Virus record (IMG/VR): IMGVR_UViG_3300027983_001732
Coordinates: 1-64,000 of that record
Length of the DNA: 64,000 nucleotides
Direction: 5' to 3' (one strand)
Origin: a virus
How positions within the stretch are numbered: the stretch's first letter is position 1; every line of letters starts with the position of its first letter. The position numbers and the translations under genes were made by a program. Positions 1-64,000 of this stretch are shown here, one piece after another. The notes beneath the pieces were generated by a model. It was not told the origin of the DNA. It did not search any database and was given only the letters and a program-made list of their open reading frames with translations.

Positions 1-344
1 ATGTTTTTACAAGATCGCAACTTGTTAAGATCATTAATGATCTCTTTCAAAACCTGATCTTTCATCGTGTCTGTGATTACATAATACAAAGTTTGAATTT
101 GATTGTTCAAAAATGAATTTAGGTTAAAAACCTTTCTCTTGTTTTTCAAAACGTCAAGCACATATCCATTTTGGATTAAAGTTATGTAAATGTCATAGTG
201 ACTATTTCTCCACATGAAATCAGCATGGTAAGTGGTGTGCGTTATCTGATCCCAAGCGATGGCACATGTCTTAGTGCCATCAATCAGTTCAGCAAGAATA
301 ATGTCTGGCTGCATTCCAATGAGTTGAAGTAGATTATCTGTCAT
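1..344 (-). CDS. partial hypothetical protein, paralogue of the next gene's N-terminal domain
   Basis: The gene runs off the left edge of the window. It starts at an ATG at 344 that overlaps the TGA stop of the upstream gene (ATGA), so translation is probably coupled. The visible 114 residues resemble the first ~110 residues of the protein at 341-1819: both have an LxELI..TK.CA..W segment, an HYD motif and an N..S....I..LY stretch in the same order. I do not recognise the family. Tandem paralogues next to a repeat- and propeller-containing protein suggest a structural or surface role, which is inference. Confidence 0.7.
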   Translation of the reverse strand, partial: MTDNLLQLIGMQPDIILAELIDGTKTCAIAWDQITHTTYHADFMWRNSHYDIYITLIQNGYVLDVLKNKRKVFNLNSFLNNQIQTLYYVITDTMKDQVLKEIINDLNKLRSCKN

Positions 345-1819
345 AAATGACTAACTCCAGTTGACACAAATTTATAACCTTCACTTAAAATTGTTGTATT
401 TGAACCATCATCCAAATTAAATTTATTTATTTTATCTGTACGACCAAAAGAATCTATTACGCTTGAATAATAAATTTCATTTCCTCCGTCGCTTGAAAAG
501 TTATTTGAAATGACTTCTATGTCATAATCAACATCCACATGCCCAATTAAGGAGTTGTTGACAGGACAGGTTAGCCGAGCAATTCTTGCACGATTTGACG
601 GTGTGTTATAATAATTAAACACTAAATCTATTTTATTCGGAAAAACTTTATTTTTTACAGCCGTTATTGCTCCGGTCCCTATATTAAAAAGGCCATTGTT
701 AACGGGAATATGAATTACACCTAAATATCCATTGTAAAAATAATCAATATGCGAACCTGAAGAGGAAGGGTAAGTATAAAATAAATAACCATTTTTATAA
801 CCCATATCGATTATGTTTTTTTGTCCACGACCAAAAAGAACTTGACGACCTGATCCATTATAATTACAACTTATAACGGCCCCATTGTCGGCCGCTGGAT
901 AAAATACAAAATGATTGGCAAAATAAAGTTTTGTTCCACTAACCGCCATATGCGAAACACCAAGATTACTTTCTTGTATTTTTACAACATTAGATCCATT
1001 TATATTCATTCTATAAATGTCAGTTTTTGAGTTAGAATAAACCGCATAAAAGATTATTTTATTAACCGCATCTACGGCAAAGTTATAAATATACTGGGAA
1101 CTCAATAAAACTGAAGATCCATTAACAAGAACTTTCTTTATTCCTACTTCATTTTGAGACAATGAGGCAACGTAAACATCCATAGGAACATGAGCCACTC
1201 CACCTACAACAATATTTCCAGATCCTTTCTCTAAATAAGGCATAGACTTAGCTATTCCGCCACATCTTACTCCGCCACTAGCCATGATGTTAATTGTGTA
1301 AATTATGCGAACTATAGAAGATCCTCTGACAACAACGCCACCATGTCCCGGCAAAAATTTAAGTACACTTGAAGATCCTCCAACTACAACACCACCTGTA
1401 GTAGTCTTAATGATCTTTCTAAGATACGCAGATGTTCCCCCAGCTACAACACCACCTTTTGATTTTATCCTATGATAGCGTCTACAATTGAGTTGACTTT
1501 GCAAAGCAGGCAAGAACGAATCATCTTGTTCAAGATAAAGATCTACGATTTGATACAAATCATCAATTTCTGCAACTGCATTTGAATCCACGTTATAAAC
1601 AGATCTTCCGTTTCTTGCGAAATCTATCTTAAATGTGGTTTTTAGGTAAGTAAGAGACACGTCATAGTGTCTATCTTCAACTTTCCAATGAGTCTTATAG
1701 ACCGCTGGACGGATCTTATTCCAAACCACGGCACAGCCCTTGGTTTTTTCGATCAATTCAAGAATTAATATTCTTGGATAGAGATAATCTATGCTGTAAA
1801 GATTGTCAATCGTTTGCAT
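341..1819 (-). CDS. glycine-rich repeat and beta-propeller-like protein, possible virion or adhesin component
   Basis: This 492-residue protein has three visible parts. Residues 1-115 form a domain shared with the downstream gene. Residues ~120-215 hold about five copies of a GGVVxGGxS-type element separated by 12-20 residues. Residues ~215-492 contain repeated strands of the kind IYRMNINGSN, CNYNGSGRQ and KFNLDDGSN, typical of YWTD/DUF5050-like beta-propellers. No signal peptide is visible. Valine/glycine repeats followed by a propeller would fit a fibre or adhesin, but I do not recognise a named family. It lies in a minus-strand run with an FkbM methyltransferase and a cupin upstream. Confidence 0.75.
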   Translation of the reverse strand: MQTIDNLYSIDYLYPRILILELIEKTKGCAVVWNKIRPAVYKTHWKVEDRHYDVSLTYLKTTFKIDFARNGRSVYNVDSNAVAEIDDLYQIVDLYLEQDDSFLPALQSQLNCRRYHRIKSKGGVVAGGTSAYLRKIIKTTTGGVVVGGSSSVLKFLPGHGGVVVRGSSIVRIIYTINIMASGGVRCGGIAKSMPYLEKGSGNIVVGGVAHVPMDVYVASLSQNEVGIKKVLVNGSSVLLSSQYIYNFAVDAVNKIIFYAVYSNSKTDIYRMNINGSNVVKIQESNLGVSHMAVSGTKLYFANHFVFYPAADNGAVISCNYNGSGRQVLFGRGQKNIIDMGYKNGYLFYTYPSSSGSHIDYFYNGYLGVIHIPVNNGLFNIGTGAITAVKNKVFPNKIDLVFNYYNTPSNRARIARLTCPVNNSLIGHVDVDYDIEVISNNFSSDGGNEIYYSSVIDSFGRTDKINKFNLDDGSNTTILSEGYKFVSTGVSHL

Positions 1820-1855
1820 ACCTGTATTTAGGCACAGGATAATAAATTACACATT

Positions 1856-2680
1856 TCACATAATCTCTTTCATCGCTTTGAAATACATCAAGTCCATTTT
1901 TTCCTGATGATCTTTGTGATAACAAATAATGTCGCTAGACACCATTGGCAAATCAGGATTATCTTTTTCTCTAAGTTCATCAATTGGATTATTAAAGAAA
2001 TTGTCAGGATTGTAAAATTTAGCTCTGACTGTTCTGTATACGTATCCTAATTTTCTTATCGCTTCTGCGAGATTAGGCATGCTCCATGGCATTGATTCAA
2101 TGAACATAATTGGCTTGAATTTCTCAATTGTGTTTTTTGATCCAATCAACGCCTTGAATTCATCTCCTTCGATGTCTAATTTAATAAAGTCGCATCTATC
2201 CAAATTTAGATCATCTATAGAAATCGTTTCTACTTGAAAATCGGATTCACATCTTGGCTCTTCTGTCAGATATACGCCACCATAGTGTTGCATAGGATCA
2301 TCATAAAAAGAAATCCCATCTTTGTTTTTAAGCAATGGCGATGGACAAAATAACTTCTTGCCGGACACATCTCCAACAGCCTTGCAATGTGCTCTGACAT
2401 TGTAAAGATTGTTAGAAGCAATATTGCCGCACATTGTGTAAAACAAAAATTCTTGAGGCTCAAACGCAATAACAATGCCAGCTTTTTTAGCCAAAGGAAT
2501 TGTCATGTCGCCAATATTGGCTCCAGCGTCAATTACAACATCGCCAGCATTGATGAATCTGAGCATTAAATCAATTTGCTTTTCGTAGCATTCTCCATAA
2601 AGATCAAATGATCTCCCAGTCCATTTATCATTGGATAGGTACAACATAGGACCATGTTTGCAGTCCTTTATTTTGATCAA
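1856..2680 (-). CDS. FkbM-family SAM-dependent methyltransferase
   Basis: The 274-residue protein has the FkbM pattern. The SAM-binding motif I is VIDAGANIGD (about residues 49-58). An acidic position follows in IAFEPQ, then DFIKLDIEGDE near residue 165, and KPIMFIE closes the fold. FkbM enzymes O-methylate sugars or other small molecules. The start is a TTG at 2680 that overlaps the TGA of the upstream cupin gene (TTGA), so the two are translationally coupled. With the cupin and other glycan genes in this window, a role in decorating a surface glycan is likely. The substrate cannot be read from the sequence. Confidence 0.9.
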   Translation of the reverse strand: MIKIKDCKHGPMLYLSNDKWTGRSFDLYGECYEKQIDLMLRFINAGDVVIDAGANIGDMTIPLAKKAGIVIAFEPQEFLFYTMCGNIASNNLYNVRAHCKAVGDVSGKKLFCPSPLLKNKDGISFYDDPMQHYGGVYLTEEPRCESDFQVETISIDDLNLDRCDFIKLDIEGDEFKALIGSKNTIEKFKPIMFIESMPWSMPNLAEAIRKLGYVYRTVRAKFYNPDNFFNNPIDELREKDNPDLPMVSSDIICYHKDHQEKMDLMYFKAMKEIM

Positions 2681-3087
2681 GAGTCAACCTCATGGTCAAC
2701 AACCAATTCTGTTGTTGTTCTATAACTATCTGAATCAAAATGCTGTGTTGAGAATTCAAAAATTACAATATCTTCGATTGCTTGAATTTGATGTTTCAAT
2801 CCGGGTTCCACATGAAAAGCAAATCCCGGCTTCATTTCTACACAAGAGAAATCTTGCTCATTAGAACCATATGTCAACCAAGCGTGCCCAGTCTCTGTAA
2901 ACAAAACCTCGTCCTTTAAATCATGCGAATGATACGACAACCAATGTCCTTGTTTTATGAAAATTTTCTTTCCACAATATTTTTCGCCATTGCAAATCCA
3001 AAGTTCCCAACCCCATGGTTTACTTACAAAATTCATGTCTTTTGGTTTTATTAATCCGCTCATGATGTCTTCTTCCGGCTTCTTCAT
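2677..3087 (-). CDS. cupin-fold sugar isomerase-like protein
   Basis: This 136-residue protein is a single cupin. It has PWGWELW near the start, metal-ligand histidines in SYHSHDLKDE (about residues 52-61), a glycine turn, and a second-motif histidine in GLKHQI. The WGxEL opening and overall layout resemble the cupin of type II mannose-6-phosphate isomerases and related sugar isomerases. A second possible start lies at 3063, preceded by GGAAGAAG, and may be the true one. It overlaps the FkbM gene by four bases and probably acts with it on the same sugar. The exact reaction is not determined. Confidence 0.8.
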   Translation of the reverse strand: MKKPEEDIMSGLIKPKDMNFVSKPWGWELWICNGEKYCGKKIFIKQGHWLSYHSHDLKDEVLFTETGHAWLTYGSNEQDFSCVEMKPGFAFHVEPGLKHQIQAIEDIVIFEFSTQHFDSDSYRTTTELVVDHEVDS

Positions 3088-3090
3088 GGT

Positions 3091-3315
3091 TTATCTGGTG
3101 TGATGGACCAGTTCATGAAACACTGTTTCGTAAAAGTTGCCCATAGACACAAACTTACGTTTGTTTGGCACGGTGATCTCGTCTTTGTCCACTGAGTAAA
3201 ATGCTCGATTTCCACGATAGTTGATCTTGGCTGAAAGGCATCAAAAATAATTTAAGGCAGGTCTATATTGACGCATCAAATTGGGAATCTCATCCTGATA
3301 AGTTCCCTGATGTCC
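3091..3315 (-). pseudogene. remnant of an ArdC-like/zincin metallopeptidase domain
   Basis: No intact gene is present, but one minus-strand frame encodes a recognisable segment ending at a stop at 3091. It includes AFYSVDKDEITVPNK, then FYETVFHELVHHT with a HExxH zinc-binding motif. The order (hydrophobic strand, D.I..P, spacing, then HELxHxT) matches the metallopeptidase half of ArdC-type antirestriction proteins. The frame is broken by an in-frame TGA at 3241-3243 and has no plausible start. I read it as a decayed fragment left between the phosphoesterase and the cupin gene. Confidence 0.45.
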
Positions 3316-3915
3316 TATTCATTAAAATAAACGCCTTTTTTCCCTCGGATGCCCAAATATGGCTGGTTCGCTGCATTGTAAGCAGCCCACACATCATCAT
3401 CATAGAATTCTGAGATCGCTTTTAAGAAAAAAGGAATCGCTTCATCCAAATTATGTGGCACAAAATGGTTGGCATCTACACCAACGTTCACCGAATTCAA
3501 TTGATACTTCCATGCCCCATGGATATGCCCTACTAGATTGAACATACCATGAACTGCACGACTTGGATAATGTGTTAAATTACACTGAATCCCAGCCACG
3601 TCGAGTTCCAGACCTTTACCTTCGGGAATAACTTCCTGAAAATGCTTCAACAACTGATCGTCTGTAAAAACACGATCATGATTTCCACGCAAGACAATCT
3701 TTTTTGCCATTGAACCGATCAACTTCTTCAAGAAATTCTGGATACTTCTGGTAGCAGACATCTCCTACCACGTAGACCAAATCATCCGGTCCAACAATTG
3801 CATTATGTCGTTCAACCAAAACTTCGATCATCTCACGCTGATCTTTGAATGGTCTTTGCATGATTGCCATACGATCTTCGCCCAAATGCCAATCGGCTGT
3901 AATCCATCTTATCAT
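3315..3915 (-). pseudogene. metallophosphoesterase interrupted by a +1 frameshift
   Basis: Two overlapping reading frames together make one calcineurin-like metallophosphoesterase of about 200 residues. The first (3676-3915) carries DWHLGEDR and VVGDVCY. The second (to 3315) carries LRGNHDR, LTHYPS and VGHIHGAW. All metal-ligand motifs (DxH, GD, GNHD, H, GHxH) are present across both frames. The frame changes at a run of six A residues (minus sense; T at 3700-3705) just before the GNHD motif. This may be a real inactivating indel, a sequencing or assembly homopolymer error, or recoding. The first frame begins at ATG 3915 after an AAGGAT ribosome-binding site. Confidence 0.75.
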
Positions 3916-3935
3916 CTATATAAATCCTTAAAAAT

Positions 3936-4400
3936 TTATCGGTTAGAAGCAACTAAAAGTAGAGACTTCAGATCATTATAAATAACAACGGCGTCTTTAT
4001 TTTCTTGACAAATTAACCAATCCAAATATCTATTATTTGGAGCATCATTTGGTCGTCCATAAAGAACACGTTCTGGAGACTTAGCAACCCAATATCCAAA
4101 TTCTATGTTGGTGGTCAAAGCAGGCATATCTTCCATATGCCGAGGAACCCAAAATAGAATTGTTGACGCTAATTCCAGTCCTATACGTTCCCATTGAACT
4201 TGATCTGTATAATCAAATTGCACAGACCAATCTTTCCTTTCTGGAATTAAGACGGTTCCATCAAATCCAGCTTCTTTTAGAATCTCTATCGCTTTAGGTC
4301 GCCATGAAACAACATCAGATTTTCTTGGTGTTGGACCAGCTAAAAAAATCGCCTTGCCACAACCATCGAAATGACCTTCATCTGAATACAAAACTTTCAA
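3936..4400 (-). CDS. nucleoside 2-deoxyribosyltransferase-like protein
   Basis: The sequence has FLAGPTPR near the N-terminus, a central WE...LE.A..ILFWVPR segment and TNIEFGYWVA. This matches the Nuc_deoxyrib_tr_2 type of nucleoside 2-deoxyribosyltransferase-like fold, which handles nucleosides or nucleotides. I placed the start at the TTG at 4400 because it has a clear AAGGAG site six bases upstream. A longer reading to 4445 would overlap the upstream gene by 31 bases. The encoded protein is then 154 residues. It sits in a nucleotide-metabolism run with a dNMP kinase. Substrate unknown. Confidence 0.75.
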   Translation of the reverse strand: MKVLYSDEGHFDGCGKAIFLAGPTPRKSDVVSWRPKAIEILKEAGFDGTVLIPERKDWSVQFDYTDQVQWERIGLELASTILFWVPRHMEDMPALTTNIEFGYWVAKSPERVLYGRPNDAPNNRYLDWLICQENKDAVVIYNDLKSLLLVASNR

Positions 4401-4414
4401 CTTTATCTCCTTGT

Positions 4415-5005
4415 TTAAGAAATTTTTAAAGTGCCTGTATTCCAAATATCGCCATTTTCCATACGCTTTTCATCTTCGTAACACATTGTATTACGTCTGT
4501 AAGTTTCATGTTTAACATGATCAAGAACGCCTCGAATCACTAATTGGCGACGAAAAGCCATGGTTGCATCTTTGTTATTTCCCGAAACACTAAATGTCTC
4601 CATCTGACTGATGATCTTATCCAAAACACCATTCAGATATGCTCTAATCCCATAACCTGCTCTGGCAAATGCTGCGGCGTCTCCAAGAAAACCCCAATAC
4701 ACAGCACTTACAGCATAATTCATCTCTCCTGCTGCTGACATTGGATCAGATCGACTGAGCGAAGCAGCAATGCTATCAGCAGCATTTTCCAATGATTTTC
4801 TCTTGCTTTCATTAAAGAAAGTAGAGTTGAATGCAGGACTTGTATAGTCCGGTGTTCCTAAGAACTTTCTGAGCAAACGATTGACAAAAAATCCAAAAAA
4901 CTCTCCTTTAAGATAAGGATTGTCGTTAGGGTCATTAAGAATCCCTAATACGGATTCTATAAATCCTTGATATTTGTCTCTGTCTTCTGTTTTAATATAT
5001 GGCAT
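4415..5005 (-). CDS. conserved hypothetical protein
   Basis: The 196-residue protein is mostly helical by composition. It begins MPYIKTEDRDKY, an opening I associate with an uncharacterised phage/bacterial family, but I cannot name it firmly. A central alanine-rich stretch (AADSIAASLSRSDP, then GEMNYAVSAVYWGF) and a basic helix near the end are visible. There is no signal peptide or membrane segment. It starts two bases downstream of the dNMP kinase gene's end region and is likely in the same operon. Confidence 0.6.
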   Translation of the reverse strand: MPYIKTEDRDKYQGFIESVLGILNDPNDNPYLKGEFFGFFVNRLLRKFLGTPDYTSPAFNSTFFNESKRKSLENAADSIAASLSRSDPMSAAGEMNYAVSAVYWGFLGDAAAFARAGYGIRAYLNGVLDKIISQMETFSVSGNNKDATMAFRRQLVIRGVLDHVKHETYRRNTMCYEDEKRMENGDIWNTGTLKIS

Positions 5006-5007
5006 TG

Positions 5008-5688
5008 TTATATTCCTTTAAATTCAAATACAAAATGATCCACGAATTGGACCAATTTACTATCAATTGTTTCATAAAGTTCTTCAATCGTTCCATCATT
5101 CCTGACGAACGCATCAAACTGGTTCATGTATTCTGGTGGTTTGACAACTTCAGGCAAAATTTCATCCAATGTTGCATAGTCAATATCTCTCAAATCCACG
5201 AACTTTGTAGTGGGAGAAAATGCTTTAAGGCACCAATCGATATATGGTCGAATCTCTGCTTCTGACGCATTTGGATCATCATTAAGTCTGTCGGGTCTTC
5301 CTACAAGAATGTTAAGCCCTCCTTCGGACCTAACACGCCTGAACTCGTTGATATAGCGAACATCAGAAATTATTTTTGGCAATGTGTCACGGAAAGCAAG
5401 ATCCATCCAAATCTTTGCCATGATTTTTCGAAAACCATCACCAATAAATTGAAGAGCCTGTCGTACAGGCATATCAAATCCGGGAGGATTTTCTGGCTTA
5501 ACTTTCCACTTTTCAACAAATTCAGAATCGACACCAAACATCTCGCAAAAAACTCGTTTTACATTTGATGCAAATGCCCGTCTGTACCATTTTCCTTCAG
5601 ACTTACTATTCAGTCTTTCGCACAGACGATCTGCCAAAGTGTCTTTGCCATGTTGTGCTTGAGAAGCAACGCCAATTACAAATGCCAT
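5008..5688 (-). CDS. deoxynucleoside monophosphate kinase (T4 gp1-like)
   Basis: This 226-residue P-loop kinase begins with GVASQAQHGKDTLA, a Walker A variant typical of phage dNMP kinases, at residues 5-18. It continues with RQALQFIGDGFRK (about residues 75-87) and a later ISDVRYINEF segment that fits the substrate lid and Walker B area. T4 gp1 homologues phosphorylate dGMP, dTMP and modified dCMP to diphosphates to feed replication. Upstream is thioredoxin and downstream are the other nucleotide genes, so the run supports dNTP supply. Confidence 0.85.
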   Translation of the reverse strand: MAFVIGVASQAQHGKDTLADRLCERLNSKSEGKWYRRAFASNVKRVFCEMFGVDSEFVEKWKVKPENPPGFDMPVRQALQFIGDGFRKIMAKIWMDLAFRDTLPKIISDVRYINEFRRVRSEGGLNILVGRPDRLNDDPNASEAEIRPYIDWCLKAFSPTTKFVDLRDIDYATLDEILPEVVKPPEYMNQFDAFVRNDGTIEELYETIDSKLVQFVDHFVFEFKGI

Positions 5689-5705
5689 ATATTTCCTCCT
5701 TAAGT

Positions 5706-6002
5706 TTATTTCGACAAAGCATCTATCTTATTCTGGATAGTTTCTCTGCTAACAAGTCCTGTCAACTGATCAACTACCTGTCCGTCTTTCATAAACAGCA
5801 ACTTTGGAATTGCCGATATGTTATACCTAGCTGCAATATTTGCATTTTGATCTGTATCAACCTTTGCAATTTTTGCACCAGTTACAGATTCCAATACTGG
5901 GGCAAGCATACGACAAGGACCACACCATGCAGCATGAAAATCAACAAGAACCAATCCTGTGCTTGTTTCTGAATCAAAATTTGATTCATTAAGTTCTATC
6001 AT
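5706..6002 (-). CDS. thioredoxin
   Basis: A complete 98-residue thioredoxin. The active site is WCGPC at about residues 26-30, followed by the conserved cis-proline region ISAIPKLLF and a C-terminal glycine. The length matches the family. Phage thioredoxins usually reduce ribonucleotide reductase or act as polymerase processivity factors. No reductase gene is in this window, but the adjacent dNMP kinase supports a nucleotide role. The start is the ATG at 6002 after an AAGGAAG site. Confidence 0.93.
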   Translation of the reverse strand: MIELNESNFDSETSTGLVLVDFHAAWCGPCRMLAPVLESVTGAKIAKVDTDQNANIAARYNISAIPKLLFMKDGQVVDQLTGLVSRETIQNKIDALSK

Positions 6003-6016
6003 TTTTTCTTCCTTGT

Positions 6017-6046
6017 TTGAATTAATAGTTTAAGCAACTGTATTAT
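6017..6046 (+). promoter_or_regulatory. candidate sigma70-type promoter for 6115-6438
   Basis: TTGAAT (6017-6022) and TATTAT (6041-6046) are separated by 18 bases, about 70 bases upstream of the plus-strand gene. On the opposite strand the same segment offers TATAAT, so the region between the divergent genes may carry promoters in both directions. No -35 was clear for the minus direction. Confidence 0.45.
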
Positions 6047-6114
6047 AGTGTGATTCAGGATTTATTGAGTGTTCCTGTATTTCACCATTTTTTAAGAAGA
6101 GAGTCAACATCAAT

Positions 6115-6438
6115 ATGACTAAGAAAAAAATAAAACGAATCTGTATGAACTGTAAGCTTTACAATTCAAAAGCTGAAGAATGCTCTGTTGTTGTTCTTCA
6201 TGAAGGAAAGAGGCTTAAAGTGCCAATGTGGCCAGAAGATAGATGTATGTACGAATCCGAATATTTTGATCCAACTACAAAATCAATGGAAAACTTTACA
6301 GACGATATTCAAGAAGTGAAGTTCTGGGTTGAAAACGAAAAAGGAGATAAAGTCAAAGGAGACGGCATTGTTAAAATTCAATATCCAAAAGGATTTTTTG
6401 GCAAAGAAAAAGAAATCAATGAAAACGAAGATGTCTAA
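6115..6438 (+). CDS. hypothetical protein with N-terminal cysteine cluster
   Basis: The 107-residue protein begins with a basic stretch. It then has four cysteines in the order CMNCKLY ... ECSV ... DRCMYE within the first 45 residues, which looks like a small metal-binding module. The remainder is acidic and lysine-rich without recognisable motifs. It is transcribed against its neighbours and overlaps the end of the convergent gene at 6435 by four bases. Function unknown. Confidence 0.65.
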   Translation: MTKKKIKRICMNCKLYNSKAEECSVVVLHEGKRLKVPMWPEDRCMYESEYFDPTTKSMENFTDDIQEVKFWVENEKGDKVKGDGIVKIQYPKGFFGKEKEINENEDV

Positions 6439-6665
6439 AATCCATCTTTATTCCAATTTACAATATTTTCTTCTTTAACCACTTTTTTCTTATTCCAAAT
6501 TTCGTCAAATAACAAACATTCAGAAGATCCAACTTTGCGAACGCTCATTCGAGCAGTGCCTTCTGGATCATATGTCTTAATGAAAAAAGCACATTTGATT
6601 AATGTAGAAAAATTATACAAAAAACGCAAATTTCCATCGCCTGTATCAATTAAAACTTCATACAT
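6435..6665 (-). CDS. small hypothetical protein with NWNKDGF C-terminus
   Basis: A 76-residue protein that I do not recognise. It opens MYEVLIDTGDGN and ends NWNKDGF. The end resembles the tails of three other unknown proteins in this window (33302-33655, 62136-62486 and 62483-63004), all of the form (N/D)WxxxGF at the extreme C-terminus. It overlaps the upstream glycosyltransferase gene by eight bases and is probably co-translated with it. Confidence 0.6.
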   Translation of the reverse strand: MYEVLIDTGDGNLRFLYNFSTLIKCAFFIKTYDPEGTARMSVRKVGSSECLLFDEIWNKKKVVKEENIVNWNKDGF

Positions 6666-7617
6666 CTATGTTTTCCTTAAGCTCTTCAAACAGTTTTTCT
6701 ACTGTAACATTTCCAGTAAACTCAAGAACATGTTTCAATCTTTGATGAGTTATTTTTTTGATGTCAAAAATTGACAATACATCTTTATAATCTGTATCTC
6801 CGTAGATCATTTTGCAATGATCTATTGTCAAGACACGTTCTACAGCATCCTTTAATTCTTTCAACACCAAACAAATTCTACCTCTTTTGTTTCCAAGAAC
6901 AGCACCAAGTCCATGTAAACACTTAATGCTGCTCAAATCTCCATTATCGCTTCTTAATCTATAAACAACGTAATTCTCTTCGTATCCAACAGGATTGTAT
7001 AGTTCTGGATATTGAAGAATGAGATATCCAAATGCGACTTCATCTTGAAAGCATCGGTCATTAGCAGTTGGCACTTTGTCTCTTAGTTCATCAAAGAACT
7101 CTATGTCTCCAATTATCACACGAGCGATAATGTTTTTCCAAATACTGAACACTTCTTTAGAAACAGAAGTGGTTTTATCAAAGTACCAGACTCCAGTGTT
7201 TGAAGAACAATAGAACTTTGTGATATCTCCGTTGTCCTCTTGTTCGTTAAGAGGCAGAGGATTTTTAAGCCAGAAGATATCTGAATCAGTGAACAGTATT
7301 TTATTATATCCAATCTGATGAGCATATGCCCAGACATCCCAAACACGGGAGCACAACTTTGATGATTTTGGCAAAGACAAATTAAGCAGAGGATTCCACT
7401 TCACAACTTTGAAGTTAAGCAATTCTGGGAATACACCCCAATCCTCTGTATCTCTTTGACTAAGATCTAAAACCGTCACAGGCACACTTTTATTGTGTTC
7501 CCGTAGAACGGCAATGGATAGAACAACTGGATTAGCCATATCTTGATATGGCTTAACTGTAGGTTCATCGCACCACCAATGATACAAAATCATTGGCTTT
7601 TGTTCTTTAATCATCAA
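6658..7617 (-). CDS. glycosyltransferase-like protein with DxD motif
   Basis: The 319-residue protein has the GT-A pattern. An N-terminal strand is followed by LDLSQRD, then a long region leading to ILFTDSDIFWLKNP, with the metal-binding DSD at about residues 111-113. Later there is NTGVWYF and a C-terminal HGLGAV. This is typical of nucleotide-sugar transferases of the GT8/GT77-like type. No signal peptide is present, so it acts in the cytoplasm. It overlaps the downstream 76-residue gene and the helicase gene end, forming a compact operon. Donor and acceptor are unknown. Confidence 0.75.
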   Translation of the reverse strand: MMIKEQKPMILYHWWCDEPTVKPYQDMANPVVLSIAVLREHNKSVPVTVLDLSQRDTEDWGVFPELLNFKVVKWNPLLNLSLPKSSKLCSRVWDVWAYAHQIGYNKILFTDSDIFWLKNPLPLNEQEDNGDITKFYCSSNTGVWYFDKTTSVSKEVFSIWKNIIARVIIGDIEFFDELRDKVPTANDRCFQDEVAFGYLILQYPELYNPVGYEENYVVYRLRSDNGDLSSIKCLHGLGAVLGNKRGRICLVLKELKDAVERVLTIDHCKMIYGDTDYKDVLSIFDIKKITHQRLKHVLEFTGNVTVEKLFEELKENIDV

Positions 7618-9661
7618 TCGACGCTTTCAACTCTATCAAACGAGCACCTTCCAGTGCTTCTTCAGCCAGCTTGGTGCTACATTTCATAATCTTGGCAATC
7701 GTGCCAACATCATAGTTTAAGAAGTCGCCAAGACTTTTAATCTTCTTGTCTTTGAGTCTGTTTGCTCTAACGTGTCCAACATTTGGAATCTGGACCAATT
7801 CAACTAGATCGGCTTCAACTCCATATTGAAGACGCATCTTAAAAGTCTTAAACCAATTTTGTTTTTCCCACTTACAACTCATATTGTCGAGGGCATTAAT
7901 GACCTGCATCGTTCGTTCCAGATCGACTAACATTGCTCCTTGAAGAGCAGCAAATACATCATTTTTCTTTCCCTTCAACATGTTGAAGTAAACGAACCCG
8001 TATTTAATTGCTCCCGGAAGAAATGTCGATTCACCGAACATTCGTTCGACTTTTCCTTGGAATGTTGCCATCTGTTCTTTCTCATAACGATTAGCGATAG
8101 CCCACTTGTTCGTGTCCACATTGCCCATCGCCATCGCCAAGGCATAATCATTATCTTCAAGCTTTTGGTCAAATACCTGTTTGAAGTTACGTCGCAGATC
8201 AGAAACATCAAAAGGACTGTAATAAAACATTGAGGCGACTTTTCCGACAGCGGTACATTTGTACTCGCCATCTTCGACAACGATCGCTCTGCACTGTTCC
8301 AGCATTTTAATTGTGCGGTCAACGACCGCATCATTGAAGTCTTGGTCCTGATGATGTGCCAAGCTCTTGCGAAACCATTGATGAAACCCTTCTTTTGTTT
8401 TTATGCTTCCGTGATGAATTTCACTTACAACATGAAAAGCCAAGGTTTTATAATGTGGATTTTCATCTGTTCCAACATATTCCAACATCGTTGATCGAAT
8501 TGGAGACTTCTTTTTCAATCTGGCAATATGTTCGTCTTTGCTGCTCTCAGGCACCAAAATATACGCATCGCCACGAGGATCATATTTTGGACGACCAGCA
8601 CGACCAACTTCTTGCCAGATATCGTAATTTTCGACTAACTGCAAGCCACGATGAACGCCAGTGACAATTACACGTCGAGCAGGAAGATTCAGTCCCCACG
8701 CCAAAGTTGAAGTCGCAACAACAACTCTGAAACTCGGATCATTCTTAAAACGATCCTCAAGATCACGTCGTTTTTTTAGACCTAAATCAGCATTGTGGAA
8801 TTCAGCAATTACTCCATGATGGTCAAGCTCCTTAACCATCAAATTTCCTGTACGCTTAGTATGAACAAAGATCAGGAATTTGTCATTTGGATAATAATCG
8901 ACAATAGAGCACGCCGTACTTATCTTCTGATTCTCTTTGTCGTCATACATCTTATCGCCGTCGTAGTACGCTTCATAGTGAATGCTCAGCGGACAAGGAC
9001 GATAATCTGATTCCAAGAAGTAAGTGTCTCTTCCAGTCAGGTTGGTAATCCAACCACAGATCTCATCAACATTCGGCATAGTAGCTGACAACAGAACAAT
9101 CCTAACTTTAGGATTTATGTCCATCATCTTCATCAAAGCGACCTCGATGTGATCTCCTCGATTCGGAACAGTCAACAAGTGGCTTTCATCAAATACGATA
9201 GTTCCGACATCGGCCAAAAATTTACTCTTGTCTGATTTACTGTTGCGACATCTGCTTGCCAACATTTCTGGAGTCATGACAATCAAATCAGATTTATCTA
9301 ACTCAGATATTCTGCTGCCAGTGAATCTAAAGTCACCAGTAACAATGGCTGTATTGACGTTGCTGAAGTGATGTTTGCTATCAGTCCAATCCTGTTCTTT
9401 TTCACTAGCAAGAGCTTTCAATGGTCCAACGTAGATTCCCTTGCCACCACGCTTGCGAATTTCGTAAGCAAGATACATTTCAGAACAGATAGTTTTTCCT
9501 GCTGATGTTGCGGCTGCGATGGCAACATTGCTGTCTCCTGCAAAGGTGTCCATGAGACGACTTTGAACTGGATTAAAGTCATCAAACTCCCATGAGGCAT
9601 ACTCATAGTCTTTTGTTGGAACCAAAGCAGAACTATCACTAATCCTAATCACTTCAGCCAT
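7607..9661 (-). CDS. superfamily 2 DEAD/DEAH helicase, Ski2/Hel308-like
   Basis: A 684-residue helicase. Visible motifs are Walker A ATSAGKT (51-57), TPEML (~130), DESH (158-161), SATMP (~192), a C-terminal RecA domain with FVHTKRTG, TLAWGLNLPA and the arginine-finger motif VGRAGRPKYD. It ends with a winged-helix and helical region plus a helix-hairpin-helix-like IPNVGHVRANRL, as in Hel308/Ski2 enzymes. Such enzymes unwind branched DNA or RNA. This type is uncommon in phages, which normally carry UvsW or Dda; a UvsW-like gene is also present at 57135. Confidence 0.88.
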   Translation of the reverse strand: MAEVIRISDSSALVPTKDYEYASWEFDDFNPVQSRLMDTFAGDSNVAIAAATSAGKTICSEMYLAYEIRKRGGKGIYVGPLKALASEKEQDWTDSKHHFSNVNTAIVTGDFRFTGSRISELDKSDLIVMTPEMLASRCRNSKSDKSKFLADVGTIVFDESHLLTVPNRGDHIEVALMKMMDINPKVRIVLLSATMPNVDEICGWITNLTGRDTYFLESDYRPCPLSIHYEAYYDGDKMYDDKENQKISTACSIVDYYPNDKFLIFVHTKRTGNLMVKELDHHGVIAEFHNADLGLKKRRDLEDRFKNDPSFRVVVATSTLAWGLNLPARRVIVTGVHRGLQLVENYDIWQEVGRAGRPKYDPRGDAYILVPESSKDEHIARLKKKSPIRSTMLEYVGTDENPHYKTLAFHVVSEIHHGSIKTKEGFHQWFRKSLAHHQDQDFNDAVVDRTIKMLEQCRAIVVEDGEYKCTAVGKVASMFYYSPFDVSDLRRNFKQVFDQKLEDNDYALAMAMGNVDTNKWAIANRYEKEQMATFQGKVERMFGESTFLPGAIKYGFVYFNMLKGKKNDVFAALQGAMLVDLERTMQVINALDNMSCKWEKQNWFKTFKMRLQYGVEADLVELVQIPNVGHVRANRLKDKKIKSLGDFLNYDVGTIAKIMKCSTKLAEEALEGARLIELKASIDD

Positions 9662-9696
9662 TATTGCCGCTCCTATGATGTGGCTTGCAACTGTAT

Positions 9697-10284
9697 TTAA
9701 TGAAATTGTTTATAACGAACACAACGCAAGACATCAAGTGCATCTTCAACAGCAGTGTGTTCTACTGTTTTTTCAACTCTCGCTCTTCTTAAGCATTCTT
9801 CAAGATTAGGAGGAACAATGTCTTTGACAGAATCGTAGAACATGCTACCAACATCAAGAATTCTCCGATGAAAATTTGTAGAATTTCCAAACCCAATCTT
9901 CTGTAAAAATTTCAGGTCAAAATTTGCAAAGTTCTTTCCGATGATAACAATTTTATCCAATCCATGTTCTTTAAGCCATGAAGAAAAATTTTCATCAAGA
10001 ATATCGGTCGGAATATAGTTGTAACCTTTTTCACGGCTAGCAATTCTCTTAAAGATAGTGCCGTGCATAGCCATAGCGGCAATTTCTCCTTGATATCTGT
10101 TTTTGTCATTGGTTAAATAACAATGATATCTTGGAAGATCTTCCAGCGGAGTGTCCAAGTCATCTAATACTGCTCCAAATTCAATAATGTCGCAATAATT
10201 TTCATCGAGACCTAGTGTCTCGATATCAATGCTGACAAACTTCCATTCTTTTGCTTTTGCTTTTACTAGCGATGGACCAAACAT
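9697..10284 (-). CDS. DnaQ-like (DEDD) 3'-5' exonuclease
   Basis: The 195-residue protein has all DEDD exonuclease motifs. Exo I is VSIDIETLGLDE (about residues 17-28), Exo II is in IIGKNFANFDLKFL (~residues 116-129), and Exo III is HTAVEDALDVL near the C-terminus. It is a stand-alone nuclease. The family A polymerase at 30584 lacks an obvious exonuclease domain, so this protein may supply proofreading in trans, though RNA or DNA processing is equally possible. It starts at ATG 10284, downstream of a terminator. Confidence 0.87.
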   Translation of the reverse strand: MFGPSLVKAKAKEWKFVSIDIETLGLDENYCDIIEFGAVLDDLDTPLEDLPRYHCYLTNDKNRYQGEIAAMAMHGTIFKRIASREKGYNYIPTDILDENFSSWLKEHGLDKIVIIGKNFANFDLKFLQKIGFGNSTNFHRRILDVGSMFYDSVKDIVPPNLEECLRRARVEKTVEHTAVEDALDVLRCVRYKQFH

Positions 10285-10315
10285 ACTTGTTTTCCTTATT
10301 GAATGACGTGAAAAT

Positions 10316-10343
10316 AAGTAAGGCGGAACTACCCGCCTTACTT
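10316..10343 (-). terminator. intrinsic terminator
   Basis: An 11-bp perfect stem (AAGTAAGGCGG / CCGCCTTACTT) with a six-base loop. On the minus strand it is followed by ATTTTC, so it ends the transcript of the 10353-10607 gene. The plus direction also has a weak T-rich tail. Confidence 0.8.
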
Positions 10344-10352
10344 ATTTATTAA

Positions 10353-10607
10353 TTACCGACGTTCTGTTTGAACACCTCGTTTTTTGTACTCTTTTTGTAA
10401 AACTTCTGTGATCAAATCGCAGAAGTTATAAACTTCATCGGCTGATTTTGCAGACCCAAACATTGCATCCATCGCCTTGAAATGGCTGATAAAATCCAAT
10501 GCTTCTGCAATATCACCCTGAAGTCTTTCATTCAATCGAGTGTTGAGAAAGCGTAGATCTTCCTCAGAAATTGAGCCAACAAACTCTACTATTGTATTCC
10601 TGCTCAT
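10353..10607 (-). CDS. small hypothetical protein
   Basis: An 84-residue, mostly helical protein read from the ATG at 10607. A GTG at 10619 would add four residues but lies inside the divergent neighbour's start. It opens MSRNTIVEFVGS and has an acidic/leucine-rich middle (LRFLNTRLNERL) and a basic end. I see no known motif. It is followed by a strong terminator, so it is the last gene of its transcript or a single-gene unit. Confidence 0.6.
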   Translation of the reverse strand: MSRNTIVEFVGSISEEDLRFLNTRLNERLQGDIAEALDFISHFKAMDAMFGSAKSADEVYNFCDLITEVLQKEYKKRGVQTERR

Positions 10608-10610
10608 GGT

Positions 10611-11018
10611 ATGCCTCACATGAAAATATTGATTGCAGAAAAACTGGAACGGTTGCTCCAGTTGAACTGGACAGAATTCCTAGATCGCCAACAAATTGTA
10701 CGGCTATGCTTAGAATACGCCCGTAATGCAGCTTACAAAACGCTGCAACAAAAAGAAATCCCTAAAATACAATTCCGAGCGTCTGTAACAAAATTTATAG
10801 TTACAGAAATTACTCCAGAATTTGAAATTTGGATTGAGTTCAGTGTGCCGAAGGACAATGGAGTCGTCATCGGCACGCATGTATTATCCCTGAGATTGTC
10901 CGGAGAGGTCAAACTTAAAGAATCACATGGAACCCATTTTTTAATGGAAACTACTAAACAACATCTAAAGTGCGGACAAGAGTTCCATGATTGCCCAGCA
11001 CACGATCTTCACAAATAA
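10611..11018 (+). CDS. hypothetical protein
   Basis: A 135-residue protein divergent from the gene at 10353 with only three bases between the start codons. The start may instead be the ATG at 10620. The N-terminal half is helical (KLERLLQLNW) and the C-terminal half is predicted strands (EFEIWIEFSVP). The last residues include C..........CP.H, but I do not recognise a zinc motif. It overlaps the convergent gene at 10954 by 65 bases. Function unknown. Confidence 0.55.
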   Translation: MPHMKILIAEKLERLLQLNWTEFLDRQQIVRLCLEYARNAAYKTLQQKEIPKIQFRASVTKFIVTEITPEFEIWIEFSVPKDNGVVIGTHVLSLRLSGEVKLKESHGTHFLMETTKQHLKCGQEFHDCPAHDLHK

Positions 11019-11265
11019 TCGTATCGTCGCCGTCTTCAAACTGCAAGCCCAAATTAAATGAATCTAACATTGCTGAACGGCCATCTTTAGATGTTGAAAC
11101 AACATAACAATAATCATCAACTTTCTTTAATTGACCGTGCTTGTCTTCTTGTGTTATTCCAATTTCGAGGGTGATACCATCTGGTAACAAAAGAGAAACA
11201 TGTCCATTTTCCAAAAGTTGCTGAATCATCATATACTGAAGTTTGAGTTCTTTAGCGTTTTTCAT
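10954..11265 (-). CDS. hypothetical protein
   Basis: A 103-residue protein that begins with a lysine-rich helix (MKNAKELKLQYMM). It continues with beta-strand-like segments (VSLLLPDGITLEIGI) and an acidic stretch (FEDGDDTIICED). No motif is recognised. The 3' end overlaps the convergent plus-strand gene by 65 bases, which is long but common in this genome. Confidence 0.55.
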   Translation of the reverse strand: MKNAKELKLQYMMIQQLLENGHVSLLLPDGITLEIGITQEDKHGQLKKVDDYCYVVSTSKDGRSAMLDSFNLGLQFEDGDDTIICEDRVLGNHGTLVRTLDVV

Positions 11266-11322
11266 TGTGCTTGCCTCTCGATAAAACGACGTTGAATGTA
11301 TTTATCCAAAAGCACATTCAAA

Positions 11323-11766
11323 TCAGAACAAATCTACAGTTCCGGGGTGTAATAAATGAAAATCAAAACCTTCATAACTTGTTGGGCTAGTCTTCTTTCC
11401 CGGAGACAAACGCTTTTCTTCTAAGGATTTTACAGCCCAACAATAAACTTTCCTATTGTGTCTAAAAAAATCAATATATGCCAAATTTTTTTTTCCCATA
11501 AAAAATTGCCCAACTTTACACACAATATTAAATGGAATAAACGGAACTTGTGGAGATTGTATTTGTAAAGTTTCTAAACAATACTGCTCATAATCAGCTT
11601 TACTGTAACAAACAATCAATTCATAACCATCAACCATAATAATTCTTTGCTTAAAACACAAAATTTTCTGTTCTTCTTCAAAAGAAACTTTTGGAAATGT
11701 ATAAGGAATTAAATGATCGGCCATCGCCTTCATAGAATCCACAGAATGTGTAATATCATCGTTCAT
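11323..11766 (-). CDS. hypothetical protein
   Basis: A 147-residue protein with no recognised domain. Features visible are an aromatic- and lysine-rich middle (QFFMGKKNLAYIDFFRHNRK) and cysteines at CFKQR, CYSKADYEQYC and CWAVK. There is no signal peptide. The 117 bases upstream of it to 11883 hold nothing I can identify. Confidence 0.6.
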   Translation of the reverse strand: MNDDITHSVDSMKAMADHLIPYTFPKVSFEEEQKILCFKQRIIMVDGYELIVCYSKADYEQYCLETLQIQSPQVPFIPFNIVCKVGQFFMGKKNLAYIDFFRHNRKVYCWAVKSLEEKRLSPGKKTSPTSYEGFDFHLLHPGTVDLF

Positions 11767-11883
11767 TATGGGTATGTACCAGTTGTCAATAAATTTACAT
11801 AAATCTATGCAAATGCCAACAAAAAAAGGGTTTCAAGTGAAAAATGTTCCAAAAATTAGGTTTTTCTGAACGGCTTGTACCCA

Positions 11884-12909
11884 TCATGCGATCCACTTCT
11901 GTCCATAAAGATTGTCTTCAACATCATTGATCCTTGATAAATTTGAATCTATCTCTAAAAACTGCTTTCGACAAACAGAGCGGCCAGATTTAGACCATAT
12001 TGCAGAATTTGCCGCATCCACTCCATTTCTTCTAATTCTGTCCATAAACCACTGTCGAACCTGCTGCATTCCCGGAGACAACGGCTTGTCAAATTTCAGC
12101 AAACTATAAACTTCTTGGAAATCCAACCAAGCTAATCCTGAATGTTGATTGCCGTAACTATATGGTCTTGGAAGTCTTTTGTATTTGGTAACTTCAACAA
12201 AATGAATCAATAACCTGATCCAATTCTTTACAAAATATGGATCAAGACAAGCAGTATTCTCAGCAATTCTAAATTCTATTGTTTGACGACGATCATTCCC
12301 AGCAGAAAATCCGCCACCACGGATAAAATGAAATGTGTTGATAGAACCATATTTTGATTGAGAAATACGAGTTACAAGCTCCATTGGTCGCATATCAAAT
12401 TCTGTGCCAAACCAATCTGTCATGCTTATGCACTGACAATAACGATTCATCTTCCTTTGAGATGGAACAGAATCAAAAAATACATGTTCGCATTTAATAT
12501 AATAGGCAATTACAGATGCCATCTGTTGTAAGTCTAAATCATTTACACTAACATGCACATGTAAAGAACAAAGATGATTAGCTTTTATTTTTGGGTCTTT
12601 AGAAAGTTCATCTACAACACGTATTAGATTATTTAGACCATACCACCCTTTTAACACAGGCGTGTTAATCTCAAAACCGCAACTCATATCATGTTTAATG
12701 ATCCAGTTATTATTGTTGTGAACAAAATCCCATGGGGCTATTTCAACTTTTCCCTTAGATATTTTCTTTACAATGCAAGCCACATAGTCTGCACCGTTCG
12801 GTATTTCCCCAGCATCTGGATCTGGTCTTTTAATAAGACCATCCAAAGTATTGAGTTCAATTTCTACGCCAAATCTTCTTAAAGATCGACAATCAATAGG
12901 TCTGTTCAT
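11884..12909 (-). CDS. amidoligase-family protein
   Basis: The 341-residue protein has hallmarks of the amidoligase (ATP-grasp/glutamine-synthetase-like COOH-NH2 ligase) family. These are FGVEIEL at residues 13-19, a GFEINTPVL segment near 95, CSLHVHVSV near 128, and a late TIEFRIAENT. Amidoligases join amino or carboxyl groups in small molecules or peptides. In phages and mobile elements they have been proposed to modify peptides or cell-wall material. The start is the ATG at 12909. The transcript appears to be single, divergent from 12966. Confidence 0.8.
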   Translation of the reverse strand: MNRPIDCRSLRRFGVEIELNTLDGLIKRPDPDAGEIPNGADYVACIVKKISKGKVEIAPWDFVHNNNNWIIKHDMSCGFEINTPVLKGWYGLNNLIRVVDELSKDPKIKANHLCSLHVHVSVNDLDLQQMASVIAYYIKCEHVFFDSVPSQRKMNRYCQCISMTDWFGTEFDMRPMELVTRISQSKYGSINTFHFIRGGGFSAGNDRRQTIEFRIAENTACLDPYFVKNWIRLLIHFVEVTKYKRLPRPYSYGNQHSGLAWLDFQEVYSLLKFDKPLSPGMQQVRQWFMDRIRRNGVDAANSAIWSKSGRSVCRKQFLEIDSNLSRINDVEDNLYGQKWIA

Positions 12910-12965
12910 ATCTTGATATTTTAGATATAATGTAACTATCAGTCAATCCATGTCAAGGGAGAATT

Positions 12966-13442
12966 ATGAATAACTGTTTGCTTGTAAAAACCCCGGACAA
13001 GAGGAAGTTTCTTGTCAATGAAAAAAATATGCCGTCTATTATTGAATTTGTAAAAACGTTCCATGCAGAAGTGTATCAAGTGGAAGTATTAAAAGGCGAA
13101 ATCATAAACCATCTAAAAAATCTCGCCGGTGCAATATGTAACCTTGATTACAACACAGAAATGGATATCAAGATTATTGAGAAGATTTATCCAAAAAGCC
13201 GCCCAAGAAGCTCTATTTTGAATAATGCCAAAAAAATTAGAGAGTATATTTACGAAAAATTGTCAGAAGGAAATCCGGTATCGTTGAAAGACCTTAAGAA
13301 AAAATACAAAAATTGTGAAATTACCGACGCTTGTCTGTGTAATCACTTATCTGCCGTTAGAAAACAAATGGTAAGAAGCGGAAAACAAGTCAAGAAAATC
13401 GGTCAGGGGAATTATTGCTTGGTGGAGGCGAAGCTTTCTTGA
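12966..13442 (+). CDS. hypothetical protein with possible C-terminal winged helix
   Basis: A 158-residue lysine-rich protein starting at an ATG six bases after a GGGAGA site. The C-terminal third (PVSLKDLKKKYKN, then CLCNHLSAVRKQM, then GNYCLVEA) has the helix-helix-wing rhythm of a small winged-helix DNA-binding domain. The N-terminal two thirds are not recognised. A bidirectional terminator follows. A DNA-binding regulator role is inference. Confidence 0.6.
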   Translation: MNNCLLVKTPDKRKFLVNEKNMPSIIEFVKTFHAEVYQVEVLKGEIINHLKNLAGAICNLDYNTEMDIKIIEKIYPKSRPRSSILNNAKKIREYIYEKLSEGNPVSLKDLKKKYKNCEITDACLCNHLSAVRKQMVRSGKQVKKIGQGNYCLVEAKLS

Positions 13443-13480
13443 TGAGGATGGTATCAAACTATATTTTTACTTACGAAAAA

Positions 13481-13510
13481 AGGCAGATGGTCAGTATTGA
13501 CCATCTGCCT
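13481..13510. terminator. bidirectional intrinsic terminator
   Basis: A 13-bp perfect inverted repeat (AGGCAGATGGTCA and its complement) around GTAT, between the convergent genes ending at 13442 and 13531. The left flank is AAAAA, which gives a T-tract on the minus strand, so it mainly ends the UvsX transcript. The plus direction has only a weak tail. Confidence 0.85.
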
Positions 13511-13530
13511 TACTATCGTAGAAAAGTATT

Positions 13531-14784
13531 TTAATCTTCGCTTTCTTCGCTTTCTTCATCGTCATATCCACCAGTTTCAAATGGATTTCCATCAGCGTCG
13601 AATTGTACGTTCTTTTCTCCGTACTCTCCACTCTCAGTAGCCATTAATCCTCCGCCCCATCTATCAAGATACTCTTGAACTTCAGCTTCTGTTTCTGCGT
13701 CAATTAACTTTGGGCAATCAAGCAGAACTTGGATAGGAACTCTATTATCTGACTTCTTTGCTTTAAACTTATATTCAGCCAGTCCTTCTGGCAAATAATT
13801 TTCTGCAACTGAATAGGTGCCTTTGCCTGTAATTCTCTCATCAGAAATTAAACAGTTAAGCAAACCACTCAATGGATCTACTCCATCATCGAAATACAAC
13901 TTAATATCATCAGCTACAATGAATGGACGGCAAGAACGATTCTTTACATTTTTTACCTGCATGTTGATGCCAGAAAATTTCTCCAAGTTCTTGTGTTCAA
14001 TCTTTTTCTTAGCTGATGTTCTCATTCTTAGAGAAGCATAAAACTTCACTGCATTTCCACCCGGCGTTGTTTCTGGGTTTCCGTACATAACGCCAATCTT
14101 ATCACGAGTCTGATTAATGAGGTAAACTGTTACGTCGTTTTCAACAACCATTGCTTGTAATTTACGCATCTCTGCTGAAATTACTTTAGCTCTTTCTCCC
14201 GGCTGTTCTTGACGTCCTACAATCGTCTTCCATTGAGCAGGATTATAATCCATCGGAAGTTTATTTTCTCTCAGTTCACGTTCACAAGGCGGAACAGTTA
14301 AAGAGTCAAATACAAAAAGAATTGGTTTTCTTTCAATTCCTAATTCTTTTTCTTTATCACGAATTTCTTTCGTAGTAGTGTGAATCTGTCTGAATGCTCG
14401 CTCCAAAGATGATGGTGCGTAACGTATAACTCGTTTCAAATTCAGATGGCTGACTTTTTTCATGAAATCTGCATTTGTTGCATTTTCGCAATCCAAGATC
14501 ACAGCCCATCCATCAATTTGTTGAACTCCAAACAAACAATTTGACGCAATAAGTGATTTTCCAGAAGCCTCTGGACCATATGCTTCTGTGATTCTGTTTC
14601 CCGGAATGCCGCCTTTAATAAACCTACCAGAGCAGGAATAATTGATCGAAAGATTTCCAGTGTCAATAAAAAATTTGATGTCTTCAAGACAATCAAGAGT
14701 GTCTCCACCAGTTTTTTCTGCAATAGCAGCATATGCCGCATCCATGTCCACGACTGATGCGTCTGTTATTTTCTTCTTTGCCAT
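13531..14784 (-). CDS. uvsX: RecA/UvsX-family recombinase
   Basis: A 417-residue recombinase read from the ATG at 14784, preceded by AAGAGGG. An upstream ATG at 14847 lies inside a terminator and is unlikely. Motifs are Walker A GPEASGKS (about residues 70-77), Walker B ILFVFDS (~155-161), the L1/L2 region YLINQTRDKIG and TTPGGNAVKF. The C-terminus is an acidic tail rich in D and E, as in UvsX/RecA. It forms filaments on single-stranded DNA and drives strand exchange in recombination-dependent replication. It lies directly downstream of the gp32-like gene. Confidence 0.93.
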   Translation of the reverse strand: MAKKKITDASVVDMDAAYAAIAEKTGGDTLDCLEDIKFFIDTGNLSINYSCSGRFIKGGIPGNRITEAYGPEASGKSLIASNCLFGVQQIDGWAVILDCENATNADFMKKVSHLNLKRVIRYAPSSLERAFRQIHTTTKEIRDKEKELGIERKPILFVFDSLTVPPCERELRENKLPMDYNPAQWKTIVGRQEQPGERAKVISAEMRKLQAMVVENDVTVYLINQTRDKIGVMYGNPETTPGGNAVKFYASLRMRTSAKKKIEHKNLEKFSGINMQVKNVKNRSCRPFIVADDIKLYFDDGVDPLSGLLNCLISDERITGKGTYSVAENYLPEGLAEYKFKAKKSDNRVPIQVLLDCPKLIDAETEAEVQEYLDRWGGGLMATESGEYGEKNVQFDADGNPFETGGYDDEESEESED

Positions 14785-14829
14785 AATAATAATAATATCC
14801 CTCTTAAAACAAGCTTTTAGTAAAAAAAT

Positions 14830-14856
14830 GAGGAGCGGACTACTCATCCGCTCCTC
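14830..14856 (-). terminator. intrinsic terminator after the SSB gene
   Basis: A 9-bp GC-rich stem (GAGGAGCGG / CCGCTCCTC) with a nine-base loop, followed on the minus strand by ATTTTTTTA. It separates the SSB gene from uvsX and probably makes SSB expression higher than that of uvsX. Confidence 0.85.
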
Positions 14857-14868
14857 TTTAGAAAAGGT

Positions 14869-15873
14869 TTACTTTTCCATATCTTCAAGAGCACTTAAGA
14901 AATCCTCATCTTCGATGGGAATATCTTCGCTCTTTGTCGAGACGCTTGTTTCAGAGGCGACTGTTTCAGAGGCTGGAACTCCAGCAGGAACGGACACACC
15001 GCCCGGCTTGTGATCCATCAATTCTTGCACTTCTTCAGCAGCCTTCTTGCCCCACTTGGCATCAAAACTGTTAGTATCGAACTTCTCGAAATCATCAGGA
15101 ATCAATCCACGATGGATCGCTAGTTCTTTTTCCAAAACTTCAAGATCACGAGGATTGCGAAGTTTTGTCAAGTCGTGAAGTGCTTCTGCCCACTTCTTAA
15201 CTTCTTCTGGATTTCCAGCAGGAGAAGTGCTGCGAGCGAAACCAGACCGATCATACTTCGGAAAACCGTCTCCACTGGTGACTTCCTTTCGAATGATGAA
15301 GTCATAACCAGACTTGAGGTCTGTGAAGTTGCCCAGCTTAGAATCTGGATCACCTTCTTCTCCAACAATGGCACGAATAAGTTGCTTATGCAACAACTTG
15401 CCTACGCTAAGAATTCGTGGCCCGACGTTCGTCAGGATTGCTCCCCCATCACCCGGCATTGAACGGACGATTGCGTTGTAATAGTAACGCTCAACTGGCT
15501 TAATGTTACGAGCCTCTTCTTTTAGCTTATTGGCTTCATTAACATGACCAGCTTTCTCCAACTTGTCCGCTTGTGCCCACAGACCACTGTAATAATCACA
15601 AACAGGACAGGCAATGGATCGTTCCCATTTTCCATTAACGAGCGGACGAGGGCAATGAATGCTGCGACCGTTCATTTTATGGGTTCTGTTATACTGATAA
15701 AGCTTCCCAGAACGCACTGGGGGCAAAATTCGTATACAAAGAGTGCCTGTTTGTCCGGGCTTTACATCCGGCATTGGGACGAACTGGTCAAGAAAATTCG
15801 CTTGACCAGATTCACTGAGACGAGCGTCTTCGCCCATCATTTCTTCGAGATCGAGTGTTCCAAAATCTGACAT
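14869..15873 (-). CDS. gp32-like single-stranded DNA-binding protein
   Basis: The 334-residue protein has the T4 gp32 layout. A short N-terminal cooperativity region is followed by an OB-fold core with the zinc-binding segment HCPRPL ... ACPVCDYY (about residues 72-93), aromatic residues (RYYYNAIV) and a DFIIRKE strand. It ends with a strongly acidic tail (EDEDFLSALEDMEK). It would coat single-stranded DNA and recruit UvsX, helicase and polymerase. A sigma70-like promoter lies upstream and a terminator follows. A diverged paralogue with a membrane anchor lies at 59839. Confidence 0.9.
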   Translation of the reverse strand: MSDFGTLDLEEMMGEDARLSESGQANFLDQFVPMPDVKPGQTGTLCIRILPPVRSGKLYQYNRTHKMNGRSIHCPRPLVNGKWERSIACPVCDYYSGLWAQADKLEKAGHVNEANKLKEEARNIKPVERYYYNAIVRSMPGDGGAILTNVGPRILSVGKLLHKQLIRAIVGEEGDPDSKLGNFTDLKSGYDFIIRKEVTSGDGFPKYDRSGFARSTSPAGNPEEVKKWAEALHDLTKLRNPRDLEVLEKELAIHRGLIPDDFEKFDTNSFDAKWGKKAAEEVQELMDHKPGGVSVPAGVPASETVASETSVSTKSEDIPIEDEDFLSALEDMEK

Positions 15874-15928
15874 GGTTTTTACTCCGTAAATAGAAAAGTA
15901 TCTGTAACAATGTGTTTCAGATGTTTAT

Positions 15929-15957
15929 GTTATAGTTCTTTTCGCAAAACGGGTCAA
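15929..15957 (-). promoter_or_regulatory. sigma70-type promoter for the SSB gene
   Basis: On the minus strand, TTGACC (15957-15952) and TATAAC (15934-15929) are separated by exactly 17 bases. The -10 lies about 55 bases upstream of the SSB start. This is one of the best host-like promoters in the window and fits early expression of the SSB. Confidence 0.7.
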
Positions 15958-15973
15958 TGGACTTTAGCATTGT

Positions 15974-16468
15974 TTAAGAAATTTCTGTAGATTCATTCGA
16001 AGGAGCTTTTATTACAGAAATTTCTGCCGTGTCTTTCATCGGTTTGTTTACAGAAAAACTCGCACCAGAAGATCCGCCGACACCCATATCTGATTCATAA
16101 AATTCACGAGCAGCATTCATTTTTTCTTCCAAAGTGTAGTATCCTTCAGATTCAAGCCTCTCATTGATCTTCTCTTTTTGTGTTATCTCTCGATTGTGTT
16201 CTTCTTCTAGTGCTTTAAGAATCGCAATATTCTTTTCAAGCTGACTCAAAGTATTGTCACTTGCTTCAAACATTTCACGATCTGTCATCACTTGATCAAA
16301 CTGTTCCAAATCACGCTGAAGTTTTTTAACTCTCTTCTGGCGAAGAATCTCTTCTTTTTCTTTGCGAATTGGAGCACGTATTGCTTCTCGTCTTACGAGA
16401 ATTTTCTTGCGTGTGTCTCTTTCACGAGACACACGCTTCTGCAACTTTTTTTGTTGTTTAGATGTCAT
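15974..16468 (-). CDS. hypothetical coiled-coil protein
   Basis: A 164-residue protein that opens with a strongly basic segment (MTSKQQKKLQKRVSRERD), followed by about 90 residues of charged heptad-like sequence rich in K, E and L. A glycine/serine stretch (VGGSSGASFSV) precedes the end. It contains no enzyme motif. It lies between the SSB promoter and a hypothetical gene, in a replication-gene neighbourhood. A structural or scaffolding role is possible, but this is inference. Confidence 0.6.
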   Translation of the reverse strand: MTSKQQKKLQKRVSRERDTRKKILVRREAIRAPIRKEKEEILRQKRVKKLQRDLEQFDQVMTDREMFEASDNTLSQLEKNIAILKALEEEHNREITQKEKINERLESEGYYTLEEKMNAAREFYESDMGVGGSSGASFSVNKPMKDTAEISVIKAPSNESTEIS

Positions 16469-16480
16469 AATATTTCTTTC

Positions 16481-17419
16481 TTATCTTCTGTTAGGCCGCA
16501 AATCCGGCACTTGAAATAATTCTTCCGGTATGGTTCCATCATCTAACGGGACTCCAGCAGGAATATCCGTTTGATTAAGCCTCCGAACCTGCTTATAAGG
16601 CTGCGGCTGCCTTTCTTCTTGATGATTGCCAATTGTGAGTTCGTTTTCGTGCATAAGCTTTGGTCTTGAATCTCTTCTTCCGTTTGATCCTGAAAACCCC
16701 AATTGCTCATCTGCAATTAACCCCCTCCCAGCTACAGTAAAGTATTTCTCATCAAGAATCATTACCTTGCCCTCATCATCAGTCAAAGCAATTTCTTGAG
16801 CATCTAACCTTATATCGCCAGTGGCAGTCTTCTTAGGAATTACAGCATGAACAGAATATTTCTTGTCTTCTGTAAATCTCAACTTGTTCTTTCTAGCTTC
16901 ATTCGTCCATTGAAGCGGCTCAAAATACACATAATAAATCACTTTGTTTTGATTAACCTGCGGTCTTGGATTTTGTTTTACTGGAACCCTACTGTTCCCG
17001 TCATATAGATTTGACATATCTGTAGAAGTTTTTTGTCTTTGCATCGCAGCGATTTCATGAGGTTGCATTCCGGGAGGAACAATCATTCCTTGAATTTGTG
17101 GCTGAATTTCTTCAATCAAATCTTCAGCCAACGCTTCAGCAGTGCTTCCCAAATTGTATTTTCTGTTCTTTAAGATTATCCCACGTCCATCAGCCGCCTC
17201 TTTAAAATTTATCTCGCTCTTGATGAGTTCATAAACTTTAACATCCACAACCCAAACATCTCGACGAGCTAATTGAGCCATGATGGCAGCAGCACACTTC
17301 TCTAACGGCATATCGTCGAATGCTTTTCCGACTTTAACAGTCTTGTCTTCTTTGACATCTGTGTTATAGCCACCATCTTCTTTGCGTGGATGGAAAATAT
17401 AATTGATTTCGTATCCCAT
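16481..17419 (-). CDS. hypothetical protein
   Basis: A 312-residue protein not recognised. The N-terminal ~100 residues form a mixed domain opening MGYEINYIFHPRKEDGG. The middle is proline/glutamine-rich (VPPGMQPHE), followed by a strand-rich region (VIYYVYFEPLQW), and the C-terminal ~80 residues look disordered and basic. It ends 12 bases before the coiled-coil gene and is likely co-transcribed with it. Confidence 0.6.
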   Translation of the reverse strand: MGYEINYIFHPRKEDGGYNTDVKEDKTVKVGKAFDDMPLEKCAAAIMAQLARRDVWVVDVKVYELIKSEINFKEAADGRGIILKNRKYNLGSTAEALAEDLIEEIQPQIQGMIVPPGMQPHEIAAMQRQKTSTDMSNLYDGNSRVPVKQNPRPQVNQNKVIYYVYFEPLQWTNEARKNKLRFTEDKKYSVHAVIPKKTATGDIRLDAQEIALTDDEGKVMILDEKYFTVAGRGLIADEQLGFSGSNGRRDSRPKLMHENELTIGNHQEERQPQPYKQVRRLNQTDIPAGVPLDDGTIPEELFQVPDLRPNRR

Positions 17420-17435
17420 TTTTTCTCCTGTTACC

Positions 17436-18053
17436 TTATTTCTGGATAATGCCTACACCATAACGAGTGTTAAAAATTATTGGTTCACGGTTTTTTACCC
17501 TGCAAAACTCGTGAAAAACATCATGTTCTGTTATATAGTCTGCGACTAATAATCCTTCTGGAACCAAAAATTTCCACAAGAAATTCAGATGTTTCAGATA
17601 TTTTTCTTCTCCAAAGTTTTCTGTAAGAAACCCAAGATCGAATCCAGAAAATTTCTTTGCATTAGGAATCTCAGTTTCCAATATATCATCCGTAAATGAT
17701 ATACAAGAAATAGGACCGGGCATAATATCATTAAAATATTTCGTGTTTAACTTCAAATTGGCTGTAATTATTTGAACAGTAAATGTTTTGTCGTTGTTCA
17801 TCGCCAGCCAACTTTCAACTGTCTTACAACTTTTAAGGAAACATGCTCCTACAAGTCCAAGTTTGGCTCCAATCTGATAAACATTTTTTGATTTAAGCTG
17901 TTTTCCAAGATGGTAATAAAACGGCAAGTAGTTGCCATCCTTGTAATCTCCAGCATTTCTTGAAGATTCGTCTATAAGCTTGGTCCCAGACAACAAAATA
18001 TCTGGAGATATTAAGCCTAACTCAAGTTGTTTGCGAATTAATTCAGAGTCCAT
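17436..18053 (-). CDS. hypothetical protein with methyltransferase-like fold
   Basis: About 205 residues, read from the ATG at 18053 (a TTG at 18059 adds two residues). It has NVYQIGAKLGLVGAC in the position of a SAM motif I and FDLGFLTEN ... LWKFLVPEGLLVADY, which resembles the motif IV-VI part of class I methyltransferases. The glycine motif is imperfect, so activity is uncertain. The start lies directly in the T-tract of a strong terminator hairpin, without a clear ribosome-binding site. A solitary CRISPR-like repeat lies about 70 bases upstream in its leader. Confidence 0.5.
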   Translation of the reverse strand: MDSELIRKQLELGLISPDILLSGTKLIDESSRNAGDYKDGNYLPFYYHLGKQLKSKNVYQIGAKLGLVGACFLKSCKTVESWLAMNNDKTFTVQIITANLKLNTKYFNDIMPGPISCISFTDDILETEIPNAKKFSGFDLGFLTENFGEEKYLKHLNFLWKFLVPEGLLVADYITEHDVFHEFCRVKNREPIIFNTRYGVGIIQK

Positions 18054-18061
18054 AAACAAAA

Positions 18062-18095
18062 AGAGTGTGACAGAAGTTTTCTTCTGTCACACTCT
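18062..18095 (-). terminator. strong hairpin with T-tract abutting the 18053 start codon
   Basis: A 15-bp perfect stem (AGAGTGTGACAGAAG and its complement) around a four-base loop. On the minus strand it is followed by TTTTTGTTTATG, where the ATG is the start of the next gene. By sequence it is an intrinsic terminator. Its position suggests attenuation, or control of access to the start codon, of the gene it precedes. Confidence 0.75.
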
Positions 18096-18120
18096 CAGTT
18101 AGATGAAGGCACTTTCGAGA

Positions 18121-18156
18121 GTGCCTTGATACTATCGTTACGAATAGCATAGGCAC
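18121..18156 (-). repeat. solitary CRISPR-like repeat (family 1)
   Basis: A 36-base element that starts GTGCCTTGAT and ends GGCAC on the plus strand, matching the array repeat at 29 of 36 positions. In the crRNA sense (minus strand) it lies in the leader of the gene starting at 18053. The adjacent bases 18106-18120 (AAGGCACT...) can pair with the GTGCCTT of the repeat to make an 8-bp hairpin. The flanking sequence is not another repeat, so this is a single unit. Confidence 0.8.
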
Positions 18157-18299
18157 AAGTAATGACATCATGTCTAGCCGCAGTTGTGTCTAATTCTTGT
18201 CAATCAGACACATAACCCCCATCTTTCATACTATAGTGACAACTATTCATATTATGTTTTAGTATTGAAATTTTCGACAAATTTTATTATACATAAGAT

Positions 18300-19088
18300 A
18301 TGGGAAATTTTAAAAAATTCATAGAATCAACTGGAATAGTCAGACACGATTTCAGCCATTTATCAAAAGATGAAAGATTAAAACAAGGAAAAGATATTGG
18401 AGAGAAATTTATTAAAGATGAACTTCTCAATCACGGAATCAAAATCGTCACAGTCGATAACATGATGTCACTTGACACTAAGTTGAAAATTGACGGATAC
18501 CTCAACGGAAATCCCAGCGAACCAGTTCAAATTAAATTGAGAAAAACTGGTCGAGGTAGTGATGATATAGCATATGAACTAATTCTTGGCTTTGATCCAA
18601 AACTGCCAGTTGCAGATCAATTAAACAATCCAAGAACACAAGGTCGTGATTACAAAGGACAATCTGTAAAACATTATTTTGTTATGAATCAAGATGAAAC
18701 CCAAATATATCACATTCCAGCAGATATGCTAAAAACAACAGCACTTGACGCTATAAAGCAAACTAGCGGAATAATCGACAGAGCGTTCAGAACGAAAAAT
18801 GGTGTTGAAATAAGACCAACTACCGATAATAGTTCTGGCGTCTCAAAATTGATGGTTTTTATACCAGCAGAACGAGTCGCAAAAGAAGCATACACAGTGG
18901 GTCAAGGAAAAATCCAACCTACATTCGGTGCCAACTCTGGACCTCACACATCAATGTCAAAGAAAGATTTCAATATAGCTGCCGCAGAAGAACGATTAAA
19001 GAATCTTCAAGCAAAACAAAAATTAGCTAATGATTTTCGTAAACAAAAGCAGGCAACTCCTGCTCAAACTGATGTTGATATTTCATAA
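18300..19088 (+). CDS. possible PD-(D/E)XK-like protein with capsid-targeting-like N-terminus
   Basis: The 262-residue protein opens MGNFKKFIESTG, similar to the short T4-type capsid-targeting leader seen on several genes at 34-37 kb. The core has an acidic helix (EKFIKDEL), then DTKLKIDGYL and VQIKLRKTG. This order (E, D, then QxK on a strand) resembles the PD-(D/E)XK nuclease fold. The C-terminal ~60 residues are basic and helical. Nuclease activity is only a suggestion. The start has no strong ribosome-binding site, and its end overlaps the convergent phosphatase gene by 25 bases. Confidence 0.5.
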   Translation: MGNFKKFIESTGIVRHDFSHLSKDERLKQGKDIGEKFIKDELLNHGIKIVTVDNMMSLDTKLKIDGYLNGNPSEPVQIKLRKTGRGSDDIAYELILGFDPKLPVADQLNNPRTQGRDYKGQSVKHYFVMNQDETQIYHIPADMLKTTALDAIKQTSGIIDRAFRTKNGVEIRPTTDNSSGVSKLMVFIPAERVAKEAYTVGQGKIQPTFGANSGPHTSMSKKDFNIAAAEERLKNLQAKQKLANDFRKQKQATPAQTDVDIS

Positions 19089-19498
19089 TGCGTGTTCAAA
19101 ATAGTTCGATAAACAGACATGTTCGGCACCTTTCTTTCGAACCAATAATTATCTTCTCCACGACCATGATAAATATTCTCAATTGCAGCAGCAACGGCTG
19201 GAGATCGTGACATGCCTGCATGACAATGAACTAAGAAACATTCTACCTGCGGCCACATCTCTTTGACAAAATCCAAAATTTGCTTAGCCTTCTGTGCGTC
19301 AAATATCAACTCAGGAGGCGTTGTTGGTCGAGGAAAATCAATGTCTTCAAATGACATGTTTAATAGACCAACCCGATTCTCTTTAGAAAGAATCGGGTTT
19401 TCGCCTACATTGTCAACAATGCTAATGCCTGCCCATGGCACAGAACATACAAACTTGCGAGCATCCGAAAGTGATCTTACTTCAATGGACCTTCTCAT
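19064..19498 (-). CDS. dual-specificity protein phosphatase-like protein
   Basis: A 144-residue phosphatase with the full Cys-based signature CHAGMSRS (HCxxxxxRS, about residues 91-98) and an upstream acidic-loop region (DFPRPTTPPE). The small size fits the dual-specificity/tyrosine phosphatase-like proteins of phages. Substrates may be phosphoproteins or phosphorylated nucleic acids or sugars. It begins at an ATG sharing a base with the stop of the secreted protein upstream, so the two are coupled. Confidence 0.82.
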   Translation of the reverse strand: MRRSIEVRSLSDARKFVCSVPWAGISIVDNVGENPILSKENRVGLLNMSFEDIDFPRPTTPPELIFDAQKAKQILDFVKEMWPQVECFLVHCHAGMSRSPAVAAAIENIYHGRGEDNYWFERKVPNMSVYRTILNTHYEISTSV

Positions 19499-19977
19499 TA
19501 TCTAAAATTTCTTTCTAGCATGTGTTGAAAGCCTTTTGCTGATTTTGTCAATTCCGGCTTTATTGTAATTGGCTTTGTGTTTCTAACACTAGCAGACAAC
19601 TCAATCGTTATTTTTGATCCACCACGATATGGTTCAACTTTGATTACTGTTTTTTGGTCTTCAATCAATCCACTATGAACTTCAATAAGTTTTGAACTGT
19701 AATTGTAAGTGTCTCCAGAATCAGAAGAGGATTCACGCACTGTGAATTCCATCATACCTTTTTGTGTATCTTGTCTTAATCGTATATTGTCTCCATCCTT
19801 AGAAATTATTTCTCCGCCAGTTGATCTAGCGACTTCCTTTGGATGAGCCTTTAGCCATGTTGAGACAACACTTGGTTTTTCTCTAACTTCAAATTCTTTT
19901 GCGTGCCATGATTCTCCACCAAACGATGTAGATGTCACAAAAAATACGGCTACTACTGTGATTATTCCTTTAAGCAT
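19498..19977 (-). CDS. secreted hypothetical protein with signal peptide
   Basis: Read from the ATG at 19977, just after ACAGGT, the product is 159 residues. It opens MLKGIITVVAVFFVTSTSFG, a typical signal peptide with a hydrophobic core and a small-residue cleavage site. The mature part is strand-rich (MEFTVRESSSDSG, then TVIKVEPYRGGSKITIEL) and ends with a basic helix, reminiscent of an SRPBCC-like barrel, though not convincing. A longer reading to 20043 would place extra residues before the signal peptide and is unlikely. A family 2 solitary repeat lies 107 bases upstream. Confidence 0.65.
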   Translation of the reverse strand: MLKGIITVVAVFFVTSTSFGGESWHAKEFEVREKPSVVSTWLKAHPKEVARSTGGEIISKDGDNIRLRQDTQKGMMEFTVRESSSDSGDTYNYSSKLIEVHSGLIEDQKTVIKVEPYRGGSKITIELSASVRNTKPITIKPELTKSAKGFQHMLERNFR

Positions 19978-20083
19978 TTTTGTACCTGTAATTTGAAAAC
20001 GAAAAGAGACCATACTGTTAACACAACAAGCATAGTCTCTCATCTGGTTTTATTTGAGTTCGGCACAAGCTTTCACTCATACA

Positions 20084-20118
20084 GTGCATAAAAGCTGGGA
20101 ATTCCCAGCGATTTGCAC
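20084..20118 (-). repeat. solitary repeat, family 2 (terminator-like core)
   Basis: A 35-base element with GTGC...GCAC ends. Its core contains the perfect 16-base palindrome GCTGGGAATTCCCAGC followed on the minus strand by TTTTATG, as in an intrinsic terminator. Other copies lie at 29822 and 42741. It is in the leader of the secreted-protein gene, downstream of the replication operon, so ending that transcript is plausible. Confidence 0.75.
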
Positions 20119-20259
20119 AAAGAATGAACAAACTTCCTCATTAGCCTTCCTCTCTGCAATCCAGCTTGAAACATCATTGAGGTTAGTCTCATAACTATTC
20201 GAATTGGCAGATGACGGACTTAAACATATCTACACTTATGAATTACATAATTTAAGAAA

Positions 20260-20295
20260 GTGCCTTGATTCTATCCTATTGAATAGCATCAGTAC
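20260..20295 (-). repeat. solitary CRISPR repeat (family 1), 35 of 36 identical to the array
   Basis: A single unit that differs from the array repeat only near its end (GTAC instead of GCAC). It lies 2.2 kb from the array. On the minus strand, in crRNA sense, it overlaps the last codons of the gene ending at 20289: the TGA stop is inside the repeat. It would be at the 3' end of the helicase-operon mRNA. No second repeat follows, so it is not an array. Confidence 0.9.
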
Positions 20296-20831
20296 ATCGC
20301 AGAACGTAAGTCATCTGCGAATCCGCCTTTTTCATCTTCACTATAAGACTTGATTGTTTCTGAAATCAAATCATCATTAACTCCGCTGTGCATGTAACCT
20401 TTGCCACCCATGATGTCACTATTGAGCTTATCCATCATCTTGCGTTGCATGTGCCCCAAACTCTGAGCGTTGTCGTGATTCTTGTCCCAAGCACGCAAAT
20501 GTTGCTTCAATCTATTGACAGCATATTTTGCATCATTAACTTTCTCTTTAAAAGCCACAACATCTGGATCAGCCTTTGCCTTTGCTTCAGCTAACTTGTC
20601 ACTGCCGCCAGACTCCTTTGCTTCAATAAATCGATCAGCCGACAGTTTTTCATGGCGTAATTCGAAGTTCTGTAAATTCTTCTCAGCTAATGAGAGATAA
20701 GCTCCGAAATTGTCGTAGTAACCAGCTTCAGTCTGAATATATTGAGACAGATTGTTTTCATTGAAACGAAGGTTTTCTGGATCAATTTCAACAATAACTC
20801 CTGCAAACTCTAACTTCTCTTTTCTTGACAT
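20289..20831 (-). CDS. helical protein, possibly UvsY-like recombination mediator
   Basis: A 180-residue, almost entirely helical protein with many charged residues and no enzyme motif. The part NRLKQHLRAWDKNHDNAQSL and the following GHMQRKMMD resemble the conserved end of phage UvsY proteins, which load UvsX onto gp32-coated DNA. Its place between UvsX/gp32 genes and the gp41-like helicase supports this. T4 UvsY is shorter (137 residues), so the call is tentative. Its stop codon lies inside a solitary CRISPR repeat. Confidence 0.45.
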   Translation of the reverse strand: MSRKEKLEFAGVIVEIDPENLRFNENNLSQYIQTEAGYYDNFGAYLSLAEKNLQNFELRHEKLSADRFIEAKESGGSDKLAEAKAKADPDVVAFKEKVNDAKYAVNRLKQHLRAWDKNHDNAQSLGHMQRKMMDKLNSDIMGGKGYMHSGVNDDLISETIKSYSEDEKGGFADDLRSAMY

Positions 20832-20914
20832 GATTTACCTTTCTTTTTTGTATGTTTTATATATGCCTTAATGTAATTTTATCATTTTTTTGTCGGAAAA
20901 ACAAGTACGATTCT

Positions 20915-22420
20915 TTAGTCTTCTTTTTCGTCAACCGCTGGAAGGATTTCATCATCTTCTGGTGCAAACGGCTTAATGATGTGATCCATTTTTACATCAT
21001 CAACTACACTTTCTTTATGAGAGTTAAGCAGTTGCATATATGTGGATTGATGTATTTCTGTAATTTTTAGATTTTGTTTATTGAAGCCAAGATAAATTTG
21101 GAAGCGACTCAAACCATCACGTTGCTTAATTACATACATCCTTCCAATTCCAAGCAATTTTTCTCCATCATTCTGCATTATAGAAAAACATCCATCCAAT
21201 GGTCGTATCTGACCAAATGAATCAGCCAAATGTTCATCATCAAGACGACCGCCCTGATTTTTCTGAACTTCTTTCGATCCACGATTAGGCTGCATAGCAG
21301 TTGCTACAAAGACATTTTCTTCTGTAGCCAAAGCACGCAAATCACGAACAGTTTTTTCACGACTCTCGTAAGTCTTCATTCCGGGCATGTCGGCCATTTC
21401 GCCAACATAGTCCACAATCACAAAATCTGGATCAAATCCATGAAACCTGAGTTGTGAAATATAGGCTCTAACAGTGTTTACTGTAGCTGTGCCAGCCGGA
21501 AACTGCTTGATTACCAATGGCATTTTAGATTCATAATCTACGCCTTCAATCTTTGCCAATTCTTCAAATATGGACTCACGATGCCCATATAAGTTTTGCA
21601 CTGGAAAACCAGTAAGAATGGAATCCATGCGGTCTGCCACTTTAACTTCTGCAAGTTCCAAAGAAATGTACACGCCCTTTTTGCCACGCATTAAATTTGT
21701 AGCTGAAAGACACGCCAACATTACTGATTTTCCAACCCCTGAACCAGCAACAAATGAGATGATTTCACCTCTGCCATAACCGCCACCATTGATTGATTTG
21801 TCAATGGATTCCAGCCCAGTTATAAACCGTTCTTTATCTTCTTCATCTGTAACCATATCAGCATATCTCTGCTGAATTGTCTTGAAATAATCAAGACCTA
21901 CTTCAAAATTCTGATGCGTTGTCATCGCTGTACGCATCATTTCATATATTTTTGTCCAAGTTTCTTCCGATTCAGGACTCTTGTCAATTTCTTTCAGCGA
22001 ATTAGTAAATGCTTGTTTTACTGATTGAATCTTTGCAAAGTATGTGATTTTGTCTTGCAAGTATTCACGAGCATCCAATCCCGGCTGAAAATAATCATAA
22101 AGAGTATTAATTTCACCAATGTAATAAGATAAAGCTTTATTGTCCTTAAGACTGCTTTTTATTTCTTGGACAATGAAATCTTTGCCCGGAAGTATTCGGT
22201 ATTTCTTAAAGAAATTAAATGCTAAAAATGCGGCTTTTTGATGTGCTTTGTTTGTGAAATACGCTGGCTTTATAAGGTCTAAAGATTGCAACAGAAATTG
22301 TCTGTCACAAAGAACAAGAGCGATAATGTGTCTCTGAAACTCCTCATCCCAACTGTACTTAACATCAGTTCCGTCTTCGTCTGGATCAGATAATGTTGGA
22401 TCGTCAAAAATATCACTCAT
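20915..22420 (-). CDS. replicative DNA helicase, DnaB/gp41-like
   Basis: A 501-residue helicase. The N-terminal domain is helical, and the C-terminal RecA-like domain has GLESIDKSINGGGYGRGE, Walker A GSGVGKS (~222-228), Walker B FVIVDYVGEM (~330), a QPNRGS segment and the SFGQIRPLDGC region that fits the DnaB-family H4 motif. It would be a hexameric 5'-3' helicase at the phage fork. The gene lies just downstream of the array's trailer end on the minus strand. An acidic C-terminal tail is present. Confidence 0.9.
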   Translation of the reverse strand: MSDIFDDPTLSDPDEDGTDVKYSWDEEFQRHIIALVLCDRQFLLQSLDLIKPAYFTNKAHQKAAFLAFNFFKKYRILPGKDFIVQEIKSSLKDNKALSYYIGEINTLYDYFQPGLDAREYLQDKITYFAKIQSVKQAFTNSLKEIDKSPESEETWTKIYEMMRTAMTTHQNFEVGLDYFKTIQQRYADMVTDEEDKERFITGLESIDKSINGGGYGRGEIISFVAGSGVGKSVMLACLSATNLMRGKKGVYISLELAEVKVADRMDSILTGFPVQNLYGHRESIFEELAKIEGVDYESKMPLVIKQFPAGTATVNTVRAYISQLRFHGFDPDFVIVDYVGEMADMPGMKTYESREKTVRDLRALATEENVFVATAMQPNRGSKEVQKNQGGRLDDEHLADSFGQIRPLDGCFSIMQNDGEKLLGIGRMYVIKQRDGLSRFQIYLGFNKQNLKITEIHQSTYMQLLNSHKESVVDDVKMDHIIKPFAPEDDEILPAVDEKED

Positions 22421-22520
22421 TTATACCTCTTCTTTAACTAGGCTTGTTAGCCGAGATATTACAGAAAAGTCTGAATTTCGTCTAGTCAGCTTGAATAAGA
22501 AATCTGAACTGTGCAGGCAA

Positions 22521-24389
22521 GTGCCTTGATTCTATCCTATTGAATAGCATCAGCACAAGAAAAATCGGTCTTTTAGTGCCTTGATTCTATCCTATTGAAT
22601 AGCATCAGCACTTGTTCTTTTTGTGGCTCTTCTGCCAACGTACTTTGCGTGCCTTGATTCTATCCTATTGAATAGCATCAGCACAGTAAGTCTGATTCGT
22701 GCCTTGATTCTATCCTATTGAATAGCATCAGCACTTTTGACACTTGATGACTTACTGGTCTCTTGCTGGTGCCTTAATTCTATCCTATTGAATAGCATCA
22801 GCACGAGGATCAAAGACCTTTGTGAGATCAAAGGTTTCAAGTGCCTTGATTCTATCCTAGCAATTTGACCGCTGTCGTCGGTTGCTTTGTGCCTTGATTC
22901 TATCCTATTGAATAGCATCAGCACCAAACCCTTTTTTGACATCACTAACTGGTGCCTTGATTCTATCCTATTGAATAGCATCAGCACACCCGAGTCTTCA
23001 GTGGACACGTGCCTTGATTCTATCCTATTGAATAGCATCAGCACCGAGGGGCAATTTTTCACCGTTTGTCGGCAATCAAAGTGCCTTAATTCTATCCTAT
23101 TGAATAGCATCAGCACCTGATTTCAAGATTCGAATCTTGTCCAGTGAGTAACGTGCCTTGATTCTATCCTATTGAATAGCATCAGCACATGAATTTAACT
23201 GTTCTTGTCGTGTCATTGTGTCTAGTGCCTTGATTCTATCCTATTGAATAGCATCAGCACAAAATAGAAGTGAGTTCCCCGACCTGTAGTGACTTCCGTG
23301 CCTTGATTATATCCCATTGAATAGCATCAGCACTTGTGAGGGAAGAAGACTCAAATCTTATCTGACAAGTGCCTTGATTCTATCCTATTGAATAGCATCA
23401 GCACTGTTACTAACCGACACTCAACAAGCGGAGTCAAATGTGCCTTGATTCTATCCTATTGAATAGCATCAGCACCTCATTGCCGCCGTCAGGGTGATAG
23501 GTGCCTTGATTCTATCCTATTGAATAGCATCAGCACTGGTGTGTGTATTCCAGAAGAGAGAGGTTGAGAGGAGTGCCTTGATTCTATCCTATTGAATAGC
23601 ATCAGCACCGTTGGTTCTATTTGTGTTTTTGACCAACTCAAGAGTGCCTTGATTCTATCCTATTGAATAGCATCAGCACGTGATCAATTGCTCAAAGTAG
23701 GCAGTTGGCTGTGAGTGCCTTGATTCTATCCTATTGAATAGCATCAGCACTTTAGTGTCTGACCTTTCCAGTGTGTATATCTGCTGTGCCTTGATTCTAT
23801 CCTATTGAATAGCATCAGCACACAATTCCGTTTCCGCACATCCACGCAAACCTGTTGGTGCCTTGATTCTATCCTATTGAATAGCATCAGCACGCTTGTC
23901 GCTCAAGTTCTCTGATCTCATCAGGATAGTGCCTTGATTCTATCCTATTGAATAGCATCAGCACGTGTATCCACCTGCTGATAAATCTCCAGTTTCTAGT
24001 GCCTTGATTCTATCCTATTGAATAGCATCAGCACTTTTTCTGCTGGTGCGTCCGAAATTAACCCCCCAGTGCCTTGATTCTATCCTATTGAATAGCATCA
24101 GCACGTATACCCCCCAAAACTCAAAGCGTATGTCCTTTGTGCCTTGATTCTATCCTATTGAATAGCATCAGCACTGCTGGTCACACAGACAGCAGCAGTT
24201 AAGTTTGTGAGTGCCTTGATTCTATCCTATTGAATAGCATCAGCACATCTTGACGATCGTTTTCTTTACGAGACGCTTGCTGTGCCTTGATTCTATCCTA
24301 TTGAATAGCATCAGCACCTCTAAGACAGCAAAACTTATCTTTCCTTCAGAGCCGTGCCTTGATTCTATCCTATTGAATAGCATCAGCAC
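22521..24389 (-). CRISPR. CRISPR array, 28 repeat units and 27 spacers
   Basis: The repeat is 36 bases, from GTGCCTTGATTC to GCATCAGCAC on the plus strand. Twenty-eight units start at 22521, 22576, 22649, 22699, 22769, 22841 (truncated to 19 bases), 22889, 22952, 23009, 23081, 23153, 23225, 23298, 23369, 23440, 23501, 23573, 23644, 23715, 23786, 23858, 23929, 23999, 24069, 24139, 24211, 24282 and 24354. Most spacers are 34-37 bases. Repeat variants and short spacers (14, 19, 21, 25 and 27 bases) are all in the low-coordinate half, so that is probably the old, trailer end. The leader side then faces the cas12 gene, and crRNA would be transcribed on the minus strand, beginning GTGCTGATGC and ending AAGGCAC. 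The GTGC/GCAC ends and TGAT/ATCA inside can pair. No clear promoter is visible in the 65 bases next to the effector gene, so co-transcription is possible. Confidence 0.97.
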
Positions 24390-24454
24390 TGCTGTCTTCG
24401 TAAGTCCAATCAGCCAAACAACATAAACATTCAAAAATCATGCACGTGGCACAA

Positions 24455-27220
24455 CTAAGCCGTATGATCTTTCAAAATCGTTTTAAAGTCAACGTCTTTT
24501 GTCGTAAGTGCTTTAGCACCAACATCTTTTGAAGAATCATGCACCTCTGGTAAGGCAAAATTGTTGTATCTTCCATCTGGATCACATGTTACGTCAAATT
24601 CTTGGCAATTCGGCTTCTCCACGGCTAATTGCTTGATTTTGTTTACCATCTCGTTGTGCAGTTCGCAAGTAACAATACAAGAGGAATGTGCATAAACAAA
24701 CTGGTTAATCAATCGAGTTTGAGTGCTATCAATTTTTTTTGCAAATGTAACTCGACCTCTATCATCCGAAACAAATTTAGGGACAGAAGAACCGTACTTC
24801 AAATTGAAAAATCTCTTAATACGCTTGCCAATGGCTTCTTCAGGTTTCTTAATCGCATTGATGCTATCCTGAGTGGAATTCGGCTTATTTTCATATTCCT
24901 TGACATAGAATTTGTATGGACAAACAGAATGGTTTAAACCTTGAATCAAAATATTCATCGTGGCAGCCAGATCTGAATCAATCCAACCCAATTGTTTGTC
25001 TCTGACAACATACAACCTAGATTTGTTTTTGTCATCACGCCATCCGGGATTGGAAGTAACAGGATCGCTTTGTGAAGTGCCATTCTTGGCGACTTTTACA
25101 AAACCAACTCCAATTTTTTCAAGAGCTTCTATAATGTATTTTAATAATGTCGCCGCCGAAAACAAACGCAACAAAGCATTGTTGTTTTTGTCTGAATCAA
25201 ATATGAAATCAAGATCTTCTCCAAACACAACATTACAATCTTTCATTTCATTGGCAATCTTTGACGCAAGTTGTCTCAAAACAAAATTTCTGAAATTTGC
25301 TCTGCTTTTATCAAACTTTGCGACTTTTACCAGTTTTTCTCCCGATTTCAAATGAATTCTATTATAAGATTCAGCCATTGAAGCACACTGATCCATAGCC
25401 TCAATCAAACGAATATTATCTGCACAATCACGATATCCTCCAGAACGCATCTCAAACTTAATTTTTCTCAAGCGAGAATTGATTTTTTTAACCCATGACT
25501 GAATTAAATATCGAGTTGAAGAAGATTTTGTGTCTCCACATAAAATCAAAAAATCACGAGTGTCTTCACCCACATGTTCTTTAACTGCGTTAGAAACTTT
25601 AAATTCTCTGATTGCTCCAATAACACGTCTGGCATCGTCTCTGATTTCTATCAAATTTTTGATTCTTGGACCATTTGCCACCAACATGAATGGTTTTTTA
25701 ATGAGATTCCCTGAACCATAATCTAAAGCGTTTAACTGTCCGCTTTTGTCGTCACGATAAACAACTGCTTTAACGGCAGCGACAGGATTTGACACATTCA
25801 GATCAATAGCTCCGACGACTATTTTGTCAGGAAGATTCTCTACATTTTCTTTCTTTGGACAAGCCGACATAAAAAATTCTGCAATTTTGAAGTTTTTCTC
25901 GTCGTGATGAATCGAATAAGGGAGTGATACAAAAAACCCAGAATCTGTATTACGCAAACCAATCTCTTTAAGAACCCCAGAAATTTTATCTCCTGTATGA
26001 GATGCTGCTTTTACGGCCTTCTTGCCTTTACTTATCGACTTATGACAGAAATTCAAAGAATAACCAGTACGACCATTTTTATTCCTAATTTCATCAAAAA
26101 CAATACCGCTGAAATAACAAGATGCAGCACACCTTATGACTCCGACACCGACGATTTCAATAAGCACATCGCCAGAATCTTCAACTGACACAGTGAAGTT
26201 TCCTAGAGATCCCTGCCCTACAGGAACTTTATAGTCATTTCTATTTGGATCGAAACAAGGATACAATTTTCTTTTTTCTAACTGTTTCTTTGTCCTCCAG
26301 CAAGAATAAGCTGACATAATTTCTGAATATGATGATTCAATCAGAATCCTGTATTTATTCTTCTTAAGTTCTTTAACAGCAAGTCTGATATCTGTTTTTT
26401 CTCCAGTTCCTTTTTTTACATGATCTATGCCTTTTGTCAAAACATACTTTGTGAGACCTGAATTTTTCGATTCTAATTCTGCTGCAAAACAACAAATAGA
26501 ATCATAAACAGGCCCTTGTTTATCATTCATCGACAGTTTAATCTTTTCTGTTTCCAACAAATGGTTGTTGTACTTCTCGAAAATGGACCTCAAATCCCTG
26601 CCAACCATCTCTATGAGAATGCGACAATAATTACAATCTCTTGAACGAATGCAAGACAATCCAAATGCCAATCTGAGATCCACTCCTAGCGATCTTTCAA
26701 TTGATGCCAATCTGGGAGACACTTCCGCCCAAATTTCAGGCAGTGGTAAATTTTTAACTCCATATTCCAACCATTCTTCAATGCAAATTTGAGAAAGTTG
26801 TTCATCGGTCTTGAAGTATTCTTTAATCTTGTTTTCATCGAGCAAAGGCAAGGCTGACAAAAAATCATTCTTTTTTTGTGTTAATTTAGCCTTCCCCAGA
26901 GACTTGTAATTTCTATAGAAAACATTGTAACAAGAAGAAGCATTTTCACCTCCTTTAAGAAGAAGTTCAATAAAACTAACTGCCAACTGTTCTTTTTTGG
27001 CGTCACCGATTGTTAATGATCTCAATCTTTCGGATTCTTCTTTAGATGTGTAAAACACTTCATCTTCGGCATTTGTGCCATAGCCAATTGCCATCCACCC
27101 AAAAAATAAATTCAAAAAAGAACGGTAGTCCGACTGTAAATCTGCATACCACTGCATGACTTCTTCAGCAGTATTCTTTGCCTTAAGGTTTCCGGTTCGA
27201 ATAAAAGATCTTGTAGCCAT
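24455..27220 (-). CDS. cas12: type V CRISPR effector (Cas12 family, subtype unassigned)
   Basis: Read from the ATG at 27220 (AAAGGG site upstream), the product is 921 residues. The RuvC nuclease is split as in Cas12. RuvC-I is VVGAIDLNVSNP with the catalytic Asp at 473, RuvC-II is VVFGEDLDFI with Glu at 668, and RuvC-III is IDSDLAATMNI with Asp at about 750. Between RuvC-II and III there is NGTSQSDPVTS...GWRDD, which resembles the TSxxDPxT motif of Cas12a-like enzymes, and there is no CxxC zinc ribbon. The N-terminal ~450 residues are helical and would form the REC and wedge lobes. A ~170-residue extension follows RuvC-III. It sits beside the array, without cas1, cas2 or cas4. It is expected to process crRNA and cut DNA, but neither can be shown from the sequence. 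Confidence 0.9.
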   Translation of the reverse strand: MATRSFIRTGNLKAKNTAEEVMQWYADLQSDYRSFLNLFFGWMAIGYGTNAEDEVFYTSKEESERLRSLTIGDAKKEQLAVSFIELLLKGGENASSCYNVFYRNYKSLGKAKLTQKKNDFLSALPLLDENKIKEYFKTDEQLSQICIEEWLEYGVKNLPLPEIWAEVSPRLASIERSLGVDLRLAFGLSCIRSRDCNYCRILIEMVGRDLRSIFEKYNNHLLETEKIKLSMNDKQGPVYDSICCFAAELESKNSGLTKYVLTKGIDHVKKGTGEKTDIRLAVKELKKNKYRILIESSYSEIMSAYSCWRTKKQLEKRKLYPCFDPNRNDYKVPVGQGSLGNFTVSVEDSGDVLIEIVGVGVIRCAASCYFSGIVFDEIRNKNGRTGYSLNFCHKSISKGKKAVKAASHTGDKISGVLKEIGLRNTDSGFFVSLPYSIHHDEKNFKIAEFFMSACPKKENVENLPDKIVVGAIDLNVSNPVAAVKAVVYRDDKSGQLNALDYGSGNLIKKPFMLVANGPRIKNLIEIRDDARRVIGAIREFKVSNAVKEHVGEDTRDFLILCGDTKSSSTRYLIQSWVKKINSRLRKIKFEMRSGGYRDCADNIRLIEAMDQCASMAESYNRIHLKSGEKLVKVAKFDKSRANFRNFVLRQLASKIANEMKDCNVVFGEDLDFIFDSDKNNNALLRLFSAATLLKYIIEALEKIGVGFVKVAKNGTSQSDPVTSNPGWRDDKNKSRLYVVRDKQLGWIDSDLAATMNILIQGLNHSVCPYKFYVKEYENKPNSTQDSINAIKKPEEAIGKRIKRFFNLKYGSSVPKFVSDDRGRVTFAKKIDSTQTRLINQFVYAHSSCIVTCELHNEMVNKIKQLAVEKPNCQEFDVTCDPDGRYNNFALPEVHDSSKDVGAKALTTKDVDFKTILKDHTA

Positions 27221-27258
27221 TGATGTCCCTTTGAGTTGTTGATTGTAATCAAACAATC

Positions 27259-28539
27259 TTAAAGAACACAATCAATGTTGTCAACTCGAATCACATCAGA
27301 ATTATCCTGTGTTAACTGAGCAAGGATTTCTGCATATTTTAACCCAACATTTTGCCATGAGTTTTCTGTAACAAAGTTTTTTGATTTCTGTAACAATGAG
27401 TTCCTGTAATCTCCAGATGTGAATACTTTAGCGATCTCATCAGCTAATTCTTCTGGATTGCTTGGTCGTGGAACAACTCCATCGAGATCATCAAACAAAT
27501 GACAGTCACTAGCGATCACGGGAATGCCATTTGACATCGCCTTGCGAATCGCACCAGATGCCCCATAAACCGTATTCTTCGGATCGTTCTTGTATGGGAA
27601 GACCGCCAACTTAGCAGTCCTCAAGAAGTTCTGCATGTGCTGCTCAGACAAATAGCCACGCAACACAACTACGTTATCTTGTAACCCTTTCTTTTCAACT
27701 AGATCTCTAATCTCATTGTAATATCGAGCCTGAATTGAACGTGTGTGATTGCTCTCGCTGCACAAGAAACAATAAAATATATCCTTAAACTCTTCTGATC
27801 TGTTCTTCAATATACTTACAGCCTCTATTGCACAATCAAGACCTTTATAATCAAAACCAAACCCAAATTGAATAATCGTGCGTTCGTTTTGAAATATATT
27901 CCACAATTGCTGTGTGTTTTCATATAAGTTGCAACCATGCGGCAAAACAAAAACTTCATTACGATGACCCAGCCTCTCCAAACATATTTTTCCATTTGGA
28001 TTATGAGTAATGATGTTTTTGATATAAGAAGTGCAAATTGTTTTATCAAGATGCTCATAAACCGAATGCAAAGTAATCACATAAGGAATGTTATTAAACA
28101 TTTCAAGTAATTTAAGGAAATGAGTGGCTTTTGGAAAAATTCCAAATTCATGTTGGATGAATATTATGTCTGGACCATAATCAATGATCTGTTGAGCTAA
28201 ATCAATGCAACTCTGCCCACGTTTCCAACAGCGTTCAACATCATCATGAGCACCTTCCATAGTTTCTGCAAATATCTTGACTTCTTTGACATGTTTGCGA
28301 AGTTCTGGAATTAGTTGCTCGCTATAAGTTGCGATTCCACATTGATCGCCCCAATTACAGATCCCGGCAACCTTCAGTTTACTCAACGGCTTTGCATTTC
28401 CTACAACAACCTTCTTTCCGACCAGAGACTTGTTTTCTTCCAAGCCCGGCACATAAATGGTTTTGTTGCCGCCGATACGAATGGCTTTATCTTTAGAAAC
28501 CGCCTGTATCATTCCTGCTTGATTGATCGAAACGTACAT
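27259..28539 (-). CDS. GT4-like (GT-B fold) glycosyltransferase
   Basis: The 426-residue protein has the GT-B architecture. An N-terminal Rossmann half has CNWGDQCGIATYSEQL and later FIQHEFGIFP. The C-terminal half has ASGAIRKAMSNGIPVIASDC, followed by EELADEIAKV, as in GT4 enzymes that bind nucleotide-sugars. The first ~50 residues are not typical of GT4. It overlaps the pyruvyl transferase gene by 47 bases and its stop lies just before the cas12 start, so cas12 may belong to this transcript. Confidence 0.87.
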   Translation of the reverse strand: MYVSINQAGMIQAVSKDKAIRIGGNKTIYVPGLEENKSLVGKKVVVGNAKPLSKLKVAGICNWGDQCGIATYSEQLIPELRKHVKEVKIFAETMEGAHDDVERCWKRGQSCIDLAQQIIDYGPDIIFIQHEFGIFPKATHFLKLLEMFNNIPYVITLHSVYEHLDKTICTSYIKNIITHNPNGKICLERLGHRNEVFVLPHGCNLYENTQQLWNIFQNERTIIQFGFGFDYKGLDCAIEAVSILKNRSEEFKDIFYCFLCSESNHTRSIQARYYNEIRDLVEKKGLQDNVVVLRGYLSEQHMQNFLRTAKLAVFPYKNDPKNTVYGASGAIRKAMSNGIPVIASDCHLFDDLDGVVPRPSNPEELADEIAKVFTSGDYRNSLLQKSKNFVTENSWQNVGLKYAEILAQLTQDNSDVIRVDNIDCVL

Positions 28540-29500
28540 ATTTTAGGCTTTCCCGCAATAACTTTTCTTGTGATTTTTTAGCTTGTATTAATTCTGGTTT
28601 TTTATCTGAAATCATTTCATTCACAAGAACTTTCAATTGAGAAGAGCCAAAACTCCAATAAGAAAGACCGAAATTTTCCAAGCCACAAGTATTTAGGAAT
28701 GATTCATTTTTATCATGATGCAATAAATCAATAAAAGGTGTGTCGGATAAAATACTAAAAATTGTTGAGTGCAAACGAGTGCTAATTACAACATCACAAG
28801 CTGCAATGACATCAAGGGTCTGTTGGACAGACAATCTTTCGTAAATTGAAAGGTTTTTCTTCCAAAACTTGCAACGACTTGAAATTAACCCGTTTGTTAC
28901 CCTGTCGTCATAAGGAGCACCGGTAGACATGGGAAAAAATACAAAACTAGCTGGAGTCGAATCAGCTACCGCAGCAATATCTTGAGCAGCTTTATTCAAT
29001 GTAAGAAAATCTCTGGCAAGCTGTGCGTCCTTAGCTTGCCCTAAATGCCCGTTAAGAACAACTCCTACGACTTTTGAATAAAGATCGATCTTGTTCTCTG
29101 AAAACATCGTCTGCAACAAATCTTTTCCTGCGGATGGGTTTGGTTGAAGGCAAAAAGCCGAATCAGCCCCCAAATAACAAGGAACGTCATTATCTCTTAA
29201 AAGCTGATATGAGGATTTATCACGAACAACAATGCCGTCAAATTCTTTAAGAAGTGAGAATGGTGAGTGATTATTTGCAGATGCGGAAAAGACATATCTC
29301 TTTTCAACCTTAGCATCAAGTGCAATGCGAACATAACTCTCAGATAAAATGTTTCCGCCGCCGAGAATACAAACATCAGCGGTCCCAGTATCATTGAACA
29401 CAAAATCGTATTCAGGAAACAGCATTGGAAATGTAAGTTTGTAGCTTTCATCGCCAATATTGAATTTTCCATAAAAGCCAACTACCATTACTTTTTTCAT
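28493..29500 (-). CDS. polysaccharide pyruvyl transferase-like protein
   Basis: The 335-residue protein opens KVMVVGFYGKFNIGDE, then has CILGGGNILSE and RDKSSYQLL, and later VVISTRLHSTIFS, the pattern of the polysaccharide pyruvyl transferase family (PS_pyruv_trans). These enzymes add ketal-linked pyruvate to sugars in surface polysaccharides. It is the second gene of a minus-strand glycan pair upstream of cas12. No signal peptide, so cytoplasmic. Confidence 0.87.
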   Translation of the reverse strand: MKKVMVVGFYGKFNIGDESYKLTFPMLFPEYDFVFNDTGTADVCILGGGNILSESYVRIALDAKVEKRYVFSASANNHSPFSLLKEFDGIVVRDKSSYQLLRDNDVPCYLGADSAFCLQPNPSAGKDLLQTMFSENKIDLYSKVVGVVLNGHLGQAKDAQLARDFLTLNKAAQDIAAVADSTPASFVFFPMSTGAPYDDRVTNGLISSRCKFWKKNLSIYERLSVQQTLDVIAACDVVISTRLHSTIFSILSDTPFIDLLHHDKNESFLNTCGLENFGLSYWSFGSSQLKVLVNEMISDKKPELIQAKKSQEKLLRESLKYVRFDQSSRNDTGGF

Positions 29501-29518
29501 GAAAACTCCGACGATTAA

Positions 29519-29809
29519 TCAAACAAACTCGGCGATCCATTTCACATACGTACTTTCTGAGGTAATATTGGCAATCACGACAAAACCTTCTGGTGTGTTG
29601 TGTGTACTAATCATATTAACTTGACCAAGACAGCACTGTATTCCCTCATGATTGTCTAGGTTTAACCATACATTACGTGGCTGTTGTGTTGTTGGAACAA
29701 ACACCTCACTCCATCCATGACTAAGTTCCAAAGATCCTTTTTCGTGCGGATAGTCTCGATATGGAACCATAACACGCACAATTTCAACCGGTCTTCTAAT
29801 TCCGCCCAT
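29519..29809 (-). CDS. hypothetical protein
   Basis: I placed the start at the ATG at 29809, which follows an AGGGGG ribosome-binding site; the product is 96 residues. Residues 3-15 read GIRRPVEIVRVMV. The rest is strand-like, with CCLGQVNM and a tryptophan-rich middle. I do not recognise it. A family 2 repeat ends 13 bases upstream of the start, in the leader. Confidence 0.6.
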   Translation of the reverse strand: MGGIRRPVEIVRVMVPYRDYPHEKGSLELSHGWSEVFVPTTQQPRNVWLNLDNHEGIQCCLGQVNMISTHNTPEGFVVIANITSESTYVKWIAEFV

Positions 29810-29821
29810 CAGTCCCCCTAT

Positions 29822-29857
29822 GTGCCATAAAAGCCGGGAATGCCCAGCGATCTGCAC
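29822..29857 (-). repeat. solitary repeat, family 2
   Basis: A 36-base unit. On the minus strand it reads GTGCAGATCGCTGGGCATT, then CCCGGCTTTTATGGCAC. GCTGGG and CCCGGC pair around CATT and are followed by TTTTAT, so it can end transcription from the gene upstream at 29971. Its ends match those of the CRISPR repeat (GTGCnGAT at one end, GGCAC at the other). Confidence 0.75.
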
Positions 29858-29896
29858 TGTTTGTTATAGTTTAAAATTACTAAAAAAATAGTAATA

Positions 29897-29915
29897 AATG
29901 CCCAGCGATCTGCAC
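29897..29915 (-). repeat. partial family 2 repeat
   Basis: The last 19 bases of family 2 (AATGCCCAGCGATCTGCAC on the plus strand) recur 40 bases beyond the full unit, in the same orientation. It looks like a half-deleted neighbouring copy. Confidence 0.7.
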
Positions 29916-29970
29916 TATTTTCTGCAATATACAATCGAAATAATTCTTCTTGTTTTATATAAACATAGCA

Positions 29971-30546
29971 TTATATAGCATTATTGGCTAAATAATCATA
30001 GTCCGAAAGCGAAACCAATCCAGTTCTCCAAGACTTTTCTCTCGTGATTTTTTTGCCTAGAGACTTTTGGGCATTCCAAATGATTTGTTTGCAATAAGTT
30101 GTAAATTTTAGATCCAAATTGAGGACTTTATCTCGCTTTGGTCGCTCTTTCTCTGGAACGTACTTATTAACTAATTGATCAAGAATGATTTGCTGATGCA
30201 GACCAAATTTCTGACGATTAGCTCCATGACGACGACGATTTTCCCACAAAATTGTCAGCTCGATAAAAACTTTCATAATGAACTTATCTTTGATGTATTT
30301 GTTAAGAACATCAAAACAGCTTTCGATATATGTCTGCCTTTTGTAATAGCTGCCCGCCCTGACTAAGGCAATTCTTAGCTCTTGAACATCGTCATCTGGG
30401 TCATTGACATTGGCGTTATTGGCATTTTTTCTTTTGAGTTCCCATGCTGCATAATGCGCCAATTTTCCGAACTTTTTATCCAAAACCTCATATTCCGAAT
30501 CTGTAATCGGAAATAAATTCATAATATTTTCAAGCGTTCCTAACAT
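29971..30546 (-). CDS. hypothetical protein, possible sigma-factor-like
   Basis: A 191-residue helical and basic protein with a strong AAGGAGG site before the ATG at 30546. The region FGKLAHYAAWELKRKN, then DDDVQELRIALVRAGSYY, is reminiscent of sigma-70 region 2 (DLVQE...L..A...Y) as in T4 gp55-type late sigma factors. I see no region 4 helix-turn-helix. The evidence is weak. It lies between the DNA polymerase gene and a solitary repeat. Confidence 0.45.
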   Translation of the reverse strand: MLGTLENIMNLFPITDSEYEVLDKKFGKLAHYAAWELKRKNANNANVNDPDDDVQELRIALVRAGSYYKRQTYIESCFDVLNKYIKDKFIMKVFIELTILWENRRRHGANRQKFGLHQQIILDQLVNKYVPEKERPKRDKVLNLDLKFTTYCKQIIWNAQKSLGKKITREKSWRTGLVSLSDYDYLANNAI

Positions 30547-30583
30547 GTGCCTCCTTTAATTTGACCACTTTTTTCGAAAATTC

Positions 30584-31900
30584 CTAGTTGTTCCATAACA
30601 CCCTCATATCATCGAGTCTAACTCCAAATTTGATCTCGACGCTCATCTTCAAGCCGGGACAAAGCCGTGATTCTGCCTCTAATGTATCTTTCATTATTCT
30701 GTAGGTGTTTTTTGCTATTTGTGTAGAACAAATTACGCCGTAACCGTCATGTATGCTGAAAGCTAATTGTGCTCCAGTGTTGTTTAATGCTCGCCAAAGT
30801 TCAATCAATTTCTCTTGACATACTGTGGCGGACACAGACTGTACAACAAAATTGCGAGCTAAGTAGGCTTTATTGGATTCGTATTTTCTTGGTCTTCCAA
30901 AATGATCTTTAACTGTTCCTGTGTCGCATGCAATTCTTTGTTTCTCTTTAACCCAATTAATAGCTGTCGAGAAAATAGAATTTATATTTTTTATTACGCT
31001 AACTGCCGCTGACTCTGGAACTCCTAACATATCTGCGAGAGATACAGGTCCAAGTCCATATACGACAGGTAGAAACATCTTCTTTGACATTTTGCGTTTA
31101 ATCTCTGTGTCGCATGGCAAGCCAGTAACAACTTCATAGATCTTGCAATGTAAGTCTTCTCCTGAATCTAAAATTTCTTTGAGTTTATTGTCACCTGATA
31201 ACCATTGCAAAACAACCACTTCGCAGAACCGAAAGTCAGCAGTTGCGAAACGAAGGCCGTAACCCTTTGTTTTCATAACTTTTTTAACATCTGGTCCCAA
31301 GTTGTGAGGCAGGTAGCATCGTGAAAATTTCTTAGAACAACTTAACCTTCCGTTCCTTTGTCCCTCAATTTCATAGTAGGGATGCTCGGTGCGTCTGGTC
31401 TCGCTGTTTAATAATCCTGTCGTTTCGATTGTTGGTAAAACTCGATAGGACAACGGAATGTGAATGGATTTGTATATATCTTTCCAATCATTGTTTTGAA
31501 AAACGATGTTAATTCGATTAGATGCTTCTACAAAATTATCAGGGACATTTTTTTGAATGTCCAAAAAAGCTTCAATGACTTTTAGATCAAGAATATTGTT
31601 CTTTGGTGTTACAAATTTTGTAGTATGATATTTGCAAAAGCTTGCTAAAGATTTGAAGTTCCAAAAAAACACTCTAGGCACAAACTCTTTATTAAAAATT
31701 GTGGCGTCGAGAAGACCCATAACAGAAGCTGTGTTGCCTGATGAAATATCTAACTCCACTCGTGAGTTTTTACCACAAACAATAATCTTAAATAAAATAC
31801 TGTCTGTAAAATCCAATGTTTCTGGTTCTGTTTTCACAAAAACCACTTCATTGGATTCCAGTAGTTCAGCCAGTAAAATTGATGTCTCTTCAAGATTCAT
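30584..31900 (-). CDS. family A DNA polymerase (polymerase domain only)
   Basis: The product is 438 residues read from the ATG at 31900. Polymerase motifs are GQRNGRLSCS (~residues 155-164), motif A ATADFRFCEVVVLQWLSGD, motif B KKMFLPVVYG on the O-helix, FVVQSVSATVCQEKL, and motif C SIHDGYG. In motif C the usual HDE is HDG, keeping the essential Asp but not the adjacent Glu. There is no recognisable 3'-5' exonuclease domain in the short N-terminal part, so proofreading may come from the DnaQ-like protein at 9697. It is presumably the replicative polymerase. A solitary repeat lies ~74 bases upstream in the leader. Confidence 0.88.
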   Translation of the reverse strand: MNLEETSILLAELLESNEVVFVKTEPETLDFTDSILFKIIVCGKNSRVELDISSGNTASVMGLLDATIFNKEFVPRVFFWNFKSLASFCKYHTTKFVTPKNNILDLKVIEAFLDIQKNVPDNFVEASNRINIVFQNNDWKDIYKSIHIPLSYRVLPTIETTGLLNSETRRTEHPYYEIEGQRNGRLSCSKKFSRCYLPHNLGPDVKKVMKTKGYGLRFATADFRFCEVVVLQWLSGDNKLKEILDSGEDLHCKIYEVVTGLPCDTEIKRKMSKKMFLPVVYGLGPVSLADMLGVPESAAVSVIKNINSIFSTAINWVKEKQRIACDTGTVKDHFGRPRKYESNKAYLARNFVVQSVSATVCQEKLIELWRALNNTGAQLAFSIHDGYGVICSTQIAKNTYRIMKDTLEAESRLCPGLKMSVEIKFGVRLDDMRVLWNN

Positions 31901-31973
31901 ACTCAAATCTTATCAGATCAGAGATTCCGAAACTACCCTGAATCAATTAAATACTTTGTAACTTATCTCAGTC

Positions 31974-32010
31974 GTGCCTTGATCCTGATCCTGTTGAATG
32001 GCATAAGAAC
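31974..32010 (-). repeat. solitary CRISPR-like repeat (family 1)
   Basis: A 37-base unit beginning GTGCCTTGATCC with one extra G compared with the array repeat and about five substitutions. In crRNA sense it is on the minus strand, in the leader of the DNA polymerase gene. It faces the inverted unit at 32590, so the two flank the structured RNA region. Confidence 0.75.
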
Positions 32011-32198
32011 CTTCAGTCCATAAGGGATGCCATGGTTGTGATCATAATAGATATAAAAAATAAAATCACTTTATATTTCCTTAAGTAATAAGGCGATTTA
32101 CAAAGTGCGTGCATTCTCTACACCCAGTGAAAATGACTCTCACTGCGTCTATTATGATACAACTTGAAGTTGTTTTAATTGATGGTAGTTGTGCTTCA

Positions 32199-32445
32199 CA
32201 CTTGGGTGATTCCCAAGTGATAATCACGAATCTCCTAACCAGATGACCTGCTCGTAGCCCCGGCAGCCGCTTTAAAAAGCAGAACGAGCATTCATGGCAT
32301 CGCCGGGTTTAGTGATCTGGATTACCTAGATTCTTGACACAAGACGCTGAGTTCCCTAAACTCGTCCGGTTGCGGTAAGACCTACCCGCTGTCAAGGTTT
32401 TTCGCCGGATTTCAAGTGACCATCTGACCTGAAATACCCGACCTG
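32199..32445. ncRNA. candidate structured RNA, class unknown
   Basis: A non-coding 250-base stretch with several nested and crossing stems. CACTTGGG/CCCAAGTG (32199/32219) is a perfect hairpin. CCAGAT (32239) pairs with ATCTGG (32315). Inside, CTCGT (32251) pairs with ACGAG (32284) while CCCGGC (32259) pairs with GCCGGG (32302), which is a pseudoknot. CTTGACA (32333) pairs with TGTCAAG (32390) and encloses two further hairpins. ATTTCA/TGAAAT form another near 32410-32435. This does not match tmRNA, RNase P or a group I intron by signature sequences. Strand is unknown. The rest of 31907-32619 has AT-rich sequence with no gene. Confidence 0.55.
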
Positions 32446-32589
32446 TTAATTTGAAAGTAGCTTCAACTCTAATCTTATCAAGTTAACTTAAAGAAAGCAA
32501 GACCTTTTCTGTAAAAAGATCCATTGTTATAAACTTTTAAAACAGATACAGTACATGCTCACAAGCATAAATATGAAAATTCTTTAATT

Positions 32590-32625
32590 GTGCTGATGTT
32601 ATTCAGCAGGATTGCATTAATGCAC
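32590..32625 (+). repeat. solitary CRISPR-like repeat (family 1), inverted orientation
   Basis: A 36-base unit that matches the reverse complement of the array repeat at 29 of 36 positions (GTGCTGATG ... AATGCAC). In crRNA sense it is on the plus strand and overlaps the start codon (ATG 32620) of the next gene. The unit also contains the likely ribosome-binding site AGGA at 32607-32610. Confidence 0.85.
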
Positions 32626-33348
32626 AGATACGACGCTATTTTTGAATGGAATATGACTTCTCCAGAGACCGAAGCCTTTAAATTGGCTGTTCTTTATGAG
32701 CAAGAATTCTTAAGATTGTTCGAAGGAACAGAAGAAATTGATGGACAAGGGTTCAGAAGAAATACAATTCCAAAACGTGGAGACCCTCGAAAGTCAGATT
32801 TGTTTCGCCAATGCTGGAAACTCCGTCGAGAAACAAGAGGTTTGTTAACAGGAGAGCAGTACGTTAATTATGTTAAGGCTAATTTGGCGATATTGAAGAT
32901 CAACAAATCTCATGTTTCTCCCAATGCCATTTGCGGAGACAAAGCGTGGATTAGATGGAAGGTTTGGGAAAGATGGTACACTCAAAAAATGAGCGAAAAA
33001 TCTTGTGTCGCACCACCACCATCTGTATCGACCACAGATCCGAAGATCATTCGAGAAATTGATAGAACGAAAAAGTTTTTGTTCGAAAAATGTGATGGAG
33101 AACCATCATCTGAAAAAATTCGTGGATTCATGGAAAATGGATTTTTTAAACTTTGGATTGTTTCTGGCAAGGCTTCAATCTATTATGTTATGATGTCTCC
33201 ATATGCCCAACCATTCATCAATGATTTAGCTCAATCGTGTTCTTTTGACCCTCCAGTGTTTCGAGAAAAAATAACTTCTGAAGTAAGGGATTACTTTCAT
33301 TATGAGTTCAATCACGAGTTTGACAGAATTCGGCTCCCTTCAAATTGA
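32620..33348 (+). CDS. hypothetical protein
   Basis: The ATG at 32620 is the first plausible start; a longer reading would be encoded by the CRISPR-like repeat itself. The 242-residue protein is basic and aromatic-rich, with RKSDLFRQCWKLRRE and AWIRWKVWERWYTQK blocks, a proline-rich linker (CVAPPPSVST) and a helical end. I do not recognise it. The start and its ribosome-binding site are inside a solitary repeat, which suggests regulation by that element. Confidence 0.65.
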   Translation: MHRYDAIFEWNMTSPETEAFKLAVLYEQEFLRLFEGTEEIDGQGFRRNTIPKRGDPRKSDLFRQCWKLRRETRGLLTGEQYVNYVKANLAILKINKSHVSPNAICGDKAWIRWKVWERWYTQKMSEKSCVAPPPSVSTTDPKIIREIDRTKKFLFEKCDGEPSSEKIRGFMENGFFKLWIVSGKASIYYVMMSPYAQPFINDLAQSCSFDPPVFREKITSEVRDYFHYEFNHEFDRIRLPSN

Positions 33349-33655
33349 TGGAATAAAAATTCCAATTCACATTGGATTGGTTAAAAACATCTCAACTGAA
33401 TCACAAGACTATAATTACCGTCCTGTTTTTTCTTCAGAATTATATGGAATTCTGCGGTCATCAAGAAATTATTTGACAAGTATAGTTTTTTATGAAGCAG
33501 GGGATCGTAATTACTTTGATATTTGTTATATTAACTGGGAAATGAATGGAGAGGTCGAACATTTTGCATTAACAAAATATGAAAGTCATAGACTTTTTGA
33601 CTTTTATTGCAATATGATTAAAACCACAATTGACTGGAAGGAGTACGGATTCTAA
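33302..33655 (+). CDS. hypothetical protein with DWKEYGF C-terminus
   Basis: A 117-residue protein overlapping the upstream gene by 47 bases; a later start is possible. It is strand-rich with aromatic residues and ends IDWKEYGF, similar in form to the NWxxxGF tails of three other proteins in the window. Its stop overlaps the next start (TAATG). Confidence 0.55.
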   Translation: MSSITSLTEFGSLQIDGIKIPIHIGLVKNISTESQDYNYRPVFSSELYGILRSSRNYLTSIVFYEAGDRNYFDICYINWEMNGEVEHFALTKYESHRLFDFYCNMIKTTIDWKEYGF

Positions 33656-33756
33656 TGCAATTACTTGGAGTTATTTTATTGGTTTTGGCTATAAATATTT
33701 TAGTTCGTTCTATGTCACTTAAATGGCGTAATCATGATGATTGCGATGATGATTAA
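33655..33756 (+). CDS. small single-pass membrane protein
   Basis: A 33-residue reading frame, MQLLGVILLVLAINILV followed by a basic and then acidic tail. The first ~17 residues form one hydrophobic segment. The start and stop both share bases with the neighbouring genes (TAATG on each side), which supports real translation. Possible holin-, antiholin- or regulator-like, but function unknown. Confidence 0.55.
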   Translation: MQLLGVILLVLAINILVRSMSLKWRNHDDCDDD

Positions 33757-34310
33757 TGACATGTATCATTGTAATGGGTTGTTTTCGTAGCGGAACCAGT
33801 GCAGTAGCTGGAGCCTTGCGACACATTGGAGTCTTTATGGGAGATCAATTCGAACAACCAAACAAGAACAACAAAAAAGGGTTTTGGGAAGATCTAGAAT
33901 TTAAAAAAATCCTAAATCAATACGAAAATTGTGATACATCCGCAAGTGAATTTTGCAAAGTTCTTGTTGAACAAAGAATTTCTCAACATGAAATTTGGGG
34001 ATTCAAAGACCCGTTAATTTGCAATCATCTTGGGCAATTCAACTTCATCGATTCAAAATTGATTGTCTGTCGCAGACCAGTAGAAGATATTGCATCTAGC
34101 ATGGGCAGAGCCATTGGCGTGAGTGCTAGAACTGTTTTCATTCCGCTTGCTGAGCACTATGTAAAAAAACTTAATCAGTCATTAAAAGAATACACTGGAC
34201 CTATTTTGGAAGTTCATAAAACAGATTCGATGTTACAAATTTTAGAACCGATTTGCGAGTTTGTTGGATTACCTTCAAATCAATCGGCTATTGATTTCTT
34301 AGTTTTGTGA
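33756..34310 (+). CDS. sulfotransferase-family protein
   Basis: A 184-residue protein with the sulfotransferase P-loop-like 5'-PSB motif GCFRSGTSAVAG (residues 8-19), FWEDLEF, then WGFKDPL, and the 3'-PB motif VCRRPVEDIASSM. These match enzymes that move sulfate from PAPS to sugars or other acceptors. It is short for the family but both PAPS-binding motifs are intact. It fits the glycan-decoration theme. Its end overlaps the convergent gene by 12 bases. Confidence 0.82.
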   Translation: MTCIIVMGCFRSGTSAVAGALRHIGVFMGDQFEQPNKNNKKGFWEDLEFKKILNQYENCDTSASEFCKVLVEQRISQHEIWGFKDPLICNHLGQFNFIDSKLIVCRRPVEDIASSMGRAIGVSARTVFIPLAEHYVKKLNQSLKEYTGPILEVHKTDSMLQILEPICEFVGLPSNQSAIDFLVL

Positions 34311-34505
34311 TTTCCACTTTAATACCGCCACATCAAAATAAGCTCTTCCTATCTCTTTCCCTTGATGATCATCGATTATAAAAATTGGTCCTTTGTTTGA
34401 GTGTTGGCTCATCTTAACAGAATAACCAGTTCCATTAAAGGTGTGCCATTCTCCTTGATTTATAGTGTTTTCCATCCAATTCTTGAAATTCATGATTTTA
34501 TCCAT
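34299..34505 (-). CDS. small hypothetical protein with capsid-targeting-like start
   Basis: A 68-residue protein. It opens MDKIMNFKNWMENT; the second Met begins a segment like the capsid-targeting leaders of neighbouring genes. The rest is a small strand-rich domain (GYSVKMSQHSNKGPIFIIDDHQGKEI). Its start shares a base with the stop of the upstream gene. Function unknown. Confidence 0.55.
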   Translation of the reverse strand: MDKIMNFKNWMENTINQGEWHTFNGTGYSVKMSQHSNKGPIFIIDDHQGKEIGRAYFDVAVLKWKSQN

Positions 34506-35290
34506 TAGTAATATTTGTAATGTACGGCAGCAAGTTCACTGATTTCATCTCTTCCTTGAGATGGGAAGCAATACACATCAAGATCTGATGGATTAATTTT
34601 CCATGTGTGCGGACCACCAACTGGTGATTCGATGTTATAATTTGTCATTCGAATAGTACCACATTCTGGATCATAACTAATCATAGTTTGATTTTGTTCT
34701 ACACGTCTTTGGCTTTTTCCTTCTAAGCCATGTCCACGCACGCCCATCTTGATAATATAAGCGTGATCATTCACTTTTCGAATTCCTTCTGGAATGAATA
34801 TGTTCTTCATTACCTTTTTGACTTTCGTGTAGATTTGCTGTGTAAGATGCTCAAGATCTGTATAATCTATGATTGGAGACTCAAGTGGGACTTCATATGC
34901 CTTTGAAAGTTCATTGTGAATTTCTTGAGAGACAATCTCTTCTAATCCGCCGTAACCTTGTCGATTTAGCTGAAACATCTTTTTTGATAACCAGCGATTG
35001 TTACCTTGTTTGTCTTTGCCAAGTTTTTTAACATAAAATGTGTACCCTGTATCGACTTCTAGTTTTATGGCTCCCGGTTCGCTTCCCCAACGAATTTCGT
35101 TCATAAAAGGCATTTGTGGCTTTAGGTTTCCAATGGATTTCTTTGACAAGAGTTCCATCATCAATTCGACATTGAATTGATGAATTGGGCGATCAAGCAT
35201 ACTTTGGTCTGGAACCGTTTTATCTTTATTGCGGTCAAACCCAAATATATCTGTATTTTCTATAAATTTTTTGAATGTCAATTTTTCCAT
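34505..35290 (-). CDS. hypothetical protein with capsid-targeting-like leader
   Basis: A 261-residue protein starting MEKLTFKKFIENTD, close to the T4 capsid-targeting motif (MKTYQEFIAE). The body has no recognised domain; it includes LSKKMFQLNRQGYGG and a late GVRGHGLEG. If processed like T4 internal proteins, the leader would be removed by the prohead protease after Glu near residue 11. Divergent from 35348. Confidence 0.6.
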   Translation of the reverse strand: MEKLTFKKFIENTDIFGFDRNKDKTVPDQSMLDRPIHQFNVELMMELLSKKSIGNLKPQMPFMNEIRWGSEPGAIKLEVDTGYTFYVKKLGKDKQGNNRWLSKKMFQLNRQGYGGLEEIVSQEIHNELSKAYEVPLESPIIDYTDLEHLTQQIYTKVKKVMKNIFIPEGIRKVNDHAYIIKMGVRGHGLEGKSQRRVEQNQTMISYDPECGTIRMTNYNIESPVGGPHTWKINPSDLDVYCFPSQGRDEISELAAVHYKYY

Positions 35291-35347
35291 TGCATATTAT
35301 TTACTGTGTATTGACTTAATTTTACAAGAAGGTTCTTTCTTTGTGAA

Positions 35348-35923
35348 ATGGCTGTTGGAAAGCTAAATAATGACATGGGAAAATTTATCATTTGGTTAGA
35401 AGATAACGAAAGTCAAAAGAATCAACAGATGAGAGATATCTGGTCTGATACTTTCAAGGCTTTGGGCGTTAATGGGTTGTCTGATGAAGACGCTGCATAT
35501 CAGTCTCTTGGCAAAATCACATATGGGCAGCGTGCTGCTACAGGAGCTTCTAGCACTTTCAAAGGAAAAAAAGCTGCTTACAAAAGATTGGAAAATGGAC
35601 AAATCTTCAATCGACTGTTGCAACTTCAAGATCCTGAAATTGTCAAACAAGTTCAAGATGCTAAAGAATGGCTTGGAAAAAATGATGATGACCCCAAGAC
35701 TCAAAACAATGGCGATACAACTATTGCCACATTATTACAGAAAATCTTTGGTAAAACTTATCAGCAGTTGATTGATTCAGATTCTCCTACAGCAGATGAT
35801 GTGTCTCTTAATAAGGCACCTCAAATGGCACCAAAAAACGACATGGGTCAAGGCGGTCCTGCTCCAGATATGCAACAGCCTGTTCAAAATCCGAATCAAA
35901 TGCCTTCAAACTTAGCAATATGA
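35348..35923 (+). CDS. hypothetical acidic protein
   Basis: A 191-residue protein. The likely start could be 35348 or the ATG at 35375, which would give MGKFIIWLEDNES, again resembling a capsid-targeting leader. The middle is helical (QIFNRLLQLQDPEIVKQVQ). The last ~50 residues are proline-, glutamine- and asparagine-rich and look disordered. The end overlaps the next start (ATGA). Confidence 0.55.
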   Translation: MAVGKLNNDMGKFIIWLEDNESQKNQQMRDIWSDTFKALGVNGLSDEDAAYQSLGKITYGQRAATGASSTFKGKKAAYKRLENGQIFNRLLQLQDPEIVKQVQDAKEWLGKNDDDPKTQNNGDTTIATLLQKIFGKTYQQLIDSDSPTADDVSLNKAPQMAPKNDMGQGGPAPDMQQPVQNPNQMPSNLAI

Positions 35924-36489
35924 AAACATTTAAGCAATTTTTTCAAGAGACGACAATTATTAGCGATTTACAAAATACAGCTAAAGGGGAGGGGAGAGTC
36001 CCTATACACGGCAAACCATTTGAATTTCATTTCTTCAGGCACAATAAGTCTGCCGGAAATTATGGAAGTGTTTTTGGACAAGATATCGAGCCTCACGGGC
36101 GATATGTGACTCAAATCAATCCATTAAATTACAACAAATCGCTGGTTTCGGACTTTCCTCACGAATACGAATCAGGAAAGATAAATTTCAAAAGACCTTA
36201 TGTTTTGGAGTTTGGCGGCGGTTATGGAGCCGATACAAATTGGAAAATGACATTAAGCAAGCAATTCAATGGCAAGAAAGGCAAGAGGCTCAGTCAGGCT
36301 ATTGTGGACGCAGGTTACGACGGCGTTGTGACATACACTAAGAGCACTGGTCCTAATCGTCCCGCACACACGGATGAAATCGTTGATTTAACAAGTTTTA
36401 CTCCAAATATACAACAGTCTGTTCAACAGACAAAACCTCAGACAAAACCTCAGACAAAACCAATGGAACTTCATCATGAAAACATTTAA
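35920..36489 (+). CDS. putative packaged protein with ADP-ribosyltransferase-like C-terminal half
   Basis: A 189-residue protein that starts MKTFKQFFQET, almost the T4 capsid-targeting sequence. The core has GRYVTQINPLNYNKSL, then AIVDAGYDGVVTYT and DEIVDLTSFTPN. This pattern (glycine turn, AGYDGVV, then E in DEIVxL) resembles the ADP-ribosyltransferase-like domains of large phage and plasmid polyvalent proteins. T4 Alt, an ADP-ribosyltransferase, is a packaged protein too. The end has a KPQT repeat. Catalytic residues are not certain, so activity is inference. Confidence 0.55.
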   Translation: MKTFKQFFQETTIISDLQNTAKGEGRVPIHGKPFEFHFFRHNKSAGNYGSVFGQDIEPHGRYVTQINPLNYNKSLVSDFPHEYESGKINFKRPYVLEFGGGYGADTNWKMTLSKQFNGKKGKRLSQAIVDAGYDGVVTYTKSTGPNRPAHTDEIVDLTSFTPNIQQSVQQTKPQTKPQTKPMELHHENI

Positions 36490-37192
36490 ACAATTTTTGC
36501 AAGAGATGCCAATGAGCTTAAATTTTGCTGGCAATAATTGGAATGATTTAGAACAAAATGCGAAAGCGGGACAAGCAACAGGTCGTTTCGACGCTGCATC
36601 TACAAGAATGTTATATTCTAATAAAGCTAAAGCAAAAATCGTAAAAAGACTTGAAAATGTTCCTTATGATTTTAATGTTTATTTTGTTAAAACTAAACGA
36701 GGAATATCCAATACTAAAATTGATAAATCACAAATGAATTCGTATTACAATCAAATGGGCATAACTCCAGATGAAGCTCCGATCATTGATGGAAAAATTA
36801 ATATGTTTATTTGTAGTTGGGAAAATGATCCTCCAACATCTTGGATGATTGTTCATAGATTTGCTCATTCTAACAACGAACTAACTCAATCCTTATACAA
36901 AATAATACACCAACATGGCAAAAATATGCACGGAATTAGAAGTCAATATCCAGAGTTTGACATCATATCAAAATATGGAACCATGAAATCTGCAACAACT
37001 GGAAGATTAGGTGCTAATGACGAACCTATTCACGAAATTATCGCACAATTTATTATGAATGGAAAAGTTACATTTAAAACCTCTCCAAATTCAATAATAG
37101 ACTCACAATTGAAAAACATTGAATCTATGATTAATGTTACAATAAAAAGCGGTCTGGAAAATGCAGAACAATATGTTTATTTTTTATTCTAA
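36476..37192 (+). CDS. putative packaged protein with HRxxH-type zincin-like motif
   Basis: The 238-residue protein starts MKTFKQFLQEM and overlaps the previous gene. It has a WMIVHRFAHS segment and, further on, PIHEIIAQF. The arrangement hints at a zincin-like metallopeptidase or binding domain (H...H with a downstream Glu), but the classical HExxH is missing. I do not recognise a family. The leader suggests delivery inside the capsid. Confidence 0.5.
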   Translation: MKTFKQFLQEMPMSLNFAGNNWNDLEQNAKAGQATGRFDAASTRMLYSNKAKAKIVKRLENVPYDFNVYFVKTKRGISNTKIDKSQMNSYYNQMGITPDEAPIIDGKINMFICSWENDPPTSWMIVHRFAHSNNELTQSLYKIIHQHGKNMHGIRSQYPEFDIISKYGTMKSATTGRLGANDEPIHEIIAQFIMNGKVTFKTSPNSIIDSQLKNIESMINVTIKSGLENAEQYVYFLF

Positions 37193-37200
37193 GGAAATAA

Positions 37201-38046
37201 GTGGCTACAAGAAGATCTAAGACAGAACCAATACCAGTCAAGTTAGAAGAAGTGTTCGGAGAACCAAAAGAATTGTTAGTGGGCACTGTCTTTTCAAAAG
37301 ATGATTCTTTACAACGAGGTTGGTTAGATCTTCAGCTTAAATTTCTCAAAGCTACTACACACAATTTTGACCATGTTACAATCCTTTACAGCGATGAAGA
37401 ATCTGAATATTTTTCTTCACAGACTGAGGTTGTTCGTTTAAAGCCATTTACTTCTAACAACAACAGTAAGGCTCATGTTACTGGATTGAATTTTCTTGCC
37501 GAGATATTTCGCAGTCGTCGGACGATCTATCGGAATTTTTTGTTTTTGGACAGTGATGCTTTCCCAATCCGATGTGATTGGCAGAATGTTCTTGAACAAA
37601 AAATGCAAAACCATTCTGTTGCTCTTGCTATAAGAACAGAAGATTTAGAGACAAGATTTCACGCTTCTATCCTTTACTCAAAAGTCGATGCTTTAAGTAG
37701 ATTAAACTTCAACATTGGACTTGTTGGAAAAGATCTTCTTGGAGATCCAGAGTCTGACATCAATATCGGAAAATTTCAGAGCGAAGATAGCGGAGAAGTT
37801 TTTTCTTTAGTCCGCAGCAATCAAGTCAATTATCATCCAGCACTTTTCGGCATTTATTATGATTGTTTTTATCATCATTGTTGCGGATCTGGAAGATCGT
37901 ACAATTTGAGATCCAGAGACTATTGGGACATTTTCTGTGATAAAGATATTAACGTAAACTCTTATACCGAGGCATTAATGTCGAATCCAAATGATTTTAT
38001 AAGAAAATTGGCCGGATGGTCTCAAGAAATGTATGCAAAAATATGA
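37201..38046 (+). CDS. glycosyltransferase-like protein
   Basis: A 281-residue protein with a GTG start after AAGGAA. It has strand ELLVGTVFSKDDS, then ATTHNFDHVTILY, and the DxD motif in NFLFLDSDAFPI (about residues 117-128). Later CCGSGRS and YWDIFC complete a GT-A-like pattern. It probably transfers a sugar from a nucleotide donor. Cytoplasmic, substrate unknown. Its end overlaps the next start by 14 bases. Confidence 0.65.
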   Translation: MATRRSKTEPIPVKLEEVFGEPKELLVGTVFSKDDSLQRGWLDLQLKFLKATTHNFDHVTILYSDEESEYFSSQTEVVRLKPFTSNNNSKAHVTGLNFLAEIFRSRRTIYRNFLFLDSDAFPIRCDWQNVLEQKMQNHSVALAIRTEDLETRFHASILYSKVDALSRLNFNIGLVGKDLLGDPESDINIGKFQSEDSGEVFSLVRSNQVNYHPALFGIYYDCFYHHCCGSGRSYNLRSRDYWDIFCDKDINVNSYTEALMSNPNDFIRKLAGWSQEMYAKI

Positions 38047-38332
38047 TGAATTTTTTACAATTGGTCTATTTCTTACAATTGGTTGGAAATCATTTAAAAA
38101 AATCATAAATAAACAAGCTCAGCCACAAGCTCAGCCAATTAGTTTAAGTCAATATGCTGATAGAATCGGCGACATAAAGTGGCACCAAGTTTACAACACA
38201 TTCGCAAGACAATATAAAGGATATCCAAATGATCCTAACGTCACAAAAATGGGACAAGCACTTCACCAAGCCGCAACAACTAACGATATGAATTTAATCG
38301 CACCTTTTTTGACAAATCAGAAAATAAATTAA
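38033..38332 (+). CDS. small hypothetical protein
   Basis: A 99-residue protein starting inside the end of the glycosyltransferase gene. A hydrophobic segment (FFTIGLFLTIGW) near the N-terminus is followed by PQAQPISLSQYADRIGD and a helical C-terminus. It may be membrane-associated or carry a leader. Function unknown. Confidence 0.5.
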   Translation: MQKYDEFFTIGLFLTIGWKSFKKIINKQAQPQAQPISLSQYADRIGDIKWHQVYNTFARQYKGYPNDPNVTKMGQALHQAATTNDMNLIAPFLTNQKIN

Positions 38333-38374
38333 GGAAAAATAATGACAACGCCAGACAGGGGTTAAAATAAAGGC

Positions 38375-40582
38375 ATGAGATTCTACGAATTCCACCAAAT
38401 TGTTAAATCAGAAAATCCGCCAGCACTCAAGCTGCAATGGGACTATAACGCCGATACGTTCCGATCATGGCTTATGTCTGAAGTTACTAAGGATATTGTC
38501 AGGGAATTGGAATCGTGGAAAGATGAAAATCCAGACGAACTGCCATTTCATGGACTATTTCCTGCTGAAAATGATGAGTCAATCACCCGGAAAGTCATTC
38601 CATTCACCGCTGATCCAAACGCAACAGGAATTTTAGATAAAATCAAAAACGCTGGACTCACTATCGACTTCAAAACAGGTACAGTGAGCAATGGACAACG
38701 TGCTAATCGCTTAGGTAAATTCGTATTAAACAAAAACTCTCCGTTCTCATCAGAAGAAAAGATTTGGTGGAACCGTAGCGGTGAACCGGTGCCAGAACTT
38801 CAAAGAACACAAAGCACTCACCAATACTCAATAGTTGTATCTCGCAATCCTGTTGATATTGCTCGCATGTCAGATCATGACGGATGGACATCATGTCATT
38901 CTCCAAGTCGTGAATATTTTCAATGTGCCTTAGCTGACGCTAAAGGTGGTGGGGCAGTAGCTTACGTCGTTAGAAAAGATGATCTAGCTGGCATTGACCT
39001 CCAAGAGCCAGAAATCTTTTCAGATAAAAGACGGGGAGTCAGTGGCGTAAACCCCATGTCCAGAGTGAGACTACGCAAATTCGTTCATAAAGAAGATGGA
39101 TATGATCTCGCAGTTCCCGAAAATGTCGTTTATGGAGAAAAATTCCCCGGACTAGCCGATAGCGTAAGAGATTGGGCATTACAGTCTCAACAAGATATTC
39201 TAAAAGGTCAAAGAGTCCGTATGAAGGATTTCCGATTAATGGGCGGCAGCTACCAAGACACAAGAGGAAGCCGTTTATTTAACTATCTATTTGACGATGA
39301 ACTCGATACTGGAGATGCTGATTACGGCGGCGAGGATGAAGGACAAGGAATGTTTGACCAATACGAAGAAGAAGTCGAAATAATTGAACAAGAATACAGA
39401 GATAAATTCACTATTTGTTCCTTTTATGTAGAAGTACACGACTCCGAAGGTCAACCATATGTTGATTTCAGCGGCACTGCATACATCAAAATTCCAGAAG
39501 AACTACTTCTGACACCACCAGATGAAGCAGATAAATGGGACCCAAAATCTAAGCGACGACAACTCGATGAAGGTCTCAAAAAATGGGCCAGAGAAAACGA
39601 CATCTATAATGTCAATGAAATTAAATTACTTGATGACGGAGTGCGTATCGACATTTATTCTGATGACGACGATGCCACGCCAGATGGTTTTAGAAACTTC
39701 CTCAGACACAAACTCAGCGATATTGACGGCAGGAAAGATGAACTCACAGCCAGCTTGTATCACAAATTGGTCGAACTCGGATTAGCAACTGCAAATAAAG
39801 TCTCAGAAATTAATCTGGATGACGACAAGACTGATGAAGAACATATATTCCAAAACTTTGAATGGCAAGGCGAAAGCCCAGAAATCTCAATAGCACTCAA
39901 GCAACCAATGGAACTACCATCGCCGCCAACACCAAAATCTGGCGCTGCCCCTCAACACGAATATCCACATTGGCAAGATCAATTCAAAAACACAGTCACA
40001 CAACAAATCAAAGCGTGGGCGAATAGAGTTTTTGTCAATCAGAAACAACAATTATCGCTCTTTCCAGATGCGAATGACCATAAAAAACCATTTGAACTGC
40101 ATATCAAACCTGAGATCGAACTGAAGTCAAGTCAGAGAATATGGGAACAAGGACAACCATTATTAATGTATATGACGCTTAAATTCGAGACATTCTCAGA
40201 TGATGAACATGTTGAAGAAGCAATTAATTTCGTTAAGTTTTTAGATAAGAGCTTCCCTAAATTTGAGAGTATGATACATCAGATATACATGAATTGGAGC
40301 AAAAATTTTTACAGGTCGATCATGAATCAGCAACAGTGGCAGCCTCAGCAAACTGGTAACTGGAACTCCACTGGGTTCTGGAATTCACAACAAGATTCTC
40401 AGTCACAACAAGCTCAGTCACAACAACAAGCTCAGTCACAACAACAAGCTCAGTCACAACAAGCTCAGTCACAACAACAAGCTCAGTCACAACAAGATTC
40501 TCAGTCACAACAAGATTCTCAGTCACAACAAGATTCTCAGTCGAAAGGTACGAAAAAACATGACAAACATTCCATTGTTTAA
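38375..40582 (+). CDS. large hypothetical protein with a repeated QS-rich tail
   Basis: The 735-residue protein opens MRFYEFHQIVK. Near residue 160-180 is RMSDHDGWTSCHS followed by a CALADAKGGGAVAYVV strand, a conserved arrangement I have seen in uncharacterised phage proteins. An acidic region (DADYGGEDEGQGMFDQYEEE) and a long helical part follow. The last ~75 residues are a tandem QQAQS/QQDSQ repeat. It directly follows the packaged-protein candidates and precedes a sugar aminotransferase. Function unknown; packaged protein is possible. Confidence 0.6.
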   Translation: MRFYEFHQIVKSENPPALKLQWDYNADTFRSWLMSEVTKDIVRELESWKDENPDELPFHGLFPAENDESITRKVIPFTADPNATGILDKIKNAGLTIDFKTGTVSNGQRANRLGKFVLNKNSPFSSEEKIWWNRSGEPVPELQRTQSTHQYSIVVSRNPVDIARMSDHDGWTSCHSPSREYFQCALADAKGGGAVAYVVRKDDLAGIDLQEPEIFSDKRRGVSGVNPMSRVRLRKFVHKEDGYDLAVPENVVYGEKFPGLADSVRDWALQSQQDILKGQRVRMKDFRLMGGSYQDTRGSRLFNYLFDDELDTGDADYGGEDEGQGMFDQYEEEVEIIEQEYRDKFTICSFYVEVHDSEGQPYVDFSGTAYIKIPEELLLTPPDEADKWDPKSKRRQLDEGLKKWARENDIYNVNEIKLLDDGVRIDIYSDDDDATPDGFRNFLRHKLSDIDGRKDELTASLYHKLVELGLATANKVSEINLDDDKTDEEHIFQNFEWQGESPEISIALKQPMELPSPPTPKSGAAPQHEYPHWQDQFKNTVTQQIKAWANRVFVNQKQQLSLFPDANDHKKPFELHIKPEIELKSSQRIWEQGQPLLMYMTLKFETFSDDEHVEEAINFVKFLDKSFPKFESMIHQIYMNWSKNFYRSIMNQQQWQPQQTGNWNSTGFWNSQQDSQSQQAQSQQQAQSQQQAQSQQAQSQQQAQSQQDSQSQQDSQSQQDSQSKGTKKHDKHSIV
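40386..40547 (+). repeat. in-frame tandem repeat encoding QAQSQQ/QDSQSQ
   Basis: Units of 15-18 bases built from TCAGTCACAACAAG followed by GATTC or an extra CAA plus GCTC, repeated about ten times. It encodes the glutamine/serine-rich tail of the 735-residue protein and is likely to vary in copy number by slippage. Confidence 0.85.
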
Positions 40583-41687
40583 AGTTTTCATGGCTGATAC
40601 CGCCGCTAAAGAAACAGGGGAAATTCTTAAATCTGGGTATATTGGGCAAGGTCCAAAAGTTGATGAATTTGAGAGGTTATTAAAGAGACATTTCAATAAT
40701 GACTATGTTGTGACAGTTAATTCTGGAACTTCAGCCTTGCAATTAGCTGTTCATTTGATAAAGCCGGAAAATGGATTTTCTAATAGCGATGAAATCATTG
40801 TTACTCCATTGACATGTTTTGCGTCAATATCTGCGATTATAGCAAATGGTTGTAAGGTCAGATGGGCTGATGTTGATCCAAAAACATGTAACATTGATTT
40901 GGTTGATGTTGAGAGAAAACTTGGCCCTAATACAAGGGCTGTGATGGTGGTTCATTGGGGCGGAACTCCTGTTGACATTGATGAATTGTCAAGGATCAAA
41001 AAGAGATATAAAGAAACTTATCAAAAAGATCTTCATATCATTGAAGATTGTGCTCATTGCTGGGACTCTAAATATAAAAATCGGTTAATTGGCAATAGCG
41101 GAAATTTTTGTTGCTTTAGTTTTCAGGCTATAAAATTTTTGACTACAGGAGATGGTGGACTGCTAATCACACCTGATGCCTCTCTGTACAAAAGAGCAAA
41201 AAATCTCAGATGGTTTGGATTAGACAGAGATTCTGGTGCATCTTTTCGTTGCATCCAAGATATAGAAGAAAGTGGTTTCAAATACCATCTTCATGATATT
41301 GGAGCTACTATTGGCATAGAAAATCTATATCACATGTCGGAAGTTGTATCTAAGCATAAATCCAATGCGTCGTTTTTTAACAAAAATTTATCATCGGTTT
41401 ATGGCGTTACTCTGCTTGAGGAAAGTCGGCATTCAGAATCAAGTTACTGGTTATTTACAATGCTTGTTGAAAGAAGAACTGAGTTTATTGCCAAGATGGA
41501 ATTAAAAGGAATCATGTGTAGTCCTGTTCATGCTAGATGCGACAAACATAGCTGTGTTTCTGATTTTAGGTCATTTTTGCCCGGAATGGATTATTTACAA
41601 ACACAACATGTTTCTATTCCTTGTGGATGGTGGGTCAGCGATAAAGATCGAAATTATATTGTCGATTGCATTAAAGAAGGTTGGTAA
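40560..41687 (+). CDS. DegT/DnrJ/EryC1/StrS-family sugar aminotransferase
   Basis: A complete 375-residue PLP enzyme of the type I fold. Motifs visible are NSGTSALQLAVH near residue 55, an EDCAHCW aspartate-containing strand, and CFSFQAIKFLTTGDGG with the PLP-binding lysine near residue 190. Members make amino-sugars such as perosamine or desosamine from keto-sugar nucleotides. It overlaps the GNAT gene by seven bases, so the two may make and acetylate the same amino-sugar. Confidence 0.9.
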   Translation: MTNIPLFKVFMADTAAKETGEILKSGYIGQGPKVDEFERLLKRHFNNDYVVTVNSGTSALQLAVHLIKPENGFSNSDEIIVTPLTCFASISAIIANGCKVRWADVDPKTCNIDLVDVERKLGPNTRAVMVVHWGGTPVDIDELSRIKKRYKETYQKDLHIIEDCAHCWDSKYKNRLIGNSGNFCCFSFQAIKFLTTGDGGLLITPDASLYKRAKNLRWFGLDRDSGASFRCIQDIEESGFKYHLHDIGATIGIENLYHMSEVVSKHKSNASFFNKNLSSVYGVTLLEESRHSESSYWLFTMLVERRTEFIAKMELKGIMCSPVHARCDKHSCVSDFRSFLPGMDYLQTQHVSIPCGWWVSDKDRNYIVDCIKEGW

Positions 41688-42223
41688 GAATGTTTAAGCA
41701 CAATGGATTGAACTTAACAAAATTGCAAAGAGAAGATCTTTCTTTGTTGTTAGATCTGAAATCTGAGAGTTGGGAGACAACACATCATATTACAATTGCA
41801 ACAATGGAAGATCAGGTTCGATGGTTCGAGTCTCTTGATAAAGATGTGCATTCACCTTGTAGCCTTGTTCTTATGGCTTGTGATAAAGAAAATTCAAAAA
41901 TCGGAATATTCAAAATTTCCAGTGTTGATTGGGTGAATCGAACAGCGGACGTGGCATGGGATATTTTCAAGCCTCATCGTGGCAATGGATTCGGTAAATC
42001 ATTAGTCGCCGCTGGGTCAACATTCTGTTTTCAGATTTTGAATCTTTGGCGTTTGAATTGTGAAATCTTAGAAACAAATACCGTTTCTCAGAAGTGTGCA
42101 TTTTCAGCCGGGTTCGAAAAAGAAGGTGTCAAAAAAGAATCGGTGATCAAGCTTGGATCTTATGTGGATTCAGGAATTTATGGATTGTTGGCAGAAAACT
42201 TCATCGCTTTACATCCATTGTAG
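41681..42223 (+). CDS. GNAT-family N-acetyltransferase
   Basis: A 180-residue RimJ/RimL-like acetyltransferase. The acetyl-CoA site is HRGNGFGKSLV (about residues 100-110), preceded by ADVAWDIF and followed by NLWRLNCEILETN and SAGFEKEGVKKE, as in the family. It is directly downstream of the sugar aminotransferase and translationally coupled, so N-acetylation of an amino-sugar is the likely role. Confidence 0.87.
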   Translation: MVRMFKHNGLNLTKLQREDLSLLLDLKSESWETTHHITIATMEDQVRWFESLDKDVHSPCSLVLMACDKENSKIGIFKISSVDWVNRTADVAWDIFKPHRGNGFGKSLVAAGSTFCFQILNLWRLNCEILETNTVSQKCAFSAGFEKEGVKKESVIKLGSYVDSGIYGLLAENFIALHPL

Positions 42224-42258
42224 AATTAAGTATGATGCAATATTTACTGGAGCCAGAA

Positions 42259-42738
42259 ATGATTGTTTTGAAAAAAATTATCTCGGGGGCACAGTCGGGG
42301 GCTGATTTAGCGGCATTAGAGGTCGCAAAGAAGTTTGGATATGAAACTGGCGGAGTCATGCCTTTTGGTTACAAAACTCTTGAAGGGTTTAAACCTCAGT
42401 ATAAAGAGATGTACGGATTGACAGCCCATTCTTCCTCTAGTTATACCCCTCGTACTCGCCAGAATGTGAAGGATTCTGATGGCACTATCCGATTTGCATA
42501 CAATTTTGAATCTCGTGGCGAGATTTGTACGTTGAAAGCCATAGAATATTACAAAAAACCTCATTTAAATGTGGATTTAAATGATGTTCTTCCGATTTTT
42601 ACCGTTACAGACTGGATTTTGTGCCATAGAATAGAAGTGTTGAATATCGCAGGAAACTCCGAACAAACTTCTCCGGGCACTCATGAAGCCACAACTTGTT
42701 ACTTAGAAAGTCTTTTTCAAGCTTTAAAGGACAATTAA
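42259..42738 (+). CDS. putative molybdenum carrier/DprA-like Rossmann protein
   Basis: Read from the ATG at 42259, six bases after GGAG, the product is 159 residues; the frame extends upstream but lacks a better start. It begins KKIISGAQSGADLAAL, close to the ISGGQTGxDxAAL motif of the putative molybdenum-carrier/LOG-like Rossmann proteins, with GYKTLEGF and TSPGTHEATTCYLE further on. The family binds nucleotides or small molecules, but function is unknown. A family 2 repeat with a terminator-like hairpin starts just after the stop. Confidence 0.75.
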   Translation: MIVLKKIISGAQSGADLAALEVAKKFGYETGGVMPFGYKTLEGFKPQYKEMYGLTAHSSSSYTPRTRQNVKDSDGTIRFAYNFESRGEICTLKAIEYYKKPHLNVDLNDVLPIFTVTDWILCHRIEVLNIAGNSEQTSPGTHEATTCYLESLFQALKDN

Positions 42739-42740
42739 CC

Positions 42741-42772
42741 CAGATCGCTGGGTATTCCCGGCTTTATGGCAC
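42741..42772 (+). repeat. solitary repeat, family 2
   Basis: A 32-base copy: CAGATCGCTGGGTATTCCC, then GGCTTTATGGCAC. It lacks the first GTG of other copies. GCTGGG and CCCGGC pair around TATT and are followed by TTTAT. It starts two bases after the stop at 42738 and overlaps possible start codons of the next gene. Confidence 0.75.
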
Positions 42773-42783
42773 ATGGAACACGG

Positions 42784-43356
42784 ATGAATATGAACGAATT
42801 AGAAAAAAAATTGATTGTGTTAAGAGGGCTTCCGTGGACAGGCAAAAGTTATCGAGCAAAACAGTTGCTTGAAGAAGCTGCAAAGGATGGAATCCAAGGG
42901 TTGATTTTTTCAACTGATGATTATTGGCATCAGGTCAACTATCCTGACAAGCCTGATGAATATTCTTTCAACCCAAGATTTTTGGCTTATGCTCACAAGT
43001 GGAATCAACTTCGAGCACACCGTGCCATTGATATTGGCGAAAAGCTCATCATTATTGACAACACTAATACTGTTGCTTCCGAGTTTTGTTGCGGATATGC
43101 AAAATATGCTCACTTTCAGGATTACAAAATTTGTATTGAAGAGCCTACGTCAGAGCGGTGGCTTGAAATACGTGAAATATTGAAAAACAAACGAGCAAAC
43201 AAAAAGTTGCTAAAAAATTGGGCTGTTACACTTGCTGAAGGAAGCAAGGGAATTCACAATGTTCCATTTTTTGCCATTGAACGAATGATGTGGAGATGGG
43301 AAAATAATTTAGATCCAGATTTTATATTAAACAATTGCAAGGAACTGCATACATAA
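42784..43356 (+). CDS. P-loop kinase of the polynucleotide kinase/N4BP2-like type
   Basis: The protein (about 190 residues; the ATG at 42784 or 42790 is likely, one at 42766 lies in the repeat) has Walker A GLPWTGKSYRA, then STDDYW and IIDNTNTVASE. This is the pattern of the AAA/polynucleotide kinase-like family (zeta toxin, N4BP2, T4 PNK 5'-kinase). It lacks a phosphatase domain, unlike the gene at 54315. It could phosphorylate nucleic acid ends or a small molecule. Confidence 0.75.
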   Translation: MNMNELEKKLIVLRGLPWTGKSYRAKQLLEEAAKDGIQGLIFSTDDYWHQVNYPDKPDEYSFNPRFLAYAHKWNQLRAHRAIDIGEKLIIIDNTNTVASEFCCGYAKYAHFQDYKICIEEPTSERWLEIREILKNKRANKKLLKNWAVTLAEGSKGIHNVPFFAIERMMWRWENNLDPDFILNNCKELHT

Positions 43357-43373
43357 TCAAAAACACCATTTAC

Positions 43374-44087
43374 ATGAAGTGTATGATTATGTCAGGAAAG
43401 CCTAAATATAAAATCACTAAAGAGTTTCTTCATATAAATTATATTGATGAAAATAAATCAACTATTGATATTGCGTTGATGATCGGATGTTCTGTTAATA
43501 CAGTAAATTTTTGGATTAAAAAACATGATCTGAAGATGCGAGGAAAAGGGACTCATCGGATAAAGAATATTGTTGGCAAAGAATTTAACAACTGGACTGT
43601 TTTAAGTCGTGTTGAAAGTGATCCAAAAACTAAATGTTCAATATGGTTGTGTCGTTGTAAATGTGGTGTTGAAAAAACTGTCCATTATGGAGCTTTGACA
43701 ACAGGACAACGTAAACAGTGTAGAAAATGTTCTGCACTATCTCAGAGATCAAAAGACGCACTAACTTTTACATTTTGGAACAAAATAATTCAAGGAGCAC
43801 AACAACGTAACTTGTTGTTTGACATCACTCGTGAATATGCTTATGATTTGTTTTTAGAACAAGGTGAAAAATGTTCACTAACTGGTTTGGATTTAACCTT
43901 TTCAGATACAACTATAAGTTTTAACGGAACTGCATCTTTAGACAGAAAAGATTCTAAATTTGGATATACCAAAGACAATATCCAATGGGTGCATAAAGAT
44001 GTAAATAGAATGAAGTGGAAGCATAAAGAATTGTATTTTGTTGATTTGTGTAGAATTGTTGTTCAACATTATGACCAAAAGTTTTAG
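43374..44087 (+). CDS. HNH endonuclease, homing-type
   Basis: About 237 residues (the start is one of three ATGs at 43374-43389). The N-terminus has a helix-turn-helix-like segment (STIDIALMIGCSVNTVNFWIKK). Then CRCKCGVEKTV and CRKCSAL form a zinc-like AP2/HNH-associated module. The C-terminal part ASLDRKDSKFGYTKDNIQWV, then VNRMKWKH, is a classical HNH homing-endonuclease signature. Such genes are free-standing selfish nucleases in phages. It separates the PNK-like gene from the transporter locus. Confidence 0.85.
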   Translation: MKCMIMSGKPKYKITKEFLHINYIDENKSTIDIALMIGCSVNTVNFWIKKHDLKMRGKGTHRIKNIVGKEFNNWTVLSRVESDPKTKCSIWLCRCKCGVEKTVHYGALTTGQRKQCRKCSALSQRSKDALTFTFWNKIIQGAQQRNLLFDITREYAYDLFLEQGEKCSLTGLDLTFSDTTISFNGTASLDRKDSKFGYTKDNIQWVHKDVNRMKWKHKELYFVDLCRIVVQHYDQKF

Positions 44088-44097
44088 GAGACATGAC

Positions 44098-45939
44098 ATG
44101 AAATTGCGTTTAACTCTGGCGGCTATTCTTGTGATGGTCGTTTCGACCGTACAAGCTCAGCAACAAACATTTGAATCTTTGGTTGGCAAAGTTGATACAG
44201 GACCAGTGTCGCCTGATCCAATTGTACAAGTTCCGTTCATCACATGGGGCGGCGATGTTTCTACGTTCGTTGCCAACGGGGGACTGATTACAAATCCTAA
44301 TTCCATTTATGGAAAATCAGGATTGAATTTCAAGCTGGTCCCCGGCGATGATTTTCAACAACAAGTGCGAGACTATATCTCAGGCAAAAGTCCATATCTT
44401 CGTGGCACATACCATATGGTGTCCTTGGCATCTGAAATAATGAACAAGGATGCTCGTACAAAACCTGTAATGATTATGCAGCTTACGTGGAGCCTTGGAG
44501 ATCATCTTGTTTCTCGTGAAGGTATTAAAACAATCAATGATCTCAAAGGAAAAAAGATTTGCCTTCAACAAGGCGGACCACACATAGGACTTATTGATGA
44601 TTCTCTCAAAGCGGCGGCTTTGCAATGGTCTGACATTACTGTGGTTTGGGTTAAAAATTTGACTGGCGAAGAAAGCCCAGCGGCAATGTTTCGAAAAGAT
44701 CAAAGTATTGATGCCTGCTGTGTTATTTCTCCTGATATGATTGGTTTAACTTCTGGACTTGAATCTGTTGGTTCTGGAAGCGAAGGAACAATCAAAGGTG
44801 CTCACGTTGTGAATTCAACTGCATCTATGAGTCGTTCGATTGCGGATGTTTATATTGTTCGCAGCGATTATTTTGCCAGCAACAAGAATGATGTTGAAAA
44901 ATTTGTTGTCGGCTATCTTAAAGCCACAGAAGAACTGATGAAAGGCAAAGAAGCTTACGACAGCGGGCGTGGTCAATCTCCTTCATATGTTGCGTCTTTG
45001 AAAATGGCACAAACCATTTATGGAGCAGCAGTTCTTCCAACAATTGAAGAAGATGCTCATGGTCTGGTGTCTGATGCAAATTTTGTACGCATCCCCGGCA
45101 ACGAAATTTTCTTCAACGATGAAAATAATTTGACTGGTTTTGCATCACGTCAAACAGCAACGCTTGATTTGGCGGTTCAATTGGGATATGTGACTCAAAA
45201 GCTTGGATTTTCAAAAGCTGATTGGGATTACAAAAAGATTTCTGAAGAAGTCGGAGCTCCATATGTTTCACCAGTTTATTCAAAGGGTCGTATCAAAGCA
45301 GAAGTTACTGACTTCGGCGAAGACCTTGATAGCAGCACAATCTTTTCGTTTGAGATCCAGTTTAAACCAGAGCAGACAACTTTTCCTGCTGAAACATATG
45401 CTGCCGATTTCAAACGTTATCTGGAATCATCAGCAACATTTGCCAATGCGGCTGTTATAATTGAAGGACATTCTGATCCAACTTTGGCATTACAACATTT
45501 CTTTTGGGCGTCTAAAGCCAAAGGATTAATTACCGGCGAATCTGGAAATTACAAGTTCCGTGGTCAGAATCTTGATTTGGCTGATACTGGTTCTGTAGTT
45601 CAAGCCATTCAAAACGAAAATCTTGCTGGTCAAAAACGCAAAGATAACGGTGGTCAGATTGTTGAAATCCCTGACCCAAAGATCACTGTAGCAGCCGCAC
45701 TGACATTGAGTCGCTCTCGTGCAGAGTCTGTTAAAAAGGCAATTGAAGATTTTGCTAAAGAAAGCAAAATCCAGTTTGATATTTCTCAGTCTTTGCCGAA
45801 TGGCGTTGGAATTTCTTCGCCTGTCAATGCTCGTCCAAGAAACATGCAGCAAGCACAAGAGAACATGCGAGTCGTCTTCCGAGTGGTTCGGGTAAAGGCA
45901 GAAGCAATTTCCGCTGACGACTTCAATTTTGACAAGTAG
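44098..45939 (+). CDS. NMT1-like substrate-binding protein fused to an OmpA-like domain
   Basis: Read from the ATG at 44098, eight bases after GGAG, the product is 613 residues. It opens with a signal peptide (MKLRLTLAAILVMVVST...AQA). Residues ~35-390 follow the NMT1/THI5 or SsuA-type periplasmic binding fold (FITWGGDVSTFVANGG, DLKGKKICLQQGGP, VVNSTASMSRSIADVYIV). The last ~150 residues are OmpA-like: IIEGHSDP, then LSRSRAESVKKAI and a final QENMRVVFR. It would bind a substrate in the periplasm and attach to peptidoglycan. A terminator follows, so it is more highly expressed than the downstream genes. Confidence 0.8.
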   Translation: MKLRLTLAAILVMVVSTVQAQQQTFESLVGKVDTGPVSPDPIVQVPFITWGGDVSTFVANGGLITNPNSIYGKSGLNFKLVPGDDFQQQVRDYISGKSPYLRGTYHMVSLASEIMNKDARTKPVMIMQLTWSLGDHLVSREGIKTINDLKGKKICLQQGGPHIGLIDDSLKAAALQWSDITVVWVKNLTGEESPAAMFRKDQSIDACCVISPDMIGLTSGLESVGSGSEGTIKGAHVVNSTASMSRSIADVYIVRSDYFASNKNDVEKFVVGYLKATEELMKGKEAYDSGRGQSPSYVASLKMAQTIYGAAVLPTIEEDAHGLVSDANFVRIPGNEIFFNDENNLTGFASRQTATLDLAVQLGYVTQKLGFSKADWDYKKISEEVGAPYVSPVYSKGRIKAEVTDFGEDLDSSTIFSFEIQFKPEQTTFPAETYAADFKRYLESSATFANAAVIIEGHSDPTLALQHFFWASKAKGLITGESGNYKFRGQNLDLADTGSVVQAIQNENLAGQKRKDNGGQIVEIPDPKITVAAALTLSRSRAESVKKAIEDFAKESKIQFDISQSLPNGVGISSPVNARPRNMQQAQENMRVVFRVVRVKAEAISADDFNFDK

Positions 45940-45951
45940 CAGTTATCTTCC

Positions 45952-46010
45952 CACCTCTATACCGACACTCTTGTCCGTCAATGAGAGACCGGTGTAGAGG
46001 TGTATTTTTT
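45952..46010 (+). terminator. intrinsic terminator within the transporter locus
   Basis: A 13-bp stem (CACCTCTATACCG with CGGTGTAGAGGTG, one wobble pair) with a long loop, followed by TATTTTTT. It probably lets only part of the transcript through to the downstream genes. Confidence 0.75.
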
Positions 46011-46021
46011 GGAGCAATCAA

Positions 46022-46399
46022 GTGAAGAAAAAAAAGTATATTCTCTATGGAATTGGAGTGTTGCTGTTTCTGTTGGTGTGTGTAAAAGGGTGCCTTTCAA
46101 TTGGCAGCATTACTTACTCTGATGGAGAGCGAACAGGAACTATTACTAAGTTCAGCCACAAAGGTCTTATTGTAAAGACTTGGGAAGGCGAACTGAATAT
46201 GGGCGGATTGGAAGTTGGCGGAAAATCAACAACATGGACATTTTCTGTAGATGATCAAGCAATCGTGGAAAAGATTCAAAAATCACAACGTATAGGCGGA
46301 TACTGGACATTAAAGTACCGTCAGCAATTATTCCAGCAAAGCTGGAAAGGTTCTACGGAGTATTTCATCACCGATGTCATTAAAGCTGAAAAGGAATAA
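46022..46399 (+). CDS. membrane-anchored small protein
   Basis: A 125-residue protein with a GTG start after TTTGGAGC. MKKKKYILYGIGVLLFLLV is a signal anchor. The outer part has YSDGERTGTITKFSHKG, then KTWEGELNMGG and STEYFITDV. This YSxGxRxGxIxKFSxKG...KTWEGEL pattern is shared by a widespread unnamed bacterial family. It lies between the first substrate-binding gene and the VWA gene. Function unknown. Confidence 0.7.
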   Translation: MKKKKYILYGIGVLLFLLVCVKGCLSIGSITYSDGERTGTITKFSHKGLIVKTWEGELNMGGLEVGGKSTTWTFSVDDQAIVEKIQKSQRIGGYWTLKYRQQLFQQSWKGSTEYFITDVIKAEKE

Positions 46400-46401
46400 T
46401 T

Positions 46402-47313
46402 ATGAATAAGTTCATTACATTTGTTCTGTTGACTCTCGCCTTTACGAGAACCGTTGTTGCTGATGATTATATCGTTATTGTGATTGATACATCCGGCAGC
46501 ATGGAAGACAAAATGAGAAGTGTTGACAAAACACGCATGAATGTCGCACAAGATGCTTTAATTGGTGTTTTGTCAAAGATTCCTTCTACAACAAAAGTTG
46601 GAATTCTGACTTTCAATGGATGGGTTTATGATATTCAAAATGTTGATCGTGAAGAGTTAGTGACGGCAATCCGTTCAACAAGTCCAAGTGGCGGTACTCC
46701 TCTGTACCAATTCATAAGTGATGGTGCGACCAGACTTTTGGAGGAACGTGAGAAACAAGGAAACATCGGAAGTTATAAGTTGCTGGTCGTAACTGATGGT
46801 GCTGCCAGCGACAACTATCTGAATGAAGATAGTTTTTTTGGGGATGACAGTGAAAAGCCCGGTGTGCTGAAAGATATTTTGAATAGATCAATTGCCGTTG
46901 ATGCCATTGGTTTGGATATCGCCGAAGATCATGCTTTGGCAACTCAAATAAATGGAATTTACATGCGTGGTGATGATCCAGAATCATTGAGCAAGGCGAT
47001 TACGAAATCTGTCGCTGAAGTTGGATTCGGAACAAATCAAGATGCTTCCGATGAATCATTCAAAGAGATTTCTGAATTGCCAGAAGGATTTGTATTGGCT
47101 TCTTTGAAAGGATTGACAACTTTCTCTAATCAGCCAATCGGACGAAAATCACCAGTAGAAGTTGTCCAAGAAGACGGAACAATAATTATTGTTCCTAATC
47201 CAGCAAATGTGGAAAAAGGTGGTTTTACATTTTTAATTATGTCTATCTTCTCTTTTGTTATTGTGCTTGTTTTGTTTGTAGCGTTTGTTGCTAACAAGTC
47301 TGGGGGTCGCTAA
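46402..47313 (+). CDS. VWA-domain protein with signal peptide and C-terminal membrane helix
   Basis: A 303-residue protein. MNKFITFVLLTLAFTRTVVA is a signal peptide. The von Willebrand A domain follows at once, with the MIDAS residues DTSGSM, the loop Thr in GGTPLY and the Asp in VTDGAASD. A linker of ~60 residues follows, then one membrane helix (TFLIMSIFSFVIVLVLFV) near the end. The domain would face the periplasm and bind a metal-dependent protein partner. It is two bases downstream of the small membrane protein gene. Its role in the transporter locus is unknown. Confidence 0.88.
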   Translation: MNKFITFVLLTLAFTRTVVADDYIVIVIDTSGSMEDKMRSVDKTRMNVAQDALIGVLSKIPSTTKVGILTFNGWVYDIQNVDREELVTAIRSTSPSGGTPLYQFISDGATRLLEEREKQGNIGSYKLLVVTDGAASDNYLNEDSFFGDDSEKPGVLKDILNRSIAVDAIGLDIAEDHALATQINGIYMRGDDPESLSKAITKSVAEVGFGTNQDASDESFKEISELPEGFVLASLKGLTTFSNQPIGRKSPVEVVQEDGTIIIVPNPANVEKGGFTFLIMSIFSFVIVLVLFVAFVANKSGGR

Positions 47314-47314
47314 A

Positions 47315-48865
47315 ATGGACGAAAAGACAGCGATGACAAAAAGTCGCATTGCGGCGATGCTGTTTATTTGGTTTTCTCTTCTTGGTGTTGTATTGTTTGC
47401 TTGGAAATTTTGGGTTCATCCACAACAACAAGCTGCTAAACAACAAGCTGCTGAACAAGAACACAAAAATACCATTGAAAAAACAAGTGCTCCTTCACGT
47501 TTCAAACATACTGTTAATTTTGCTGTTGATTCATTTTCTGGATATGCGGCGATTCGCAGTAGTGCGTTTCGAGATGAAAATGCAAAATTTGGAATCAAGA
47601 TCGAGTTGACAGATGATGGAGCCAACTACCAGCAACGCTTGAAAAAATTGGCAAGCGGCGAGTTGGACATGGCAGTGTTCACAATTGACGCCTTGATGAA
47701 GTCTTCCGCTGAATATAAAGATATTCCGGCGACCATTGTGGCTTTAATTGACGAAACAAAAGGCGCCGATGCAATGGTTGCATCAAAACAAAAATTTCCG
47801 AACATCGACGCTTTGAATTCTAGTGGTTTAAAGATTGTGTGTGCTCAAGACTCGCCTTCAGAAACATTGACACGAGTTATCATGACACACTTCAATTTAG
47901 ATAATCTTCCAGAAAATCCATTTCAGTTTATGGATAGTGTTGATGCGGTTTATCAAGAATACCAGAAAACAAAGCCCGGCGACAACAAGGTATTTGTTCT
48001 ATGGGAACCATACGTCAGTAAAATAGTCGATAATCCTGATTATCATGTTTTGGTTGACAGCAGTAAATTTCGAGGGTACATCGTTGATGTTATTGTGGCT
48101 CGTCGTGGCTTTCTTGTACAAAATGAAGCTCTCGTTGAAAACGTGGTCAAGTCGTATTTGAAGTCGATGTTTGATAGTCGCAACAACATGGTGGATCTTG
48201 TTTCTAATGATGCGAAACAAATTGGCACGCCTTTAAAGCCAGAACAAGCTCAAAAACTTGCTGAAAAAATTTGGTGGAAAAACACTCAAGAGAATTTTTC
48301 TCACTTCGGTTTAACAATTGGGAATAATATTCAACACATCGAAGAGATGAATTCAAACATTATGGATGTGTTGCTAAAAACCAATGCGATCACTTCTGAT
48401 CCAACTAATGGTCAGCCTAACTTATGGCATTACGATGGCATTATGCGAAAATTATTTGACACATCGTGGCATCCGGGTTTTGGACCAGAAATTATCAGAC
48501 AAGAGAAATCTCTGGCTGCTCTCTCTGACGAAGAGTGGAAAACATTAAAGCCAGTTGGCACACTTCAGGTTCCAAGGCTCGTGTTTGCTCGTGGCGGAAG
48601 CAAGCTAAATGATAGTAGTTTTTCTACTCTTGATAAACTTGTGGAAAGCTTGAAATCGTGGCCGCAATTTTATTTGCTGGTTCAAGGCAATCATGCGTCA
48701 AATGGAGACGCTGAAGCGAATAAAATTCTGGCTGAATCAAGAGCTACAACGGCTGTGGATTATTTGGTTAGCAAGGGTGTTGATATTTCTAGGATTCACA
48801 TTGAAATATCTAAACCAAATGGCTCAACAACTGTTGCATTTGTTCTTGGGGAACTTCCTTATTAA
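47315..48865 (+). CDS. NMT1-like substrate-binding protein with membrane anchor and OmpA-like end
   Basis: The start is the ATG at 47315, two bases after the VWA stop and after a GGGGG site; the product is 516 residues. A signal anchor is at residues ~11-32 (IAAMLFIWFSLLGVVLF). A linker with QQAAKQQAAEQE follows. The substrate-binding domain has VNFAVDSFSGYAAI, LASGELDMAVFT and SGLKIVCAQDSPSE. The last ~100 residues are OmpA-like (LVQGNHASNGDAEANKIL, then ESRATTAVDYL). It is a second, diverged copy of the 44098 gene product. Confidence 0.78.
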   Translation: MDEKTAMTKSRIAAMLFIWFSLLGVVLFAWKFWVHPQQQAAKQQAAEQEHKNTIEKTSAPSRFKHTVNFAVDSFSGYAAIRSSAFRDENAKFGIKIELTDDGANYQQRLKKLASGELDMAVFTIDALMKSSAEYKDIPATIVALIDETKGADAMVASKQKFPNIDALNSSGLKIVCAQDSPSETLTRVIMTHFNLDNLPENPFQFMDSVDAVYQEYQKTKPGDNKVFVLWEPYVSKIVDNPDYHVLVDSSKFRGYIVDVIVARRGFLVQNEALVENVVKSYLKSMFDSRNNMVDLVSNDAKQIGTPLKPEQAQKLAEKIWWKNTQENFSHFGLTIGNNIQHIEEMNSNIMDVLLKTNAITSDPTNGQPNLWHYDGIMRKLFDTSWHPGFGPEIIRQEKSLAALSDEEWKTLKPVGTLQVPRLVFARGGSKLNDSSFSTLDKLVESLKSWPQFYLLVQGNHASNGDAEANKILAESRATTAVDYLVSKGVDISRIHIEISKPNGSTTVAFVLGELPY

Positions 48866-49648
48866 ATGTGGAAGAATTACGAAAACATCCTTCAGAATGA
48901 TGGTCGGGATTCGTCAATGAAAGATTTGCAAAAACAAATTTTGTTAGAATTGTTAATCACACCGGCTACTGTGTTGCCTACTTTGATTGGCGGCAGTATT
49001 CTGTTACTTTCTCCTATGTTTGGCGGATACACTGCTTTCTTTGGTTTTGTTGGGTTGCTTATTGGATTTGGTTCATTTCTCACAAATCTTGTATTTAACT
49101 TAAAAACAATAAGCAATCGTGCTCTGAATCAATGGAATGCACAACAAACCAAGGATCGTGAACGATTGCTTGATTCCCTCGACAGGAAGCTTCAGAAAAC
49201 AGAAAGTGATCGTGACGAAAACGTCTTTCGTAATTTGCGAGTTTTGTATAAGTCTTTCAGCGGAGATGTGGTTGGAGGCAAACTGAGTGATCATGTCCCT
49301 TCACAGATGTTGGATTCGATTGATGACATTTTCAAAACATGTATTGAAAAATTGCAAAGATCGTATGAGATACACAAAACTGCTAATACTATGACTGGCA
49401 AATTAAAAAAAGATTTGCAAAATCAGAGAGACAATGTGGTCTCAGAAGTTGAGACAAGTGTTCTTGAACTGTCCAGTGTGATCAACGAAGTTCGGGCATT
49501 AAAATTTAAGAACGAAACAAACGATCTTCGTAGGTTGCAAAGCAGATTGTCATCTCAATTAGAAGTCGCCAAAGCGACAGAAGAGGGAATGGCTTCGATC
49601 ATGCGTGATGATCAGCGAATTGAAGAAACGCTCAAGGAATACGAGTAA
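48866..49648 (+). CDS. membrane protein with long coiled coil
   Basis: A 260-residue protein starting next to the previous stop. Residues ~27-75 form two hydrophobic helices (ELLITPATVLPTLIGGSILLL and GFVGLLIGFGSFLTNLVF). The remaining ~180 residues are charged and helical with heptad rhythm. It has no enzyme motif. The layout (membrane hairpin plus coiled coil) and position before the PspA-like gene suggest an envelope-attached structural partner of the transporter locus. Confidence 0.7.
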   Translation: MWKNYENILQNDGRDSSMKDLQKQILLELLITPATVLPTLIGGSILLLSPMFGGYTAFFGFVGLLIGFGSFLTNLVFNLKTISNRALNQWNAQQTKDRERLLDSLDRKLQKTESDRDENVFRNLRVLYKSFSGDVVGGKLSDHVPSQMLDSIDDIFKTCIEKLQRSYEIHKTANTMTGKLKKDLQNQRDNVVSEVETSVLELSSVINEVRALKFKNETNDLRRLQSRLSSQLEVAKATEEGMASIMRDDQRIEETLKEYE

Positions 49649-49717
49649 ACAACCTTTACTAAACACGTTTTATGCCCTAAAATACAGTACTAAAACAATC
49701 CCTCAACTAAGGATAAA

Positions 49718-50515
49718 ATGATGTATCGATTGATCAGAGCTTTCTGGTATCTGGTGACTGGTCGTTTTCAAGCAGCGGCAGATTCACTTCAAAGTAACAA
49801 ACATGTCATGACTGCCACTTATGACAAATCAATCACCAAAGGGGCCGAAAGATTCAACACTGTTCGCAACGCTGTCGCTCAGTTGATGGCGATTGAGAAC
49901 ACTCGCATTCAAGATATCAAAGATCTCAACGGCACTTCTGAGAAGCTTGCGAAAATTAAAGCTGGTTCTCAAGTTGCGATGCAGAAGCGAATCGATGCCT
50001 TGAGGAATTCTGGAAAGACTAAAGAAGAAATCCAACAAGATCCAGAATTCATCAAACACTCTGGAAATTACAAGGATGCTTCCAGTAGTCTTGATCAGAC
50101 TACACAGCAGATTCACGACAAAGAAGAAGACCTCAAAGAGAGATCTAAGCAGATCGCTCAGTACAAGCTCGAACTTCAGGCGATGCAGAAGAATCAGGAA
50201 AAACTCAGGGAAGAGAAAAGCGAAGCTGTTGCCGATGTCGCTATCGCTCAACAAGCTCAGCAAATCGCTGATGTTCTCGGTGGAATTGCAGAAGACACAA
50301 CTGACAAAGATTTGCAGGCAGTGCGGGAAGCTCGCAAACAGGCACAAGCCAAAGCAAAAATTACAACTGAATTGTCTGGCAACGATGCACATCTCGCTGA
50401 AAACGAATACTTGCAACTCGCAAGCAGCAGTAATACAGATAAAGAGCTTGACAATTTGTTGAACTGGGGCGAAGAGACATCTTCAAAAATGGAAGATGCT
50501 AAGCTACACGAATAA
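49718..50515 (+). CDS. PspA/IM30-like coiled-coil protein
   Basis: A 265-residue protein with AAGG at 49708 before the ATG. The amphipathic N-terminus (MMYRLIRAFWYLVTGRF) is typical of membrane-binding helix 0 of PspA/Vipp1-like proteins. Residues ~30-200 are long helices (AQLMAIENTRIQDIKDLNG; LKERSKQIAQYKLELQAMQ). It would bind the inner membrane face and protect or remodel it. In this locus it could support the transporter. Its exact family assignment is by shape, not by a catalytic motif. Confidence 0.7.
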   Translation: MMYRLIRAFWYLVTGRFQAAADSLQSNKHVMTATYDKSITKGAERFNTVRNAVAQLMAIENTRIQDIKDLNGTSEKLAKIKAGSQVAMQKRIDALRNSGKTKEEIQQDPEFIKHSGNYKDASSSLDQTTQQIHDKEEDLKERSKQIAQYKLELQAMQKNQEKLREEKSEAVADVAIAQQAQQIADVLGGIAEDTTDKDLQAVREARKQAQAKAKITTELSGNDAHLAENEYLQLASSSNTDKELDNLLNWGEETSSKMEDAKLHE

Positions 50516-50564
50516 CTTGGCGATGTTCGCCAAGTTAATATTACTTAAATTTAGGAGAACTAAG

Positions 50565-51695
50565 ATGAAGAAAAATGCAATTTTTTCATTGTTATCCATG
50601 ATGTTTGTTTTTACGTCTGGATGTGCCGAAAATAAGTCAACCAGTACCACTGCTGATGGCGGGACAGACACATCAATTGTAATACAAACTATGGCTCCTA
50701 CTGGACCGATTCCAGTGTTCTCAGTGGCTTCGTCGGAATATCCGAGTTGGTCAACTCTGATGGTTGCTGCCAAAGCAGGACTCATTAATGGTGCCCAAGG
50801 TGGCGATCCGGGTACTCTTGAAACAAAATGGAAAGTCGATCTTGTCCTTGAAGTCAAAGACTACGATCCTTGTTTGTCTATGTTTGCTAATAATGTTGTT
50901 GATGCCGTTTGCATGACAAACATGGACGCACTCAATCCATCCTTGGGTCGTCCATGCACTGCAATTTGTCCAACAAGTACATCAGTTGGTGCAGACAAGG
51001 TGATCGCTGTTGGTTACACTAAGCTGGAAGAATTGAAGGGTGTGAAGGTGTATGGACTCTCAAAAAGTGTTTCTCAGTTCTCATATGTTCGAGAACTCGA
51101 AATTAAAGGTTTGAATCCTGCGGAATTCCCTTTTGAAAATCTTGATCCAGCCGCCGCCGCCATCGCTCTTCAGAGCGGCAGCGGAGAAATCACTGCAATT
51201 TGTGTTTGGAATCCGTTTGCTTTGCAAACACTTCGCACAAATTCAAAAAGTACAACTATCACAGATTCATCGGTTATCCCTGAAGAGATCATTGATATGA
51301 TAGTTGTAGGCAATGACAGTCTTGCAAAAGACGGCGGAGAAAACTTTGCTGCACTTCTGTGTGACACTTATTACGAGGTTTGTAATAATCTCAACAGTTC
51401 TGACAAAGCCAAGGCTGATGCTACTTTAACGGCTCTGGGAGAAGATTTCAGCAATCTCCCACTGGATGACATGCGAATCATCGTGAAAGAAACTCAGTTT
51501 TACGACACGACAGAAAAGGGCATCACTCTTTTCAAAAGCGATTCTTTCAAGAACACAATGAAAACGGTTGTCAGCACATGCCAGAGAATTGAAATTCTGG
51601 ATGAGACAAAGGCGGAGCCAACTATTGGCTACAACGACGATGGGAAACAGTTGAATTTTTCCACAAAGTACATGGAGAAGGTCGCTTCTAATTAG
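50565..51695 (+). CDS. substrate-binding lipoprotein, NMT1-like
   Basis: Read from the ATG at 50565, with AGGAG upstream, the product is 376 residues. The lipobox FTSGC near residue 19 marks a lipoprotein. The mature part has VFSVASSEYPSWSTLMVAA, CLSMFANNVVDAVCMTNMDA and KVIAVGYTKLEELKGVKVYG, as in aliphatic sulfonate/nitrate/NMT1-type binding proteins. It has no OmpA-like end, unlike the other two. It is followed by a strong terminator and lies just before the permease. Confidence 0.83.
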   Translation: MKKNAIFSLLSMMFVFTSGCAENKSTSTTADGGTDTSIVIQTMAPTGPIPVFSVASSEYPSWSTLMVAAKAGLINGAQGGDPGTLETKWKVDLVLEVKDYDPCLSMFANNVVDAVCMTNMDALNPSLGRPCTAICPTSTSVGADKVIAVGYTKLEELKGVKVYGLSKSVSQFSYVRELEIKGLNPAEFPFENLDPAAAAIALQSGSGEITAICVWNPFALQTLRTNSKSTTITDSSVIPEEIIDMIVVGNDSLAKDGGENFAALLCDTYYEVCNNLNSSDKAKADATLTALGEDFSNLPLDDMRIIVKETQFYDTTEKGITLFKSDSFKNTMKTVVSTCQRIEILDETKAEPTIGYNDDGKQLNFSTKYMEKVASN

Positions 51696-51709
51696 CCTTT
51701 TATCGGAGG

Positions 51710-51749
51710 AATCCCCGTCACGGCGAGAACGTGACGGGGATTTTGTTTG
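51710..51749 (+). terminator. intrinsic terminator
   Basis: A 13-bp stem (AATCCCCGTCACG / CGTGACGGGGATT) with a seven-base loop, followed by TTGTTTG. It separates the substrate-binding lipoprotein from the permease gene. Confidence 0.85.
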
Positions 51750-51824
51750 TGTAATCGTTAGGATCTTGTTTTTCAATGAGTTAAAAATTAAATCACGATC
51801 TATCAGAAATACGAAATTAATGTC

Positions 51825-52703
51825 ATGAGAATTAAACAGCCGATTAAAAAACGATGGAAAGTTTTGTTGGGCGTGATTGGAGTTGCGATTTTGTTGGGTT
51901 CATATAGTTATTTGTCTCGACTTCAACACGCAAAAAATCCAACAGACACAACGATGCCAAATTTGACTCAGTTGATGGATGGATTGAGATTAGTGACTAC
52001 TCCTCGTGAAAATAGTATGCACGCTGCGTTTGGAGTCGTTGAAGAGAAATCAAGTAATCCGATCATCAGACTTTGGACTCAAGCATGGAAAACCATGCTT
52101 ATTAAAGATGGCTGGGCAACATATAGTCGCCTTGCCAAAGGATTAGTCTGGGGTTGTGTAATATCTGTTGTGCTTGGCACATTGATGGGTTGTTTTGAGA
52201 GTTTGGCTGGCTTTATTTTGCCAACCCTCTCATTCTTGTCAAAAGTTCCCGGAACTGCTATGCTTGCTGTGTTCTTCGTGTTGGCTGGAACTGGCGAGAC
52301 AATGTTTATTGCCATGATTGGATTCGGAGTTTTACCAACACTAACACAATCTGTATATCTTTCAGCCAGAGACGATCTTCATCATGAAGAAATTGATAAA
52401 GCTTATACGTTGGGAGCGAGTAATCTTGAGGTGATTTGGGAAGTTGTTTTTCCTCAAATTCTTCCAAAAGTTTTAGACAACATTCGATTGCAATTAGGTC
52501 CAGCGATGGTTTTTCTGATTGCTGGCGAGATGCTTGTTGGTCAAGTCGGAATGGGATACCAGATTCGTATGCAACAAAGATTATTGCACATGAACGTGGT
52601 TTATGATTACATCTTGATTCTTGGTGCTACTGGACTGTTGTTGGACAAAGGGATGTTGTCCTTCCGTCAGTGGTGGTGCCCTTGGTATGATCGAAACAGA
52701 TAA
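51825..52703 (+). CDS. ABC transporter permease (BPD_transp_1, TauC/SsuC-like)
   Basis: A 292-residue membrane protein with a first helix at residues ~10-28 and about five further hydrophobic segments. The EAA-like coupling loop is present as TLGASNLEVIWEVVFPQILPK (the E...G element). Preceding LTFLSKVPGTAMLAVFFVLAG-type segments match the TauC/SsuC/NrtB class. It would carry the substrate across the inner membrane with the ATPase at 52687. The ATPase gene overlaps its end, so the two are coupled. Confidence 0.85.
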   Translation: MRIKQPIKKRWKVLLGVIGVAILLGSYSYLSRLQHAKNPTDTTMPNLTQLMDGLRLVTTPRENSMHAAFGVVEEKSSNPIIRLWTQAWKTMLIKDGWATYSRLAKGLVWGCVISVVLGTLMGCFESLAGFILPTLSFLSKVPGTAMLAVFFVLAGTGETMFIAMIGFGVLPTLTQSVYLSARDDLHHEEIDKAYTLGASNLEVIWEVVFPQILPKVLDNIRLQLGPAMVFLIAGEMLVGQVGMGYQIRMQQRLLHMNVVYDYILILGATGLLLDKGMLSFRQWWCPWYDRNR

Positions 52704-53673
52704 CATGAGTGGAAAAGTCGTCCTGAATATTGAACACGTGAGTCAATGGTTCGGCAAAAACCGTGTCTTACATGACATAAATCTAAAAATTGTACAGGGT
52801 CAATTTGTTGCCCTTGTTGGTCCTAGTGGATGTGGCAAATCAACTTTGTTGAGAGCCATTCTTGGAACTCAACCACCAAAAGAAGGTGTGGTAGAGACAG
52901 ATGGCGTTCGAGTTCTTGGACCAAATCGCAATGTTGGAATTGTGTATCAAAAATACGGATTGTATCGATTTTTGACCGTTCAAGAAAATGTAGCATTTGG
53001 TCCAAAGCTTGACAAAACTCAGATTCGTCATCGTGCGTTCATGCCTTGGCATTGGTTGCCGCTTAAAAAGAAACAGCATGAGGAGTCACAGGCGATGCTG
53101 GAAAAGCTTCGCTTAAAAGATTCTCATGATAAGTATCCCGGCGAGCTTTCTGGCGGGATGCAACAGCGTGTTGCGATTGCACAAGCTCTTGTAATGAAGC
53201 CAAAAATATTGTTACTTGACGAACCATTTGGTGCTCTTGATGAATCAACTCGTGAAGAGTTACAGTTAATGCTGCTTAAACTTTATCAGGAAAATTTGAT
53301 AGCCATTAAGAGCGGTGAAGATCCACCTTGGACTGTCATCATCATAACTCATGAGTTAAATGAAGCATTTTACGTTTCTGATCGAGTTATTGGGCTGTCA
53401 AGAAACTGGTATGAAAATCACGAATATATGAAAAAAATAAATTTTGGGGAAGAGCTAGGCTCAACTAAAGTTTGGGATAAAGCTGCTCCAACATTTCATC
53501 CAGACGAACCAAAAGATATTACACGATTTATCACTATGCGTGACGAATTGAGAAATTCAGTTTTAAATGGGACTGACAATGTTGAGCGCAATGCTCATGT
53601 TAGTTTTTGGAATGACCTCGAAAACGGGGTCGGAACTGGCGTTGCATTTACAAAAGGAATAAGTCATGAGTAA
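52687..53673 (+). CDS. ABC transporter ATPase, nitrate/taurine type
   Basis: Read from the ATG at 52687 (an ATG at 52705 is also possible), about 328 residues. Motifs: Walker A GPSGCGKST, Q-loop VYQKYGLY, signature LSGGMQQRV, Walker B ILLLDEPFGALD and H-loop IITHEL. The last ~75 residues beyond the ATPase fold are unusual and acidic. It pairs with the permease at 51825. Its end overlaps the CinA-like gene by eight bases. Confidence 0.9.
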   Translation: MIETDNMSGKVVLNIEHVSQWFGKNRVLHDINLKIVQGQFVALVGPSGCGKSTLLRAILGTQPPKEGVVETDGVRVLGPNRNVGIVYQKYGLYRFLTVQENVAFGPKLDKTQIRHRAFMPWHWLPLKKKQHEESQAMLEKLRLKDSHDKYPGELSGGMQQRVAIAQALVMKPKILLLDEPFGALDESTREELQLMLLKLYQENLIAIKSGEDPPWTVIIITHELNEAFYVSDRVIGLSRNWYENHEYMKKINFGEELGSTKVWDKAAPTFHPDEPKDITRFITMRDELRNSVLNGTDNVERNAHVSFWNDLENGVGTGVAFTKGISHE

Positions 53674-54214
53674 TAAAGCTGTCGAACAACGATCAAATGA
53701 AACAAATGTCAGTCTTGCCAAAAGTATTCAACAAAGTCTTGTAGAACTCAATGACAAGGTAGTTTTTGCAGAAAGTTGCACTGGCGGAGAGATTTCGGCT
53801 ACTCTGGCAAGTTTGCCCGGAATTTCACAAAATTTGTGTGGCTCATTTGTTTCTTATCGTTCTTATAGCAAGCAACAGTGGTTGGGAGTTGATTGCCGAA
53901 CTATCGCAAAACACACAACTGAAAGCGAAGAAGTCGCCAATGAAATGGCTAAAGGAGCTTTACAGAAGACTCCAGAAGCGTCATGGGCTCTGTCTGTTGT
54001 CGGTCACTTTGGACCTGATACTCCTTCAGATAAAGATGGAGTAATTTACATCTGCGTCATGCGTAGAACGAGAAAAGGCAATTTGAAGATTCAAGAAAAT
54101 GTAAAACATCATCTTAGTGTTGTTGATCGTTCTGTTCGTCAAAAGATAGCAACAGAAGTGTGTTTGAGTACGTTGGGTCGAATTTTGATTAAACGTAAAT
54201 CAGATATAAAATAA
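53666..54214 (+). CDS. CinA C-terminal-like nicotinamide-nucleotide amidase (PncC)
   Basis: A 182-residue protein with VVFAESCTGGEISATL near residue 30, the catalytic Ser in ESCTGG, SFVSYRSYSKQQWLGV and SVVGHFGPD further on. This is the CinA/PncC nicotinamide-nucleotide amidohydrolase pattern, which returns NMN to the NAD salvage pathway by removing its amide. The ADP-ribosylglycohydrolase at 60982 is another NAD-related function. Confidence 0.87.
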   Translation: MSNKAVEQRSNETNVSLAKSIQQSLVELNDKVVFAESCTGGEISATLASLPGISQNLCGSFVSYRSYSKQQWLGVDCRTIAKHTTESEEVANEMAKGALQKTPEASWALSVVGHFGPDTPSDKDGVIYICVMRRTRKGNLKIQENVKHHLSVVDRSVRQKIATEVCLSTLGRILIKRKSDIK

Positions 54215-54314
54215 TTGATATTGCCGTTGAGAAGATTGGACCTAAAGTCGTCACCGATTGATCCAGAAATTACTACTGCCACATGCGAAAAACTTTTCTT
54301 AGAACGGTGTAATA

Positions 54315-55244
54315 ATGGCTAAAGTTGTTTTGGTTATTGGCTATAACGCTTCTGGCAAAAGCACGCTTGTGAAAGAGTTTGTTGATGCTGGATACAAACG
54401 CATCAATCGTGATGAGATGGGAGGAACTCTTGAAAGTCAAGCAGAATATGCTCGTGTTTCTCTTGATCATGGAGATGATGTTGTTCTTGACAACACATAT
54501 CCAACAATTGAAAGTCGGAAGTCGATAATTGCTGTAGCCAAATCATTCAATGCGTCTGTCACTTGTGTTTGGCTGACCACAAGTTTTGAAGATGCGCAAT
54601 TTAATGCTTGTCTTCGCATGGTTGGCAAGTATGGAAAATTGATAGAGCCAGAAGGTTTCAAGAAAATCAAAGATCCAAACTGCTTTCCTCCAGCAGCACT
54701 TTTTAATTATAGAAAGATTTTTGAAAAGCCTGCTTTGACTGAAGGGTTTGATTCCATCGACAAACGTCAGTTTGTTCGTGTGTGGCCTGTTGATTACACT
54801 AACAAAGCTCTTCTGCTAGATTATGACGGAACACTCCGTGTGAGCGTTGGTGAAAAAGAGTGGCCAGAAAAAACATCTGACGTGAAAGTTCTTCCGGGCC
54901 GCACAGAGCGGTTACAAAAATATGTCGATGAAGGATATTTGCTACTTGGCATTTCAAACCAATCTGCTATCGCCAAAGGACTTGATGAACAGAAGGTGAT
55001 TGATTGTTTTAAAAAGACGAATGAACTTTTGGGACATGAAATTGAATTCATGTTTTGTCCTCACAACATCCCTCCTGTAAAGTGTTTTTGTAGGAAGCCA
55101 CATACTGGCATTCCTGCATATTTTATCAACAAGTACAAGCTAAATCCAGCAGATTGTATTCTTGTTGGTGATCAAACAACAGACCAAACTTGTTCTACAA
55201 GAGCAGGAATGAAATTTTCTTGGGCCAAAGATTTTTTCGCATAA
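54315..55244 (+). CDS. bifunctional polynucleotide kinase 5'-kinase/3'-phosphatase
   Basis: A 309-residue two-domain enzyme. Residues 1-155 hold a P-loop kinase (VLVIGYNASGKSTLV at residues 4-18, INRDEMG and VLDNTYPT). Residues ~165-309 are a HAD phosphatase with LLLDYDGTLRV, and later FCRKPHTG, then CILVGDQTTDQ. The kinase-then-phosphatase order is as in T4 Pnkp and PNKP-like repair enzymes, which heal broken RNA or DNA ends. A nick or RNA ligase would be expected with it, but I see none in the window. Confidence 0.88.
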   Translation: MAKVVLVIGYNASGKSTLVKEFVDAGYKRINRDEMGGTLESQAEYARVSLDHGDDVVLDNTYPTIESRKSIIAVAKSFNASVTCVWLTTSFEDAQFNACLRMVGKYGKLIEPEGFKKIKDPNCFPPAALFNYRKIFEKPALTEGFDSIDKRQFVRVWPVDYTNKALLLDYDGTLRVSVGEKEWPEKTSDVKVLPGRTERLQKYVDEGYLLLGISNQSAIAKGLDEQKVIDCFKKTNELLGHEIEFMFCPHNIPPVKCFCRKPHTGIPAYFINKYKLNPADCILVGDQTTDQTCSTRAGMKFSWAKDFFA

Positions 55245-55325
55245 ATGGAACATTTATGAGCGATCGCAAAACAGAAAAAAGTCGCTTCGAAGCAAGAGAA
55301 TTCATAATAAGAAGAAGATCAGAAC

Positions 55326-57005
55326 ATGAGTTTTGTTAAAGCCCTTAAAAAGATCATCAACAGCGGACAATCTAGGTCAATTATTTTGACCGGTAATGTA
55401 CACGATCTTTTCTTCGATGGAAAAAAATATGTTCCTTTGATGCCTTTTTTATCTTCTCAGTGTAAAGCTGATCCAGATTCAAAAAGCAAGGGTATCACTC
55501 AAATTTTGTTTGAGTTAAATCATCCAATTGAAATCGTTGGTCCATGTGCCGATGAATTCAAAGGAATTTGGTCTTCTTCAAATCAAAAATCATTAGATGA
55601 TCGACTCAGCGAAAGTAATTCCAATGCGACTTTTGCATTAGAATTACTGCGTCAAATGGCAGAGTGTAATCGTCGCAGTAAGACTTCCAGAAACAATCTT
55701 CTGATGTTTATTGAATCAGCAGACATGTTGCTGCCAGAGGAAGAGATTAGTCGAATGTCGCTGTCTGATCGCAAGCGTGTTGCGATTATCCAAGATTGGT
55801 TCAGTGATCCTTTTTTTATGGAGGCTGGAGATAGCGTAGTTCTGATTTCAGAATCAAGGTCTGCTTTGCATAGTCGAGTCACTCGACTGCCACATGTACT
55901 TTCAGTTGATATACCGCTTCCAGATCATTCGGAACGTCTGGATTTTATCAATTGGTTTAGAGAACTGCGTTTTGACGTACATACAATATTTTGTACCATC
56001 AACCCAACGATTGTCGCAGATCAAACATCTGGCTTGTCGATCCACGCAATTCGACAGCTTATTTTATCTGGAGATCTGTCTCCTTCAAACATCAGCGGAA
56101 AAGTCGAAGAATACATGATCGGACAGCTTGGAGAAGGGGTCGTTGAGTTTCAACGTCCTGTTCACAAATTGGATGATGTGATTGGGTTTAGTCGAGTTAA
56201 ATCATTCATGAAGAATGAACTCATTCCCGGATTTATGGATGGGTCAATTAGTGGTGCTGCTGTAGGTGGACCAATTGGTAGCGGAAAAACATTTATTTGT
56301 GAAGCTGTAGCTTCTGAACTTGGAATTCCAGTTATTGTTCTTAAAGCTATTCGATCAAAATGGTTTGGAGAAACTGATCAAATTTTTGAGCGTCTGCGTC
56401 GTTTGTTAGAGACATTCCATAAGGCTGTTATTTTTGTGGATGAAGCTGACACTCAATTTGGAGATATACAAGATGACAGTGGAGGCGGCACAGAAAAACG
56501 TCTGACAGGCAAGATTCAAGCGATGATGAGTGACGTTCGTCTTAAAGGAAGAGTAATTTGGTTCCTTATGACAGCAAGAATTCATCGTTTGTCTCCAGAC
56601 ATTAGACGACCGGGTCGTATGGATTTAATTATTCCGATTCTTGACCCAGAAGGACAAGACAAAATTGATTTTATTTCTTGGGCTTTTCGTGACATAGAAT
56701 TAGAAAAAGATCTTTTTCTAATTCTTGCAGCAGTTGACGGCTATTCAGCCGCCACATTTTCTGCTCTTAGGTCTCGAATAAAATCAAAAGGATGTAAGAC
56801 TGTTGAACAAGCACTTGAAGTTGCAGACGATATTCTCCAACCAGACATTGAGGACACACGTCGCTATCAAACACTTCAGGCACTGATGAACTGCACTCGA
56901 AAGAGTTTGTTGTTTGACAATTCAGTGACACCGTTGCAAGTCAAACAAGAACGAGCTAAGTGGAAAAATGAACTTGTTGAGTTAGAAAAAAAAGGGCTTA
57001 AATAA
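55326..57005 (+). CDS. AAA+ ATPase
   Basis: A 559-residue protein. The N-terminal ~260 residues form a domain with a degenerate ATPase-like fold (FALELLRQMAECN, then LLMFIESADMLLPEEE). The C-terminal AAA+ module has Walker A GPIGSGKTF, Walker B AVIFVDEAD, sensor WFLMTARIHRL and the arginine region DIRRPGRMDLI, as in FtsH/Cdc48/ClpV-like ATPases. The function in phage is unknown; protein remodelling is likely. A short frame (55256-55339) overlaps its start and may be a leader peptide. Confidence 0.85.
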   Translation: MSFVKALKKIINSGQSRSIILTGNVHDLFFDGKKYVPLMPFLSSQCKADPDSKSKGITQILFELNHPIEIVGPCADEFKGIWSSSNQKSLDDRLSESNSNATFALELLRQMAECNRRSKTSRNNLLMFIESADMLLPEEEISRMSLSDRKRVAIIQDWFSDPFFMEAGDSVVLISESRSALHSRVTRLPHVLSVDIPLPDHSERLDFINWFRELRFDVHTIFCTINPTIVADQTSGLSIHAIRQLILSGDLSPSNISGKVEEYMIGQLGEGVVEFQRPVHKLDDVIGFSRVKSFMKNELIPGFMDGSISGAAVGGPIGSGKTFICEAVASELGIPVIVLKAIRSKWFGETDQIFERLRRLLETFHKAVIFVDEADTQFGDIQDDSGGGTEKRLTGKIQAMMSDVRLKGRVIWFLMTARIHRLSPDIRRPGRMDLIIPILDPEGQDKIDFISWAFRDIELEKDLFLILAAVDGYSAATFSALRSRIKSKGCKTVEQALEVADDILQPDIEDTRRYQTLQALMNCTRKSLLFDNSVTPLQVKQERAKWKNELVELEKKGLK

Positions 57006-57086
57006 TAAATTTAGGAACAACACGGATTTGACTCTGTGTCATAAATTATTTGCAGTTTGATGTCCTCTGTTGCAATCAGTGAACAT

Positions 57087-57122
57087 AAATTTCGAACGGC
57101 GATTTCCCGCCGTTCGAAATTT
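57087..57122. terminator. bidirectional intrinsic terminator
   Basis: A 15-bp perfect inverted repeat (AAATTTCGAACGGCG and its complement) around ATTTCC, between the convergent AAA+ and UvsW-like genes. A T-rich tail follows in both directions. Confidence 0.85.
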
Positions 57123-57134
57123 ATTCTAATGTTC

Positions 57135-58580
57135 TTAAAAATTTGTATTTTCTAACATTACAACATCGTGTCCTTCTCTCTTCAGAACTTCAATTCTCCA
57201 TTCTGAATGTTTGCGAAGATAATCATTGATGTTAAACATAAAATCGTGATATCTCAGTTTCTCTTTATCGTTGGCTGTTCTCAATCCACGTCCCATCAAC
57301 TGGATTACGTTGTGTGCTCCTTCGCCGCCAGCAGCGTTAATCAGGTCATGAATTTTAATATTGATCCCAGCAGTAATGATCTGTCTCATGACAATTGCAA
57401 CTGATTTATCTCCTTCTTTCAAAGCGTTGATTACCGGTTCTCTTTCTTTAAGAGAATTGTTTCCCTGAATAAATTTTGATCCCGGAATCAATTGTTCAAG
57501 ATAATGCCCTTGTTCAATTCTTTCGACAACAATCAATGTTCTTCCCGGACAAGTAGCTGTAAGATTTTTTACTACATCATGAAAATGAAAGTTTTGTTCG
57601 ATGCCAAGTTTAACCGCATCTTGATATGGTTCGTGAATTAGACTTGGATTGTTAATGGGATACACAAAGCAGTTGCTGTTTGACAAAATATTTCTTTCTT
57701 GAAGATCTTTTGTTGTAAGCAATCCACTTTCGGTTGTTGTTGTTTTAAATACAGGTCCAAAATATCCTTTTACACTGTATTTGTGGACTTGATCAATTTT
57801 CTTTTTATCCCATTTGAACGGAGTGGCCGAGAATCCGATACGTATCGCCGCATTGGACATTTTCTTATAGCCACGAATTGGAACATCAGACATACAATCA
57901 TGAACTTCATCCACGAGCAACACTTTGAATTTTGGCAACAAATTCTTTAATGATTCAAATGTTTGTTTGTGAACGGTGGCACACATGACAAAGTTTGGTT
58001 CTTTGTATTTGTCATACCATCTTCCAAGACCTTGCACTCCCCAATTATTCATTTCTTCCCAGTTCTGATGAACCAAGCTGGCGTTCTTTGTTAGAAATAA
58101 AACTGGAGTCTTTGGCGGCAATGACTTTAGAATAGAAACTAAAATGAACGTCTTTCCTGCTCCAGTTGGTGCCACAACAATTCCACGATTGTGCTTGAAA
58201 CATTGATTTGCTAAGTCTGGCTGATAATCATGCAACGTGATTGGATTCATTCCTGTAGGAAGACATTGATTAAGGAATTGATCGTCAATTGATTGATTGA
58301 GCCATTTTGTTGGCGTTCTATCGTCAATGAATGTGTATGGTTTTTTTAACACACGTAGAGCGCCCATGATCTCTGGCAGCAAACCGGTTAAAAACTTTCC
58401 GGTTTTGAGATCAAAAAACTCTTTCCATCCATCCCACTTCTTTTTCTTGTAAGCAATGTTGTGCCAATAATTGGGCGGACGAAACCTGAGATTTTCGTGA
58501 AGCGTGTTGAGAAGGTCTCGATCTGTCGAAACCAATCGTCCGTATAGATTGTCTGCCTGTAACACCGTCGTGTGGTCCAT
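57135..58580 (-). CDS. UvsW-like superfamily 2 helicase
   Basis: The 481-residue helicase has an N-terminal substrate domain, then Walker A VAPTGAGKTF near residue 135, the DEVHD box near 223, SATPF and a second RecA domain with RTLIVVERIEQG and LMGRGLRT. The order and DEVHD/GFSATPF motifs fit UvsW, which remodels branched DNA and R-loops during recombination-dependent replication. A TATAAT-like -10 lies at 58605-58610 on its strand, upstream of the start. Confidence 0.87.
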   Translation of the reverse strand: MDHTTVLQADNLYGRLVSTDRDLLNTLHENLRFRPPNYWHNIAYKKKKWDGWKEFFDLKTGKFLTGLLPEIMGALRVLKKPYTFIDDRTPTKWLNQSIDDQFLNQCLPTGMNPITLHDYQPDLANQCFKHNRGIVVAPTGAGKTFILVSILKSLPPKTPVLFLTKNASLVHQNWEEMNNWGVQGLGRWYDKYKEPNFVMCATVHKQTFESLKNLLPKFKVLLVDEVHDCMSDVPIRGYKKMSNAAIRIGFSATPFKWDKKKIDQVHKYSVKGYFGPVFKTTTTESGLLTTKDLQERNILSNSNCFVYPINNPSLIHEPYQDAVKLGIEQNFHFHDVVKNLTATCPGRTLIVVERIEQGHYLEQLIPGSKFIQGNNSLKEREPVINALKEGDKSVAIVMRQIITAGINIKIHDLINAAGGEGAHNVIQLMGRGLRTANDKEKLRYHDFMFNINDYLRKHSEWRIEVLKREGHDVVMLENTNF

Positions 58581-58740
58581 TTTGCCCTTCCTTGGATATG
58601 TAGGATTATAGCCGATAACTCTTTAACCAGAAACCTCAAATCTCAGGCTTTACATGTCGAATATCTCATCGTAAAATCTGTTTTTCAATTGACGATTGTA
58701 CTGGTGACATCGGAATGTTCATGATTCAGAATGTGTGACA

Positions 58741-58769
58741 TTGACTCAGGGATTTTTCTAGTGTAAAAT
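58741..58769 (+). promoter_or_regulatory. sigma70-type promoter for 58824-59769
   Basis: TTGACT (58741-58746) and TAAAAT (58764-58769) are separated by exactly 17 bases, 54 bases upstream of the first start. The rest of 58581-58823 holds no gene that I can see. Confidence 0.7.
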
Positions 58770-58823
58770 TTTGTGATCGTGTGTGCGGTGTGCTTCTTGA
58801 TTTTTTAATGCCAGATTGGGGAA

Positions 58824-59024
58824 ATGAAAATGCCAAAGTCAAAAACAACTGTTGATTGTGATCTCAACAATACAATTTCTAAAACCTTCTCTTCAGAGCA
58901 GGTTCGGATTGCCGCTTATCTCAACTGGGAAAAGCAAACAGGTGGGAATCCTGTTGACGAAGATTCCACTCGCCAATTCTGGCTGGAAGCAGAACAGCAA
59001 GTGACATCACAGGACAATCAATAG
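58824..59024 (+). CDS. DUF2934-type small protein
   Basis: A 66-residue protein. The core IAAYLNWEKQTGGNPVDED then FWLEAEQQV is the pattern of the DUF2934 family (a short A.Y.W...G.......W..AE helix-turn), a small helical domain found across bacteria. No known function. Promoter directly upstream; the next gene starts 35 bases later and is probably in the same transcript. Confidence 0.7.
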   Translation: MKMPKSKTTVDCDLNNTISKTFSSEQVRIAAYLNWEKQTGGNPVDEDSTRQFWLEAEQQVTSQDNQ

Positions 59025-59058
59025 TCGAATTTGTCGCTAGCAACAAGGAATATGAAAT

Positions 59059-59769
59059 ATGTTATCAGCCAATGGTCGCAGTCGAACACTGTTTGAAGTT
59101 CTAGCTGGTCGGAATCAGAAAGACATGAGACCATTAGAATTGCAGTATCATAACCCGCTCGAAGCCAAAGTTGGTTGTACAGTTACTTTTGAACATGAAC
59201 CTGAAATCGCTGGTATCAAATTTGTTGTTGAAAGCATTTCTGTCTACAAGACAAGGATTGGTTCAAAAGACTTCTTTCATACAGACTATCACCTCAAAGG
59301 AATCAGTCTTTATCACGACGACCCAGTGTGTTTGAGATTGCGGCTTTTATCCGATGATAAAGCTGACAACGGAATGCGAGTGCAAAAGTTGTATTTGCAC
59401 AATGAAATGGAATACGATGAGACGTTTTACAAAGATCGTCTTGGCGATCCAAGCGGTGAAATTAAGCTTACGGAAGATGACGAAGGAAACGCTCTTGAGG
59501 AACCATATAAATATTGGCGTGTAGAAGATGTCATCGATCCATACAATTCTCGTTTGACTGTCCTGCGGGACGTAGACGGGGATGGAACCATCGACGATGA
59601 AGAACTTGAACACAAAGATGTGATTTACTGGGAGTATTCTCGTCTAACAGACGATGTAGCAGGCAATGAAATTACTGAATTCCTGACCGTTGAGATGGAT
59701 AAGTCAACTGGTTATTTCAGGCTTCTTTGTGGAACATCTGTGATGCCGTCTCAAATTTCAGTGTTCTGA
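59059..59769 (+). CDS. hypothetical strand-rich protein with EF-hand-like loop
   Basis: A 236-residue acidic protein, mostly strands. An EF-hand-like calcium loop DVDGDGTIDDEE occurs at about residues 171-182. The PLELQYHNPLEAKVGC opening is similar to proteins associated with bacterial membrane-stress loci, but I cannot name the family firmly. A terminator follows. It might belong functionally with the PspA/VWA genes, but the distance makes this speculative. Confidence 0.65.
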   Translation: MLSANGRSRTLFEVLAGRNQKDMRPLELQYHNPLEAKVGCTVTFEHEPEIAGIKFVVESISVYKTRIGSKDFFHTDYHLKGISLYHDDPVCLRLRLLSDDKADNGMRVQKLYLHNEMEYDETFYKDRLGDPSGEIKLTEDDEGNALEEPYKYWRVEDVIDPYNSRLTVLRDVDGDGTIDDEELEHKDVIYWEYSRLTDDVAGNEITEFLTVEMDKSTGYFRLLCGTSVMPSQISVF

Positions 59770-59778
59770 ATCGCAAAT

Positions 59779-59813
59779 GAAAGGTCCGTTGCGACCTTTC
59801 GTTTTTATTTTTG
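59779..59813 (+). terminator. intrinsic terminator
   Basis: An 8-bp stem (GAAAGGTC / GACCTTTC) with CGTTGC loop, followed by GTTTTTATTTTTG. It ends the 58824-59769 transcript. Confidence 0.85.
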
Positions 59814-59838
59814 TATGTCATTGGATTAGGATAATTAC

Positions 59839-60924
59839 ATGTTTATATTGTTTTTGTTGCCGTTCGCCGTTGGATTTATCTCTTTCATTATTGTATCTCT
59901 GATCAAAAAAAATGGTCAGAAAAAATTTACTGCTGACAAGGATCATTGTCTTCCAATTTGTGAAGATTCAGAAAAGGTTTACAGCTTTGATAAGGCTGAA
60001 AATAAATTTAAACGGGGTTTCTCATGGTTGTGGCCGCTCTGGCCTCAGCTTCAGATCGATCCCACATCATCGAATGTAAATAAAGATTCAGAAAAAGATT
60101 TAGTAAAAGATTCAGAAAAGGTTTACAGCTTTGATAAGGCTGAAAATAAATTTAAACATGTTGCTACTTTAGGTGGCGATCGGGGTTTCTCATGGGTTCA
60201 GGTGAAGGACGCTGGACTCTGTCCTCAGCTTCACATCACTGCCAGCACTCAAAATCATGTTTCAATTACATCAGATGAATGGAACGATATTAAAGAAAAG
60301 ATGAAACATAGAGAGTTTGTTGGATCGACTTCTAAAGAAAATTTCTTTATGCCGGAAGTTGGTCTAAATGAGTTTCGGATTTTGCCAATTTTGAACAGTT
60401 CTAATATCCATATTTTACGTCGTCAACATTATGTAAATTGCAAAGTTGCTCAATGTGGAAAACATTTTGATACATCTATAAAAAATAGATGGTCAGGCGA
60501 GTGTCCCTTATGTGATGCTTTTGAAAATGGAGATAACAAATCAAAGTATTTTAAGCCTACTGAAAAATTCTATTATAATGTCTTACATAATGGTGAAGTT
60601 AAGATGTTCTCCGCTGGCAGTGCTGTTCATCAGCAAATTGTACAAGGAATCGTTGGAAGCCTTGCAGAAGTTAACCCACTTGGAGACATCACAGATCCAG
60701 TAAATGGTAGAAATATAAAGATGACAACAAATATGGTTACGACCTCTTCCGGTCTTAGTTACCCTAATCACAAAATCAGTTTTTGCCCGCCATCGTCAAT
60801 GGGTACAAAAAAATTCGTAGAAGAATCCATGAAAAGTTCATACGATCTGAATTTTGTTGCAAAATCTTGGAGCAAAACATCAGATGAATTATTGTCATTC
60901 AAAGCACAAGTTTGCTTTACATAG
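59839..60924 (+). CDS. membrane-anchored gp32-like SSB paralogue
   Basis: A 361-residue protein. The N-terminus is a hydrophobic helix (MFILFLLPFAVGFISFIIVSL). Residues ~40-140 hold two copies of a unit around SEKVYSFDKAENKFK ... RGFSW, the second expanded. Residues ~165-361 are a gp32-like core: RILPILNSS, CKVAQCGKHF ... ECPLCDAF (zinc-like), KFYYNVL and SAVHQQIVQGIVG, in the same order as the SSB at 14869 (HCPRPL ... ACPVCDYY, RYYYNAIV, LHKQLIRAIVG). It lacks the acidic tail. A membrane-tethered SSB would be unusual and could position replicating DNA. Confidence 0.75.
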   Translation: MFILFLLPFAVGFISFIIVSLIKKNGQKKFTADKDHCLPICEDSEKVYSFDKAENKFKRGFSWLWPLWPQLQIDPTSSNVNKDSEKDLVKDSEKVYSFDKAENKFKHVATLGGDRGFSWVQVKDAGLCPQLHITASTQNHVSITSDEWNDIKEKMKHREFVGSTSKENFFMPEVGLNEFRILPILNSSNIHILRRQHYVNCKVAQCGKHFDTSIKNRWSGECPLCDAFENGDNKSKYFKPTEKFYYNVLHNGEVKMFSAGSAVHQQIVQGIVGSLAEVNPLGDITDPVNGRNIKMTTNMVTTSSGLSYPNHKISFCPPSSMGTKKFVEESMKSSYDLNFVAKSWSKTSDELLSFKAQVCFT

Positions 60925-60981
60925 TTGCTCCAGTGACATACAATAAGTTTGTTTGGCAAAATTTCAACGCTGGAGAGTAAC

Positions 60982-62052
60982 GTGAATCGTAATAAAGTTC
61001 GTGGAATGATCATCGGCGGAGCTATTGGCGATGCACTCGGAATGGCTGTCGAAACTTGGAGTCCAGAAAAGATCCTTGAGGTTTATCCTCAAGGTATCAA
61101 ACGATTTATTCCTCCAACAAATCACAAGTGGTTTGATCCAGAGAAAACTCCGGCTGGAAGCACGACAGACGACACACAACTCACGCTTGCTACAATGCGT
61201 GGTTTTGTGATTGGTCAAAATCAAAATAAGGCAAATTCTGAACTAGATTTTGCTGACCATTACATGAAAGGCATAGCCGAGGCTCATTGTGATGCTATGA
61301 AAAAGACAACGGATGGCTGGGGACACACAACACGTGATGCCATCCGTCGTCTTTCCAATGGCGTTCACTGGACGCTCTCCGGAAAAACAACTGAAGCTAA
61401 TCGTGGCACTGGCAATGGCGTGCCAATGAAATGCTCACCATTAGCGGCATGGTATGTATCTTCGATTGGAAAATCATTAATTGAATTTTTTGATTTTGAC
61501 AAATTCTGTGTCGATTATTCAGCGATGACACATTACTCAAAGATGTCCGCTAAAGCATGTTATTGCCATGTAAATGCTGTTCATGTATGTTTGATAAACA
61601 CGCCTTCAATTTTTAATCCTTCTGACTTTGCCCAAATTGTTTCACAATGTGCAGAAGAATTAAATAATGATGTATCTCATCTCAACGACGCTCCTGATAG
61701 ACTTGAAACAAGAATGATGGATTTAATTCGTCTTTGCGACGATCTTCCATCTATGTCTCAAGAACAAATCATTACAGAATTTGGTAACGGTTCATGTTAT
61801 GTCTATGACAGCTTGCCGTTTTCATATGCGTGGTTTTTGAAAAACCCGTTTTCTTTCCAAATTTTGGAGCAGGTAGTTATGGCTGGTGGAGATACTGACA
61901 CTAACGCAAAAATGGTTGGCGAAATGTTGGGAGCATTGCATGGATTTGACGCCATTCAAACTTACATGCCATGGGCAATGGAAGAACTTATTGATTCCGA
62001 TGAAATCTTGTCAGTAACTGATCAATTCTGCGATGCTTTCGGGATTAATTAA
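60982..62052 (+). CDS. ADP-ribosylglycohydrolase (DraG/ARH family)
   Basis: Read from the GTG at 60982 after GGAGAG, about 356 residues. Hallmarks of ADP-ribosyl-protein hydrolases: GMIIGGAIGDALGMAVE at residues 7-23, STTDDTQLTL near 60, NGVPMKCSPLA near 150, and the metal-ligand motif AGGDTDTNAKMVGEMLGA near the end. It removes ADP-ribose from protein, nucleic acid or small molecules. It may oppose a phage or host ADP-ribosyltransferase; a candidate is at 35920. Confidence 0.93.
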   Translation: MNRNKVRGMIIGGAIGDALGMAVETWSPEKILEVYPQGIKRFIPPTNHKWFDPEKTPAGSTTDDTQLTLATMRGFVIGQNQNKANSELDFADHYMKGIAEAHCDAMKKTTDGWGHTTRDAIRRLSNGVHWTLSGKTTEANRGTGNGVPMKCSPLAAWYVSSIGKSLIEFFDFDKFCVDYSAMTHYSKMSAKACYCHVNAVHVCLINTPSIFNPSDFAQIVSQCAEELNNDVSHLNDAPDRLETRMMDLIRLCDDLPSMSQEQIITEFGNGSCYVYDSLPFSYAWFLKNPFSFQILEQVVMAGGDTDTNAKMVGEMLGALHGFDAIQTYMPWAMEELIDSDEILSVTDQFCDAFGIN

Positions 62053-62053
62053 C

Positions 62054-62134
62054 ATGGAAAACAATAACACGTCGGATGCTGATGATCGAAACAAGCTTGT
62101 AACTCCTTGTGAAATAACAAAATTTGCATTATAA
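62054..62134 (+). CDS. tiny reading frame
   Basis: A 26-residue frame opening MENNNTSDADDRNK, one base downstream of the ADP-ribosylglycohydrolase stop. Its stop ends one base before the next start. It has no clear ribosome-binding site. It may be a real coupling peptide or chance. Confidence 0.3.
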   Translation: MENNNTSDADDRNKLVTPCEITKFAL

Positions 62135-62135
62135 C

Positions 62136-62486
62136 ATGAAAATCGGTAATATCCCGATCGTCATGTATTCATATACTTTCAACGAATATGTTGTCCCCAA
62201 TTTCATGCTAAAAACTAGGAATGGAGATCAATGGACTGTCGAATATGAGCCTTTGGATTCCACTCCTGTTATTCAAGGTTCTTTAGCAGGAACACTACAT
62301 AATAACAGTGCTCCAGCCTCTGCTTTTATTTGTTTACGTGACGGAGGTGATTGGAAATTAAATGAACTTACAGGAGTGATAACTGCTGTGTTTGATGATG
62401 AGCCACATAGCGAACATTATCTTTATGTTAATTACGAGGCTGGAAATAATCATCAAAAAATTAATTGGTTGCAGGAGGGGTTTTGA
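62136..62486 (+). CDS. small hypothetical protein with NWLQEGF C-terminus
   Basis: Read from the ATG at 62136, the product is 116 residues: strand-rich with IPIVMYSYTF and VVPNFMLKT at the start and no recognised domain. It ends KINWLQEGF. The next gene's product ends in the same seven residues. Its stop overlaps the TTG start of that gene (TTGA), so the two are coupled. Confidence 0.65.
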   Translation: MKIGNIPIVMYSYTFNEYVVPNFMLKTRNGDQWTVEYEPLDSTPVIQGSLAGTLHNNSAPASAFICLRDGGDWKLNELTGVITAVFDDEPHSEHYLYVNYEAGNNHQKINWLQEGF

Positions 62487-63004
62487 TTTCGACAAATGAC
62501 ACAACGATTTTGGCTATGCTAAGTCGCTATCCAGATATTTCAGTCGCAGAACAAGATGAATATATTTCTAAAATTCAATATGAAGAAAATATTCCAATTT
62601 GTTTGGCAGTGGTTGGAAGAATTTCCAAAGAAGAACTGACGCCTTCAGCAAGAGGCGTTTTTGATGAATTTTCAAGGTGGTCTGTAAATCGAACCAGAAT
62701 GTTCAAAAACGAGCAAGTGTCAGATCGTTATCGCATGAAAGAAAATAGAACTGCGATTCGGATGGCACAGCTTCATCAGCAAGGAAAAATTTCTGATCAA
62801 GTAATGATGTTGTATGGAATTTCTGGTGATTTGCCAGAAAGAATAGTTTATGCACAACTTACCGAAACAGAAAAGCGAGAATTGTGGGAGGAACGAATGG
62901 TCAGTCGTCTTGGACCTCAATGGAGAAGGCATGTCAGTAATTTACCTGCCATATTCTGCGAAATACAACATGGCACTCACAACTGGCTTCAGGAAGGATT
63001 TTAA
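62483..63004 (+). CDS. hypothetical protein with NWLQEGF C-terminus
   Basis: The start is the TTG at 62483, overlapping the upstream stop and preceded by a strong AGGAGGGG. The 173-residue protein is helical and charged (AEQDEYISKIQYEENI; NRTRMFKNEQVSDRYRMKENRT) and ends HNWLQEGF. I do not recognise it. Confidence 0.65.
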   Translation: MISTNDTTILAMLSRYPDISVAEQDEYISKIQYEENIPICLAVVGRISKEELTPSARGVFDEFSRWSVNRTRMFKNEQVSDRYRMKENRTAIRMAQLHQQGKISDQVMMLYGISGDLPERIVYAQLTETEKRELWEERMVSRLGPQWRRHVSNLPAIFCEIQHGTHNWLQEGF

Positions 63005-63025
63005 TTCAACATTGTGTCAAAACAG

Positions 63026-63053
63026 TGGACAAGCTTATTTAAAACACTATAAT
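63026..63053 (+). promoter_or_regulatory. candidate sigma70-type promoter for 63078
   Basis: TGGACA (63026-63031) and TATAAT (63048-63053) with a 16-base spacer, 25 bases upstream of the start. The -10 is perfect. Confidence 0.6.
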
Positions 63054-63077
63054 CGTGTAAATTTGGAGATTCTTTAA

Positions 63078-63347
63078 ATGAAGCTTTCAGACGCAGCGAA
63101 ATCTGGAATCAGTAGATTGCGACGACCAATGTGGGCAAACAAAGACGCTTACTTAAAAATAGATCTCTTGGACGATGGCGTCATGGGACCGTGGTTCCAT
63201 TTGTACGACCGAGGAATGCAAGAACTACTTGGTGAGCCAACTCCTCAAAGTTTTTTATCCACTCCAGACGCAGTACGTGATTATGTTGAATACTCCGGTG
63301 AATTAGACATGTCAGAAAAGATTTTGGTCGCAAAGTCTCAGGCATGA
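63078..63347 (+). CDS. small hypothetical protein
   Basis: An 89-residue protein with GGAGATT upstream of the ATG. It has KSGISRLRRPMW near the start and an acidic middle (DLLDDGVMGPW; VEYSGELDMSE). The shape resembles other small phage proteins, but I do not recognise it. Confidence 0.6.
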   Translation: MKLSDAAKSGISRLRRPMWANKDAYLKIDLLDDGVMGPWFHLYDRGMQELLGEPTPQSFLSTPDAVRDYVEYSGELDMSEKILVAKSQA

Positions 63348-63375
63348 AACCTCTAAATTTTTAAGGAATTTCGTT

Positions 63376-64000
63376 ATGGACAATAAAATTGTTCACATCA
63401 TTGGCGGCGGAACTGTCAGCCATCTGGCATCCCATCTAGCAACTTGTGCTCCAGCTTATGGCGGCACTGCTCGTAGGCTCTATGAAATCTGCACTGGAAA
63501 GTTCTCCAAACTGGAGATCCGACTTCATCTTACAAAAATGGCAAACGCTGGTCGAGGCGATCTTGAAACAAATGGAGACATTGAGAGTCTGATCGACAAA
63601 CTGATTGATGATGATCGAACTAGAATTATTATTTTGAATGCTGCGTTGGTTGATTTCGGCAGCACAGACGACAACAAGCACGGCGAGAGATATTCGACTC
63701 ATAAAAACAAAGCCATCTCTTTAGAATTGTTTGCTCTTCCAAAAATTGTAATGAAGATTCGCAAGAAGCGAAAAGACATATTTTTAGTGGCATTTAAACA
63801 AACTTGCGGGCTGACTGAATCGGAGCAATATATTGCCGGACTCGATTTGTGTAAAAGAGCATCGTGTAATCTTGTTCTGGCAAATGATGAAAAGACACGA
63901 TTGAATATGGTCATTACTCCTGAAGAGGCAAAATACCATGTGACTACCGATCGCATGGAGGCTCTTGTCGGTTTGGTTGAGATAGCAAAGTGTCGTAGTC
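63376..64000 (+). CDS. phosphopantothenoylcysteine synthetase-like protein (CoaB-like), partial
   Basis: The gene runs off the right edge; 208 residues are visible from the ATG at 63376 after AAGGAA. It has HIIGGGTVSHLASHLA, a GGTARRLYEI segment, a RIIILNAALVDFG strand and, near the end, FKQTCGLTE and CNLVLAND. This is the order of the CoaB half of the Dfp protein, which joins cysteine to phosphopantothenate (ribokinase-like Rossmann fold). The TGGT-type motif is altered, so function is not certain. Confidence 0.55.
   Translation, partial: MDNKIVHIIGGGTVSHLASHLATCAPAYGGTARRLYEICTGKFSKLEIRLHLTKMANAGRGDLETNGDIESLIDKLIDDDRTRIIILNAALVDFGSTDDNKHGERYSTHKNKAISLELFALPKIVMKIRKKRKDIFLVAFKQTCGLTESEQYIAGLDLCKRASCNLVLANDEKTRLNMVITPEEAKYHVTTDRMEALVGLVEIAKCRS

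Follow-up and report, generated by a model that had tools for sequence, protein, structure and literature searches.

Unrelated proteins of a huge phage probably carry T4-type capsid-targeting leaders

In a 64,000-nt stretch of DNA from a huge bacterial virus (positions 1 to 64,000 of IMG/VR record IMGVR_UViG_3300027983_001732, hereafter the window), no fewer than five unrelated genes, and probably six, appear to share a T4-like tag for loading proteins into the phage head (Table 1). In T4, the internal proteins IPI-IPIII and Alt carry an N-terminal capsid-targeting sequence (CTS) which is removed by the gp21 protease; their bodies are unrelated and variable, and are injected with the DNA (PMC3012670, PMC12373910, PMC5694885). 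Leaders of this type, along with packaging in the head, cleavage by an S77 protease and injection, are very probably the best explanation of the data. The same reading had been advanced in a preliminary description of this DNA, and is supported by the presence of an S77 protease and a T4-type head module in a relative, by leader enrichment in S77-positive phages only, by the association of the leader with at least ~50 unrelated bodies, by the retention of leader position over body, and by the prevalence of Ser/Ala after the leader Glu.

The N-termini and reading frames of all six genes match those previously described. The leaders of genes 35920 and 36476 have the T4-like form, those of genes 34505, 34299, 18300 and 35375 are a shorter variant, and the extra residue before Glu seen in T4 is missing from four of the six. 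The residues following the leader Glu are T, M, N, N, S and D, mostly not Ser/Ala. Both features speak against the T4-type reading. The bodies have nothing recognisable in common beyond the leader. The longest reading frame at 35375 spans 35348-35923, and the ATG previously chosen is internal to it; this ATG puts the leader at the extreme N-terminus, as in the syntenic gene of the relative LR756511.1. Two further genes were weighed and not claimed. Gene 38033 could start at a TTG, giving the N-terminus WKSFKKIIN. Gene 38375, absent from the earlier list, has been left doubtful as a seventh member; its product has a glutamine-rich, repetitive C-terminus and relatives in two huge phages with possible leaders, Atu_ph07 (MQYTDLIEALK) and LR756504 (MKRIKSFRDYNLLLEKLK).

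Table 1. Leader-bearing genes of the window and their leaders. Genes are designated by their lowest coordinate; profile scores are in bits.
Feature	Coordinates	Strand	Remarks
Leader of gene 35920, MKTFKQFFQE, then TT	35920..35949	+	Predicted cleavage after E10; profile score 14.7, second among all starts
Gene 35920, leader-bearing protein, 189 aa	35920..36489	+	Body a putative ART-like domain (unproven)
Leader of gene 36476, MKTFKQFLQE, then MP	36476..36505	+	Predicted cleavage after E10; profile score 15.1, rank 1
Gene 36476, leader-bearing protein, 238 aa	36476..37192	+	WM[IV]xHRxxH family
Leader of gene 34505, MEKLTFKKFIE, then NT	35258..35290	-	Profile score 10.6
Gene 34505, leader-bearing protein, 261 aa	34505..35290	-	Full-length homologue in LR756511.1 (28% over 98%)
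Leader of gene 34299, MDKIMNFKNWME, then NT	34470..34505	-	Profile score 13.1; alternative, MNFKNWME from ATG at 34493
Gene 34299, small leader-bearing protein, 68 aa	34299..34505	-	No homologue detected
Leader of gene 35375, MGKFIIWLE, then DN	35375..35401	+	Profile score 8.6 from internal ATG
Gene 35375, leader-bearing protein, 182 aa	35375..35923	+	Low-complexity C-terminus
Leader of gene 18300, MGNFKKFIE, then ST	18300..18326	+	Profile score 8.8
Gene 18300, leader-bearing protein, 262 aa	18300..19088	+	No homologue detected
Gene 38375, 735 aa, doubtful leader MRFYEFHQIVKSE	38375..40582	+	Profile score only 1.1

A strict leader motif was found in 2 of the 73 genes of the window (0.1 expected), a broad one in 7 (1.1-1.3 expected), some of which may be chance hits; the same motif script recovered MKTYQEFIAE from the T4 genome. 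The source record is a fragment of 65 kb, and the test against chance therefore required the complete genome of a relative. LR756511.1 (595 kb) carries homologues of 38 of the 73 genes, in long syntenic stretches. A profile was built only from the N-termini of this genome, after removal of the homologue of gene 34505, and then applied to the starts in the window. The six genes outranked every other real gene start, and in 200 null draws the fifth-best score did not exceed 6.3. Genes 18300 and 35375 are the weakest members when taken singly.

The search for a gp21-like protease, proposed in the preliminary description, gave a divided result: no head genes or S77 protease were found in the 65-kb fragment, and the protease was found in LR756511.1. 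The head partner of the leaders is thus deduced from relatives. LR756511.1 hosts a T4-type head module including portal, gp21/S77 protease, scaffold and capsid protein, homologues of gp20, gp21, gp22 and gp23, respectively, which span no more than 10 kb and are ordered as in T4. A second S77-like protease gene (242240-243133) resides far from the module. Candidate capsid-protein propeptides of relatives would end in LLE/N, LME/N and LFE/S. About 26 genes of LR756511.1 carry leaders, N-termini of the form MxxFxx[WFY][LIMVF](x)E being in excess. Where gene order matches that of the window, the leader is kept while bodies change. The leader is the sole blastp similarity between gene 35375 and the syntenic gene 696 (MKNFRVWLEE), and the spot corresponding to gene 18300 is occupied, on the same strand, by a leader gene (MKLDFRDFTEA) with an unrelated body. 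The homologue of gene 34505 starts with MKSFASWFNE.

Reuse of the leader is not limited to these two genomes. The sequence MKTFK[EQ]F..E heads at least 86 reading frames in IMG/VR viral contigs, which fall into at least ~50 unrelated body families. Among the matches listed, Ser or Ala immediately follows the leader Glu in 41 of 77 distinct bodies (53%, versus 13% in other genes; p 2e-17), as expected of a processing site, and an S77 protease is present in 9 of 28 leader contigs, including all three above 100 kb. In 82 of the 87 matches listed the leader lies at the start of the frame; proteins often begin with MKT in any case, and this was not taken as evidence. Recognisable bodies include ART-PolyVal, C39-like (papain-like) peptidase, 2H phosphodiesterase-like, HAD, zeta-toxin-like, GNAT-like and glucosaminidase domains, and bona fide ART-PolyVal proteins of other phages are headed by the same leader class.

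The association with the protease extends to other phages. The S77 family (PF03420) was detected in T4, LR756511.1, Atu_ph07, LR756504 (under the curated cut-off), a 517-kb phage, PAU and RaK2, and had no match in phage G, phiKZ and SPO1. Observed versus shuffled counts of N-terminal motifs were 6/1.4 in T4, 16/4.8 in LR756511.1, 28/4.1 in Atu_ph07, 23/7.0 in LR756504, 16/2.7 in the 517-kb phage and 15/1.9 in PAU, and 1/1.8 and 1/0.9 in phage G and phiKZ, both partly scanned for leaders. RaK2 is S77-positive, yet its count (5/2.8) is merely slightly above its null. The distribution supports the notion that leader enrichment accompanies S77: six S77-positive phages show it, whereas phage G and phiKZ, as far as scanned, do not. 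Leaders come in dialects, MKTFxxWLE in LR756511.1, MRWxQLTE in Atu_ph07, MRYxEILxE in the 517-kb phage and MKxxKxFxxFLNE in LR756504.

Could the similarity have arisen otherwise? The leaders of genes 35920 and 36476 are nearly identical at the DNA level across 30 nt and diverge directly afterwards, which may hint at two duplicated genes sharing a start, the other four resembling them by coincidence. Chance or recent paralogy of this kind is very improbable, given that the two bodies are unrelated, that their DNA identity goes no further than the leader, and that a profile trained independently still ranks all six genes highest. The shared N-terminus might alternatively be a helix for targeting or anchoring proteins, uncleaved and unpackaged, to a membrane, a phage compartment or a common partner. 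The leader is indeed a short helix (residues 4-9) in the models of both the 35920 and 36476 products, at low confidence. Against this unlikely option, leader enrichment and the exact leader track S77 proteases, the conserved terminal Glu with Ser/Ala next to it resembles a protease site, and the known T4 leaders belong to the same class.

Marginally less improbable than anchoring, and still to be given little weight, is the hypothesis that the leader marks components of the scaffold core or structural proteins of the head, which serve assembly only and are not injected effectors. T4 gp22, gp67, gp68, gp23 and gp24 are likewise gp21 substrates, and some leader bodies are small and of low complexity, such as that of gene 35375 and many in viral contigs. 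The bodies are highly variable between relatives, though, and include the recognisable domains listed above (ART-PolyVal, peptidase, zeta-toxin-like and others), as expected for cargo.

None of the enzymatic roles considered for the window bodies stood up to the searches made. Searches of Pfam, PHROGs and NCBIfam with the leader proteins of the window gave nothing above cut-off, no direct phage homologues were found for the products of genes 36476, 18300 and 35375, and single-sequence searches of IMG/VR with those of 34505, 35920 and 36476 retrieved only near-identical copies of the same virus. The ADP-ribosyltransferase-like body formerly assigned to gene 35920 is plausible, and unproven: comparison with ADP-ribosyltransferases (ART-PolyVal, PF18760) gave no Pfam match and a non-significant hhalign E of 0.22. 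The AF2 model is mostly above pLDDT 85 in the body; no significant match was found in the PDB, and a weak one (probability 0.35) links the fold to an Atu_ph07 protein. In contig L247, a protein with the same leader is similar over nearly its whole length (37%), and adjoins a leader-bearing ART-PolyVal protein. Elsewhere the 35920-type domain occurs, leaderless, mostly within larger proteins of the polyvalent type, several of 1,700-2,700 aa; none of 8 contigs carrying the leaderless domain matched S77. A DraG-like ADP-ribosyl hydrolase, which has a homologue in LR756511.1, is encoded at 60949-62052 of the window, and is a possible counterpart to injected ADP-ribosyltransferases.

The 36476 family, WM[IV]xHRxxH, has invariant H127, H131, E183 and E187, and the protein is possibly a metal-dependent hydrolase; the confidence of its predicted structure was too low for a fold search. 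The family is found behind MRYHEIISE in the 517-kb phage, and behind MAKFIKFLKE in smaller contigs, and both the leader Glu (E10) and the Pro two residues later (P12) are invariant among relatives. No search gave support to the nuclease-like body also suggested previously, and a nuclease fold for the 18300 product has been discarded as unsupported. As for expression, the late-promoter motif TATAAATA occurs four times in the window (2.4 expected), never directly before leader genes, and a sigma-70 promoter scan of the window was uninformative.

The window hosts other elements. A Cas12h gene (24455-27271; PADLOC, 1508 bits) lies beside a CRISPR array of ~28 repeats (GTGCCTTGATTCTATCCTATTGAATAGCATCAGCAC; ~22500-24390), and the two form a phage-borne type V-H system. 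The region 44038-53673 is an island of genes resembling, by sequence reading, binding proteins, ABC permease and ATPase, and vWA and PspA-like proteins. LR756511.1 keeps it in the same order as an inverted block, and such an island is unusual for a phage.

The leaders resemble those of T4 in the 10-residue format and in the unrelated bodies that follow. In contrast to T4, the genomes concerned are ~500-640 kb, several times larger, and carry ~16-28 candidate leader genes each by motif count, rather than 6; leaders are genome-specific dialects, and bodies are unrelated to T4 internal proteins. Giant phages of the SPN3US/phiKZ type also package, process by proteolysis and inject ejection proteins (PMC5694885). 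Their propeptides are mostly longer than 100 residues, unlike the short leaders described here, and no short-leader enrichment was seen in the part of phiKZ that was scanned. The 35920-type domain and ART-PolyVal bodies are shared with polyvalent proteins (PMC5512222), which differ in that domains are joined in one giant polypeptide, and do not each stand behind their own leader. The closest parallel in virion data is Atu_ph07, whose virions were found to contain 29 products of CDS 31-76, just two of which had been predicted to be structural (PMC6102473). The MRWxQLTE genes of this S77-positive jumbo phage are CDS 53-63 (our own count, fixed by gp18 and gp70), inside the virion-protein cluster, and are not described as leader-bearing in the literature found. 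They correspond to tandem genes (MF403008.1, 39484-50592), nearly all starting with M[KR]W-x-x-L-x-E, whose bodies are paralogous and contain [YF]RG, unlike the unrelated bodies of the window. The virion data support packaging of the gene cluster, not of each leader protein. This kind of set is already known from T4; what a specialist would find new is how large the repertoire is, and that each genome has a dialect of its own. No earlier description of such repertoires in phages this large was found in the literature, which was searched mostly outside subscription journals.

In the model proposed, N-termini of 9-12 residues would recruit, late in infection, unrelated cargo to the prohead scaffold core, a gp21-like S77 protease would then cut behind the Glu ending the leader, and mature bodies would remain in the head amid the DNA and follow it into the next host. 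We infer that the window proteins may be packaged, cleaved and injected in this manner, and their bodies could act early as weapons, as previously envisaged. In each huge phage, some ten to a few dozen cargo genes would bear its particular dialect; their products would make up an exchangeable set of injected proteins that includes ADP-ribosyltransferases. A broader view, to which we give even chances, regards huge phages as open modular delivery systems, in which a genome-specific dialect fits the protease and scaffold of the same phage and brings dozens of interchangeable effector domains into the head, so that acquiring a 30-nt leader is enough to turn the product of any gene into injected cargo. 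According to this view, single-domain cargo and giant polyvalent proteins may be alternative routes for the same domains, set by the presence of S77. With the leader as a sequence tag, candidates for injection could be listed from genomes alone in huge phages, most of which are uncultured. Since T4 leader proteins are active as soon as infection begins, such repertoires would be a natural place to seek counter-defence and host-takeover functions.
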